This document shows, in pieces, positions 1-64,000 of a stretch of DNA of 64,000 nucleotides. The notes under the pieces are model-generated. The model was not told the origin of the DNA. It did not search any database and saw nothing but the letters and a program-made list of their open reading frames with translations. The position numbers and the translations under genes were made by a program. This stretch comes from Amphiura filiformis. Taxonomy: Eukaryota; Echinodermata; Ophiuroidea; Amphilepidida; Amphiuridae. How positions within the stretch are numbered: position 1 is the stretch's first letter; each line of letters opens with the position of its first letter. Location: positions 37,284,965-37,348,964 of the forward strand of contig NC_092628.1 in NCBI RefSeq assembly GCF_039555335.1, in the 5' to 3' direction.

Positions 1-230
1 CAAAGTAAAATTGATATTGTAAGTTTTTTCTTTCAGTTTCAGCATCCAAAAACAAACAAACAGCACAATTTTATTTAAATTTCTTCCTACATGTTTGTAC
101 ATTTTGTAGCACTGTCTTATTAGCTTCAAATGTTTTTTTTTAAATTTATTTACTGCATATTGTGTTTATCACTATTTCCTAAAATGGCCTCCGAAACCTA
201 TGTACACATACATCACTAGTTGATAATGAT

Positions 231-616
231 TACCATAACCACCCAGGTATAAGCCCACCTTTGGCTATAAGCCCACCCCCTATTTTTCAAAACATTCTGG
301 GAACAAGGGTGCACTCAGGTATAAGCCCAGTACTAAATTTTGGCCAAGTTCTTATATCAAATCAATGCTTTGCTCTCATATTTAAGAACAAATAAAAAAA
401 ATATCAGTTGATAATTAACATTCCACTCTTATAATTTTAAGAAATTGACATATATGATAGAAATTACTGGTACATTGGGCTTATACAAATGGGGGGGGGG
501 GGGGTGATTGTTCTTATTTTTAAATTCAAGCACTAGCCCTTTCCCGGTTATAAGCCCACCCCCATTTTTGAAGTGAAATCTGCCAACTAGGGGGGCTTAT
601 ACCAGTGGTTACGGTA
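231..616. mobile_element. MITE with ~28-bp terminal inverted repeats
   Basis: The left end (TACCATAACC followed by AGGTATAAGCCC) is repeated in inverted form at the right end (GGGGGCTTATACC, then GGTTACGGTA). The inside carries four or five degenerate direct copies of a 'GTATAAGCCCACCC' motif and a G run. No coding capacity is visible, so this is read as a non-autonomous DNA transposon; a superfamily is not assigned. Confidence 0.65.
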
Positions 617-1919
617 TATGTAGCTCCCATTATCTAGCATTTAATGCAATTCTGGGCAAAGTTTAATCCAAATATACACAAAAAGTAATGCAAATAAAAA
701 GAAGCCATATGTTAGATAAATTTACATATTTTCAAACTACATGTATATTATTAGACTGTTTCACTTTATGATGCATAAAAATGGAGATCTCTAGAAACAT
801 CTGGTATTCATGGGTTAACTCTGTCTATAAATTATTCATTTTAAAAATAACAATTTGATTTTAATTTTGTGACTTAATTAAAAATTTTACGTAAGTTACA
901 CAATACACATGCAAAGGAAAAAAATACCAATGAATGCATTGTGACAACATTTGTTTACAGAGGTTTTTTTTTAATTTATTGTATATTTTCATACATGCTG
1001 ATTACATTGTACAAAGCTGAAAAAAGGGTGTGGAATATGATTTTAAGAAAAATCAATGGAAAAGTACATGTATGGTGTTTTTGCAACTAGAGGCATCTAT
1101 GAAAAAACACCAAAATATTGCTAAAACTCTTCACTGCTAAAAGCAAACTGTTCACAGAAGTGTTTTATTTTCACATGTACATGCATGTTCAATCATTATT
1201 GCATATATATTTTGAAATGCTTAAATATATATGGTTATGAGACTCCTATGCAGCTCGATGAGAATCATCTTGATTTGAGCTTCACGGCTATGATATTTAC
1301 CTGTGAAACCACACTGCACCCACCTTAACCAATCAAAACTATTTAAAAGCTTAACATCTCATTTGTTACTTACATGTATTTAAATTGTTTCATTTTCTAC
1401 TCAGCGAATGTGACACAATATTATATATATAAATTGCATCATTTTCTATCTTATAGGAGTAAAAATTATGTGACATAATAACATGTAAAATTATTGGAAA
1501 GTGACAAATTCATTCAGCAAGTAGATGAATTTTAGTAAATACTGGCTGTATGTGACTATACTCTGCAAACTTAATTTTATGCATCTAATCATCATAAACA
1601 ATTCAAAAAGATAATTAACTTCACATTAACAAATTTATCATTTTCAGCAATGGAGCAAATTAACGTCAATATGGAATAGTACAATGTTGTAACCTTTGTA
1701 TGAAAATACTGGTAGTAATGCTAGATCTCTTTTATCTGATGACTTATTTTAATAGCATTCACATCTGGTATCCCTGTCATGCCAGCATTTAAACCAAATT
1801 GTAATATTTGCTCAAACGAAGATCATCAATTTCTCTATAAATTCTGTTTTTCATAGTGCAATATAAATGATAGAATTGCAGATTCATATGTAGTGGTAAT
1901 AAAATGAATACAATTTAAA
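617..1919. other. AT-rich intergenic stretch, nothing recognised
   Basis: No reading frame, RNA gene or clear inverted repeat was found. It lies downstream of the last visible SLC35E2-like exon, so it may be intron of that gene, whose 3' exons are missing from the window. Confidence 0.5.
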
Positions 1920-2268
1920 ACTTATTGCTTATTTCTCTTACTGAGAGCACTTTCGAGGAACTTCCTAGTCGTCAGCCAGCCGATGTTGTTAGCTCTGATC
2001 AATGTTTTCTTGGAAATGGTTAGAGACCAACCTGATCAGTCCAGGAGGGTCCTGGAAGCCATTCTGATCAAGTAACAAGGTTCTTCACCTGATCAAACCA
2101 AGCAGCACCAGGGGCAGGAATTTTCTGACTTCGGTGACATCACCTAGTGTGATGTTATCTGATCAGGTTGGTCTCTAGCTATTTCCAAGAAAACATCAGA
2201 GATAACAACATCGGCTGATGATGAGGAAGTTCCTCAAAAGTGCTCCCGGTAAGTGAAATAAATAAGTA
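1920..2268. mobile_element. MITE with ~110-bp inverted repeats
   Basis: The left arm (TTATTTCTCTTACTGAGAGC, then GAGGAACTTCCT and CGATGTTGTTA) matches the reverse complement of the right arm (TAACAACATCGGCTGATGA, then AGGAAGTTCCTC and GTAAGTGAAATAA). The arms also share a TTTTCTTGGAAAT and a TGATCAGGTTGGTCTC segment in inverted order. The spacer has no coding potential. Confidence 0.75.
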
Positions 2269-2608
2269 GTGTTGAAGTCTACTTTTAAATTAAAAATTCT
2301 CACAATACAAATTGATTTAAACTAAATACCATAAAGAATGAAAATCCGGCCTGAGGTAAATATAAACCTCCAACTGGAGAAACAGTGTAAGCATTATCCG
2401 GAATAATATAATTATTAAAAAAAAAATTTTACTTCAATATTTGGCCTCAAAAAATTAAAGGGAATATTTCTGACAGTGAAAACAATATTATCTTGTGAAA
2501 AAACAAAAACAATTGGAATTTGTCATAAATTTTACATTATTCCTTTTTAAAACTGACAGTTGTGGGGAATACTATGAAGAATATGAATCACAAACAGTTA
2601 AGTTCAAT

Positions 2609-3119
2609 CAGTGGCATAGGCAGGTTTTCTGTACAGGGGTGGCTGCGGTGCATAAACCTGTGAACATACCGATATTGATGTTTTAATGGCCCAAAATTAG
2701 GCCTTAAAAAGAAAATTGTTTGATTGGCGTAACATAAAAAGAAATTAGGGTAGGTGGTCGGGATTTTTTTTTACTTTTAAAGCTGTAAATTGCATTTGAT
2801 AAAGGCCTTGGAACTTTTTTTTTCCCTTTTTTTTTTTAAATTTAATTAATTAATTAATTTTTGCATTTATTTTTTTTTGCAAAAAAAACTGTAGGGTCGG
2901 GCCTCATTTTAGGGTCGGTCGGGCAACACCAATCTAACAATTGTTTTTGAGGCCTTAGGTTAATTTTGGACTGAAACAGGCCAAAACAAACAAGCACATC
3001 ACAGCTTTTGACCAATTTTGCTAATATGGACTGTTGGTACACACACACCCGGGACCACCTTATTATTGACAACTTGCAGTCACACCAGGCCTCCCTGCAC
3101 CCCTCCTGCTACATCACTG
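2609..3119. mobile_element. Non-autonomous hAT-like element
   Basis: It starts CAGTGGCATAGGCAGG and ends CCTGCTACATCACTG, an imperfect terminal inverted repeat of the common CAGTGGCG...CCAGG type. The 8-bp flanks AGTTCAAT and AGTAAAAT agree at 6 of 8 positions, as expected for an aged hAT target duplication. The interior holds an A/T-rich (TTAA)n run and no transposase. Confidence 0.55.
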
Positions 3120-3401
3120 AGTAAAATCATATCTAGATAGACACTACTAGACTGAACTGTTTGATTGAGAGGGGGGGGGGGGTAATATAGTTTAAAAAAA
3201 TCATATCATGCAAATCACATCATGATGCAGTGATTTGTCTCTCTCAATCATCACTGGCATTGCTACAACACTATGACAATTATGATGATTCACATGACAT
3301 TCACACCATCAAAAACACATGTTGATAAAATAATGATAAAGAATTTTGCAAAAAGGCTAGACAGACTGTAAACAAATGTAGCACAAAAGTTTGCAAACTT
3401 A

Positions 3402-5570
<2,169 letters not shown>

Positions 5571-5678
5571 TCAACAACTGACTCTACAATTTACCTGAAC
5601 CTGACACGAGATGAGGAAGATTTCAAGTGTTTTACAATTTACATACAGGTTGTGGTGCAGGGGTATCATGGCCTTCTC

Positions 5679-6010
5679 CAGTGGCGTAGCTGGGATTTTT
5701 CCAGGGTCGGGGGCAAACCTGTATGGGGCGGGAGCCCAAATCCACCAATCAAAAATTTTGCCGCCTTCCTCAACAGCCCAAAGAGGTTGACCCAATTTTT
5801 TTTTTCTCGGTGGTTTGAATAAGTGAAGAGCAAAAAAAAAAAAAGAAGGATTATAAGCGCTAGCTAGCGCCAAAAGCAACACATTTTGATATAGTACCAT
5901 TTTTCCATTCCTCTCCCTCTCTCCTCCATTTTTTCCTCTCTCTCTCCTTTTTCCTCTTTTTTCCTTGCGCTAGGGAGCGGGGGCCCAAATAGCGCCAGGG
6001 GGCGGGGCCC
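5679..6010. mobile_element. hAT-like end and GC-rich repeat, fragment
   Basis: CAGTGGCGTAGCTGGGATTT at the left is the same kind of end seen at 2609 and 3698. It is followed by internal repeats of a 'GCGCTAG..GCGGGGGCCCAAAT' motif. I found no matching right terminus, so it is called a fragment. It lies just upstream of the SLC35E2-like start codon. Confidence 0.4.
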
Positions 6011-6011
6011 A

Positions 6012-6090
6012 AATAGACAAGTGGAAGGCACAGTGGTACAAGTTAGATTCATGATCAGAAGTTTGCAGGTTCAAACCCTCATGAAGACAG
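6012..6090 (+). repeat. tRNA-derived SINE head (Pol III A/B boxes)
   Basis: GGAAGGCACAGTGG resembles a tRNA A box and GGTTCAAACCC is a good B box about 40 nt downstream, with a CAT triplet where the anticodon would be. Stem pairing is poor, so this is read as a tRNA-derived SINE head or tRNA relic, not a functional tRNA gene. Confidence 0.45.
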
Positions 6091-6762
6091 AATTAAAAAG
6101 AGTAGTTTGCATCTGACGTCAGGGCAACAGCGCGGTGTAATTGGTTGCTGACCCACCAGTACGGCTTTTTTGGTGTGGTTGGCAGGACGTCAGACAGAAA
6201 CTAGTATTTTCAATTTGGTCTTCAATTATACATGTATGCCATCATGTTGTATGTACTTAGACATGGCTGTTACTACTACATGTACAGTCTCCCTTTACTC
6301 AGGTGTAGGCCTATGAACAGTTGCATACCAGCATAATAGTGTTGGGAAGGTATGAAACAAGATGAGGGTTGAAAGCCAAAAAGCCTTAACTCACAATCAG
6401 GGACAGACTTAGGTTTCAGTTTTCTACTGGGGCCAGTGAAATGGCAAATCTAGTAGCCCTGCAATAAATTTACTGGCCCAACTTTTTCAATATGTTCTAC
6501 TGCACAAAAAAAAGAAAGAAAAAAATACCTTTTTTGGTGCTTTGGGGGAAAATCTATATAAATTTTTACTAATTTGTCATAAAATGTGTATATCGTGAAT
6601 TTCAAAAAATTGTATATCAGAAGGACAATCTTTGTTTTCAAAATGTGGAAACCTTGCTATCCGATCCCTTTAAGTCAAGCAAACCTTAACATTTTAATTT
6701 GTTTTGTACTAACACATGTACAAGTTGAGTCAGTAGTCCTGCCATTTTTAAAGGTTCAAATT

Positions 6763-6975
6763 AGTCCCAAACAAAAATGTTTGGTAGACTCATAACCGGT
6801 GCGATCTTACCTTTCCGATGTTGATTAAGATACTTCTTGCATCGATCCCGAGATGCGGAAAAAACCAATAGTCATTTTGTCCCACATAAATGAATAAATA
6901 ACAAAACCCCGATCCCCGGTGGACTCACCCAAAAGGTGACGTCACACCATATGATCGCCCTTATCCGACTTGGGA
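6763..6975. repeat. DIRS left inverted terminal repeat
   Basis: The segment with GATCTTACC, CCGATGTTGATTAAGATAC, ATCCCGAGATGCGG and CCCCGATCCCCGGTGGACTC is matched in reverse complement at the far right end of the element. Its outermost part (CCCAAACAAAAATGTTTGG) is present only at this end and in the internal complementary region. Confidence 0.85.
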
Positions 6976-7017
6976 TCCCCTACTCGGACCAAACTTGTAG
7001 GGGGTGGCGGGTCGGGA

Positions 7018-7139
7018 TAATCAACATCGGAAAGGTAAGATCGCACGGTTATGAGTCTACCAAACATTTTTGTTTGGGACTAGACTCAGTACACGGTCGA
7101 TCTTACCGTTTCGATGTTGATTAAGATACTTCTTGCATC
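7018..7139. repeat. DIRS internal complementary region (circle-junction template)
   Basis: The first half (7018-7080) is the reverse complement of the extreme left end of the element. The second half (from 7081, TAGACTCAGTACAC) is the reverse complement of the extreme right end. The two halves meet at GGGAC/TAGACTC, so this segment spells the joined termini, as in DIRS-1. Confidence 0.8.
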
Positions 7140-7409
7140 AACATCTGAAAGATCGATCTAGCAAGTAACCGACGGATGGAGGTACAAGATTGGTCAGCAT
7201 CAGATCAGGGATCGGGAGCGGGTAACGATGGTTTTCGCGAGGTCAGAAAATATTTTCCCCCAACGGTCGGGAAACAAAAAAAAGACCACGCGATCACAGA
7301 CATAAACCTCCTTACTTAATAAGTTTGGTGGTTAAGAATAGCGACACTGGTTCTTACCATGCTGAGTATTCTGTATAGTCTGAAAACCTGGTACCCGTAC
7401 ACCACCGTA

Positions 7410-7823
7410 TTATGATCGCCGAACAATGTCCCGGTAAACCTCCCGCCCGTCTCTGATTACTAACGTAAGCGGAAGTATCGAGAGAAGGCGAAGGTGGCTT
7501 CCGGGACACCGCCTACTAGATCTCCTCAAGGGACAACCGAACGGTATACCCAAGATGATGAGATAGCTCGTTAATCGAGTGGGTCGTGGGACGCGAAACC
7601 TTCGCGATCCCCGGACCCCACCAACACCTGGACCAGCCATTGCGACAGCGGCTGGACCGAAAGGCTCTGTAAGGGTGATGAATGCGGTCGTGAGTCCCTC
7701 GCAAGGCTTGTGTTCGGAAGAAATAGTGCTGCAGCGCCTTGTCGGACACCCCAGCCTATCTTTGGCTTCAGCCGAACCTTGCCCAACCCTGGGGATTGGA
7801 GAGGGACGAATGTCGGTATGCAC
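7410..7823 (-). pseudogene. DIRS tyrosine recombinase, C-terminal remnant
   Basis: Broken minus-strand frames carry fragments such as 'RLSLEEI' followed after an in-frame stop by 'AVSRKPPSPSLDTSAYVSNQ', resembling the end of DIRS-type recombinases (usually GVSLEDI, then W.S..TF..YYL). The conserved Trp position reads Arg. At least two frame changes and one stop are visible, so it is inactive. The assignment rests mainly on position after the RNase H and recombinase N-terminus. Confidence 0.55.
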
Positions 7824-8221
7824 CGCGCCCGTTCGTAGTCACGAGAACAGAGCGCCGAAACAGTGTCGCTCCAGTGTTTGTGAACACGGAAGCTAACCTC
7901 GAGACCGTGTGCAACTCAGCACCGCCGTCCCGAAGCCAACGCCAAACCGGAAAGCCATCTTGAGAGTTACGTATTTAAGCGTCGCTTTTGACGGAAGGTC
8001 AAAAGGGTGACCCTTAAAGTAATCTAAGACTGTGTTGGGATCCCTTAGGAGGATCACTTTCCTTTTGGTAGACACTTTCGTTGAACATACCGTCGGCGTA
8101 GACTAATAAGGTAACCATCGGCTATGATAGTCGACCGTCTCGAAACCTCGGTGAATGGAGAGGACAGCTGACTTATAGCTGGCCCCAGTGGCCCGCTGAA
8201 GTCTTGCTTGGAACTTTTCTG

Positions 8222-8749
8222 TCAGAAACTCCGAACTAGCAGCACAGAGGCTCTAGCGGGAGAGCTATTTGTCTCATTGCACCAAGCGTAGTATGGAGCC
8301 AGACTCTGGCTATACGTGCGGAGGGTAGACTTCCGTCTAGCCCGGCGATGAGAAAAACAGCTTCTGATGAAAAGTATCCCTCCGCTGCGTGTTCCTGGTA
8401 AGGGCCATGCAGCTAACTGCAGGTGCTCTAGTGATAGACTGGGTACCTCCGCTCCGGGCATCCGGAGTAGATCTGGTACCTCGGGGAGTGCCAGCGGCCT
8501 TGCCGCTAGCAGAATGACAATGCAGTCTTCCCACCCGATCTTGGCCACCACCCTCATGAGTAGTGAGATCGGAGGGACTGCATAAGCTGTCATCCCTCCC
8601 CAGTCTATGGACAGAGCGTCCACGGTGAATGCTTGGGGGTCCGTGACCCTTGAGCAGTACACTGGCAGTGGATGATTGCGATGAGATGCGACCAGATCTT
8701 TCGAGGGTGGTACATCCCTTGAAGATCGCCTGAGCGACCTCGCGAACAA
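8222..8749 (-). pseudogene. DIRS RNase H C-terminus and recombinase N-terminus
   Basis: The frame contains 'FTVDALSIDWGGMTAYAVPP', close to the 'AVDALS.DW....AYAFPP' signature found after the RNase H core of DIRS polyproteins. It then has 'LQLAAWPL' and 'KSTLRTYSQSLAPYYAWCNE', which match the SAM-like N-terminal domain of DIRS tyrosine recombinases. It is open for 175 codons and ends at a stop before the catalytic domain. Confidence 0.75.
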
Positions 8750-8981
8750 GGGACCATTCTGCTGGTCCCGACACCCTTCCTCGTGACAGATTGTGCGCGA
8801 GGATGCTGGTGACGCCCGCGATGTGTATCGCTCTCATCGTAATCTGCCTGAACTTGCACCACCCTATCCGGTGTCGTGCATGCAGGCTCAATCGTGGTGG
8901 CCCGGAGTCCCCTTGTCTGTTGGGGTAGGCTACCACGGTTGTGTTATCCGTCAGGACAACGGTATGTGATTCCACGATCAC
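8337..8981 (-). pseudogene. DIRS RNase H domain remnant
   Basis: The first ~100 residues include 'VVLTDNTTVVAYPNRQGD' (the TDN and N.QGG motifs of DIRS RNase H) and 'AIHIAGVTSILAHNLSRG' (the H.PG..N..AD.LSR motif, with the Asp read as Asn). The remainder is out of frame with the overlapping frame that continues the protein, so a frameshift lies near 8650-8690. Confidence 0.75.
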
Positions 8982-9362
8982 CTCCTCGTGCGAGGGAGGT
9001 TGATGTGAAACTCTGTCTCTATGGCCCCATAGGCCCGAGACGGAGTCTCCGTGGATGTGGACCCCCAGCCCGTTTTGGCGCTATGGTCGTCACTACGTGA
9101 CATACCGGGGGGGCAGGAAACCTGACACCCTGGGTCAAATTGGGCTGATGGGTCCACCACCAGAGTTCCTCTCGCGCGATCTCCGACAACGGAACCGCGC
9201 GGGATATTGGGTGACGACTGGGCCTGCAAGCAGGCTAGAAGGCGTAGTTGGGTAAGCCTAACGTAGAAAGCGGCAGTACAGTACGAGGTCTACCATACTG
9301 GCCATTAGGCCTACCACCTTCATCCATGCCACAGCGGGTTTTGCCCGAGACTCGGCCAAGAG

Positions 9363-10163
9363 TCAGGCACACCGCACCATGTTCGCCACCCGCTCGGGTG
9401 AGAGCACCGCGAACCCCTCCGTGAGGGTGATCTGGGCCCCTACAAATAGTGGTGACTGCGTCGGGACCACGCTGGACTTTTTGAGCTGATCAAAAAAAAA
9501 TCCAGGGTCCGCACCCTCACGGACTATCAACCCCATGAGACCCGTAGTCTTCAGTGGAGTGCGTCCGTGATATGAGCCAAACGTCCAGGTAGCAACTGAT
9601 GTTGACACCCTGTGCTTCAGGTGCGCTGCCACCGCTCTGACCAAGAGTGTTAAACACCCTGGGAGAGATGGACAGGCGGGTGGCGGTATCAAAACTGGTA
9701 ATTTTGATCCTGTACCTAGAAGCGCAGATGCCTCCGATCTTGAGAGGCGATTGGCATATGCAGATAGGCGTCCGAGAGATCTAGCGATGCTGTTCCCATG
9801 CCCCTGATGGAGCAGGCTAGCACCGGCGAGAGTCCCCATTCTGAACCTCTTGGGCCTGAAGAACGTGTTCAACAGTCTGCGGTTCCGGATGGGGCTCCCG
9901 TCGCCGGTCTTCCTTGGAGCCAATGGCTCCAAGATCACCCGTAGAACGGGGGGTAGACCGGGACAATCGCCCGCTTCGTGAGAAGCTGTGTGATCCCTGT
10001 CAGTAGTGCCCGACGCTGGGGGCCGTCTGACGGCACTACTGTGGACCTCTGAAATGTGCAGATGAATGTGGGGAGACTGGGTTGCCAGTCCGTAACCCCC
10101 ACTCACCACTGACCATACCCAGGCGCTCAAAGAGATGGTTTCCCACCTCTGGGTGAAAGCCAT
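9363..10163 (-). pseudogene. DIRS reverse transcriptase remnant
   Basis: This frame holds 'LNTFFRPKRFRMGTL' (the conserved LN.F....RFRMETL block) and near its end 'SPLFVGAQITLTEGFA'. The central RT block 'DLSDAYLHMPIA' lies in another frame at about 9741-9790. The catalytic box reads YLDVWLI (about 9572-9592) instead of YLDDW, losing one catalytic Asp. At least two frameshifts separate the blocks, so the enzyme is dead. Confidence 0.82.
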
Positions 10164-11447
10164 AAGCGGTCGCCCACTGGGAGATCCCCTGTGGAAAAAC
10201 CGCTGAGTCCCCAGGAATGCTCTGCCTAGCTTCCCTTGGAAGAGCGCTTGCTCTTCTTCGGGCTTGCCAGCTGTTCCTGTGCTACCCTTGCGCCTCCCAG
10301 AAATGGGTGCTGCAGAGGTAGTGGGCTCGGGTACTGTTGGTGGTGCACGGCCTGCTGAAGTCGGAGCTCCTACCCATGGTAAGGGCAGTTTCCGACCTCT
10401 TCAGAGTGCTCCGTTGGTAGCTTCTTTGCACGGTCCTCCACCGTGGCGCAGAAGCATCCAAAGAGAAAAGGACCCTGCCTTTCCATCGCGTTGAGCGATT
10501 GGAGTGGCAGGCCCCTCCCCCCGGCGCTGAGTGGACACCCTATGGGCTAGGCCCATGGAGCTCTCGTTGAGGCTAGCTGTTAGCACCGCTAATAGGCTCA
10601 CCTCGCGGGAGAGCTCAGATGTTGTCTGAGCGTGATACGCTTGACGACATCTGGGTCCCTCTCGGATCCCCTCAGGTAGGTCCCGTGGTCCTCCCGCGTT
10701 ACACGCAGAGGAAGCGTGCAAGCACGCGGCGTCATAGCTCTACTGAGCTCGACAGCCATACGATATCTACCCGTGAGGTTTGCGGGAATGAGAGTGTAGG
10801 CGTCCCCTGTGAGGAAGCAGCAGCTGAGCATCCTCTGAAAAGGATCCCTGGTCCTCCTCCATGGACTCCCCTTAGGGGTGTCCGGAGGAAGATCAGTGCT
10901 GTTGCTCCTTCAAGGGAGCAGCGGGGAAGGAGACTGTAGTGATGTCACTACCGGACTCAGCTTCCGACTCCTTTCCCTCGCCCACAGTATCCGTATCATG
11001 CTCCGATGATGACGGTAACTGAGGACGGGCATCTGAAAGCGGGTAAGAAGGCATAACCACTGTGTGGCTCGCCGACTACCTGCCAGCAGAAGAGGGAGTA
11101 CTCCCATAAGACCCTGAGGTATCCGCCATGGCACCACTGGGTCCGCCTGCTCTCGCAGCCGTCGTCCCTAGCGCTTAGCAGCACGGGCCTACCCTGATCA
11201 AGATCTGGGTTAGCCCCATGCCGGCTGGCCTGGTCACCAGCTGATGTTGGTACTGCGTGGCCATCGCTAGGCGACACTTGCCACGGTGCTAGGCCGTGGA
11301 AGAAACACCCTGCGGCGGGTACCACGGGCATACCCGCCGGCAGCTGACCCTGAAAGGATCCGCCACCAGGGTAACCCCATGGTACTGCAGTACCAGCACC
11401 GCCTCCCCTTGTTGCCACAGAGACTGTGGCGACTAAAGCGGTGCTGC

Positions 11448-11665
11448 GGTACCGGTGCGGTATCAGCGTGGGTACCGTGAGGGTTCCCAACTGTGGACCG
11501 CTGTACCCTCGCCACACTGCGTTCCCTGTTTTGGGGGATCAAGCTGTGTGCTGGCGTGGTACCGGCGCGGTATTAGCGTAGGTGCCCGTGAGGGCTCCCG
11601 GCTGTGTACCACTGTACCCATGCCTCACTGCGTTCCCCGCAAGGGGATCAAGCCGTGTGTATGGG
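11448..11665. repeat. Two-copy 110-bp tandem repeat in the DIRS leader
   Basis: GGTACCGGTGCGGTAT and, 110 bp later, GGTACCGGCGCGGTAT start two similar units. Each goes on with a 'GTGAGGG.TCCC..CTGTG' core and ends with a 'GATCAAGC.GTGTG' block. Confidence 0.7.
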
Positions 11666-12398
11666 TACCCCTTCTATACCGCTGTCCCTTGGCTAGAGGG
11701 AGCTTGCCTAGTACCACGGGTAGCTGAGCGTGCATACCCCGATCAATCACCTCGCCACCTGAATAGGCAGCGTCAATCAATGGAGCTATGCCCTGTTGAT
11801 TTGACAGTGATCGATCAAGAGAGGGTAATTGACCCATTGACGGTAATGGATCACCCACGCTCCGCTGGCTCTCGAGGACATAAGTGGGTTGTTGATCAGC
11901 TAGGCTGTTCAAGCTACTTACTGTACCCTCTAGAGCTTCGCCCAAGGTCGCTGTGTGTGGCGGACCACTCACGGCAGCTATGGGCGGGTGCATAGCGGCT
12001 ACCACTGAAGTCAAGCCGTAGCTCGTCTTTGTAGCTGCCACCGAATGCACGTGGGTCGCTGTCCCGTGAGAGACTGCGAGCCCAACCCCTGAATAATCGC
12101 CAGCCAGTCCCTGTGGACAGCCAGCAGCTATTCTAGGGCCCAGGGTATCACTCGGCGGTCCCGCCATGGAACGCTGCCGTGTGACAACCCCAGTTGGTTC
12201 TGCTAAGACTACACCCACAGCGTTAGCAGCGTATCGTCTCTGCTGAACCCATGCATGCTAGGGTTCAACCCAGGCAAGCCCGGGGTACCCTTGCATGCTG
12301 CCCGTCGCTGGCTACTACTGTGGCTGTTTGAGCCTGTAGATATGCCTGCAACAGACGGGTGTCCTCCTGCTAAAACCCCGTGAGGATTTTCGCTAGAG

Positions 12399-12846
12399 GA
12401 CTGGTATCCTCCTGCTACAAACCCGCTAGGGTTTTCGCTGGTGGTTACCGCTCTGCTGCCTGCTACTTTGCTCCGGCGTATAGTCAGTGCTTTCGCTGGC
12501 TGCTGAGCCTTTGGACGCGCTTAGCAGTCCCGAAGGAACCGCCTGCTTGTCCGGGGACCGGAGCCCCTTAAGCAGACCTGCCATGACCCATAGGGGCTGT
12601 CACAGCAGAATCTACCGTGTCGACTGGTATCCTCCTGCTGCAAAGCCCGCTAGGGTTTTCGCTGGTGGTTACCGCTCTGCTGCCTGCTACTTTGCTCCGA
12701 CGTATAGTCAGTGCTTTCGCTGGCTGCTGAGCCTTTGGACGCTTAGCAGTCCCGAAGGAACCGCCTGCTTGTCCGGGGACCGGAGCCCCTTAAGCAGACC
12801 TGCCATGACCCATAGGGGCTGTCACCGCAGAATCCACCGTATCGAC
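12399..12846. repeat. ~223-bp tandem duplication in the DIRS element
   Basis: GACTGGTATCCTCCTGCT begins both copies (12399 and 12622). They are nearly identical through a TAGTCAGTGCTTTCGCTGG segment and a GACCCATAGGGGCTGTCAC block. A third partial copy of about 43 bp precedes them at 12358. The near identity suggests a duplication younger than the other damage to the element. Confidence 0.8.
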
Positions 12847-13634
12847 CTTACCAGTGCCCTTGGTAGATTTCTTCTTCGTCTTATGGCGATGACGGAGCCT
12901 ATCCAAATCGTCAAGCTGGAACTCGGAGAGTCCTAAGCAAAAGAAAGACATCTAGAAGATCGTGAGCACTCCCTGTGGGTGAAACAGAGCGGGTGTGGGT
13001 CCCGCTCCGACACCAGGGAAGGGCAAGCCCGACAGGGCCGAGGCGAAGCGAGGAGAAAAGGGAGGGGGGGCACTACCCCCCCCCCCCCAACACGCGACTC
13101 AAGCCCAGTAAGCAAACCTGAGCACGGAGGCTGGTCGCTAACGTTAGTGGTAAAGTAAGGACTGGCTAACTTTATTACTAAAATGTCAGACGGGTCCCTA
13201 CCAATCCCCACCGTATGAATATCTGATTAACTCGTCTTTATTGGACGGTAATGAAGACATAACGATAGAGTAATCACCCTAACATAGCAACAATAACCTA
13301 CCGTACATGAAATACAATGTGTATGTACAAACATCTATTGTAACTTACAGGCTGCAATGGTTGTTTTACGTGGGAAACAAAATGAATGGCGTCAACGAGC
13401 GGCCATTTTGAATTGCTCGTGTGTCACGTATACAAACGGAGGCACGATATGTAGCTAAGTTTTGGATCGTTTTTTGTCACTTTTTCGCCAGAAAATGCCG
13501 TCAAAACTATCCTCAGCCGAACAATACCGGTTTGGTTTTACCTAAGGTGTGAAACTACAACCGTATATCTCGCTTTGGTCGAGAAATTGATACACAGTGC
13601 TATGAACAATCGATAGGCACGTCTGTGTCAGTCG

Positions 13635-13826
13635 GAGACCAAGGAGGATAAGGCGATCATATGGTGTGGCGTCACCTTTTGGGTGAGTCCACCGGGGATC
13701 GGGGTTTTTGTTATTTATTCATTTATGTGGGACAAAATGACTATTGGTTTTTCCGCATCTCGGGATCGATGCAAGAAGTATCTTAATCAACATCGGAAGC
13801 GGTAAGATCGACCGGTGTACTGAGTC
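13635..13826. repeat. DIRS right inverted terminal repeat
   Basis: Reverse complement of the left terminal repeat, with the shared GAGTCCACCGGGGATCGGGG and CTTAATCAACATCGG blocks. Its outermost part (GGTGTACTGAGTC) is unique to this end and reappears in the internal complementary region. Confidence 0.85.
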
Positions 13827-14784
13827 ATGTGGTTTTTTTTGTGGTATCGCTATCATCATCAGATACAAATGTATGAGCACGAAAGAGATTGGAAGTAGTA
13901 CATACGCAGGCCTACTATTGACGTAAAGAGCGGCCGTATCATGTTTCCAACTTGCTAGCAACGCAAAAATATGAATATACAATGTACGAAAAATCATTAA
14001 ATAATGATATAAATGTCCATCACTGATTATGTGTCTTAAATGTGTTACATGTATATCAGGCTCAAAAATCTAGTGGCCCGCCAGGCCAGCATTGTTGGAA
14101 GTTTACTGGCCCGATGCAAAATCCACTGGCGCGGGGCCACCGCTTAAATCTGTCCCTGCTCACAATCACTTGCTCCTACAAAATGAGCATTAAGTTGCCA
14201 GGACACTATAGAAGATACAGTCCATTAAGGTGGTTCTACACCCCCTGACAATTTTGTGACTAATTTTGCATTTTTCTCAAAAAATAACTACATTTTGTAC
14301 ACACTGGTAACAAAAGTTATGTATATTATAGGGGCAAGGATTTCATTAAATATGTTTTAAGAAATGAGGTACATTCTAGCGGTACATGTACCTCTATATC
14401 TCTTCTTATCATAAATAACATAACGCTTGTATTGAGTCACTGAAATTCCAGTGTAGTAACTGCAGGGGAGACTAGGGGGAACTGGGGGCCACTCAGACTT
14501 GTTTGCCGGGAGGGTGGATCGGGTGACCAGATCAGTCATGCCTGATGGACCCTGCTGATGGGGTCCTCTGATGTGTAAGATGACGTGTTGTAGTGAGTGA
14601 AAGGTCACTTGGTTTTGTCAAGCAAAGGTCGAAAATGTTTATTTTGAAAAACATTATACGAAATATAAAAATGAAAAAAAAAAGTTTAATAGTCATTGTC
14701 TCGAAGAGTGTATCATGTGGTGATACAAGTGGGTCATGGATTTATTTATATAAAAAATATGTTGATACCATGTTACCTTCAGAT

Positions 14785-14967
14785 CAGGGGTAGCGCTAGG
14801 TTTTCAAACAAGGGGTCAAAATTTTCAATTTTGTGAAGCTATGGATCCAAAACAATAGAAATAAAGGGTGAAAATGACCCTTTAGCAACCTCAAAATGGT
14901 AATTTTGTGCGCCAAAAGTTAAAAAAATGCGCCTATGACCCCATGGCGCAAGTTAGCGCTACCTCTG
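14785..14967. mobile_element. 183-bp hAT-like MITE with perfect 8-bp duplication
   Basis: CAGGGGTAGCGCTAGG at the left mirrors TTAGCGCTACCTCTG at the right. Both ends are flanked by the identical octamer CTTCAGAT (14777-14784 and 14968-14975). It is too short to code; it is a deletion derivative or MITE. Confidence 0.85.
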
Positions 14968-14975
14968 CTTCAGAT

Positions 14976-15700
14976 ACAACCGTATAGCCAAATTTTAGGC
15001 AAGAAACGATTACCGGGTAACACATTCACAGTGAATGGAAAATTGTGCGCCAATATTATCCCATTTTAAATAAAAAAGATTTTTGAAAACTTCAGTGCAT
15101 GGTCTTATAGCAAAACAAAAAAAATGGGATCTTGTTGGAGCATATGTTATTAAATGTTATTTTTAAAAAACATTTGATGAAAAGCACCCTTATGCCACTT
15201 GCGAGTTCTTGGTCCTGGTTCCAAAGCTGACAGTGAAGTTCTTAAACTCAGGTCTTTAATGGTGCTGTTCCATTTGCAATACACACCCCGATTAAAATTG
15301 ACATCGCCTCCCCTCCCCTTAAGCATGGCTCGATTTAGAGGGGCTTTACATATATGTGTAACATGGGTTCTGTGCATGTAAAATTCTGCCTGTGCATGCA
15401 AAATTGACTGTTATTTAGACTGAACCTGAACCAGAAGCAAGTCATTTTTTACTTCAGAATGAAACAACAACACCTTATTTTGTATTGGGAACATCAGTTC
15501 ACATACCGTATATGAGTCAAAATATGCTAAGGTGTTATAAAAGTGAACACAGGGGTCAATTTCTAAACTTGGTTATTTTTCTCTGCAACTAACTTCATAT
15601 GATAGTGTACATAATTAGCTACAATGATATAGAAAGCAAAATATAAGTTGTTGTACATGAACTTCAGATTTTATTTTTTTCGGTTTGGAACTTCAACCTT
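14976..15700. other. AT-rich intergenic stretch, nothing recognised
   Basis: Only short unsupported reading frames on both strands; no splice-linked coding or inverted repeat was recognised. Confidence 0.45.
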
Positions 15701-16534
15701 GCGTACGTCAGATTTGACAGACAAAATATTTCAATTTTTGTGGCATAAATAATAAATTTATCATCAGGAGGTACTCTTTTGCACTTATTTTAATGTAACA
15801 AATATAGTTCTTATGAATAAATGTCAAAAAACAATCCAAATAAATAAATAAATAGTTCTAAATGTCTTTGAAAATTGGTTTGTGGTTCATACGACTTACA
15901 AAAAAGGTAAGGTACAACTACAATTAACCTCATTACAGCCACTGGATATCAAAGAATATTTGTAAATTTTTGAAAAAGGTTAAGTATAACATGTTTGCAG
16001 AGTTTAAATGAAGTTTAAAGATAGAACATAGTAAATAAGAGGATTAATTCAGATGTGCTTGACGTACGTCAGTTTGACGGACACACATGTGCGTACGTCA
16101 GATTTGACGGACACACATGTGCGTACGTCAGATTTGACAGACAAAATATTTCAATTTTTGTGGCATAAATAATAAATTTATCATCAGGAGGTACTCTTTT
16201 GCACTTATTTTAATGTAACAAATATAGTTCTTATGAATAAATGTCAAAAAACAATCCAAATAAATAAACAAATAGTTCTAAATGTCTTTGAAAATTGGTT
16301 TGTGGTTCATACGACTACAAAAAGGTAAGGTACAACTACAATTAACCTCATTACAGCCACTGGATATCAAAGAATATTTGTAAATTTTTGAAAAAGGTTA
16401 AGTATAACATGTTTGCAGAGGTTAAATGAAGTTTAAAGATAGAACATAGTAAATAAGAGGATTAATTCAGATGTGCTTGACGTGCGTCAGTTTGACGGAC
16501 ACACATGTGCGTCGTCGTCAGTTTTGACGGACAC
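15701..16534. repeat. 420-bp tandem duplication with GTCAGATTTGACAG motifs
   Basis: Two copies begin GCGTACGTCAGATTTGACAG at 15701 and 16121 and are almost identical to the end. The junction holds extra short copies of 'GCGTACGTCAGATTTGACGG ACACACATGT', so a 28-bp unit is nested at the boundary. Related GTCAGA/TTTGACAG motifs recur at 22740-22800 and 23200-23590. Confidence 0.85.
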
Positions 16535-17311
16535 TTGCACAATTTAATATCACAAAACCTGGCCAATATTAGAAAAGACATTGAATTTTAAAAAAGTGCA
16601 GGTGTGCTACAAATCCCTTGCTTAAAAGGAGCTGTATATAGTGTGATTTGGCAGATTTACTTGAATTTTCTAGCCTAGATCTGCAATTTACAGTGGGCAA
16701 TAAATCTGTCCTCCTGATTCTATATGTGATCGCACTCCTCCAAACTCAATCCCTTTTCAATGACCAGCTTACAATAAGTGTATTTGCCTTTAAATTCGAG
16801 TATTACATGTAGATGTACATTGCATGGTAAATTTCACAAGTTTGTTATTACATAATAAGAATTCTTAACATATAAGAATTAAGAATTCATGCTTTCCATA
16901 GTCAATTTTTTCAGAACCTATCGTGCCATAGATTGCTGACTGGACATGTACATGTAGGTAAGTTATATCATCCAAGTTGCTCCATTTTGCAAACAATACA
17001 GCCAGCTACTTTAACACCAATCTAGAATCACCATGAAAATGTGGTTCAAGTTGTTCCAATAATAATAATGGAATTTGTACAATAACATTGTTTGGTTTTA
17101 ACTTTTTTTTTTCTTCTTTTTCTTACACAGATAAGTCAACTGTAAAACAAAGAAGACACTCGCTGGTCACAACAATATGAGTGCATTCATCAGTCATAAG
17201 AACAAATAACTTATTTACACATCTATGTGCTATAGTTAGCAAGTCAAATTTACCCAACCATTTAGGTGTATACAACTAAGCACTATGTTAAGCCGTGCAT
17301 GGCAGTGTAAT
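16535..17311. other. AT-rich stretch downstream of the transposase-like gene
   Basis: Lies 3' of the Tudor-like terminal exon on the minus strand and may include its 3' UTR. No other gene or repeat was recognised. Confidence 0.4.
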
Positions 17312-17567
17312 TTAAAGTTCTGCTGCAAACTTGAACTGTCCTCTGTTGCTGATTGGGAATGGGGCAGAAAGAGTTCTTACAACCTTGTGTGATTCATACC
17401 AAAGAAGATCTGCGGGATCTGGCCACTTCCAGAACTTGCCAGCTTTCTCTAGGCAATCGATTTCTGTTTCATCTCCTACAATTTGTTTGACTATCCCAGG
17501 ATAATACATTCCCTTATATTCGGCTAACACCCAGTCACCAATTCTCCACTGCTTATCTTCATAATCT
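17312..17567 (-). CDS. Tudor-like terminal exon of the transposase-like gene
   Basis: Acceptor TTTTTCAG precedes 'ATTATGAAGATAAGC'. The exon encodes 'DKQWRIGDWVLAEYKGMYYP', 'DETEIDCLEKAGKFWKWP' and ends 'NRGQFKFAAEL' then TAA. Glu/Gly-rich beta strands with GDWV and a WKWP motif resemble the small Tudor/SH3-like barrel that closes this protein family. It is intact here and is the only undamaged domain of the gene. A possible small upstream exon (about 17899-17992, 'SDESEPDLDASLTNQ') has an in-frame stop at its start. Confidence 0.65.
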
Positions 17568-18091
17568 GAAAAATGCATGAAAAATAATTGTAATATAATG
17601 TACAATATAATATTATTCTTATACTTGTAGAGAAAATATATATTTTAAGTGTACATTGATATGAAATAAATGCATGTGTAGTAGTACTTGTCATAAATAT
17701 GTCAATCTAAGATTACTGAAGACAAATCTTACCTCAGCATCTACTTAAGAAAATGTTTCATGCATCTTTGAACTTTGTAATCTAAAGTTATATAATAAGC
17801 ATATATTTCATAAAGGTTCCTCAAACAGACTTGTCATAAGTAGATACTCATTATATCACAATATGAACCAACTTTTAATCACAGGGTGTACAAATTTACC
17901 TGTCTTGTGATTCTGCACTTGATTAGTGAGAGATGCATCCAGGTCTGGCTCAGATTCATCCGATTAAATCACGTTCACCTGAAATAGAGCAAACATTAAA
18001 TGCCAAATAATGTTACTTTTAAGCAGGGAGGGTTGATAGCATACTGTAAGAAAGAAATATACTGCAATTGTGATTAAAAGTAACATTAAGT

Positions 18092-18491
18092 TAAGCACAG
18101 GGAAAATCTGCGATTTCTGAGAGTAAAATCGCGCGCCAGTTTCTGAAAATGTGCTATTTTATGTAATTTGCACATTTTTAACAAAATGCTAATTTTTCTC
18201 CCCAAAAGTTCAAATACATGCAATATTAAAATTTTTATTCTTTTTTCCTTCTATATTTTTATGAATTTTTTTGCGGCCTATTTTCTATACTTTAAATAGC
18301 ATGGATTGTGTTGCAGGTCATTGTGGATTCTTTGATTTTTGTAAAAACTTCAGGTTTTTGCAAAGTTAGTACTTGAAAAATGGTTATTTTGGTAAAATCT
18401 TAAAATTTGTGGTCGGACCCAAAATGCGCGATTATACCCAAAATGCGCAAATTCCTGCGTTTTTTGTGCATCACACATTTTCCCTGTCCTT
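18092..18491. mobile_element. Mutator-like MITE, copy 1 (9-bp duplication)
   Basis: The ends read AAGCACAGGGAAAAT and, reverse complemented, AAGGACAGGGAAAAT. The 9-bp sequence ACATTAAGT occurs on both sides (18083-18091 and 18492-18500), a length typical of Mutator-like elements. A second copy of the same ~400-bp sequence lies at 37616-38020 in the same orientation. It sits between exons of the transposase-like gene. Confidence 0.7.
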
Positions 18492-18639
18492 ACATTAAGT
18501 CTTTGCATTTATACGCATTACACGTTTTTGTAGGTCATGATGTTATCAGCAATTTTGTATTAACAAGTTTCCACTTTGTAAATAATAAATTCAACATGTA
18601 CTGTTAATGACATTGAAAATAAAAACATTTCTGACATAC

Positions 18640-18946
18640 CTTGCAACTGTCTGAACAAGTCTTCAATACTTTCTTCACCAGGGGAAGGCTCATCTGCACC
18701 AGGGGAAGGCTCATCTGCACCAGGGGAAGGCTTATCTGCACCAGGGAAGGCTCATCTGCATCAGGGGAGGCTCATCTGCACCAGGGAAAGCTCTTCTGCA
18801 GTGTCATTTGGGGAAGGTTCTTCTGATGGTTGGTTTTCATGAGAAGTGGGTATTTCACGATCCATCTTCAATACTTGTCTCTGCCACGGGTTAACGTAAG
18901 TTGCATTGGCACAGTTGGTTGGGGGGACTTGAAATGCACCCTTCAC
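18640..18946 (-). pseudogene. Transposase-like gene, linker exon ending at a splice donor
   Basis: After 'CANATYVNPWQRQ' comes an acidic, Pro-rich linker built from a 20-21 bp repeat ('ADEPSPG' units). It ends 'ESIEDLFRQLQ' just before a consensus donor GTATGT. The mix of 20- and 21-nt copies breaks the frame. Confidence 0.55.
18679..18800. repeat. 20-21 bp minisatellite (about six copies)
   Basis: Units of CAGGGGAAGGCTCATCTGCAC occur three times at 21 bp and then as 20-bp variants. On the minus strand the 21-bp form encodes the 7-residue repeat ADEPSPG. Confidence 0.85.
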
Positions 18947-19907
18947 AGAAGCACCCCAGTAAACGAGTTTTTATCACACCTGGCGACACACACTTGATGG
19001 CATGAAAGGCACGGGTTCCTGCTACTGGCTTCTTAACTTCTCGTTTTCTTTCTCTTTGGATTTCATTTCTTCTGACGAAGAAGAACGTACGGCGTTGTCC
19101 CTTGCAACTTTCTCTTGACAGTTCTTCTTTACAGTAGGTGTACATTTCTTCTGCTGTATTAATCACAGCTCTTCTCGAAACAACGGCTCTCCTGACTGCA
19201 CTTTTTACCACCCCTGAAACCCCATCGCTAGGCCCCTTTCCATGCCTTGATCCGAAATATAGTCTTTCAAAGTCGTCGACCCCATAATCCTCTGTGGCAT
19301 AGCTTATGTCACCAAATGGGCCTCGGGATTTATATTGACAGCCGCAGCCGTCCGTGTACTCAACTATGTGTTCCAAAGGAAGTCCCCTACTTTCCTTGAG
19401 GTGCTTTACAGCGACCTCTTCGAAATGATGCACTGCATGGAAATCGTGCCCTAAATCTTCGCTTATGAAAACCATCGCCTCTTGGACTATGTGGGACTGA
19501 GTTGCATCAGAGTGCACACAATTATAATAGCCAACGATAGGGTGAACAGTCACTTGTTGAGTCGCCCAATGTGCAGACTGTATTTCATCTTGAGATAGGC
19601 ATCCATAATTTTCTGCAAAATCCAGTACCAGCAAGGCCCAGTTCTGTGGGAGCTTTGTACTAATTTCTGTAAACATGTCCTGCTGCCAGTTAGCAACAAA
19701 TACATGCTTGGCTAGAGTTTCGGTTTCATTCAATAGTTCTTCCACCAGCTCGGATATGGTCTTTCTCTGTGTGATCAGAACTTTTTTTGCTTTTGTTTTC
19801 CCATTGTGTTCATAAGTTTGAAGTGCCCACTTTCGCCACTGTACCATAGAGTCACCATGAGCTGCTATCAGTGGTGTAAATCGGTTCACGCAGCTTTTCA
19901 GTTCCAC
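18891..19907 (-). pseudogene. Transposase-like catalytic core block
   Basis: An uninterrupted frame of about 338 codons. Candidate RNase H-fold acidic positions are 'LVLDFAENYG' (about residue 93), 'YTDGCGCQYKSR' (about residue 184) and a third in or after 'GKGPSDGVSG'. The motif 'SAHWATQQVTVHP' between the first two is typical of the family. Its end reads 'LLGCFCEGC', after which the conserved 'CANATYVNPW' segment is one frame away, past a run of six C. Confidence 0.72.
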
Positions 19908-20463
19908 ATTCTGGGCAACTCCTGTTTATGCAGTCAGGTTTTGCATAGTTGTCACCGTCGTTCTTTGGGCACATTGATAGACCAATTAGCTCATACTTAT
20001 TTTTGACTTTTATGTCTGGCATCTCATACACCTGAGCAGCCCTGTTCAATGACTCCAATTTAAGCAGAATATCAGTACAGTACTCACAGAGACATTGATT
20101 AAGTTTATTTCTGTGTTGAAGGAGGACATTTTCAGGTCTCAGCTTTTGAAACAACGAGCGACTAACAACGGTAACATGATCTGGGTGTTCTTCCTTCCAC
20201 ATTGTGTATGCCTGATCAATAGAGACTTCCATAACCCTTCTCTGTGTCTGCTGTTTCACTGTTCTCATGTACGGCAATTCCCTCGATACCTTCGGTAATC
20301 TGTAAAATGACTGTATTTCGTTAATCACCTCCATGCTTGTAGCATCGCTTCGTCTTTTCCGTGACTTTGACATCATATCCTCATCAAGTGATTTTGAAAG
20401 CTCCGACAGGTAATTGGGCGCACATCCAATTGTTTGGCTAAGTGACTTTGCATACGGTATTTC
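19852..20463 (-). pseudogene. Transposase-like gene, Cys-rich linker block
   Basis: Encodes 'FYRLPKVSRELPYMRTVKQQ', then 'YTMWKEEHPDHVTVVSRSLF', 'LRPENVLL', 'QCLCEYC' and 'CPECGTEKL'. The paired cysteines suggest a zinc-binding site. The conserved reading passes into the next frame (+1) just after CPECGTE, inside the overlap with the core block. Confidence 0.7.
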
Positions 20464-20886
20464 TTACTTATTAGATTTGCTCTCACCAGTAGTCGCTCTC
20501 TTTAAGGGAAGCGGAATCTTTCTTTTCTTCAGTTCTTGGACTCTCCTTTTTACACTGTCTGTCATGCACTTTCCTAACTGTAGGGTTCTTTTTGCACTTA
20601 ATACACCAATACCACGTCTTTGCAATGCAGCTTGTTTCCTCGGTGTTGTGTGCTTTCCTGACACAAAGTCTTCTACTATGGACGCAAATTTTTCTGGATC
20701 GTTTATTGGAAATCGTTCCCACAATCTCTTGAATGCCATCCGTTGTGCAGACTTGGATATGAAACCACTAGATGTCCGGGGAGGAGTGCTATTGACTGGA
20801 CATTGCTTTCCTTGGTTTTCCTTTCGCTTTTCACTTCTCCTTTTTGCATCTATTTCCCTTGCTCGCCTCTTCTGTTGTGGGTTCAT
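20464..20886 (-). pseudogene. Transposase-like gene, second block
   Basis: Begins 'MNPQQKRRAREIDAKRR', continues with 'MAFKRLWERFPINDPEKFAS', and ends at TAA at 20464. The next block (19852-20376) is in the same frame, so a single stop separates them. Part of the sequence after the stop also reads well one frame over ('KKYRMQSHLAKQL'), so a pair of compensating indels is possible. Confidence 0.6.
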
Positions 20887-21063
20887 CCTAGCTCATGCGT
20901 TCTTGTTGTTTAATCCGATTATATTCAGTTTTCTTTTTTTTTTTCTGTGCGAGTAAGTACTTTTGACTTTTTTCCTTGTGTTGTACATTTTCCTTTGGCA
21001 GATTCTACAGCTCCTTCAGAGAGTCGTTTTCATAGCGTTGTTGTCGAATCACGGCCTGTTTCT

Positions 21064-21333
21064 CTATCTCGTTCTCTTTGCTTTTCTGTTCTTTTGGCTC
21101 GTCTGCTCACGTTGACGTGCAGCTTCCGATGCTAAAAACTTTTTCCTTGCTTCAGGATCTTGCTTTAATTTTTCTCGCCTATTTCTAGCCCAACGTGCAG
21201 AAGATGTAGAAGGTGTATGTGCAGAAGATGTAGAAGGTGTATCTTCATCATTTTCAGGCGAATCATTCTCACGCTCCGCAACATCACACGGTTTTTTACG
21301 ATTGAAACTCCTCATCCGAATACTCAACACCAT
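21064..21333 (-). pseudogene. Transposase-like gene, N-terminal basic block
   Basis: Starts ATGGTGTTGAG at 21333 and encodes an acidic/Ser-rich lead ('TPSTSSAHTPSTSSAR', an imperfect duplication) followed by 'WARNRREKLKQDPEARKKF', typical of the basic start of this family. The link to the next block is unresolved and needs a short intron or frameshift between 20890 and 21064. Confidence 0.55.
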
Positions 21334-21540
21334 CTTGACAACACTAGCCTATATTAAAAAAGGGGAAAAAAGGTAAGTGTTAGAACACAGGGCGATTCTT
21401 TAACCCACATTACCACAAGTGTCACTGCTTTCTTTTAAAATGTCAAAAACAAATGCAAAATGATGTGATTGGACGCCCCTGTGTCTACTTTTATTGTATT
21501 TTTTTACCCACTTCCCAAGCAATATAAAATAAACCTCGGC

Positions 21541-22430
21541 CATGTGAACATCCCCACCAGAGGCTCAGTTTTTTATTATGGAGCCCAGACTACCCACCAC
21601 TAAGACCACTTTACTAAGACCTATCAGAACCATTCATGTGAACACCCCGCTGGAGGATCCGTTTTTGAGTTATGGAGCCGGACTACCCACCACTGAGACC
21701 ACCTTACCAAGACCTATCAGAACCATTCATGTGAACACCCCGGTAGGTTGACCTACAAAAATGTTTGTGTTTTTAATATGCATAGTGATAATTTGTGTTC
21801 ATGCCATACTATGAACACAAATTATCACTTTGCATATTAAAAACACAAACATTTTTGTAGGTCAACCATGAATGATCCTAGCATTTAGTACTAGGTCCAG
21901 GGACACTCCAAAACCGAAAAAAATTTAAAAAAAAAAAAAAAATTTTTTTTTTTTTTTTTTTTATTTATTTTTTTTTTAAATCCGGAAATTCCAGAGCACA
22001 TAAAAAAATCCGGAAATCCGGATAAATCCGGAAGTGTGACATCTCTGCAAGCCCTATCAGAACCATTCGTGTGAACACCCCGCCGGAGGCTCCGTTTCGA
22101 GTTATGGAGCCCGACTACCACCGAGACCACTTTTCCGAGACCTATCAGAACCATTCATGTGAACCCCAGGCTGGAGGCTCCATTTTTGAGTTATGGAGCC
22201 TGGACTACCCACCACTAAGACCACCTTACCAAGACCTATCAGAACCATTCATGTGAACACCCCTGCCGGAGGCTCCGTTTCGAGTTATGGAGCCCGACTA
22301 CCACCGAGACCACTTTTCCGAGACCTATCAGAACCATTCATGTGAACCCCGCCGGAGGCTCCATTTTGAGTTATGGAGCCCGGACTACCCACCACTGAGA
22401 CCACCTTACGCAGACCCCCCCCCCCCCAGG
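21541..22430. repeat. ~90-bp satellite array (about seven units)
   Basis: Units share GACCTATCAGAACCATTC, ATGTGAACACCCCGCCGG, AGGCTCCGTTT, GAGTTATGGAGCC and a 'CTACCCACCACTGAGACCAC' block. The array is split at 21740-22050 by a hairpin and a poly-A/poly-T tract with repeated AATCCGGAA motifs. No coding frame matches the period. Confidence 0.8.
21746..21867. repeat. Near-perfect 57-bp hairpin inside the satellite
   Basis: GGTTGACCTACAAAAATGTT and on through TAATTTGTGTTCAT are mirrored after an 8-bp loop by ATGAACACAAATTATCACTT and on to TTTTTGTAGGTCAACC. Only one or two mismatches are seen, so it is a young palindromic MITE or an extruding hairpin. Confidence 0.88.
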
Positions 22431-25342
22431 CTCCGTTTTGGAGCTTAATAATTCAAGACTCAAACAAATTATGCACACAACCCCCCCAAAAAAAAAAACC
22501 TAAGCAGCCCGATTAATTTCAAAAGAAGTCCTCATTATTTTTGTTTATGGCAGAAGTGGCTTTATACGATAAGGCTATAAGCACAATTGGGCTACTAAAT
22601 CAGGAGTTTGGCAACCCTGTTGAAGCGAGTGAGCCAATGATCAACAAAGCCTGGTGCACCACTAGACTTGAGGTAGCGCAAAAAAAAGAAGATTGGAAAA
22701 ACTGTCCTTGGCTGGCTTGGCTTGGGTGCCGGCGCACGTGGCACGTCTGTCAACAATCTGACGAACGTGCAGCACATCTGTCAACAATCTGACGAACGTA
22801 CACGGAATAAGCTTTAATTTTGTTTACACCAGTTTAATCACAAATGCGTTCGTTAAAGCACATCGTGTATATTGGGGTTCTAAATCTAGCATCTTGGTGG
22901 AGAAACGACAACAATATCTTTAGCGAGGTAGCAAATATCAAAGTTTAAAAATAAAATGGCTGTCAAACCCTGACGCACGCCCAGAAAGTCTGTAAAAATC
23001 TAACGTACGCATGCAACGTGTCCGTACAAAAGCATTGGTGCGAGTATAAACACAAACATCCTCGAGGCAAAGCCCCGAGGCAGTGCGTAAATCGTGGTTT
23101 AAATTACTCTAATTTACACATGGACTGGCTCAGTTTTGTCTATATATACCGATTTATCAGTTGTAATATATTTTCAAGGAAATTTATACTCACGTACGTC
23201 AGAATAGTCGGTCGTCAGGTTTGTTGACAGACGTCACTATGCAACTTGTCATGCCGCCATTGCTTGTAATTTTGCCAAGAGCTGATGACGTTCAACATCC
23301 GGGCACCTATTACATCATGTGACGTTGTATTATAAAGGCTGGTCTGGCTTTGAGCAAGAAATATGGTCGTATCTTAAGTACGTCAGATTTTGACAGATAG
23401 AAGGAAGAAGTTTTTAAAACCATGATAAAATCAAAACAAATTGTAGCCTAAGAAAAAAATGAATATAGTTCAAGACAAAATGCATTTCGTTATAGGTTGA
23501 CCATTGTGGTTTTCATGGTAGACACTGTTTAGTGAAGTTACGATCGTTTGTAACTGAACCACGAGTTTGACAGACATACCTGACGTACGTAAGGGTGAAT
23601 TTCAATTTGTTTTATTTATAACATTAATCTTACTTAGGACCACGATATTTACATTTTTGTAAATTATTTTTATGTACTTTTGACCCACCTATCATGTAGT
23701 TCTATTGGGAATCACAATAAAACAGTATGAGCTGTTGGGAAAGAGACGTCACTGCATGTTCAAAAATCAATGATGAAAAACGTGGAATTCAGAAAACTTT
23801 TTTTTTTTTTTCAAATTTTTAATGAAAAGATCGACTCAAAACTGTGTGTGTTGTGTCTTTATTAGTTATTTTTGCCTCTGAACTTACAAATAAATCAATT
23901 CCTTACTCATAACATTAAGAAAAAAAGAAATGAAATAAGCATATTTCTTTGGTTGTAAAATAACGCCTTAGCATATTTTGACTCATATATGTAACGTGTA
24001 CATGGCCATATACGGTACGATACTTAATGATCTAATCTTTACAGTCAAAAATTGCTCCCCCCCCCCCCCGCCGGAACAAGGCGGTATTAAAGGTAGCACA
24101 TTCTCCACATGTACTCGCTGGAATTAAGAGGGATTATAATATCCTAGTCGATACTTCAATTGATCAATAATCGTCTATGCCTGCTGCACGGTCAGTGTCA
24201 GAGCATCGAGATGGTCAGAGCATGTGACTAAGAAAGTCAGTCAGAAAGAAAAGATTTGGAATAACAAAAATATTGGAACTATTTTGTGATCATAAATCAG
24301 ACGAAATTCTTGCTAAATTAAAGGTTTAAAATCATAAATATGATGATGATCGATAGGCCTATAAAAATAAAAGAAACTATAAAAAGTTGATTCATAGGCC
24401 TGTAATATACAATTCAGAACATACATGAGCATATTAAAATACTACTTGGTAAATTCGAAAAAATCAAGTGACAAGTAGGCCTATTAGTATTATTAAAATA
24501 ATAAATCAATTATTTTATATCAGGGCTATGCATGTGTGAACTTGCACTTGCAGCAAGACGGCAACTGTTTACTATGTATTGCGTCAATCGATTATAGAGT
24601 GATCAAGTCGAGAGTCATCCAGCGAGAACAGTGGGAGAATGTGCTTCCTTTACCGCCTTGTTTTTGTGTCCCCCCAATGTCCGATGACCTGCCAAATATT
24701 GCTTGCCCTCCCACCCCCTGGTCCTTGGCCAGCCAAAAAATCTTTACCCCCATTTTACCCTCCCCCAGGCAGGCTCATAATTATTGCACACGACAATCAC
24801 AGTGATGATACTGAATCAGCATTTTTATGTGTACTACCGGTATTGACACACTGTCATGACTGTCACAGTCTGACACACACACAGACAGACAGAGTTAATT
24901 ACAGTTACACACAATGGAATGAGCAAGTTCACACGCAACATCAACAACCTTTTATGCCAAATTATTTATATTGAATTTGAATATGAATGAACTTACACCA
25001 TCTGTATCCCATGACCACGTTTACATGTCAGCAGTAGAGAAAAAATTCGATCGCCATCTGCTTGCTTGCCAATACTGCATTGTGTTGAGTTGAAGCTGAG
25101 CTGCTGCTGTATGTGTCATGTATGGAATGGATTTTTGGGTGACAATCTACGTGGCTAGCTAGTCTTCACCGCTTTCTTGTTTTCACTATGGGCATTGTTC
25201 ACTTGCGTCTTTACGAATGCGATAAGTCTAGTTTTTGCAATTGACTGGCAACTCTGTCCTAAGGCTGTCGATAGCATGAATGCACACGAGCTGTTAATAA
25301 ATCAATTAATTAACTATTTTGCATGTCTGATGTTGACTGTTG
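22431..25342. other. Intergenic stretch upstream of GTF2H4
   Basis: Contains a C run (22418-22429), a 34-bp direct duplication (CTGTCAACAATCTGACGAAC at about 22747 and 22776), scattered TACGTCAGA/TTTGACAG motifs, a poly-C tract near 24057 and a CA/GACA-rich patch near 24850-24895. The GTF2H4 promoter and 5' UTR must lie near its right end, but I see no clear TATA box. Confidence 0.4.
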
Positions 25343-25470
25343 ATGATGGCATCGACTTTAATGGGAAAGCAATTAGATTGCAAAGATTTACACGGTTATC
25401 TGCGTACTCTACCTGCTGCTGTACTTGATAGATTGTACAATCATCCTGCGACATGCCTAGCTGTGTTTAG
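25343..25470 (+). CDS. GTF2H4: GTF2H4 coding exon 1
   Basis: Encodes '[20 protein letters not shown]' and '[15 protein letters not shown]', the conserved N-terminal helix block. It ends in phase 2 before donor GTGAGT. Confidence 0.95.
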
Positions 25471-28400
25471 GTGAGTCTGAGAGTCGGTCCGACCCGCGGC
25501 CCTTTTTGCTTTGCTGCTGTTTTTACTCAAGAACTCTAGCATCACATTTTAGTACAGGGAACCCATACCATATAGACCATGGGACAAGGCTTGCTAAGTG
25601 CTTCAGAAAGTAGTTTTCGTTCTCCCTTTCTGGGTAGAGGATGGTTTATACATGAAAATATAGCTATTATATCACTGATCAATAATATAACATTTCCCAC
25701 TTTCAAAAGTTGCACGTTACTGTGTAATTTAGGAGTTATTTGGGGTTAAAAATGTGTTTTTCGTGATTTTTTTCCATTTTTGCCCAAAAATGTCATATAT
25801 TAAAATAGCTGTAACTTTCAAAATAAATTGAGTAGAAATTTCATTTCTATTGTAGATGTTACATATTACATGGATGTCTAACACTGGTGAATAAAAATGT
25901 CACAGCACAACTTTAAAATATAAAAAAAATGGCAAAAACCATATTTTTGTGCTATTTCGGCCATTTTTGAGCTAAAAATGTAATTTTTGCATGGGGATAA
26001 AAATAAATATAAATTCTATTGATTTAAAAAATATGTCATTATGTCAACCTAGTTATTCTGAACAAAAAAGTTAATACTGGTGAATGTCTGTGACCTATAG
26101 TTTTTGATCTATGGCCCTTTCAAATTCATATATGGACTAAAATAGCATGTTTTTGTTCAATATTTCCAATATTACGCCAAAAATGGTCCTTTATGGCCAT
26201 TTTAACCAACTTAGTTAGTTTTTGGAAAGTGGAACTTCACTTAATAATATGAACATGTAATTGTACTTTAATGTTAAGCTATTTCAAGATCCACTAGTAT
26301 GCCCACTACAATGTGGTAGCAGCAATTTTATCTACTTTCAATGCAGTAAAATGATGACTAAAATGATTTTGCTGCATTGAAAGTAGTAAAATTGACGATA
26401 TAATTGCTTCTGCCATGGAAACCGAGCTACCAGTGGATCTACAACTAGCTTAAAATGAAAGTACTATAATATATCCATAATATATGTGAAGTTCCCACTT
26501 TCCAAACACTGAAAATTTTGTTAAAATTACAAAAAAGTACCATTTTCAGCCTAATTGGAAAAATTGACAAAAACATGCTATTTTAGTCCGTATGTGAATT
26601 TGAAAGGGCCATAGATCAAAAACTATAGGTCACAGACATTCACCATCATTAACTTTTTTGTTCAGAATAACTAGGTTGATATAATGACATATTTTTTAAA
26701 TCAAGAAAATATATATTTATTTTTTTTTTTTATGCAAAAATTACATTTTTAGGTCAAAAATGGCCAAAATAGCACAAAAATATGTTTTTTGTCATTTTTT
26801 TATATTTTAGAGTTGTGCTATGACATTTTTATTCACCAGTGTTGGAAATCCATATGACATGTAACATCTACAATAGAAATGAAATTTCTACTCAATTTAT
26901 TTTAAAGTTACAGCTATTTTAATATTTGACATTTTTAAGGCAAAATGGGAAAAAAATCACTAAAACACATTTTTAACCCCAAATAACTCCTAAATGAGTA
27001 AAGTAAAACGGGAACTTTTTGATATTAATTCAGACATATATTTACTCTTGATTTGTTATGTTTTTATGTTCTGCCCAAGAGTGGACTACGGAAGTGAAAG
27101 ATAAATGCCCATGTCCCATAGTCTAATAGTAGCTCTGCACAAATAGGGCAGCAGTGCAACACCAATATGAAAATGTCATACCAATAAATGATGTGTCTGC
27201 TTTACCAGTTTTATTAGTTTGCGTTGCGAACTAATCAAATTTGCACACGATAGTTAAAATGCATTCGATGATAGTGCGTTGCTATCGTTTTTCGGTCTGA
27301 CAGCGGTGCAATTTTTTGCACAGAAATATTTATGAATTCTGTAAATGTTGAAATTTGGATGAATGTTATATATTTCAATGACTCCACTCAAGTCAATTGT
27401 ATCTTTTGAGCAAGATTTGCCTATTTTGGACAGGCTAAAATTTTGCTGAAGTGTTATTTTAGCAACATTTTTGATGTGATCGCCTGTCGTGATCGGCTGT
27501 GTTTACTTCTGAATTTCCATTGCTTTACACGGTGTCATGCTTCAGTGAATCCAACTAGCTTTTGAATGCAATGATCTCTAGCAAGAGTGATCGAAATTCG
27601 TCCCTCACATGAGGGACGGAAATCAATAGATAAATAGATGCACTGAAAAGTTTTAAGAGTATTTTCATTCAATTAAACTTGAATGGGTATTTGACTCTTA
27701 ATAAGGTGAATATCTATGCCAAATGAATCGAAGGTGGTACATGTATGTACTTTTGTCGTAATTTGCCGCATTTTGACTTGTGAGGGACGGAAATCAATTT
27801 ATTTTAGAAACCACAGCAATAGTAACTCTGGAATGAAATGTTTCTAAATTTTGTAACTTTATATCAGGATACCTGGGCATCAATGTCAATAGATGGGGTA
27901 TGTGTCATTGTAATTTATTCAAGAACTTTTACGAGAAAAAACTTTTTACGATTAATTTTGCGAGAGTTGGACAAAATTTCATAATGTCAACTTCAACAAC
28001 CCCCTTCCTTGAAAACAGGGACACATTTTTTATTCATCTAAATTGTATTATTGATAGTAAATGTATTGTTGTTAATTTGCAAAACAAAATAAACTACAGG
28101 AACTCTTCTTGTTATTTAAAGCTTAAAATTTTTTAATTTGTACCGGTACTGCGATGTCTGTCCCTCACAGTGTAATTTTGTTGACCTAACTTTACAGACC
28201 CCGTTTAGGCAGAACGTACAGCAAAATTTTACTTTTTCTTTTGGATTAGTAAAATATGGTATTTTGAGATTAATTATTATACTGTGCACAATATGCACAA
28301 ATTTATAACAATTTTAATTTTTGGCCAAATGTTACCTAATTTCCGATCACGCTCTAAGAATGTGAAGCTATCAGTGAGGAAATTCTTGGCTAGACTTCTC

Positions 28401-31400
28401 AAGCAATCCCGCTGTTGAGGTTATTAAAGCGCTCTATCGGGCGATACTGCTTTATACGGTGAGATCTAGTACAAGGAACTTATAATACGGACAACATACA
28501 TGTATATACATGTAAGACCGTTTATAGGTATACTAGGTGAATTCAAATTTGCCATCAAATTGCATCGTTTTATATATCAAATTAAAGCCCTTGAGTAAAC
28601 TAAGCCAAAACTGAAAACCTTTTTTTCATAGCACTTTCCGTAGCAAAGTTACATCTTGTCAAAGATTGACTTTCATCAAAAAAGATTCAGCTAGCAAAAT
28701 TCCCCAAAACGGCATTTCGGGGTGTTTCTAGATCTTAGTCTTATGGCGATGGCAGCTTTTTTAATGGAACTGCTATCAAAATCCTCTAAAATTCCATGTG
28801 CGACTTGATTATCACCATAAAAAATCATATATTTGGGTCAAGTGAAGTATAGAAAACATATTTATGTAGGTTTCCTTCACCCACCTATTCTCGAAAAAAT
28901 TCAAATTTCTATGTAAATATGCATTGTGTTGGGGCCCCGGTCTCGGCGAATTCGCTGACTAGTAAATGTGTTAACTAAGGTTTGCCTAGGTTACCTACCG
29001 TTTAATACTGTAAGTAGGGTTGTAAGGGGTGGAAAGTTTCCGGGAATTTTGAAGGGCCCGGGAATATTGGGAATTTGGGGAATTTTCAATTATTGGCTTT
29101 TATTATGTTTTAACTTGTATTTTAATATTTAGGGCCTAATCATTCAGAAAGCAAATTTAATCTTTTCACAACATACATTATATTTGATGTTTACAATCAG
29201 ATAAGTCCTACCAATAAAGAATAGGTCTTGTTTATATGTTCTTTTACCACAGATTTTCAATATTTAAAAAATGACAAAGATTTTTTCATGTGGGATTTTC
29301 CAAGTCCAGCATCTTGCATATTTTCATCCTAAGTAAAATGTTGCATATTTTGGGAATTCCCAATTACCATTATAATAGTTCATTGCTATTTCTTAACCAA
29401 AAATGTATGTACATGTAGTTGGGATTTTTCAATAGCTTTGAGTCACTGAGACAAACATTTCTATCTATTTTGCCTTTAAAATATTGGAGTCATTTTGAAT
29501 GACAATGTAACTTGCCATGTCATATTTATAATTGACTTCTTCAATCAAACCTCTTAAAATTGCCATGAAAATGGAAAATTTTCTTATCATTTTCAGAAAT
29601 CATTTGTTAAATACTTTCACAACACAGGTATAGGCTACCATACTTCTTGAATAATGAATATGAATGCTGTAAATTTTATAATTATGTTTTGGCATCAAAA
29701 CATAATTGGTGAATGGTGATTATGAAAAGTAATTGGTGATTATTTGTATTTAATTTTGAAAAGTCCAACCAAATGCAAAAAAAATGTGCGTATGTAGGCA
29801 TACATCATGGTACATACGTGTATTTTGGTACTGAACAGACAACGTTAACTCCAGGGCATTAACTCATGCAAGATCTTTGTAGTTCACATCTTATGAGCTA
29901 CATGTAGCACCAGCCCTGTATGCATGATTTTTTTTTTTTTGGGGGGGTGCTGATTTTGAAAAAGTGGACCTTTTTTTCAAGGTGGGGAGGGTGAAAATTG
30001 TGATATTTTGGGACTTTTTGTATACCTTTGCAAATTAGGGGGCCGCACCCCCTCTGCATACAGGCCTGTGTAGCACTGAATAAGAATTTTAAATTTAATA
30101 TTCAAGATCACTTAGCTGTTAGCTGGTAACAAAAAGATACTGCTAAAAGTATTCTATTAAAGTCTTTATGTAATAAGTTTAAGATAATGATTATCCCTTC
30201 AGAGTTTTGTGGTTATTGTTTCAAAATTCATACCAGCTAGTGTAAGATGTTTTACAGCACAAAAATATAATGCAGTATAAGATCTGGTCATGCTTGTTGT
30301 TTTTTGATAAAAATGGTTATTGATCATTCTTGAAGTTCTTTATATTGATTGTATGCTCTTATAAATTACTCCAATACCCTAATCTTTACAGTGATAAAAA
30401 AAATGAGTGATTCCCCTATCTAAACTATGATTTTTAGATTTGAATGAAAATTCACGAAAATTCCTGTTAATTCCCAAAATTTCCAGTGGAAATTTTCCAC
30501 TCCGAAAATTCCCGGGAATTTTACAACCCTAACTGTACGGGAAATCATTAAAGGAACAGTCAAGAATAGGATCTGTCACCTGGATCTGGATCTGAAAGAT
30601 TACTGGTCAACGCTCCAAGTGGAGCCAAACAATCAGTTGTTGTGCACAGTTGTTGTTTAATCGAACTTTTGAGTACTTGTGTCTTGAAATTACTTGGTTC
30701 GGTTTAAATTGTGGTTAAATGCGGTAGGGTAAACTTTTCCAGTCGGAAATCGTTTGATGGAAGAAAAAGTGTTTTAAACAGTTCTTGTTTGCAGGTGGAG
30801 TCTGGTTATGCGTTGGTGTGTGAGTAGAAGGAGGTCGTTGACCTGTACACAGCGTCACCATTCCTATATCTTCATGTCATAAATTGCCATGATAGTAACT
30901 ACAATGTAGTTGTTCAACAGCATGACATGGCGATTTTGTTCTCTGTGATTTAATAGTTTCGAGCTAAAAGGCTGAGCACTCCAGGCAAAGTATAACACAC
31001 CCCCAATTTCTTCTGATGAAATTAAGCACCCTGGTTGCTTTTGAGGTACATGTAGCATGCTCTGCCTGTGTGTTCCAGCAAAAATCATGTTGGAAGTGAA
31101 CACCTAAGTACTGGGTGTTATTTGTCTCCTCCAAGTCAACTCCCACATACTGTGTGGATCAGTAGATAGAGTATGGAACGATAACTACTTCATTTCAGTC
31201 ACATGATCATTGCCAACTTTTAAGAATGGGGGTCTGGATCAATTCAGCAATGTGCGGACAAAGCCAAAAATAAAGGTTCATGGAATTTGCCTAAATCTTG
31301 TGATAGGAAAGGTATTTGGGTCTAATGATTTTGTAACTTGATCAAAATTCGAAAATCCCTTGTTGCCATGGTAACGGTTCTTTGAAGATTGCCACAGGGA

Positions 31401-34400
31401 AAGTTCATTTTTTTTTTTTTTTACAGTTCGAAAAAGACACATTTTTCTAGCTAGCACTAATGAAATTGCTAGAAGTATGGAACAATTTAAATTGCTGCTG
31501 ATAAATACCTATGTATTAGACGTTACAAAAATGGTATTGCCAGTTTTCTCACCCACCTAGAATATTGTGTAATATGCAATGCAAAATCCCTCTTTTTTGC
31601 AAATTTTTTCATTAGTAAAAGTGGTATAACTTTGAAATTCAATTACTCTCAAGAAGAAGTTTGCTGATTAAAGACAGGGGTTGGATGAGAATGACTATGA
31701 ATGGGGATGATCAACCAACCAATAAAAAAATTGGGGTCTTCACCCCATAATGAAGTTTTACTTTGAAGAAAGTTCGCTATTTTCGATAAAAATGAGCTAA
31801 TTACATAGCACTTTCACAGTATAAAAATCCTTTACTGGCTTGTGATTTGCAAATAACATACCCAGAATAGTTCATTGACCCATAATAACCATTGGTTATC
31901 ATTTATTTAAGTAATTTTCACTTAGTAAACTGTCAGTGACCCTCCCCAGCCATATGGTTTAATGCATGAAAAATGTGCAAAGTTAGGGCGCAACATGGTT
32001 ACCATGGGCATTAATTTCTTGGTGGTGGTTATCTGTCTTTTACAATCTCTACTCTTCCTAAACAATGGATAAATCGATTATAACTAATGAAACCAAATAA
32101 AACACATTATATTTCAGTTGGTCACTACTCTGGAGTAGGCTAGGGGTTTTCCATGTATAATAATCATTTCTACTTCTTATTTAGGCCTATTAGCCACTTG
32201 CAGTTCATCCATTATGCACTATATGCGGGAGAGCCTCGAACTGGCAGCATACATGAAAGGAAGAATTATGTAACCTTACACAGAATGTTATATGACTGGT
32301 TCAATTCCCATTCATGTATGCTGCCAGTTCGAGGCTCTCCCCGCACATAGTGCATAATGGCGGAACTGCAAGTGGCTAATATTCACTACTGGACTCATTG
32401 ATTGACTTTATCTGAAATACCTCACCAATAATCTACATATGGTTTAAACATAATGAGAATGTGATAATTTCGTGGATTTATAATATTAAAGTCCTTTTTA
32501 CCAGTTGTTTCTACCTTATCTGGGGTTTATAGCAACAACAGCAACTGACATACCAAGTAACATTTTTCTTTGTTTTATACAATGTTATCTATAAATCTAG
32601 TTCTAAGACTGCATGATACTGAAAACAAATCTCAAATGTAAGAAAGATCAAACATTGTACAAAACAATAGAAAAATGTTTATAAAAACATGGGGACTAGA
32701 CAATGCACTTGAATTATTGTTTTTAAAATGCAATGTCACATTTTTTTTAAAAAGTTAAATGTGGTCATGGTGAAGCCATTGCCAACCCATCATAAAGTGA
32801 TGCTCAAGTCTTTACTTTGTGTAGATTGTTGTTAGAATTATAAACGGAGTCGCTCATGTGTGGGATTTTCTAATGAGATCATGAACAGTGCCTGACAGAT
32901 GATGCTGACACTGCTAAGTTTGTCATCTTATACTCTAAATAATCTATTTGTCCCCAAATTTAAGTAATAGGAGTAATGGGATGATAAAGTTCTGGTTTCT
33001 GCACCGTTTGCTTTAGGCACTCTTGATATACCATTGTATCTGCAGGATCTGCAAATTCATCATTGATCTTTCGGAAAAAAACTACTTGTGTGTTGTGGGG
33101 TCAGATACTCGTCTCAGATGTAGGCCTGCTAAACATGCTAAATGCCCTCTTGTTGCTATTTTACATCCGCCAAAAACGCATTTGCTTAGCAACAGCAGAA
33201 GGGTCTCTCTATTCCCAGCCCGGATTCCCAGTGACCTCTCCATGCTCATACCCATCAATAATAAATTCTTTCTGCTTCTTGGAAATTGGGTTTGTTTGTT
33301 TCTTGCTGACTATAGGTTAAATACCACTAATATGTATTCCACGGGCTTCAAGGGCAAAATGGCTAATTTCGGGTGGACGTTTCTCATATTCAGAACTCTC
33401 ACAGTTAAATGCCACTAATATCAGGTGAAACTATATGATTTACATGCCAAATGATCAAAAACTCAACATAGGTTGACCTGAGATTTTTCTTGTTTTAACG
33501 CACTGAACCGTAAACACCTCAAAATGGCAGTGCGCACTCGAAGCTGAAAGTTACAATATGTTAGGGCGAATATTTACTAAAAACCGTAGCCGTGCGTGTG
33601 AATTTTGGTACTATTACAACAAAAATGTCATATAATGAGAGAAAATATACCATTTTGAAGCATCAAACCCTAAAAAGTACTTTTTTGGCTATATTACTTG
33701 GTCAATTTCAGCGATTTTAAAGCAGTCTTTTCAGATGCCATGCAAACAAATAGTTACCTATTAGTGGTATATAACCTTTTTCATGCCAATTCATGACCTA
33801 ATCATATCTCTGATTCAGAAAGAATGCATTGCTGTCCGTTTGTATTTCCTCTTATCTTGGCTAGAAGGCTTTTTAACTTTGATGTTTGTAATTTTGTCAT
33901 ATTTTCCTGACTGAATGTGAGCTACTAGTGTCAATGCTTCAATGCTTTATGTATGTCGATGTACATGTTTCCTTGGGTAACTGAATAGCGTTTGCAATAC
34001 CTCTTGAATCCACCGTAGCTAGTAGATTCATCTAATGAAGATAAAGCTTCACATACTTCCTATTTCTGATTGGTGTTCTCGTAGAATTGGTGAACACTGT
34101 TGATTGTACTGGGTTAGCTGCCTGATGTTAAAAGCAGCACATAGTTCATGATGTTGATGATTTTCAAATGTTTCTTGGTTAACATTTTCTGATGTTGAAT
34201 TCCCTGAAGATCCATCTGCTGGAGATGAAACTTTACATGCTTCCTGATGTTGAGGGCTAAGCTTAAAACTTCCAAACGGCGTGCCATTGCTTGCCCCTTC
34301 CGCCTGCCAACAAATCTCCCCCACACATGACATATGTTTGAGATCCCAATTTGCAAACCTTATAATAATGGTCTAGATGTACATGTATAATGCAAGCGTA

Positions 34401-37400
34401 GTGAGCAAAAGAATTTGCATATTTGAACATTTCTGCACTGTTTTTCTAAGCCCTTATCAGAGCGTGTCTGTAGTATAGTCTGCCCCGTAAATGTGCTCCA
34501 ATGTCCATTGCCCCCACCTAGCTTGCAGTGGCAAACAAAAACCTGGGCAAATCATTATTGCACAGCCCTGATTGGTGTTCTCGTAGAGTTGGTGAACTCT
34601 GTTGTTTGTACCGGTATCTAGCTGTCTGATGCTAAAAGCAGTGGCAAACTTACAAAAACCTCTCATGACGGCTAGGAACCATGGTATAGGTTCATTTGAC
34701 CTGCCAAAATTGCTCCCCCCTTTTTTGGGGTTGCCAAAATTTCTTGGACACCCCCCCATATTTACCCTTCCTACAGGGCTTATCATTATTGCACAGCCCC
34801 TGATTGGTGTTCTCGTAAAGTTGAACTCTGTTGTTTGTACTGGGTAGCTAGCTGTCTGATGCTAAAAGCAACCTGTCTTCCAAGCGCTGCCCCCTATCTG
34901 TATTTAATAGCGCTGCGATCTGTCTAATCTGCTTAACATGCTTAAAAGGCCTGTATGTATAATATAGCTTGTTTGTACCATTTAAAACTGAGACTCAAAT
35001 TTAAGAAGTCACTTAATCTTTTCATCAATAGAAATATATTCAATAATTATTTCATTACGGTTATTTAAACACAATCCTTTTAAGCGAAACTTGTCTTTTT
35101 TGCCATAAATTCCCCTTAAAAAATACACATTTTTCAAAAACTTGGTACTTTTAACAAGCCAGAACTTCTTTAGAAGTTGAGACCCCAATTTTTTGAAACT
35201 ATATATCTGTCAGCAAGGGTTCACTCTAGCTATGCCACCATACAATTACAAAATATCAACTTCTTCTTTACAGTTACATCCCTTCAATGTTGGGGTAAAA
35301 TGACATTTACAATTTTTGCCCAAAAATGTGTTTTTATGCCTCCACCGGAGGTATTATGTTTCCTGGTTGTCCGTCCGTCCGTCCATCTGTCCGTCCGTCC
35401 ATCTGTCCGTCCGTCCGTCCGTCCGAGCTTGCGGGTGCAATATCTTGTAACTGGTAAGATGTACAGTGATGCAATTTGGTGGGGGGATGGTCGTTTGCGG
35501 TCTTCAAATTCCAGTAGGTTTGGTTAGTGGGTCAAGGTCACCCAAGGTCATCTAGGGGTCATCTGAGGTCAAATTAGCAAAAACCGTTGTATGGGCATGA
35601 ACCTTGGTGTACAGTGATGCAATTTGGTGGAGGGATGGTCGTTGGCGGTCTTCAAATTCCAGTAGGTTTGGTTAGTGGGTCAAGGTCACCCAAGGTCATC
35701 TAGGGGTCATCTGAGGTCAAATTAGCAAAACCGTCAGTATGGGCATGAACCTTGGTGTACAGTGATGCAATTTGGTGGAGGGATGGTCGTTGGCGGTCTT
35801 CAAATTCCAGTAGGTTTGGTTAGTGGGTCCAGGTCACCCAAGGTCATCTAGGGGTCATCTTAGGTCAAATTAGCAAAAACCGTCGTATGGGCATTAACCT
35901 TGGTGGGTACTGTAAACATTTAGAATCAAATTTTTTGAAGGTCATTTTGGGGTCATCTGGGGTCACACAGAGGTCATCTGAGGTCAAATAACTTAAAACT
36001 GTTGTATGGGCATGAAACTTGGTGGGTACAGTCAACATTTAGAGTCAAATTCTTGGACGGTCATTTTGGGGTCATCCGGGGTCACCCAAGAGGGGTCATC
36101 TGAGGTCAAATAATTTAAAACTGTCATATGGGCATGAAACTTGGTGGGTACAGTCAACATTTAGAGTTAAATTCTTGGAAGGTCATTTTGGGGTCATCTG
36201 AGGTCAAATAACTTAAAACTGTCGTATGGGCATGAAACTTGGTGGATACAGTCAACATTTAAAGTTAAATTTTTGGATGGACATTTTGGGGTCATCTGGG
36301 TTCACACAGGGGTCATCTGAGGTCAAATTACTAAAACCGTCGTATGGGCATGACACTTGGTTGGGTACATTCAACATGATACGCCTCAAGGTGGAGGCAT
36401 TGTGGCCGACGCTTTGCGTCGAGAACCGCGCAAGCCGAGAACCGCTCTAGTTTCTACTTAAAATTAAAGGATCTTTTAAAAGAGTGACAAGCTCTTTCTT
36501 CATTTGCAAGGACTACCAAGGCATGCCCCTATCTGAAGAAAAAAATAAAAAATTATATCACATCTTATATATTTGTGGCATTCGACCAAACTTTGCCCTT
36601 TTTCAAAAATGAAAATTGTAAATTTTGGTCATTTTCGACTTATATTTGTTTTGTCCGTTACCATGCCAACAGGCCAAATGCAACTTTTTAAATGTCATTT
36701 TTAAAATGTCCCCCTAAACCCTTTCCATGCTAAAAAGAATCAAGGATTTCTATTTTTTTGAGTTTGTCCACATATTTAAAATTTTGCTTGACGGTAACAG
36801 ACCCCTAGTCTTAAACACATTAAAACAAAATGAAGGAAAATCATGTTTTTGAATTGTTACTGTACTTGTTATTATTTTGGTGAAATAAGATTCACAAAAT
36901 GTTCTGGTATGTATGAACAGGGTTCATATTTTCTAAATCGTTCGGATGATGTTCTAGCACTACAACTTTGAATTTTGCCAAGTCGCCATCTTGTCAGCAC
37001 ACATACATGTATTACTTTCGTGCTACATATTGGGAATATTTTTCTTGTTATTTTGTGATCTCATGAAAGATGCACAAATCGGCTGAAAAAGTTGCTAATG
37101 ATTGTCTTGACTCTGTTGTGTTTTTGTTCTAGGGAATTGCCAGAATTGGGTAAACATTGTGTAATGCGGGTCTTGTTTGTTGACAAACCAGTCGCTAAAA
37201 CTGCTGTGGAATCATGGGTAATGAAAACTCATCAAGAGTAAGTATATTGCATCCCACTGACCCATTCATCTTGAATTTCTTTTTAAAATTCTTGTATTTT
37301 AATTTCATTTTAATCCATGGTACAGATCTCCATTGGTGGCCTTTTACTGTGATTTTGGCCCAATTCAGTTGGTAACATAGGTGTGCATTTCCTCAGGTGC

Positions 37401-40400
37401 AGCTTCAAATTAGTTAGTGTTCAATCAAAGTGTCCACTCACCCATAGCCAACAGTACTTGGCCAAAAGCATTACAAGCTGGTGCTGACATGATATATGAC
37501 AGGTGAATTGCACACTGAACTGCACAGAGACCACAACAGCCAGGGATCATGGGTTACAAGTTGATAGTCTAAACGCTTATTAGAAAACATAATAATTTGG
37601 TTATAAACCCTAACCAAAGCATAGGGAAAATGCACTATTTACAAGAGTAAAATATGTGCGCCAGTTTTTGAAAATGCGCAATTTGCGCTTCTTTTTACCA
37701 TAATGTGTGATTTTTCTTCCAAAAAGTTCAAATATATTATGCAATATGGAAAACAATTTTACTGTTTTTCTTCTATATTTTCTTGCAAATTTTTGCGACG
37801 GCCTATTTTCTATACTTTTTTTAAACATAGATTGTGTTGCAGATCATTATGCATTCTTGATATTAGTGAGAATTTCAGGTTTTTGGATCATAATGAGTAC
37901 TTGAAAAGTGTTTATTTTTAGCAAATCTTAAAATTTACGGTCGGACCTAAAATGCACGATCGTACCCAAAATGCGCAAATTTTCAGCGTTTTTTGCACAT
38001 CGCGCATTTTCCCTGTCCGTACTCTAACCCTTGCCCTAATCCTAAACCTAAACTTCATCCTAACCATAACCTATATTCTAAGCCCTAATTTGAACCCTAA
38101 TTTGAATCCAAAACCTATTATAACTCTAATCCTAACACTTGCCCTGATCTAACCCTATCACTAAGCGTACTGCTAATCCTAACCTCATCACTAATCCTGA
38201 CATAAAATGCCCTAAACCCTAACTTAACCTGTTCAAACTAATGATCCTTTGGAATAATGGGCTGATCCTGGATCATTGGCATGCCTAGAAATATGTGGCA
38301 TACAGGAGCTCACTCCTTCTTCCAAGGAAAGTCATTTGGAGAGAAATTTATTTGAAATTTATTGATTGGAGAAGAGTTTTGAGTGGAATGGGTGGTTCAC
38401 TGGACCTACTAGTGCAGCTTGGCTGATTCATTTATTTTGTACTGTATCTTTTACATAATTATAATATTTCTGCTATGAAATTCATATTTTTATAATGTAT
38501 GAGGTATTTACAAGCCGACGTCAAACGTCGGCTTGTGCTGTCTCTTCTCAATTCTTCTTCTTCTTCTTTCTGGCAACTCGTGACATTTTGCGTGACTTGC
38601 CACGTTTCGCCCTAGCTCTCTTATGCTTTGACAGATTTCAACCATAGTTGAGCCAAATGACCACTGGACTAGGCCAAACCTTACATTTGACTTTGACCTG
38701 ACTGTGACCTTTGACCTTGACCTTATGGCCAAAAATGTTGATTTCACAAAAAATGCTACTCCTTCCACAAATTACATGCAATGATCATGTGACTCATGCA
38801 TATGAATCAACATGTGGCAGTGCTTAAAACTTCCTAAAAAGAATTGAGGTCAAAGGTCATTAAGGGGTCATTTCCGGTAAAAGTCTGAAAAATTTGTAAA
38901 AAATATTCAAAAAATCACTGTCTTTACAAATTATATAGCAGAGAGTCGCTATTAGCACACATGCATTGCTACTAGCAAGGGTCTTTAGGATGCCTACAGT
39001 TTTGGGGTCAAAAGGTCATTAAGGGGTTACTTCCGGTCAAAAACCAAAATTATCAAAAATGTTCAAAAAATTTTTATCTCAAAATGTAAAGAGACCAGAA
39101 TAATATAACCAACATACATGAATAAGTGTTCCCTGATGTATGCATGGTATTTTTTATTTTGGGGTCAAAGGTCATTAAGGGGTCACTTCCTGTTTTTAGC
39201 TGAATAACTTCAAGAATTTTTATCTCAAAAACTGAACATGTTAGAATTTTTAATTAAAATTGGAACAATGCATTTTGTCGGTGTACATAAGGTTTTTTTT
39301 TTTCATTGAGGTCAAAGGTCATTAAGGGGGTCAAAAGGTCAATCAAAAATTTAAAAAAATCAAAATCCATGTATAAGTTCCGATTAAGCTGAAATTGACC
39401 AGGAATATTTCTTATGACATCCTAAGCACAATGCAAGAGCAGTTGCCCCATCCGTGACCCAGGGGTCAAGTTATAGGGGGCAAATTGCGGCTTGTATTCA
39501 GCGTCTGTTGACTCTATTTTTCATTTTACTTACAGTGAACACAGGGAAGCAGTTGAACTGCTATCAGTGTTACGTTTATGGCATGATAGTAGTCTACCTG
39601 GAGGTTTGCCTGGATGGCTACTCAACCCAATATTCAGAACCAATCTCAAAACAGCACTGCTAGGAGGGTAAGATAAAGAAGTATCACTTAAGGGAAGGGG
39701 TATGAACGTTTGGACAGTATTTATTGTGGGACATTAGAGCACATCAGACATATCAAATTACATTCTGAATACGAAGAATGTCCTTCTGATATCAAATAAT
39801 TTTGATTTTTTGAAATTTGCAATGTAATACACATTTTATGGCAAATCATTAAAATTGATATTTTTTATATTTAACAGTACTTGAAGTAAACTTTATAAAT
39901 CTGATGATTTATACTTAAAGTGTATGTAGGTGGGATGAAAAGCCGACGATCAATTGAAAATTTTGACCTTTTCAGTATTGAAGATATGGATTTTTTCCCC
40001 AAAACACACAAAAAATAGGTCTTTTGGGGAAAAAATTCCATATCTTCAATATAAAAGGTCAAGATTTTCAATTGATCGTCGGCTTTTCCTCCCAGCTATA
40101 TACACTTTAAGAATATATCATTAGATTTATCAAATTTGCATAATTAATGAGCTAATTTGCATAAATGCTAATTAATTATGCAAATATGCAAATTAGGGGG
40201 CGGCTTCACTATATAATACATTAGAATATATTAGAAACACTTTGACCAAGTTTCAGGGCAAAATTATGCAAAATAAAAGTACCCTGAACATTTATGCATG
40301 GATTTTAATTATATTTTAATGAGCTTCTCCAGTCATTTTAACTCATTAACTTCATTGATTATTGATAAAAACAATAAGATACAAAGAAAATATAAACTGA

Positions 40401-43400
40401 TATATTTTGAAAACCGTATGTCCGATTGACTCCAAACAAAAGGCATATTGATCAGTGTACTTTGCTCTACTCAATTAATCTGTTTAAAATATGCTTAGAG
40501 CATATCTTTAAATGCCTCCATAACCACCTTAAAGATGAAGTAGTATCAGTCACTTGGTAAACTTAGATGATGGTATCATCACCTCAGTAAACTTAGATGA
40601 TGGTAACATCACCTTAATAAACTTAGATGATGGTAACATCACCTCAATAAACTGAGATGATTGTAACATCACCTCAATAAACTTAGATGATGGTAACATC
40701 ACCTCAATAAACTTAGATGATGGTTGTATCACTTCAGTAAACTTAGTTTATGGCAATATCACCTTTGTAAACTTAGATGATAGTATCATCACCTCAGTAA
40801 ACTTAGACAATGGTAACATCACCTCAGAAAACTTAGATGATGGTAATAGTACATTGTACTTCTGTAAACTTAGATGGTATCATAAAAGAACCTAAAACAC
40901 TTGAATGAACACCGCCTCGAGGCTAGTAATTGGAAATGCAAAAACAGGTTGCATAATTTGTAACTGCAATTCAATATTATCACACTATTGTTTAATCATT
41001 TTTCAGAGGTAAAGCATGGAGCAGTAATCCTGATTTGTTAGGACCTGATAAACATGCCAAAGATGTGGACTCATTGGACAAATATGCACTGGAAAGATGG
41101 GAGGTAGGAATCATATTCACAGATCACATTGATTACAACAACTAATACCAGCCTGGAGCTGGCTGTGCTGTTTCCATGTACATGAATCAAAGCAATGTTC
41201 AAGAATCAAAGCATGAGCAGGAGTGGCTTATATACCAGTGCACAATATTGAGTTTTAAGCAAGTAGTATCATAAGCAACACAAGATGCAAATAATGTACA
41301 AAAGCATCAGTCATTGCCATATATTTGTTCACTTATTTCAGAACTTTGTGAAACAGAAGCTTTAGTTAATGGCATCTATGTTTCCTTAAATTGATATACA
41401 GTCATGTACTATACTTAACTTGAATTGAACTTGTGACACTTTTGGTCCAAGAGATAGCAAGAATTTCTTTGACAAAAATGACCAGGTGTCTTGTTATGAT
41501 AGTTGGATAGAACATCCCATGGGACATTTGAAAAGTGAAGTCTTGAGTGTCGTGAGCGGTGGAGCGTGACATCAGAGGTCAATGACCTCAAATTTGAACC
41601 GTTTTCCTGTATAATTCGTATTATGCATGCCATTTATTAACAACAGCCTCGGTTTTCACATTTTTGGTGTCTAATGAAAGATATTGAAATTATGTATCAA
41701 ACAAAACCAATATCAATGAGATTTAACAATGTTTCGATCCTAATTTTGAGCCAAAAACGTCAAAATTTAGCATTTTTACCTATATTTTGCAAATTGACCT
41801 GACATAAAACTTATAATTTCCTAAAAAGCGTGGGTGCATTACTTAAACATTCTTACTCAAAAACTGACCCATTATGTTCACAAAAAGATGACCAAAAACA
41901 ATGTGTGTGGGTAAAGTCATTTTTTTGGGCTAGGACATTTAAAGTGCAATGACCTCTTAAATTGACTATGTAAGAGGTTTTCTGCACATATAGACTGTGG
42001 GCTATGCTAACCTCACTCCCCCTGTGGGGATTTATGGAGGCAGGTATTTTTGGGACCCTAATGCATTGAGGTTTTGAAATCCGCTTGCCTGCACTTTGGC
42101 CAGCGATGGGTGAGGCGGTGAGGGCGCTTTTTTCAAAATGGCCGCCAAAATCACAAAAATCAACATAACTAGGCCAGTGAAGCTCCTAGCAGCATAATTA
42201 TGATGTCTACACCCATGTTTTTAGGGTCAAGGAAACCTACAGTATCACTTACATCAACAGGGGACCTAAATTTCCAAGATGGCTGCCAAAATTTCAAAAT
42301 GGCCGACATTAAAAATGAAAATTATCTATATCTCAGTCCTTGAAGCTCCTGCAAGCATAATTTTGATGTCTATACCCATGTTTGCAGGACAAGGAGTCCA
42401 ATAAAATCACTAAGAACAGCCCATGACACAAATTCCAAGATGGCTGCCACTGAATTTTAAAATGGCTGCCATTTAAATCAATTTTGTCTATATCTCAGTC
42501 GTTGAAGCTCTAAGGAGCATGTCTCTAATGCATTATGCTGTATTGTCGGAATTAAGGATTCCAGCCAATTGCTGCTGTGTTAGCCATCTACTGCTGATAT
42601 TGGTGTTGATGAAGTAGCTTCCTTTCATTGTGTTGCTGAAGTAGCTTTCAATTGTTCACTGGCGCTAAGGTAGCTACCTACATCTGATATTGGTGTTGAT
42701 GAATAAGCTTTCAATTGTTCATTGGCTCTAATGTAGCCATCTACTGCTGATATTGGTCTTGAAGAAGTAGCTTCATATTGCTGATTGCTGCTGGGTTAAC
42801 TGGGTCAACACCAATGTCAGCAGTAGATGGCTAACACAGCAACAAGCAATTGGTAGCTACTTCGTTAACACCAATATTAGCATTAGCGCCAATGAACATT
42901 TACTTCAATTGAAAGCTGCTTCATCAACACTAATCAGCAATAGGAAGTTACTTCATCAACGCCAATATCAACAGTAGATAGCTAAACCCAGCAACAATCA
43001 GTTGGTAGCTACTTTATCATCACCAATACCAGCAGTAGATAGATACCCCAGTACCAACCAGCAATTGGGAGCTACTGTATCAACACCAGTATCACCAGTA
43101 CAGTAAACCCAGCACCAATCAGCAACTGGGAGCTACGTCATCAAGCTACTCTTAGCTATCGTTTCATTTTTTTCCTAGAATTAATCCTTTTACAAATAGA
43201 GTTACTGAATATGATTAGATTAGTTATTGATCTTGGAGTTGGGACATCGACTGTTAAGTGCCCAAGTGGGTAAGTGCAATAGCTGCCATGTGTAGCTGAA
43301 ATGTACATATGAGTACAATATATATAATATATTGCCAAATGTTCACAGGACAGCTATTGCACTTCCCATTTATACTACTAAGGCTTTAATACTTCCTTTG

Positions 43401-46400
43401 TTTAGGTAATAGACATGTCGTTGATTATTTATGGTGTCATTATTGATGCCATTTTGAAAAAGTGCTCTCACCGCCTCACCCACCGCTGGCCAATGTGAAG
43501 GCAAACGGATTTCAAAACTTAAATGTATTGGCTGGAATCCTTGATTCCGACAATACGGTATAATGCATCAGAGACATGCTCCTTAGAGCTTCAACGACTG
43601 TGATATAGACAAAATAGATTTAAATGGCAGCCATTTTAAAATTCAGTGGTATCCATCTTGGAATTTGTGTCCTGGGCTGTTCTTAGTGATTTTATTGGAC
43701 TCCTTGATCCTGCAAACATGGGTATAGACATCAAAATTATGCTTGCAGGAGCTTCAAGGACTGAGATATAGATCATTTTCATTTTCAATGTCGGCCATTT
43801 TGAAATTTTGGCAGCCATCTTGGAAATTTAGGTCCCCTGTTAATGTAAGTGATACTATTGGATTCCTTGACCCTAAAAACATGGGTGTAGACATCATAAT
43901 TATGCTGCTAGGAGTTTCACTTGCCTAGTTATGTTGATTTTTGTGATTTTGGCGGCCATTTTGAAAAAAGCGCCCTCACCGCCTCACCCACCGCTGGCCA
44001 ATATGCAGGCAAGCGGATTTCAAAACCTCAATGCATTAGGGTCCCAAAAATATCTGCCTCCATAAATCCCCCCCAGGGGGAGTGGGTTAGCATAGCCCAC
44101 AGTCTACAAGTGCAGAAAATCTCTTACATAGTAAATTTAAGAGGTCATTGCACTTTCAATGTCCTTGCCCCAAAATGACTTTACCCACACACATTGTTTT
44201 TGGTCATCTTTTTGTAAACATAATGGGTCAGTTTTTGAGTAAGAATGTTTAAGCTTTTTAGGAAATTATAAGTTTTATGTCAGGTCAATTTGCAAAATAT
44301 GGGTAAAAATGCTAAATTTTGACGTTTTTGGCTCAAAATTAGGGTCGAAACATTGTTAAATCTCATTGATATTGTTTGATAGATAATTCAATATCTTTCA
44401 TTAGACTCCAAAAATGTGAAAATCGAGGTTGTTGTTAATAAATGACGTGCATAATACGAATTATACAGGAAAACGGGTCAAATTTGAGGTCATTGACCTC
44501 TGATGGCATGCTCCACCACTCACGACACTCAAGACTTCACTTTTCAGATGTCCCATGGGATGTTCTATCCAACTATCATAACAAGACACCTGGTCATTTT
44601 TGTCAAAGAAATTCTTGCTATCTCTTGGACCATTTTGGTAAGATTTGGTTTGCCCAAATTGAAATCCATTTTGCCAGCAAAATGACTTCATATACCCCTT
44701 TAAAATGTGATGAAAGCACATTGTTGAAAAAAAAATATCTGGAGCTGTCAGTTGTAAACTTGTTCAAAAATGACAGTTGCAAACTTGTCCAATGGCGAAC
44801 CCGCTAAAAAACTTACTAATTGGTCTGAACTCCCATCGTAAAAGCCTATCCCACAATTTAAAACGTACCACAGTTATGTTTAATTTCTATATTCACGTAG
44901 TTTATAAGATGATAGTATATTGTATTTGATTTGTATTACTACAGTGTGTTCTTCATTTCCTGGTTGGATCCCGTGGTGTGGATACATTAAGCAGAGATGT
45001 GGCCATGGTTCTTTCACATGCAGGTCTCATGAAAGCGTAAGATATATTCCACTAGAAATCCATACACCCCTACACTCTGATCAGCTTGTAATCGGTGGGA
45101 CATGGGTGTAAATTGGGACTTTATTTACTCACGCAGTAACAAAAAACAAATAATTCTCGCCTAATACGAGCTGATCGTAGTATAATGGAAAACATGAACT
45201 TAATTTCCCACACTTGGGTGTATATTTCAAATGGAGTCACCCATTCATCAGGTAATCCCATTGAAATTCACACTTGCTGTGAAAAGTATTTCAATTGTAT
45301 AATTATATCGGGTATTATTGGGAAAAAAACCTGCCAGAATTGTCCAAGGCTATTGTTAATTTTGGTGTGGGTGGGGGTATCCAACTATAATTCTGAAAGC
45401 TGACCAAAACTACCGCCACAGCACAGGAAAGCTATTGAACAGTGTAGTGGTTGTATGCAGTTCGCTCAAGCATATTGATATACCAGTGCCTTGCCTTTCT
45501 TGATAAACATTGAGGTCAACTCATCTATAGGCTAAGATATTGTTATCAATCTTACTATTTCTGTTAATTTTTAATGATGGGTTGTAAAATAGAAAAGAAA
45601 ATCAGTGGCAGCACCAGGAATTCCTGTTGTGTTTGAAAAAATACAGTTGAGTCAAGGACAAATATATTTTTCTTGTGAAAAAGTTATAAACAAGTGTGGG
45701 TCGGTGGGTTTGTTAGAGCTTGGTTACGCCAGAATTATGGATATGCCACCAAAGCAAAACAAATAATATGGGTCATTAGTGTACCCCCTTATCGCATTAT
45801 GTACCCATTACACCTTTGTACTGATAACTCCTGATGGGCATCAGGTAGGAGTATTCAAATTTGTAAACAACTACACAATCAATTTTTTCAAACATTGTCT
45901 ATTACAGTGCAGAAGAGGGTGGTATGGTCATCACACCAGCGGGTTTTCAGTTCTTACTCCTAGATACAGCATCTCAAGTTTGGTATTTTATGTTGCAGTA
46001 TTTAGAGACAGCTGAGGTGAGATCAACTGGATAATAATTCTATTATTACTTATTGAATTCCACTTTCATCTTAACCTTTAACCCTACCCCTAACATTTAT
46101 CCCAACTCTATCATAACTAACAAGTTTAATTCACCTGAGCCTCAACCCTGGTATTCAAATCCTACTTTTTATTTTATCCTAACTTGAACCCAACCACAAC
46201 TTTGACTCAGCCTGTCAAAGTTGTTGTAGCCTCAACCCAACTAAAACCAAAATCCTACATCATAGGGCTCTATAAATGCAGCAACTTTATTCTGCTATTT
46301 TTGACAAATATTGGTATATAACTTCCTTTCAGGAACGTGAATTAGACTTGGTGCAAGCTCTCTCTTTCCTGTTTCAACTCAGTTTTTCAACTTTGGGAAA

Positions 46401-49400
46401 GGTAAGATTATCAATAATCATAATGCAAAAAAGGGCTACTCTATGGGCGAACAGACTTGCCAAGTAGGCATTTTTTTTTGGATGAGGGAGGCATAATGAC
46501 CCTAAAAATCACTAAAAGCTTGAATAATCTGAAAAGATCTGGAAACTGTTTTGTAAACACATTTTGAAAATTAAAGTTTTTTCAAAACATTTCCGTCAAA
46601 ATCAATCCACTTTAGCAAAAAAAAAAACAGCTGTTTTTAATTTCATACAGCTACAGCTAAAAAATTATCTGAAATGCAAAATCGAGGTCGGTCGGGCGGG
46701 CCTGTACCAAGGTGATTATTTGTCGCCTATTGCATGGCAAATACATTTTGAGTATTGTGCAAATTTGAAAAAATATATCAGCATTATAAAAAATCAGTTC
46801 CTTTGATATTTTGACATTATTTATTCATTTGTAACTCAATCAAGCAAGAACTATGCCTCTAAATATGATGTTATTGAGTTAGAGGCAGAGGGAGGCTATC
46901 TTATGTGGGTCAGTAAAATAATTGATGACCATCCAGAATATAACATGAAACTATATGGTTCTCTGTGATCTAACAACTGAGCTGTTAAAGCCATGTGTGA
47001 TTTCTGTCAAATTGAAATTCATTCATGATTCATTTATCTTTATTTCATTCAATTTGAAATACAGCAGAAATTCGTTATTCTTTACCAGCAATGGTGAAGT
47101 AATAAGTTAGTTATAACTGTATAGGGAGGGTTTCTGTTCATTTCAAGCCGAAATAACAAGGTTAAGTGGAAAAGAAACCAATGACTATGACTAGGTTTAA
47201 CATTGAGTTCTGTGGGTTTGTATTACAATTCGATGTTGAAATGCTCAGTTGACTTACAAACACAATTAATTTGGCTCCCATTTAGGTGTAAATTGGGACA
47301 TGTGTAAACATTACAAATAGAGCAAAAATCAGGTTTGAAAACATTAACCAATTTCATATTAGGCAAAAAAAAACAAGTTTGTTTCCTGTAGCGCACACGC
47401 TTTACGTTTTTGACGGCTTATTTTGCGCATTAGAATTTTTACAAAGAAAAAAAAACCCAAAACTCGGAAATATCACAAAAAAATAATATAATACTCTACT
47501 GGAGTAAACATTTACACATTACGCAACAAATGAGTGTAGTGAAAAACTACTGGAGAAAACATCACATAGTTTTTTAAATACCTTTTTTAATCTGCAGGTT
47601 GAAAGGGGATCATAATATTCTTGAATATGAAGAAATATGATTTGTGTGGGGGTGGGGGTGTGTGTGTCGGAGACCCACTGTAAATTCCCATTCCAATTTG
47701 CAGCAAAAAAGGGGTTTTTTTTCACTTGAAGACATGGATTTTAAAAAAATATAAATAAAAAACTGCATTTTGCTTTTGACTTTTTGGACCTGCTACAGAA
47801 AACAAACATGGTTTTTTTTGGCCTTATCAGATCGTACATTATTGCTTTAATCAGTAATAACATTCTCTGTTTTGGTATCTATTGGTCTTCAAGTAGACAG
47901 TTACAATACCATTTTTGTTTTTTTGTGTGTGTTTTGTTTTACAGGCATATTCTACTGATGATATGAATGAATCCCAGCTGCAATTTTTACAACATCTTAG
48001 GGAGTTAGGTTTAGTATTTCAAAGAAAGGTAAGCATTGGTGGGTTCAAACCATAAGCATTACCAGAGGATAGCATAGGGGTCATCCCTCAATAACATGTT
48101 CTTGTGTAAAATTAGGATGAAAAAAAAACCCAAACCGATATTAACAATGAGCCCTATTTGGATTATGCTTCCTCTCACACTGAGACAAAGTTCTTAATGA
48201 CATGACTTTTGCCCCAAAAGAATTTCCAGGTTGCATGGCCAATATTTTTTTTTATAAACAATTACATACCAAAGCAGTTATTAAAATAATAAGATACGAA
48301 TACTGTTATTTGATGTGGTCAATTTAATTCAGCCTTTCTTTTTTACCTCTTGAATCTTTGCAGAGGAAAGATAAAAGATATTATCCAACTAGATTAGCTA
48401 TAAATCTGGCATCAGGTAAAGTACCACAATTAGTTTCTTAATAATTTATTGAAGTTTTGGGTTTAGCTGTAGTTTTTATGTACTGTGTGATAACTATTAA
48501 GATTACCCATGTAACCAAAACTATTAAGATTACCCATGTAACCCATGTAACCAAAATTTCCTTTCATTAATGCCAATATTATATTAGCAATCCCAGTGAC
48601 TGACAGAAAAATACCAGTAATCAAACGCCATTAGCTATGGTACTGCGTTGCTATTGTTCAATCGTAGAAAGTTGCCTCAAAATCAGCTGGTATAATTTCA
48701 TGCTAGAGGATGATAGCAACTTTTGATTGATATATCTGCAACCGCTTTTCCGATCAAGCAACAGATGAAAAATGTCATAAAAAAGTACTATGCTCATTGG
48801 GACTGCAGAGTATGATATGGTTATAATGCAGGTCTAGTAATGCTGTATGGTTTGAATGTGTGCTAGCTTCCAGTCAAATCTGTAAAATTAGCCATATTTC
48901 TGTGCAGTCAAATTTAGCCTGTGAGCATCCTGGTTCGCCCACAGTGAACACATACTTTGTTACACCTCCAGCTTAGCTGTAGCGACATTAGTGCTTTTAC
49001 ACTAATGCAGTTTTCGCTGCAAGCATGCCAACGAACTGCCCTTGTATGCATGTGTACATGCTCAGCTCAAACTCAGTTTCTCGTACACAATTTGATAATG
49101 CGACCAGTGAAATACGCACCTACGTCATTACCAAACTGAAACTGGCGGTGAAACATATTACTTACTGCTAGCTTACTTGTGAACATAGCCTTCTAACAAA
49201 CACTACCTGCTTGGAAATATATTGTCATGAATAATACAAATTGAGGCAGACGCCAGATACTGAATTAAAATTTTGTGTATGTTTTGTTTTGTGAATTCAT
49301 TTAATACGATGCAGGAATTTCTAATGTGAGTTCAGACAGTCATCGAGATGGTTATATAGTGATAGAAACCAACTACAGAATATATGCCTACACCCAGTCA

Positions 49401-52400
49401 GAGCTTCAGATTGAAATATTGGGGCTCTTTTGTCAAATGCTATACAGGTAAAGTATAATATACAACCAAATATTCAAAATTGCAATTTGTTATGGAAACA
49501 AAAAAAAACACCAATGATTTCAGCAAGTATGGTATGAAGCTATACAAAACTACATTGTTTTTCACACTGGAGTGATACCTATGTCATTGTGTGTTGGATG
49601 CCATGGACCTGCAATTAGTTATCATATTTATAAAGTTAACTTTCCCACTAAAATGAGCTTGAAAATGATAATGTATAAATTGGCAAATATGACACTTTCA
49701 TTCAAAAATTACAATTTGCAGTCCAAAAAGCATAATTATGATTTTATCTTAGCCATAGTCAGTTTGATTCCTTGAGCATAATTTGGAAAAGAAATAAACG
49801 TCAATAAAACCTTATTTAGTAACCAAGGTTGTATATTGTGAACTTGAGACATGTCTCACATCGGATCAGATCTTCACACCCATCTAACAAAGCTGTAATA
49901 AATGCTATGTTATGAAGGATAGGTTGGTGTTGCGGTTGTAACACTTGTCTCTCACCTGGGTTTGATTCCCAGCGGTTCCCAATCCATGACCATCCTTTGC
50001 AGGTAATCCAGTTCTCCTGCATTCTTAAATCAGACCTCTTCCCATATTCCTGTTCTGTCTTATCATTGTGGTATATATACTTGTCCATTTGGCTTCCTCA
50101 AGACACGCTTCCGTGTGTGATATACATGTGATCAAAGGCAGTGTATCTTTAGTGCCCAGTCACTTTGTGCTGCATCGTGTGCTACAGGTGCACCACTTTT
50201 GATCATGCTACTGTCTCAAGGAAGTCAAATGGACTATAGCTGTGTTAAATTGTGCTTCACAATAGCACCTTTAGATCCACTTGGTAGATATATTAAGTCA
50301 CACATTTACTTATGTTGAAAAGTTAATCTATAAGAAAATATAATTTAAAAATAGACAAAATTCATTGAATTGTAGTTCATCAAAGATCCAACAGATAGAT
50401 GACATGGGGTTTTCACCTTCTTCTTTCTTTTTCATTTTATTTCTTGTTTTTTCTTTTCATTTTGTGTAATATTCTCTTTTTCAGATTTCCCAACATGTCT
50501 GTGGCCACACTAACAAGAGAAAGTGTACAGTCAGCAATATCTAATGGAATAACAGCTGAGCAAATACTGCATTTTCTAAGAACACATTCACATCCAGAAA
50601 TGAGAAATAAGGTGGGTGGATGGGTGTTACATAATTCGCCGTACTATCACGGCAATTTTTGACACGAAGATATATGATGACGCTGTGTGTCAGACAGCTG
50701 AGGATCTGTGAGATACTGTGATTTAGGTACAATACAATACAAAGAGCATTTGCCCCATTCCTAAAAGGCTCGGATCGCTTACAAAATAAAAACCTTAATA
50801 CCCACAAATACCTTAGGTACCCACAAATGTTTCTAAAAAATTGCATTTTTACAAATTGGGAAGTAACATGGAAATTGTGGATTTAATTGTGAATAAGTAC
50901 CCACGGAATGCTGCTCATGGGTAATGCTGCAGTCAGCTGCACATGGAGTGATCAGTGTGGAGAAACTTGAGTCATATTGCTGATTGTGACTGAATTTATT
51001 TTCCCATGTATCATGCAAAATAGCATAATAGGATCTTTCTGCCAAGCCCTTAATGTCAGGGTTGCCAGGTTGCTGGGTTTTTTTTTGCTTTTTTTTTAAA
51101 GAAAATAATGAAATAAAACTTACACAAATTGTCACTCAAATGCCAAATTGTTGATATAAAATCTTGAGTCAATCATGTGAAAATGGGAGATAAATCAAGG
51201 GGATTTCCATTGAAAAAAAACTGTAACTGGTAAAAGACCTGCAAGGGTCCTTAAAGTCATTTAAAATAATGAAGAACATCAAATGGAGTAATGTAGATGA
51301 TTAGTTCACCAAAACAACATAGAACTGTCCATAACTAGTCAAACTTAAAAAATGGGGATTTAAATCAGTGATTTTTTTCATCAACATGATTTAAATCAAG
51401 CAACCCTGCTATACGTCAAGCCTCTATACAATACATCTCTTTGAAGATGCTAAATATTGCCTTTGAAAAAGCTGGAGATACACAGGTTTGGTGCAACCGG
51501 TAGGTGTGACAACCCCTTTTGAGATTCCCACTGTGCTATGCATGTGTTTTATTCTCTATATACCAGCATTTGTAATATCCATAATTGTTTTGTTACAGGT
51601 GCCTGTCATACCACCTGTAATAAGTGACCAAGTCAGGTTATGGGAATTGGAACGAGATAGACTCAGGTTTACACCAGGTAAGAGTAGTCAAAGTATTCAG
51701 TGATGGTGAGAGATGTGATGTGTACACACAAAACCACCAGCAATATACAGTAAGTTAAAGAATTAAGGTACCATTTGTGTTCACCCCTGTATATCAGAAA
51801 TAAAGACAAATATGTCAAAATTAAAACAAGCACCCAATACCTGTACTCTTTAGCTCTGATTTAAGACCTTATTTGTTTTGTTAAAATTGGTTGAGAATAA
51901 AGAAACAGTGATCTAAAAGTTAATGAAGAAACAAAATCAAAAGTTGCACTTTTTGTTCTAATCAATGAAAGCATGACGCTAGTTTTAATGTGCCTATCAA
52001 TGGAAGCACGGTGCTAGTTCACTCTTGTTCGCGAATGCTTTTTGTACAAATCAATAGGGCATGCAATGGAGCAAACTGCAACTTTTAAATTGGCATCTTC
52101 CTTGACTTTTGGATCTTTGAACGTTTGGATTTCTTGAACAATTTCAACGAATGAGGTCTTAAATTCAAGCTTCAAGATGCAGCTATTGGCTGCTGGTTCC
52201 AATTATGATATATCTGTCTTTGTTTAGGATGTGCAAGGGGTGAACATAACTGGTACCTTAATTATTTGGCTTACTGTATTGCCAACTCTGCAAGCAGGTG
52301 CAGTATCAAGGAAATTTGACTTCAAGAACAAGAAAATTAATGTTCAAAGCTGTGGTTAATGGCCAGTGATTTGGTGTAAAACAAAGGAATCGCATAAATG

Positions 52401-54095
52401 GATGACATTGTTTTCATGTGGTGCTTCTCCGGGAGATAATTAGCACAATTCTGTCACCTTGGATCATGGGGAAGGTACAAGTTTTTTAAATTCTCAGTCA
52501 GTCACAATTCTTCTGATAATCTACAACTTTCTTGTCAACATACACAGTTTGAAAGTTCTTGTGTGGATTTTAAATGATTAATTTTCAAGTTATCCGAGAG
52601 TAGCAGGCTTGTGTTGACATACATCAGGTTGCTACTCACAATACATACACAGTTCTGTTTTACTTGATAATGTATTCATATCAATTAAGGGTAGACGATG
52701 TATTGTTGGTCGAAGCAACCTAAAAATCGATTTTTATTATCTAGATCAATATATTATTGAAAATTAACACCTTGATGTTTTGCAAAAGTTCATTCTACAA
52801 ATCGTATACTTTGTAAACTTGCTTAATTTATTGTTGTTAATGAGTTATGTACGTTTTACAAAAGTGTTGTTGTTTCAGCCCTCTTTACAACGTAACTCAA
52901 GACGCGCAGCACTTATAAAAGTATATCTGTGATATTTTAATTCTTCTACACGCTCGCTATGAATTGAGCAATGCAGTTTTTGCCAAAGCTCACTACCATT
53001 CAGTAAGATGCTGTGAACTACCAAATTACAACAGTTTAAAATAATTAATAACCTTAAGGCAATCAATTTCAAATGCATAAACTTGCATTGATATATTAAT
53101 ACTGTATTATTTGATTAATTCCCAGCTGTGATATATAATGAGTTCCTGTCCAACCAAGAGTTTGTTGTACTGAGAGATTATGCAAGGGTAAGTACCTTAC
53201 TGCAGCTATAATGAATTATAATAGAGGCATGGTCTGATTGTTTGCTCATCCTCACCCCCCCCCCCAATCAAAGAATGTGTATTTCATTATCCACATGGAA
53301 CATGAGGATATAGGTTTTTTTATAGGCCAAAATATTAAAACAGTGTCAAAATAGGTAAACCAGTGTATATGATTCACATAGCTTTGTGCAGCACCTTTAG
53401 ATGCAAAGTTTTTTTAATCGCACGAAAAGGGAATGAAAATCCTGCATGAAGCTCAGCAGGTGCATGGAACTATGGGTCAGGGTTATTTGGTTATAGAAAG
53501 AGTATATCATAAAATTGGACCTTCTTCCTTTGAAAAAAAGCAAATTATTGCCTGCCTCCCCAAATGTCCATTCCATTGGAGCAATAGTTTCATGCAGTAC
53601 AGCAGCTGGGATGATTGATTTTGAAACCACTGCTGCAATTTGTAAAATATTATATGAAATACATCAAGGTTATTATCAGCCTTGTAGTCCCACTAAATAA
53701 GTCACAATGGGACTTATTTTTGCCATGACGATATCTCAACGTTTCATGCTTAAACCCTGAAGTCTGATCCAGCAATATGTATCAAAAACCATCTCTCTTT
53801 CTTCTCAAGTATGGGAAAGGGAAGGAATTTGGGTTTCTTTGACATCTCTTGGCACCCCTTGCATAAGTATAGACCCAATCAACTTGTGAAGCTGCGTAAT
53901 CATCGTCACTAATATCTCATTTTACACCAAGTAGTTTGATCTTTCAATTGTGCTTTTCTTCCTTTCCAGGATTTGGGTGTATTAATTCATGAAAACGTAG
54001 CCAAACGCACAATGCTGGTAACACCTGCTGGTCATGATGATGTCAAAAGGTTCTGGAGAAGGTACAGACAAGGTCAACAGGCAGGAAATAGATGA
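25343..54095 (+). CDS. GTF2H4: General transcription factor IIH subunit 4 (p52), 14 coding exons
   Basis: p52 is a core subunit of TFIIH, used in promoter opening by RNA polymerase II and in nucleotide excision repair in the nucleus. It anchors and stimulates the XPB translocase, and its C-terminus pairs with p8/TTDA. Fourteen GT-AG exons join without a frame error to a 463- or 464-residue protein; human p52 has 462. Conserved landmarks in order: '[20 protein letters not shown]', '[20 protein letters not shown]', '[16 protein letters not shown]', '[11 protein letters not shown]', '[12 protein letters not shown]'-type helix, '[15 protein letters not shown]', '[13 protein letters not shown]', '[18 protein letters not shown]', '[13 protein letters not shown]' and '[14 protein letters not shown]'. 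An in-frame stop at 25334 sets the start to one of two tandem ATGs; the second (25346) has the better context (A at -3, G at +4). AATAAA at 54983 is a likely poly(A) signal. Intron 1 is 11.7 kb and crowded with transposons. Confidence 0.97.
25693..27015. mobile_element. 1.3-kb near-complete palindrome in GTF2H4 intron 1
   Basis: Two arms of about 600 bp are mutually inverted, from 'CCCACTTTCAAAAG' at the left to 'CGGGAACTTTTTGAT' at the right. Shared blocks include TTGATCTATGGCCCTTTCAA and TTTCTATTGTAGATGTTACA. The centre itself is inverted (CTACTTTCAATGCAG and CTGCATTGAAAGTAG near 26333-26391). No coding. It is read as a foldback-type or MITE element. Confidence 0.85.
27016..29014. other. 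GTF2H4 intron 1, unclassified stretch
   Basis: AT-rich intron. 'GTCCCTCACATGAGGGACGG' and 'GTGAGGGACGG' motifs recur at 27601, 27781 and (inverted) 28158, hinting at a degenerate repeat. Nothing coding was recognised. Confidence 0.4.
29015..30531. mobile_element. 1.5-kb hAT-like element in GTF2H4 intron 1
   Basis: The ends are TAGGGTTGTAAGGGGTGGAA and the inverse AAATTCCCGGGAATTTTACA...ACCCTA. The 8-bp flanks ACTGTAAG (29007-29014) and ACTGTACG (30532-30539) differ at one base. Only remnants of sequence, and no transposase frame, are visible inside, so it is non-autonomous or badly decayed. A later insertion rich in G and T lies near 29920-30060. Confidence 0.75.
30832..31146 (-). pseudogene. 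Non-LTR (LINE) reverse transcriptase fragment
   Basis: The frame 30964-31146 encodes '[20 protein letters not shown]' and '[14 protein letters not shown]', the YLGV...W..H...SKA...L.F.RRN block after the RT catalytic site of CR1/Jockey-group LINEs. A second frame (30864-31103) continues with '[18 protein letters not shown]', matching the later 'ARFV.NNY....SVT.M' block. The shift between frames and the truncated ends mark a dead fragment, antisense to GTF2H4. Confidence 0.7.
31147..32188. other. GTF2H4 intron 1, nothing recognised
   Basis: AT-rich intronic DNA with short frames only; a poly-T tract lies near 31410. Confidence 0.4.
32189..32380. repeat. 192-bp hairpin MITE
   Basis: ATTAGCCACTTGCAGTTC, CATTATGCACTATATGCGGG and GAGAGCCTCGAACTGGCAGC on the left are mirrored in order by GCTGCCAGTTCGAGGCTCTC, CCGCACATAGTGCATAATGG and CTGCAAGTGGCTAAT on the right. 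The arms are about 70 bp with few mismatches. Confidence 0.88.
33312..33776. repeat. Candidate MITE with ~20-bp ends
   Basis: AGGTTAAATACCACTAATA at the left is matched in inverse by TATTAGTGGTATATAACCTT at the right. An extra copy of the left motif (GTTAAATGCCACTAATATC) occurs inside near 33404. Confidence 0.4.
34069..34872. repeat. Three dispersed copies of a ~70-bp repeat
   Basis: CTGATTGGTGTTCTCGTAGA, then CTGTTG.TTGTAC and CTGATG.TAAAAGCA, occur at about 34069, 34569 and 34799. The last two are also preceded by ATTATTGCACAGCCC, giving a larger unit of about 230 bp. Confidence 0.75.
35335..36460. mobile_element. GTCC-microsatellite / GGTCA tandem cassette element
   Basis: Starts with TTATGCCTCCACCGGAGGTA and a (GTCC)n run (35368-35425). 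It continues with about three 148-bp units (GTACAGTGATGCAATTTGGT...) and then about five ~120-bp units with GGTCATTTTGGGGTCATCTG and GGGCATGAAACTTGGT. It closes with ATACGCCTCAAGGTGGAGGC, an imperfect inverse of the start. It is non-coding; the repeated GGTCA/AGGTCA half-sites are chance nuclear-receptor look-alikes. Confidence 0.7.
36461..37132. other. GTF2H4 intron 1, 3' end
   Basis: AT-rich, no repeat recognised; ends in a weak polypyrimidine tract and acceptor TTCTAG. Confidence 0.45.
37133..37237 (+). CDS. GTF2H4: GTF2H4 coding exon 2
   Basis: Acceptor TTCTAG, donor GTAAGT. Encodes '[20 protein letters not shown]' and 'ESWVMKTHQ'. Joined to exon 1 across the 11.7-kb intron it restores the codon for Arg in 'VFRELP'. 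Confidence 0.95.
37616..38020. mobile_element. Mutator-like MITE, copy 2 (9-bp duplication)
   Basis: Same family and orientation as the element at 18092. The ends carry AAGCATAGGGAAAATGC and the inverse GCATTTTCCCTGTCCG. The 9-bp flanks ACCCTAACC (37607-37615) and ACTCTAACC (38021-38029) differ at one base. It appears to have inserted at the edge of a CCCTAA-like repeat. Confidence 0.7.
38021..38226. repeat. Degenerate CCCTAA-like interstitial repeat
   Basis: Many imperfect CCTAA, CCCTAA and CCTAACC units on the plus strand, irregularly spaced, resembling an old interstitial telomere-type array inside GTF2H4 intron 2. Confidence 0.65.
38227..39535. other. GTF2H4 intron 2, repeated 'GGTCATTAAGGGGTCA' motifs
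   Basis: The motif GTCAAAGGTCATTAAGGGGT occurs about four times between 38840 and 39330 at ~150-170 bp spacing, suggesting an eroded tandem repeat. No coding exon is seen. Confidence 0.55.
39536..39667 (+). CDS. GTF2H4: GTF2H4 coding exon 3
   Basis: Acceptor TTACAG, donor GTAAGA. Encodes '[20 protein letters not shown]' and '[15 protein letters not shown]'. Confidence 0.96.
39896..40130. repeat. 235-bp hairpin MITE in GTF2H4 intron 3
   Basis: The left arm (ATAAATCTGATGATTTATAC, AAAAGCCGACGATCAATTGA, TTGAAGATATGGA) is mirrored by the right arm (TCCATATCTTCAATA, TCAATTGATCGTCGGCTTTT, ATCATTAGATTTAT) around a short loop near 40010. Confidence 0.85.
40535..40885. repeat. ~30-bp minisatellite (about 11 copies)
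   Basis: Units of AAACTTAGATGATGGTAACA followed by TCACCTCAAT. The 10-codon repeat seen on the minus strand is just the unit length being a multiple of three; no gene is proposed. Confidence 0.88.
41007..41103 (+). CDS. GTF2H4: GTF2H4 coding exon 4
   Basis: Acceptor TTTCAG, donor GTAGGA. Encodes '[20 protein letters not shown]' and '[10 protein letters not shown]'; phase 0 at its end. Confidence 0.95.
41444..44631. mobile_element. 3.2-kb palindromic element in GTF2H4 intron 4
   Basis: Two arms of about 1.1 kb (41444-42560 and about 43505-44631) are inverted copies, beginning GGTCCAAGAGATAGCAAGAA and ending TTCTTGCTATCTCTTGGACC. Inside each arm are two to three ~130-bp repeats with 'CCAAGATGGCTGCCA' and 'TATATCTCAGTC.TTGAAGCT'. 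The middle (42560-43140) holds degenerate 'ACACCAATATCAGCAGTAGA' units in both orientations. No coding; foldback-type element or inverted duplication. Confidence 0.85.
44945..45036 (+). CDS. GTF2H4: GTF2H4 coding exon 5
   Basis: Acceptor CTACAG, donor GTAAGA. Encodes '[20 protein letters not shown]' and 'LSHAGLMK'. It follows the 3.8-kb intron that contains the 3.2-kb palindrome. Confidence 0.95.
45908..46016 (+). CDS. GTF2H4: GTF2H4 coding exon 6
   Basis: Acceptor TTACAG, donor GTGAGA. Encodes '[20 protein letters not shown]' and '[13 protein letters not shown]'. Confidence 0.96.
46333..46401 (+). CDS. GTF2H4: GTF2H4 coding exon 7
   Basis: Acceptor TTTCAG, donor GTAAGA. Encodes '[20 protein letters not shown]' then LGK. 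Confidence 0.96.
46402..47944. other. GTF2H4 intron 7, nothing recognised
   Basis: AT-rich with A and T homopolymer tracts, and a GTGTGG/GGGGTG patch near 47640-47670. No coding exon is seen. Confidence 0.45.
47945..48028 (+). CDS. GTF2H4: GTF2H4 coding exon 8
   Basis: Acceptor TTACAG, donor GTAAGC. Encodes '[20 protein letters not shown]' and 'LGLVFQRK'. Confidence 0.96.
48364..48415 (+). CDS. GTF2H4: GTF2H4 coding exon 9
   Basis: A 52-nt exon between acceptor TTGCAG and donor GTAAAG, encoding '[17 protein letters not shown]'. Confidence 0.95.
48416..49314. other. GTF2H4 intron 9, nothing recognised
   Basis: A short local duplication (CTATTAAGATTACCCATGTA) occurs at 48495 and 48521. Otherwise featureless. 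Confidence 0.45.
49315..49447 (+). CDS. GTF2H4: GTF2H4 coding exon 10
   Basis: Acceptor ATGCAG, donor GTAAAG. Encodes '[20 protein letters not shown]' and '[12 protein letters not shown]', start of the region that in the human protein contacts XPB. Confidence 0.96.
49919..50270 (+). repeat. tRNA-derived SINE in GTF2H4 intron 10
   Basis: GGTTGGTGTTGCGGTTGTAA resembles an A-box region and GGGTTTGATTCCC is a B box, in a tRNA-like spacing, followed by about 270 bp of unrelated body. Secondary structure is too poor for a working tRNA. Confidence 0.5.
50485..50611 (+). CDS. GTF2H4: GTF2H4 coding exon 11
   Basis: Acceptor TTTCAG, donor GTGGGT. Encodes '[20 protein letters not shown]' and '[18 protein letters not shown]'. 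Confidence 0.96.
50612..51598. other. GTF2H4 intron 11, nothing recognised
   Basis: AT-rich intron without a repeat boundary that I could find. Confidence 0.4.
51599..51677 (+). CDS. GTF2H4: GTF2H4 coding exon 12
   Basis: Acceptor TTACAG, donor GTAAGA. Encodes '[20 protein letters not shown]' and 'RLRFTP'. Confidence 0.96.
51761..52263. repeat. ~500-bp palindromic MITE in GTF2H4 intron 12
   Basis: The ends AATTAAGGTACCATTTGTGT and TAACTGGTACCTTAATT are inverse. Further in, TGATTTAAGACCTTATTTG and AAAGTTGCACT match the inverse of CGAATGAGGTCTTAAATTC and GCAACTTTTAA. The TTAA at each end may be the target duplication. Confidence 0.75.
53126..53187 (+). CDS. GTF2H4: GTF2H4 coding exon 13
   Basis: Acceptor CCCAG, donor GTAAGT. 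Encodes '[20 protein letters not shown]', part of the C-terminal p8-binding domain. Confidence 0.95.
53970..54095 (+). CDS. GTF2H4: GTF2H4 coding exon 14 (C-terminus and stop)
   Basis: Acceptor TTCCAG. Encodes '[20 protein letters not shown]' and '[17 protein letters not shown]', ending AATAGATGA. The C-terminal domain matches the human p8-pairing fold in length. Confidence 0.96.
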
Positions 54096-55010
54096 CAATG
54101 TGATGCCAAGATTACAAAGACTTGCAGAAGGATGCAACTATGAGGAAGTCGCAGAATTGTGTCAAATTCAAGGGACTTAAAAGCAAGATCAAACTTGACT
54201 TCATTTTAACCAAAGGACTTCATTTTAGCCTCATGGACATCACTATGTAGAAAATCCACCTAAACTGTCATGGAAACAAAATGCCATCTCAAGGCATTGG
54301 ACAAATCAGATGTAAGGTGGTGTCTGTCAGCGCATGCTTCATAATTTGTAGTCTAAAAATGCATTGCTTAGTACATTGTCAGGTTTTCAAGATTAATTAT
54401 TTAATATGATTTACCAGTTGACAATTAACATGTTTGCCCAGGAGTAAAAACAGGGAGAGTGGATAGGTTGCACTGGTTGAAATTCAACTTGACCCTTTGG
54501 GATCCTGTTCCTCTCACACAGACGAGGGGAGCATGATGAGTGTGTATGACAGGGTTCGAGGTTTGAGTACGGTTTTACTGCCAAAATGGGGGAAAAATGA
54601 AGTTCATGTTATCATAACATTATACATGTTTTCTGGACTAGAATTTTGTGCTGAGTCCATTTCTGAAGTTTTTAATACACAGGGTATCACCATTTTAAAG
54701 ATATGTAACAAAATCTAAGCGCATGTTGTTTTTACGAAGAATGATATGAAAATGTTAACCAATCCTGGGAGTCTACTTGGAACACAACTGTATTTTTAAA
54801 AAGTTACAGAGCATTATTACTTCAGTTAAAGTTGTTTTGAATCTATAAATATGTTAAACAAACTATAAAGACTGCTTAAACACTGTTCTCATGTATGAAC
54901 ATGAAATGATGTTGGTGTCACTGAGGCCCCTGTATTCCTATATATTTAGTAAACATATAGCGGTCAGGTTTGGTGTCAAGACAATAAATCTATTGATGTC
55001 TAAACTCATA
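54096..55010 (+). other. GTF2H4: GTF2H4 3' UTR (predicted)
   Basis: From the stop codon to a short distance past AATAAA (54983-54988). Part of it (from 54545) belongs to an inverted-repeat element, so the transcript probably uses a transposon-derived 3' end or a nearer unseen signal. Confidence 0.5.
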
Positions 55011-55093
55011 AAGAAATTATGTTCTTAAAGTGTTAATGTATAACTGATTACCTTTACACAATCTTAAAATGTTTATACTGAAGCATATAGCAC

Positions 55094-55099
55094 TTTATT
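55094..55099 (-). promoter_or_regulatory. Poly(A) signal overlapping the PWWP stop codon
   Basis: On the minus strand the sequence GGTGAATAAAGTGC holds both the TAA stop and the AATAAA hexamer. Cleavage 10-30 nt further on would leave the transcript just short of the predicted GTF2H4 end. Confidence 0.6.
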
Positions 55100-55397
55100 C
55101 ACCCCTGACATCAGAAATGGCTTGTTGATAGCGCAACTGAATATTGTGTGATCTAGCGGCACGGGCTGCATCAAATTTATTTTCTGATAAGTGGTTGATG
55201 TGATGAGCTGGTACAGAACTAAAGTTCTCTTCACCATACCACTTGACTAATACTTGTTTCAGTTTTCTCAGGATAGAACTTCTCAGATGTTCAGGTACAT
55301 CAGTTGGGGAAATGACTTTAGCTGGATACCAGAAGCAACCATGCTTTGCCCATACTACATCTCCCGGTGTGAAAGATTCTTCATCATCGGTGGTCAT
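55095..55397 (-). CDS. PWWP-domain protein (terminal exon or small gene)
   Basis: Encodes 100 residues: an acidic start 'MTTDDEESF', then 'PGDVVWAKHGCFWYPAKVI', 'VLVKWYGEENFSSVPAHHIN' and 'ARAARSHNIQLRYQQAI'. This is a nearly complete PWWP (Tudor-related) domain: the GD.VWAK strand, a WYP in place of the usual PWWP, the aromatic V.W(F/Y)G strand and the C-terminal helices. Such domains bind methylated histone tails and DNA in chromatin proteins. Upstream of the ATG the frame soon meets TGA, so the ATG at 55397 is either the real start or close to an unseen acceptor. The stop TAA (55097-55095) lies inside AATAAA (55099-55094), so the 3' UTR would be only some 20 nt. It converges on GTF2H4. Confidence 0.75.
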   Translation of the reverse strand: MTTDDEESFTPGDVVWAKHGCFWYPAKVISPTDVPEHLRSSILRKLKQVLVKWYGEENFSSVPAHHINHLSENKFDAARAARSHNIQLRYQQAISDVRGE

Positions 55398-55439
55398 ATT
55401 ATCATCAGATCATCCCTTTATAATTACATATTTGAGGGC

Positions 55440-56800
55440 ACAACATGAAAGGCATTGACTGTTCTTCCTGGAATAACTTTTATGGGTGTGACCTTTGGGT
55501 TTAAGGGGTTGATACATCAGAAAAATGGCGTGAACCTCAAAATGGGGCAAAATCTGAGTCGTAAAAAAAATTATTTTGAAAAAAGTATACATGGCATCCT
55601 TCCACAAATCTAATCGATTGTGGAGATTGGTAGAGTGCACAATCGATCAACTTTTCAGAGCTGTACCTCCATAAGTTTTTCCGAAATAATTTTTTTTACA
55701 ATTTGCCATATTTTTTTCACGCTTAGGGGTAGGGGTAACATTTTTGCAATTTTCTTCAAATTTTCTTTTTTTGAAGGAAGTTAAAATTATTATCAGTGTG
55801 TGGCAAATTGAAATATCATTAAAATGAGGGGTTAATGAGGTCTCTAGCCCTTTAGATCAAATTTTATGGCTAAACTAAGATACAAATCTCTCAAAATGAC
55901 CTTTTTTTGGGCTTCGCTTTGTCACTTTCAAGTTCAACTTTATCCGGTATGGTATACAAAGTAAGCAATGAAATCAATTAAAAACAGTTTTATTTGAACA
56001 AATAAACCATCAGGTAATACAAAATAACAGAGAAAGACAACATTTATCTATATAGTAGAAAATATGAGGGATTAAAATTAATGGTGAATTTTTTTTCACC
56101 TAAAACTGGTCATTTTCAGTAAAAATGGCCATAAATCCATGTTTAACCCAAAAACGACTTAAGATACAGTATTCTAAGTTAGAAAAATTGAAAATTCAGA
56201 CATTTTTACCTTAGAAATAATATATATGCTCATTTTTAGAAGTATTCTTCACACCTAAATATTTTTTTCACACATTTGGCAGTGAAACCGTACTCAAACC
56301 TCAAACCCTGTCGTATAATTTACCATAATGTGGTAAAATATTTGCAGTCATTATGTTTCAGAATCATGCTTCTTTACCTTGTACACAATTTAATCCCATT
56401 TCTTTCACACTTTCTCATAACCAATCATAAGATTCAGAATTTTCTCATTTTCTGATAGGGATGTTGCAAAAAAAAATTTTCTGCAAAAAATGTCTTTTGG
56501 AATTTGTTTTGTTTTTTTGACAAATGTTGTTGTTGTTATATACCGATATGTATGTTAAAAGATTCTGAAAACATAAAAATGATCAAATTGGATGCATTTA
56601 TTCGCACAATGCACAATAATATTGGTCTTGCCATGGAATATTTTATAAAACTTCATTGTCTAACCAATATATTTGTGCATTGTACCCAATCCATACAATT
56701 TTATATCAAACTTGGTCAATTAAAGCTGCACTGGTTGTGTGTTCTATTCACTACCCATAGACATTTTGGCCTCCCTATTTCCTACATTTCCATTCTTTTA
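55440..56800. other. Intergenic stretch right of the PWWP frame
   Basis: AT-rich with many T runs; nothing coding recognised apart from the right arm of the flanking inverted repeat. Confidence 0.4.
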
Positions 56801-56821
56801 CCCCTCAAAACATTACTTTTT

Positions 56822-57163
56822 GGCAAATCCCATAATTCTTTGCAGTTAAGACCTGAGATGTCGTCATTTGACATCATGCCATCTTGCAATGCACAGTAAC
56901 GATGTTCACTAAATGATGTGTGCATCCCACATGCAATGCGCAATAACGATGTTCGCTAAACGATGTGCGCATCGGTGTGCATCGTTTACTTTAACACACA
57001 AAACTTGAGTTCATGCACTTTCCGCACCCCTTCAGATGCAAAGCGAAAAGTTTTATACCCCTTCAGATGAAAACTTCACAATGCTTAGGAAAACCCTCTT
57101 GGCGTGATGTCAAATGACGACATCTCATCAGGTCTAACTGCAATGAATTATCAGATTTACCGA
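56822..57163. repeat. MITE-like hairpin with internal duplication
   Basis: Left arm GCAGTTAAGACCTGAGATGT then CGTCATTTGACATCATGCC; right arm GGCGTGATGTCAAATGACGA then CATCAGGTCTAACTGCAA. Between them a ~50-bp unit (ATGCAATGCGCAATAACGAT, CGCTAAACGATG) occurs twice. Confidence 0.75.
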
Positions 57164-58538
57164 AAAGGTCAAGTAGGCTAGTTATTTTAAATTTACTTGA
57201 TACACCACCACCAGTTCCACTTGAGAGACGGATGTTAGGTTCACTCATAGTGGATCAAGTCAATAGATACTAGCTGCCTGTTGGGCTTGCCCACCTTCAG
57301 CACTGAGAAATGATTTGTCTGCTTGTCAACTTGGCACTTGGGTAATCAGACTTTTCAAACTTTGCCAAATTTGTTGTGTTTGTCAGGTCCACAGAACAAT
57401 TTTGACATGTGATAATTAACACATTAAAGGCCCATTCAGTGATTTGCTCATCCGGACGATCGTAAAAATCAAAATTCAGATTTTGGTACCTTTGTCATTG
57501 CCATAGATGTACTAACATTGCCTGCAGTGGTTCAGCCGAAAGCCGTCGTATTTAAGACAAAATAAGACATTTTACATTAATCTGTAATTTAGATACTGCT
57601 GACAGTATCTAAATTAGCTACATGTATTTGAATGGGTCTTCAACTTTGGCAGTACTGCTTTTTTCTTTGTTTTTTGCCAAACTTGTCATTTCAAAAAATA
57701 CCAAATGACAATTTGAATGACTTATCCTTCACTTTTAAGCAATTTATAAACAATTTTAATTTTTTTTACATTCAGTACTGGGATCACTGAATGGGTCTTT
57801 AAGTGCTCAATGTTAAACGACCAAAATAGCCAGTGGGTTTCTTTGACTTTACCTAGTTATTTCAGACAGAAACCCATCCTGACAGTTATTACAAATGTTA
57901 TTTCAGTACTTTGAGTAAAGAGTAACAAAATTCAAACTTGATGGAAATCGTACATTGTGAATTTAAGGCATGGTACTAACGTGGTATGCTATTAAAAACT
58001 TTCATAATTCAATACCTGGTGATTTGGAACTTTGACCCCATACAATTTAGTGCCAAGTTACAAATGACTTGACAAATTACTTGTTAGTCTGAAGATAAAA
58101 GGATTCAACAAATCAACAATAGTTTGTACCAATATATATTTTATATCCTTTCTTAATAAATTTACTAATGAAAGTAAAAAGTCAGTAGTAATTTGTTACA
58201 CAAGTGTTTTATTTCATTCAAGCAAATATTTACAGTTTTATAAAAGTTTATAATGGAAATAGAAAATTTGAATAATAAAAAGTTCATGCAAAATTATACA
58301 GTGCATTTTAAAATGGGAACTCTGAAATAGTATAAAACATTTAGCAAAAAAGGTGAATTGAAGCTATCCTTTTGACCAGCATATTGATATTCCTGTAAGC
58401 TTCTGTGATAAATTTAATTTGTGATAAAACCATGGATACCTGTATTGTCACAGACGTCACTTTATTGCGCATTGAGGCGATCATGGCCTCTTAAGCGCCT
58501 CCTGGACAAGATGTTTTTGTACATCATATATACATGAA
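57164..58538. other. Intergenic stretch, nothing recognised
   Basis: Short minus frame beginning 'MSEPNIRLSSGTGGGVSS' (57186-57248) ends at a possible donor, but no partner exon is found, so it is not called. A small inverted repeat (ATTTAGATACTGCTGACAGT / ACTGTC-type) lies near 57588-57615. Confidence 0.35.
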
Positions 58539-59002
58539 AGGGTCCACAACTAAGTTCCCCCAATACTTTTTAAAATAAGTCCAAAAATATTTTACGAAAT
58601 GTAAAAAGGTATGTATTGTTTTGCACATATGGACCAATTTTTAGTGTCACACATCATAAATTCATTGTGTTCAGTCACAATGGTTGATTGTGTAAGTAAA
58701 GAGGCCGTTGCAGCCGAGTCCATAGCAGTCAGGTTTTCTAACGCATGAATAGACAGTACTGGTATTTTTAAGAGTTGCCTCCTATGCACTCAGATGCAAC
58801 TTTTAACACAGTTTAAAATGGTCTCTTTTTTACATAATGAACCATTGTGACTGAACGCAATAACGTGTGATCCTATAATTTGGTCCATATGTGTAAAACA
58901 AATAAGGCTACCCCATACTTTTTTACACGTTTGCATTTCGTCAAATATTTTCTGATTTATTTTAAAAAGTATTTAGGGGGGAACTGATAAGTTGTGGACC
59001 CT
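58539..59002. mobile_element. 464-bp palindromic MITE
   Basis: AGGGTCCACAACTAAGTTCC at the left is the inverse of GGAACTGATAAGTTGTGGAC...CCT at the right. Arms of about 160 bp also share TTTGCACATATGGACCAA and ATTGTGTTCAGTCACAATGG with TTGGTCCATATGTGTAAA and CCATTGTGACTGAACGCAAT. Confidence 0.88.
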
Positions 59003-59407
59003 ATATTTGTAACGCATATGTGGTAAAATCAGTTTTCCGAATTTTTTTTCAGTGCATTTTGCTTTATTCTGTGTTAAATTATGAAAAATGGAGAAAAATC
59101 ATACAAATATCATGTATGCAAAAAAACTTGTCTCCTGGGCATAACTCATATTACAGCAGCTATTCATTATTATAATGTAACTATTACACTTCCAATTTGT
59201 AAAATCCTATCTACTGTAAAAGTGGACATTTTTTCTGAACATTAATTTTCATTCATTTTGTGTAGCAAAAAATGCACAAATGTTCTTTTACGTATAAGTC
59301 CATGTAAGAAAATCAGGACTTTGAAAACAAGCAAAGTATGTAGTCCAAAATCGGTACAGTGGACAAAATTACACTCATGAAAATTGCCCCTATAAATTAG
59401 AAAATTT

Positions 59408-59472
59408 TGCCGAGATTCGAACCACCGATCTATGGATTATGAGACCAATTCCTGTACCACTCCACCACACAG
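59408..59472 (-). repeat. tRNA-Met-like relic / SINE head
   Basis: On the minus strand TGGTGGAGTGG (A-box-like), GGTCTCATAATCC (CAT in anticodon position, close to the elongator tRNA-Met loop CTCATAA) and GGTTCGAATC (B box) appear in order. Stem pairing is weak, so a tRNA pseudogene or SINE head is more likely than a working gene. Confidence 0.55.
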
Positions 59473-59610
59473 TGCAAGTCACCAAAAGTATGCATACACA
59501 ATACAGTTACTGAATAAGGTCCAATATTAATAATGAATAGTGTTGCTATAAGGCGATTCAAATTCTGATATGGTCTAGGAACGGGTCAAGGGTCCACAAT
59601 CTCCCAGTCA

Positions 59611-59771
59611 CTAAATTTGGACCCAAAAGTTGCCCCTTTTTATTTTTTGACAAATTGGGCATGCAGTTAGTGTGTATACAAAGTTTCAGATCTCTGTCTC
59701 TTTTTATAAAGAAGGCACAGACTCCCATGATGAAATTTATTTAAAGGGCAACTTTTGGGTGCAAATTTAGA
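59611..59771. repeat. Small inverted repeat
   Basis: CTAAATTTGGACCCAAAAGT is the near inverse of CTTTTGGGTGCAAATTTAG, with arms about 30 bp long and 100 bp apart. Confidence 0.7.
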
Positions 59772-60190
59772 CACTCCTACTCCAACTTTAAATGGCTGCC
59801 ACAGAAAATCCGTAAGAGCTTCAGACCTCAAATTTGCAGGTTTTTAATATTTTTACGTGTACAACATATGACTAAAATATAAAGCAAATCTGAGGGGGTC
59901 CTTGATTTCATATGGAGTGACCCCCATATGGAAATTAGTTAACACAAATCAAATTTTACAAATCCCAATTTTTTTTGTTGACATCAGGACACCACTTTTG
60001 TTTAAGGGTGGTGGTGTATGGGATTAGATCAAATTGCATGGAATGCAGTGAATGAATGCGTGTACATAGTCCCTCTCCCCAAAACACGCACAAAGTTACA
60101 TAACATTACCTTAGAACTGTATAGTTATCTTTTTCTTTCTCAATTTCCAAGAATGAACCATGATCTCAGAAAATCCTTTGGTTTAGTTTC

Positions 60191-61218
60191 ATTAAAGGGG
60201 CGTTTCATGATCCATAGCCTCATATCCCACTTTTGTACACAAAAAAGTTGTGATTTTTACACCACTGGAAACCTCTGGCTACATAATGTTTGTGTGCAAA
60301 TCAAAATATTTCTTGCAGATTCATTCGCAAAGCAAAAATATCATCAAATTTGTTTGTCCTTTTTAACAGAACAAAATGACAGGACTAGTGGCCTATGGAG
60401 CAATGAAATATACATATGTGATCAAGCAAAATCAGTATGAAGTCAGTCATACTCAATTTTCAAAAGAATTGAGCGATTTTAGAGTTTCAAAAACAAAGGG
60501 AAATACGTCATTTGTTTGGCTATATCTCAACATCGATATTTCCGACTTTCGAATGATTTTGCTTGATCACATCACATATATGTACATCCATCAAAGCGAT
60601 GCACTTGTCGGCTGCTACATGTGTCTCATTTCACATAATAGCTAGAAATAAATAACCAGACTTATCTGAAGTGAAGATCACTTCAAATCATCCCCAAGTC
60701 ACATGGTTAAAGAATGTTCTCTGAATTCCTAAACCATGTGACTTGGGATGATTTAAGTGACCTCCACTTGAGATGAGTCTGGTTATTATTCCTAGATATT
60801 AAAGGAGTATTTCGTGATCCTAGCATCCTCTTTTTATGACATTTTTCAGTACATATCCACGAAAAAAAGAATATTCCCAAAATTTCAGTTGATTCCGATT
60901 TTGCGTTTGCGAGTTATGCATGATTATGTGTATTACACTGCTCCATAGACAATACGTTGTAATTTCGTTCTGGTGCACCAGAACGAAATTCAAATTTCAC
61001 GATATCTTTGCTAAACGAATTAATCTGCAAGAAATATTTTGTACATACACATTATGTAGCCAGAGGTTTCCAGTGACATAAAAATCTCAACTTTTTTTGA
61101 GAAAAGTGGGGGGATGAGGCTGTGGATCACGAAGTGCCCCTTTAAGTGAAATGAGACACATATAGCAGCCGACAAGTGCATCGTTTTGATATGGATGTAC
61201 ACATATGTAAAATCAGAA
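60191..61218. mobile_element. Composite inverted-repeat element
   Basis: Left block 60191-60340 (ATTAAAGGGGCGTTTCATGA, GAAACCTCTGGCTACATAAT) is inverted at 61010-61145. A second left block (60562-60640, GATGCACTTGTCGGCTGCTA) is inverted at 61145-61218. A 26-bp near-perfect palindrome (TTTCGTTCTGG/CCAGAACGAAA) lies at 60962-60988. Because the two block pairs are spaced differently, the element has been rearranged or is a nest of two. Confidence 0.75.
60642..60795. repeat. 154-bp hairpin nested in the composite element
   Basis: CTAGAAATAAATAACCAGAC and CCAAGTCACATGGTT on the left are inverted as AACCATGTGACTTGG and GTCTGGTTATTATTCCTAG on the right. Confidence 0.85.
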
Positions 61219-61525
61219 TCAACTAACATTTTGGGAATAAACTATATTCGTGGATATCTACTCAACAAACATACCATAAAAATATCACAAAATATTCCTT
61301 TAATATCATTATGGCAGAATAATTATTTCAATACAACACTTTCACTAGTGGATCCAGAATTTGAAAAACTGTCAATTACTAGTCCTGACTGAGAGGCTAA
61401 CATTGGCTGCTTGTATCAGAATTGGACCAATTCTGCATGATTTTGAAGATAAGGGATATCATACCCGATGCATGCAAACCCCTTCAGATCTGCAATTTTG
61501 TTACAAAAACTCAGTAGAAGTACTA

Positions 61526-64000
61526 TCAAGTACATGAGAAGCAGAACATCTTGGTGCATTTCCCAGGGCCTTCACAAAGCACAAATGAACTAGACATGCT
61601 GGAATTCAAAGCTGATTTCTCACTATAAGTATCGGAAGATTTCCCACTGTTGGTATCAGATGCAGAGGACTGACCAGCAACTTTGGGGCTTGCAGATCCA
61701 ACTTTGGCAGAGAAAGGTCGAATGCACTTCTTGAGATTCACATCACTCAGTTTGTTTGATTTCCTGTTCAGGTCCTGATTCATTCTTTGCCACCCTGAGT
61801 TCCTTGACTTTGGTGTAATTGGACTGTTTATATGCCGCTTCTTTACCATACATTTCTGTGATGACTGACCAGGCATGTCATCAATAACCTGTACATCTGG
61901 TTCAGTTTTGTCTAAATCTCTATTAGTTCCTTTCTTGATTGGGGTTGATGTTATCAGAGCCCTTTGTGTTTTCAACTGCATTGGAGTTCTCTTATGTGCA
62001 TTTGGTGACATATTTTGCATTATTTGATGTTCAATCGTTTCTTGATGATTTGTGATCTTTGAGGTACCAGAACCTAGTTTATTGGACAACTTGCTGACAC
62101 TCTTTTTAATACATCTATCACTTTTCATATCTTGTAATTTTTGCTTGTCATAATTACTTGTTTTTGCTGTAACTGGGCCACTGACATGTGACTCATCATT
62201 TCTTGGGGACCTGTTACACACAACAATTGTGGATCTCTCATGTGCATTTCGAAGTGCATCAGATGCAGTTTCTTTTACATGTTCATGATACCCTTTCTTG
62301 ATTGGTGTTGATGTCACAAGAACCAGACTTTCCTTTTTCAATCGTTTGCAACTTCTAACATTTGGTGTCTCTTTTGGCATTTCTCTCTGTCCACTTTCTT
62401 GTATCGCATTCTTCAGGGTTTGGGAGATTGGAGTATTTTGAGGGTATTCACAATCTGCTTCAGACAATTTTCTTTTATTATCTTTCCATGTTGAATTACA
62501 GGCAGTATTAGATTTGTGTGCAACATTTGACTTATCAATATACAACCTAGCTGGTTGACTGAGTTGTTGACTGTCTTCATTGAGGTTACTTACTGGCAAT
62601 GAATTCAAGGAATGTTGTTTCTTTTCTGTCCTGTTCACATCAAAGTTCAACACTTTCTCTATATCTATAACCCTACCCTTGGTTGATTCATTAACACTGC
62701 TATGAAATTCATAGGTATCATGATGTCCACTAACATGAGAAGACTCTGATATTGATGAGGACATAGATTGACTGTGCACATTGCTTGTATCTACTGAATT
62801 GGGTACTTGATAACGAGTTGGTGTCTTTTCTAATCTCTCATGTGCTACATCTATTGTATGATCTGCTTTGGATACAATGTATGTTTCATTTGCAATAACT
62901 GACATACTGCATCTAGATGATGTTACTTCTGTTTTCTCTTGCTCCACTTCTGCCTGTTTCTGCATCTTCTTCAATGCCTTTGCAAGAGGAGAGGATCTCA
63001 TTTTATTTTGATGGATCTGGGTTGACGATGAATGCTCTCCACCTTTGAATTTTGTAACCAAATTGCCGTCAAATCTTGATTGTAATACCGTTGGAGACAA
63101 TGTATTTTGATATCGTCTACCAGGACTTTTTGTTGGCGTTATTTCTAATGGAAGTGGAGACTGGAAGATTGCCAACATATCTTCAGATTTTAATCTAAGC
63201 AAACTTCTTGGAGTTTGAGATGTCCTTGGTGTACATGGGGAGGTTGATGTTTGATGAGTTCTTGATGTGAGGGGTGTTTTTGGAGTTCTTGGTTTGAATT
63301 CAGGTAGACAGTTCAGATTCTGAGCATGAACCGGACTTCGGGTCAGAAGTGACCTTTGGTTCTCTAGTGTCCTTATGGTGTGAGGCGTTCTTGGCGTCCT
63401 TGGTATGATTTTCTTTGCACAGCTCAGAAATGGACTTGGTGTATCAGATGTTCTTGAAGTCTGCGACGTTTTTGGGGAGCTTGGTTTGGTTTTTAATGAA
63501 GGACTGTTGTACTTGTATGGGCTATGATTAAACAGCTGGCAATGATGATGATCTTCTTTTGTTACATCCGACAAAGGGTCTGATGGAACATTCCCAATAA
63601 CAACATGCTTTGCACCTTGCATAGGTAGCTTTAGTCCTCCTCCAACAGTTCTATTCAAATCTATTGAGCTATTGTGGCTATTAACAGGCTGTAACTCATC
63701 ATCAGCATCACAGTCTGTATCACTGGATGGTGTGTCATACTCATCATCATTATTACTAACTAAGATAGTACTGTAGTCATTGAACTCTAAATTACTCTGT
63801 GTTACATCTGCTTGATTGTGTGCACATTTATTTAATGTGCGACTCCCTTGTTCATTACATTTTAAACTTTCAGGTACTGAAGTGAACACAGAAGGCAGCT
63901 TAAACACATTTCCTTCTTTTTCCATGGTTTGAGCATACCCAGATTTTGAGTATGAAGTTGCAGCAGTGTCATTTTCAGACACCTCCGTCTCTTCTTCTGG
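61526..64000 (-). CDS. Long Ser/Thr-rich exon of an unrecognised protein (5'-partial)
   Basis: The frame is open from the right edge (the first codons read PEEETE before 'VSENDTAATS') to TGA at 61526, at least 824 codons, with no internal stop; this length in AT-rich DNA is strong evidence for coding. Composition is Ser/Thr/Lys-rich and probably disordered. Many proline-directed sites occur in clusters ('TPRTPHTIRTLE', 'RTPKTPLTSRT', 'TSPCTPRTSQTPRS'). A 'STPIKKG' motif occurs twice ('LVTSTPIKKGY', 'LITSTPIKKGT') and a short amphipathic 'LAKALKKMQKQAEVEQEK' segment is present. The last residues, 'LCEGPGKCTKMFCFSCT', form CX5CX4CX2C, a possible metal site or the start of a domain finished in another exon. 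The pattern suits a cell-cycle or chromatin protein controlled by CDK-type kinases, but that is inference; I do not recognise the family. Confidence 0.8.
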   Translation of the reverse strand, partial: PEEETEVSENDTAATSYSKSGYAQTMEKEGNVFKLPSVFTSVPESLKCNEQGSRTLNKCAHNQADVTQSNLEFNDYSTILVSNNDDEYDTPSSDTDCDADDELQPVNSHNSSIDLNRTVGGGLKLPMQGAKHVVIGNVPSDPLSDVTKEDHHHCQLFNHSPYKYNSPSLKTKPSSPKTSQTSRTSDTPSPFLSCAKKIIPRTPRTPHTIRTLENQRSLLTRSPVHAQNLNCLPEFKPRTPKTPLTSRTHQTSTSPCTPRTSQTPRSLLRLKSEDMLAIFQSPLPLEITPTKSPGRRYQNTLSPTVLQSRFDGNLVTKFKGGEHSSSTQIHQNKMRSSPLAKALKKMQKQAEVEQEKTEVTSSRCSMSVIANETYIVSKADHTIDVAHERLEKTPTRYQVPNSVDTSNVHSQSMSSSISESSHVSGHHDTYEFHSSVNESTKGRVIDIEKVLNFDVNRTEKKQHSLNSLPVSNLNEDSQQLSQPARLYIDKSNVAHKSNTACNSTWKDNKRKLSEADCEYPQNTPISQTLKNAIQESGQREMPKETPNVRSCKRLKKESLVLVTSTPIKKGYHEHVKETASDALRNAHERSTIVVCNRSPRNDESHVSGPVTAKTSNYDKQKLQDMKSDRCIKKSVSKLSNKLGSGTSKITNHQETIEHQIMQNMSPNAHKRTPMQLKTQRALITSTPIKKGTNRDLDKTEPDVQVIDDMPGQSSQKCMVKKRHINSPITPKSRNSGWQRMNQDLNRKSNKLSDVNLKKCIRPFSAKVGSASPKVAGQSSASDTNSGKSSDTYSEKSALNSSMSSSFVLCEGPGKCTKMFCFSCT

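Follow-up and report, generated by a model that had tools for sequence, protein, structure and literature searches.

Which of two mobile elements arrived first at this locus of the Amphiura filiformis genome, and does a single insertion history account for both? The window analysed is the whole stretch of 64,000 nucleotides (64 kb). Within it, a DIRS-like copy had been predicted to interrupt a hAT-like element of ~700 bp whose 8-bp duplication is intact, and this reading is supported by the agreement of the ends, the internal complementary region (ICR) and the polymerase homology. The features are itemized in Table 1.

Table 1. Features of the nested elements, numbered from the first nucleotide of the window
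Feature	Position	Strand	Basis and remarks
Left 8-bp target-site duplication, CTCACAAT	6390–6397	.	sequence; matches nTnnnnAn
Right 8-bp target-site duplication, CTCACAAT	14159–14166	.	sequence
Left terminal inverted repeat (TIR), outer hAT-like element, CAGGGACAGACTTA	6398–6411	+	13/14 complementary to 14145–14158
Left arm, outer hAT-like element, 364 bp	6398–6761	+	subterminal motifs at 6448, 6468
Right arm, outer hAT-like element, 332 bp	13827–14158	+	subterminal motifs at 14068, 14101; TIR 14145–14158
DIRS1-like retrotransposon copy, 7065 bp	6762–13826	- (coding strand)	ends set by internal circle-junction copy
Right extension (rE), 25 bp, this end only	6762–6786	-	complementary only to ICR
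Right inverted terminal repeat (coding-strand 3′ end)	6787–6973	-	aligned to 13639–13826
Left inverted terminal repeat (coding-strand 5′ end)	13639–13826	-	aligned to 6787–6973
Internal complementary regions (ICR)	7018–7139	-	reverse complement of both termini, circle order
Tyrosine recombinase region, probable remains, with frameshifts and stops	7396–8400	-	upper bound is edge of tested stretch
Broken remains of RT, RNase H and the polymerase region after them	8228–10195	-	tblastn against L001 polymerase (see text); LDLSDAYLHMPI present; YLDD changed to YLDV
Presumed gag region	10196–13226	-	position; internal duplications 11448–11659, 12399–12846

The outer element

The octamer is identical at the two outer ends, 7.8 kb apart, as originally predicted. 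Each copy directly adjoins the 14-bp inverted end on its outer side. These ends start with CAG and are of the CAGGGACAGA type. Without the DIRS insert the outer element is ~696 bp in length, and its joined arms have no recognisable coding sequence, the longest open stretch being 92 codons. The subterminal motif NWYTASTRGCCC, which was picked after looking at the arms, has five exact matches in the window, comprising two in each arm and one at 22589. A blastn search over the rest of the window detected no uninterrupted copy of this element, and the subterminal hAT pattern had no matches in the viral contigs searched. A segment of the left arm (6556–6646) is 75% like 39760–39861 and may be an older repeat that inserted there.

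The form nTnnnnAn is a mark of the Ac-type group of hAT elements. It is the duplication reported for Hermes (PMC2803484), and inverted ends of 14 bp with 13 matching lie within the 5–27 bp given for hAT elements (PMC3517528). By its ends and duplication the outer element fits a non-autonomous transposon of hAT type; as no hAT transposase is encoded, the superfamily label is drawn from these two features.

Structure of the insert

The insert has a GC content of 55%, compared with 36% outside the nest. It contains the components of the DIRS1-like plan (this plan and the definition of the right extension are taken from PMC3266345), with inverted terminal repeats, an ICR near the 3′ end that mirrors the termini, and a terminal extension. 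The two terminal repeats align over 191 columns with 180 matches, 4 mismatches and 7 gap events. Within the ICR, 7018–7082 is the reverse complement of 6762–6827 (65 of 66 columns, with one gap), and 7083–7139 that of 13768–13826 (56 of 59 columns, with one mismatch and two gaps). Assignment of the insert as DIRS1-like is supported by its inverted repeats together with the ICR. PAT- or Ngaro-type elements, with split direct repeats, were rejected because the repeats are inverted and an ICR is present. The differences among the DIRS repeats are rich in insertions and deletions.

Since the ends of the insert are 6762 and 13826, the outer element is rejoined as 6761|13827. The original prediction joined 6762 to 13827, correctly on the right side and one base off on the left, where 6762 is already the first nucleotide of the DIRS copy. 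DIRS1-like elements insert without a target-site duplication, and here the flanks ...GGTTCAAAT and ATGTGG... have nothing beyond AT in common at the ends. On the + strand the triplets next to the insert read AAT and ATG (on the coding strand, ATT and CAT), so that AT directly abuts each end. In the ICR the two DIRS ends are joined with 0 bp between them and neither triplet is there; a small deletion within the ICR would look alike. In the published model for DIRS1-like elements a 3-bp circular junction is common to both ends as the usual state, with exceptions (PMC3266345). By our own count of Table 3 of that paper the start and end are unequal in 10 of the 28 elements, and the junction is 2 bp in 2 of the 28. 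The shared AT may be due to chance or be a 2-bp junction. It is unlikely that this DIRS family integrates without a junction triplet, with a circle that closes without a 3-bp overlap and a recombinase that took a target matching the junction in at most two bases, unlike the published model. The locus had also been offered as an example of DIRS target choice. This claims too much, as the 3-bp identity expected at the DIRS ends is not visible, leaving AT, and a single site is little to go by.

Coding remains of the insert

The polymerase region was compared with that of an element, here termed L001, on the public contig NZ_JASJAV010000047.1 (catalogued as part of a Breoghania MAG, which may not be the true host). 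Linked tblastn gives E = 9.6e-30. The aligned sequences are identical at 240 of 618 positions with 13 frameshifts and 2 stops, scoring 670 compared with 144–162 for three shuffles. By this homology the insert carries remains of a DIRS-type RT and RNase H. L001 itself matches Pfam RVT_1 (4.3e-23) and RNase_H (9.4e-4, under the cut-off of that family). The Pfam families for RT, RNase H and integrase gave no match in 10 pieces of the window, where a sub-threshold zinc-finger match was all that was seen. In DIRS1-like elements pol also carries a methyltransferase-like domain. The segment 8707–8300 aligns with the part of the L001 polymerase beyond RNase H, which no profile calls a methyltransferase.

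The region 7396–8400 is probably the remains of the tyrosine recombinase. In a frameshift-tolerant alignment of residues 641–996 of an L001 frame with window positions 7200–8400, 107 of 308 positions are identical and the score is 162, compared with 76–115 for eight shuffles. Plain tblastn of the L001 recombinase frame in the window was not significant (best E = 0.41), and the integrase match of L001 in Pfam is itself sub-threshold (E = 0.28). The gag region is presumed from its position; no Pfam match was found in the two pieces tested (10404–10739 and 10601–10909), and tblastn of the upstream (gag) frame of L001 against the window was likewise not significant (best E = 0.29).

Neither the post-RNase H piece nor the RT piece led to a confirmed related locus in viral contigs. 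The same was true of window positions 8340–9080 in genome contigs, with six query peptides that left out the conserved DNTTVVAY, and piece 8225–8833 had 0 matches among PDB sequences. A degenerate RT motif matched no stretch in the viral contigs and one in the genome contigs, which is L001. Judged from its many frameshifts and from YLDD reading YLDV, the DIRS copy is dead. Given the frameshifts, the stops and the lost RT active-site residue in the DIRS copy, neither the hAT nor the DIRS element is likely to be mobile alone now.

Comparison with known elements

The insert resembles SkoDIRS1 and SkoDIRS2, DIRS1-like elements of Saccoglossus kowalevskii, in having a right extension only (30 and 27 bp, compared with 25 bp here; PMC3266345 Table 3), a likeness drawn from the published dimensions, and other listed elements have extensions of similar size. 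The ICRs are similar in size, at 67-63 and 63-65 (66 and at least 57 here), as are the inverted terminal repeats, at 16+202 and 15+142 (187 here), whereas the lengths are 6052 and 6283 bp (7065 bp here). The SkoDIRS junction triplets are ATT/ATT and GTT/GTT (PMC3266345), whereas none is visible here, and the coding region of the insert is broken. DIRS-1 of Dictyostelium discoideum has the same plan of inverted repeats, right extension and ICR, but the published DIRS1-2 differs, at 3793 bp in length, with TTA/TTA ends and a 316-bp inverted repeat (PMC3266345). L001 resembles the insert in its DIRS-type polymerase and in its inverted repeats, which comprise arms of 99 bp and an inner pair of 59 bp. 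It differs in that its long frames (837, 996 and 794 codons) are open whereas those of the insert are broken, and its contig ends inside the repeats.

Mar, a 610-bp hAT MITE of Drosophila willistoni, is likewise short and non-coding, with 8-bp duplications and short inverted ends starting with CAG (PMC3517528). Its duplication consensus there is nnnTAnnn (Buster type), compared with the nTnnnnAn fit here. In a literature search on DIRS elements nested in hAT elements the term 'DIRS retrotransposon' was absent among the matches listed, and the titles among the matches listed for the letters CAGGGACAG looked unrelated.

Alternative histories

A strict scan was made for non-palindromic identical octamers flush outside 14-bp inverted ends with at most one mismatch, no more than 10 kb apart. 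This gave four pairs in the window, including the present one, and 0 pairs in total across 60 simulated sequences, each 64 kb long and drawn from a second-order Markov model. The other three, of which two start with CAG (14785–14967 and 29911–30068), indicate that an outer element of this kind is not isolated here. When 9-bp ends and palindromic octamers were allowed, 8 pairs were found in the window, compared with 4 across 20 first-order Markov sequences. Six of these eight octamers are self-complementary, TTTGAGTT (22193–22364) lies in a tandem array and the eighth is CTCACAAT. An inverted end of only 14 bp and the pairs in the simulated looser scans lend something to the idea that the outer ends are unrelated repeats with a chance octamer, but the empty strict simulations and the location of four of the five exact NWYTASTRGCCC copies in the two arms (allowing for the choice of motif after inspection) make it scarcely credible. 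Superfamilies besides hAT also make 8-bp duplications. With the transposase absent and the label taken from ends and footprint, the outer element could be a non-autonomous member of one of these; this is unlikely, as the octamer form and the short CAG-starting ends match published hAT descriptions (PMC2803484, PMC3517528), and subterminal motifs are present in the arms.

An improbable alternative is that the DIRS copy entered the outer element at another site, from which a hAT transposase acting on the outer ends brought the entire 7.76-kb composite to this one, so that the CTCACAAT duplication came last. Intact outer ends and an intact duplication are equally expected from such a move, and no sequence feature orders the duplication relative to the DIRS insertion. 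Yet it requires one extra step, and a 7.8-kb unit would be less readily mobilised since hAT members are described as <4 kb overall (PMC3517528). The 'dated order of events' once claimed for the locus is too strong. The nesting does order the two elements, while the duplication would look identical had the composite moved later as a hAT unit. As read from the borders, the nest shows that the putative hAT element existed before the present DIRS copy entered, which is compatible with later movement of the composite.

Formation of the nest

Insertion of the hAT element with an 8-bp duplication, followed by that of a DIRS1-like element into its middle and then by decay of the latter, is highly probable. 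It is supported by the duplication, the 14-bp inverted ends and the matching subterminal motifs in both arms, by DIRS ends, extension and ICR that agree with each other and with the published plan (PMC3266345), by the independent polymerase homology to an open-frame DIRS-type element, and by the abrupt shift in base composition within the nest. The ~696-bp non-autonomous transposon would have integrated by transposition, duplicating 8 bp of host DNA as the footprint indicates. A DIRS1-like retrotransposon, following the published DIRS model, would have been copied via RNA into circular form, and the ICR still mirrors the junction of such a circle. Its tyrosine recombinase would then have inserted the circle mid-element with no duplication beyond the common AT, and the copy would have decayed through frameshifts, stops and loss of the RT active-site residue.

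A decayed DIRS element within a short hAT-like transposon is a clean but ordinary nested insertion, a tidy textbook example that changes no general view. If absence of the triplet were typical of this DIRS family, it would be relevant to the mode of integration of DIRS circles. The borders of both layers are nearly base-exact, which defines the empty site. The hAT/DIRS pair could be used to check the annotation of repeats and could count as a single data point on DIRS landing sites.

Structure of the DIRS insert

The insert is a DIRS1-like retrotransposon copy, lying on the minus strand within a hAT-like outer element. Inverted matches link 6813–6959 with 13652–13798 in three runs, of 57, 51 and 51 bp. 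When the inverted terminal repeats (ITRs), 6787–6973 and 13639–13826, are aligned, 180 of 191 columns match; the others hold 4 mismatches and 7 gap events. Some of the ITR differences are located near the tips; a divergent zone near the tips is also present in published DIRS elements (PMC3266345). In reverse complement, the segment 7018–7139 corresponds to the joined ends of the insert, 65 of 66 columns matching between 7018–7082 and 6762–6827, and 56 of 59 between 7083–7139 and 13768–13826. On its sequence it is an internal complementary region (ICR) as in DIRS1-like elements, in which the coding strand is described as carrying this region at its 3′ end (PMC3266345). Because the ICR mirrors both ends, these are set at 6762 and 13826, giving an insert of 7065 bp. 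Its GC content is 55%, compared with 36% outside the nest. Two Saccoglossus elements (Table 3 of PMC3266345) have repeat sizes like those of the insert when compared by eye; that study gives 240 DIRS1-like copies for the Saccoglossus genome.

Differences among the DIRS repeats (6762–7139 and 13639–13826) are rich in indels: gap events outnumber mismatches 10 to 5 across the three ITR/ICR alignments, and several indels fall in short base runs. They could be real decay, slippage or assembly error.

In the published model a 3-bp sequence stands at both DIRS ends, complementary to the circle junction, and an NTT start and end are stated for 23 of 28 annotated elements (PMC3266345). In the ICR of the insert the two ends are joined with 0 bp between them. 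On the plus strand the insert is flanked by the triplets AAT to the left and ATG to the right, which read ATT and CAT along the coding strand; the dinucleotide AT, abutting each end, is all that the flanks have in common. The element may end in ATT and CAT, the ICR of this copy having lost 3 bp; by our count, start and end are unequal in 10 of the 28 elements in Table 3 of PMC3266345. Alternatively, the junction may be the 2-bp AT, with 2 bp lost from the ICR, and a 2-bp junction is listed for 2 of those 28. In a third reading the insertion used no common triplet, AT then being shared by chance; all three are read from a single copy.

Coding remains

None of the expected Pfam families was found in 10 broken pieces of the DIRS copy. 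A degenerate RT-motif pattern, composed after the motif at 9749–9784 had been seen, matched no viral contig and one genome-collection contig, NZ_JASJAV010000047.1 (L001). Positions 1–6353 of L001 hold open frames of 837, 996 and 794 codons, inverted arms of 99 bp and an inner pair of 59 bp, and the 837-codon frame matches Pfam RVT_1 (E 4.3e-23); it is therefore a DIRS-type element. L001 is filed under a bacterial MAG (Breoghania), in which we infer that it is most likely a eukaryotic contaminant.

With the low-complexity filter and composition correction off, tblastn of the 837-codon frame against the window gave minus-strand matches at 10181–8718 and 8707–8300 (linked E 9.6e-30); the L001 recombinase and gag frames gave no significant match there (best E 0.41 and 0.29). 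When L001 residues 151–837 are aligned with 8000–10700 by a method that tolerates frameshifts, the match covers 10195–8228; 240 of its 618 residues are identical, and it contains 13 frameshifts and 2 stops. Its score is 670, compared with 144, 147 and 162 for three shuffles. The RT active-site YLDD is YLDV in the DIRS copy. The probable recombinase region matches more weakly: 107 residues out of 308 are identical, with 11 frameshifts and 3 stops, and the score is 162 where eight shuffles gave 76–115. As read, the copy is incapable of activity. The presumed gag region carries internal tandem duplications of ~224 bp (12399–12846) and ~111 bp (11448–11659).

The outer element and its surroundings

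Features of the nest and its surroundings (window coordinates)
Feature	Position	Strand	Details
Duplication, left copy	6390–6397		CTCACAAT, 8 bp
Duplication, right copy	14159–14166		CTCACAAT, identical
Inverted ends of outer element	6398–6411, 14145–14158		CAGGGACAGACTTA, TAAATCTGTCCCTG; directly inside duplication; complementary 13/14
Extension of insert	6762–6786		low-coordinate end only; absent from other end
Triose-phosphate-transporter domain match	3402–4049	minus	E 8.1e-27
Triose-phosphate-transporter domain match	4968–5570	minus	E 0.0022, below family cut-off
Candidate hAT MITE, 183 bp	14785–14967		ends CAGGGGTAGCGCTA, duplication CTTCAGAT fits nTnnnnAn; 0.6 kb from nest
Fourth footprint-scan pair	18092–18492		14-bp inverted ends TAAGCACAGGGAAA, duplication CATTAAGT
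Short element	29911–30068		14-bp inverted ends CAGCCCTGTATGCA, 8-bp duplication TGTAGCAC

As originally noted, the octamer duplication is intact across 7.8 kb. The window was scanned for inverted ends of 14 bp (≤1 mismatch, up to 10 kb apart) bordered by identical octamers that are not palindromes; this gave four pairs, the present one included, and 60 second-order Markov sequences of window length gave none. A looser scan, with 9-bp ends, gave eight pairs in the window and four in a set of 20 first-order Markov sequences. Of the eight window octamers, six are self-complementary and one is inside a tandem array. The subterminal motif NWYTASTRGCCC, picked post hoc on inspection and counted as support rather than as a test, has five exact matches in the 64 kb: two in each arm and one at 22589.

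Without the insert the outer element is 696 bp (GC 37%, longest open stretch 92 codons), in agreement with the ~700-bp hAT-like host first claimed for the DIRS element. It encodes no transposase, and is labelled hAT because its ends and duplication fit the description of hAT elements, with short inverted ends and 8-bp duplications (PMC3517528). Mar, in the same paper, is a MITE of 610 bp with ends CAG(G/A)GGTAGGC. For Hermes the reported target consensus is nTnnnnAn (PMC2803484), with which the duplication agrees. Searching the rest of the window, blastn found neither arm a second time, nor another DIRS copy. The left-arm stretch 6556–6646 (91 bp) matches a portion of another repeat (39760–39861) at 75%, and is perhaps a third, older layer.

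The nest is ~0.8 kb upstream of the nearer triose-phosphate-transporter match. A transposase-like gene, seen by eye in 15700–22800, comprises three adjoining minus-strand frames (18894–20892) with no Pfam family above cut-off; related repeats flank it (16050–16076 and 22754–22780, 85% complementary).

Order of events

The observation is real and its main reading correct. The hAT element is older than the DIRS insertion, because a complete DIRS copy sits within it. Most simply, the CTCACAAT duplication was made before the DIRS element inserted; later movement of the whole composite could also have made it, and a single locus holds nothing to tell the two apart. The two elements are of known kinds and their nesting is ordinary, so the general interest of the case is low.
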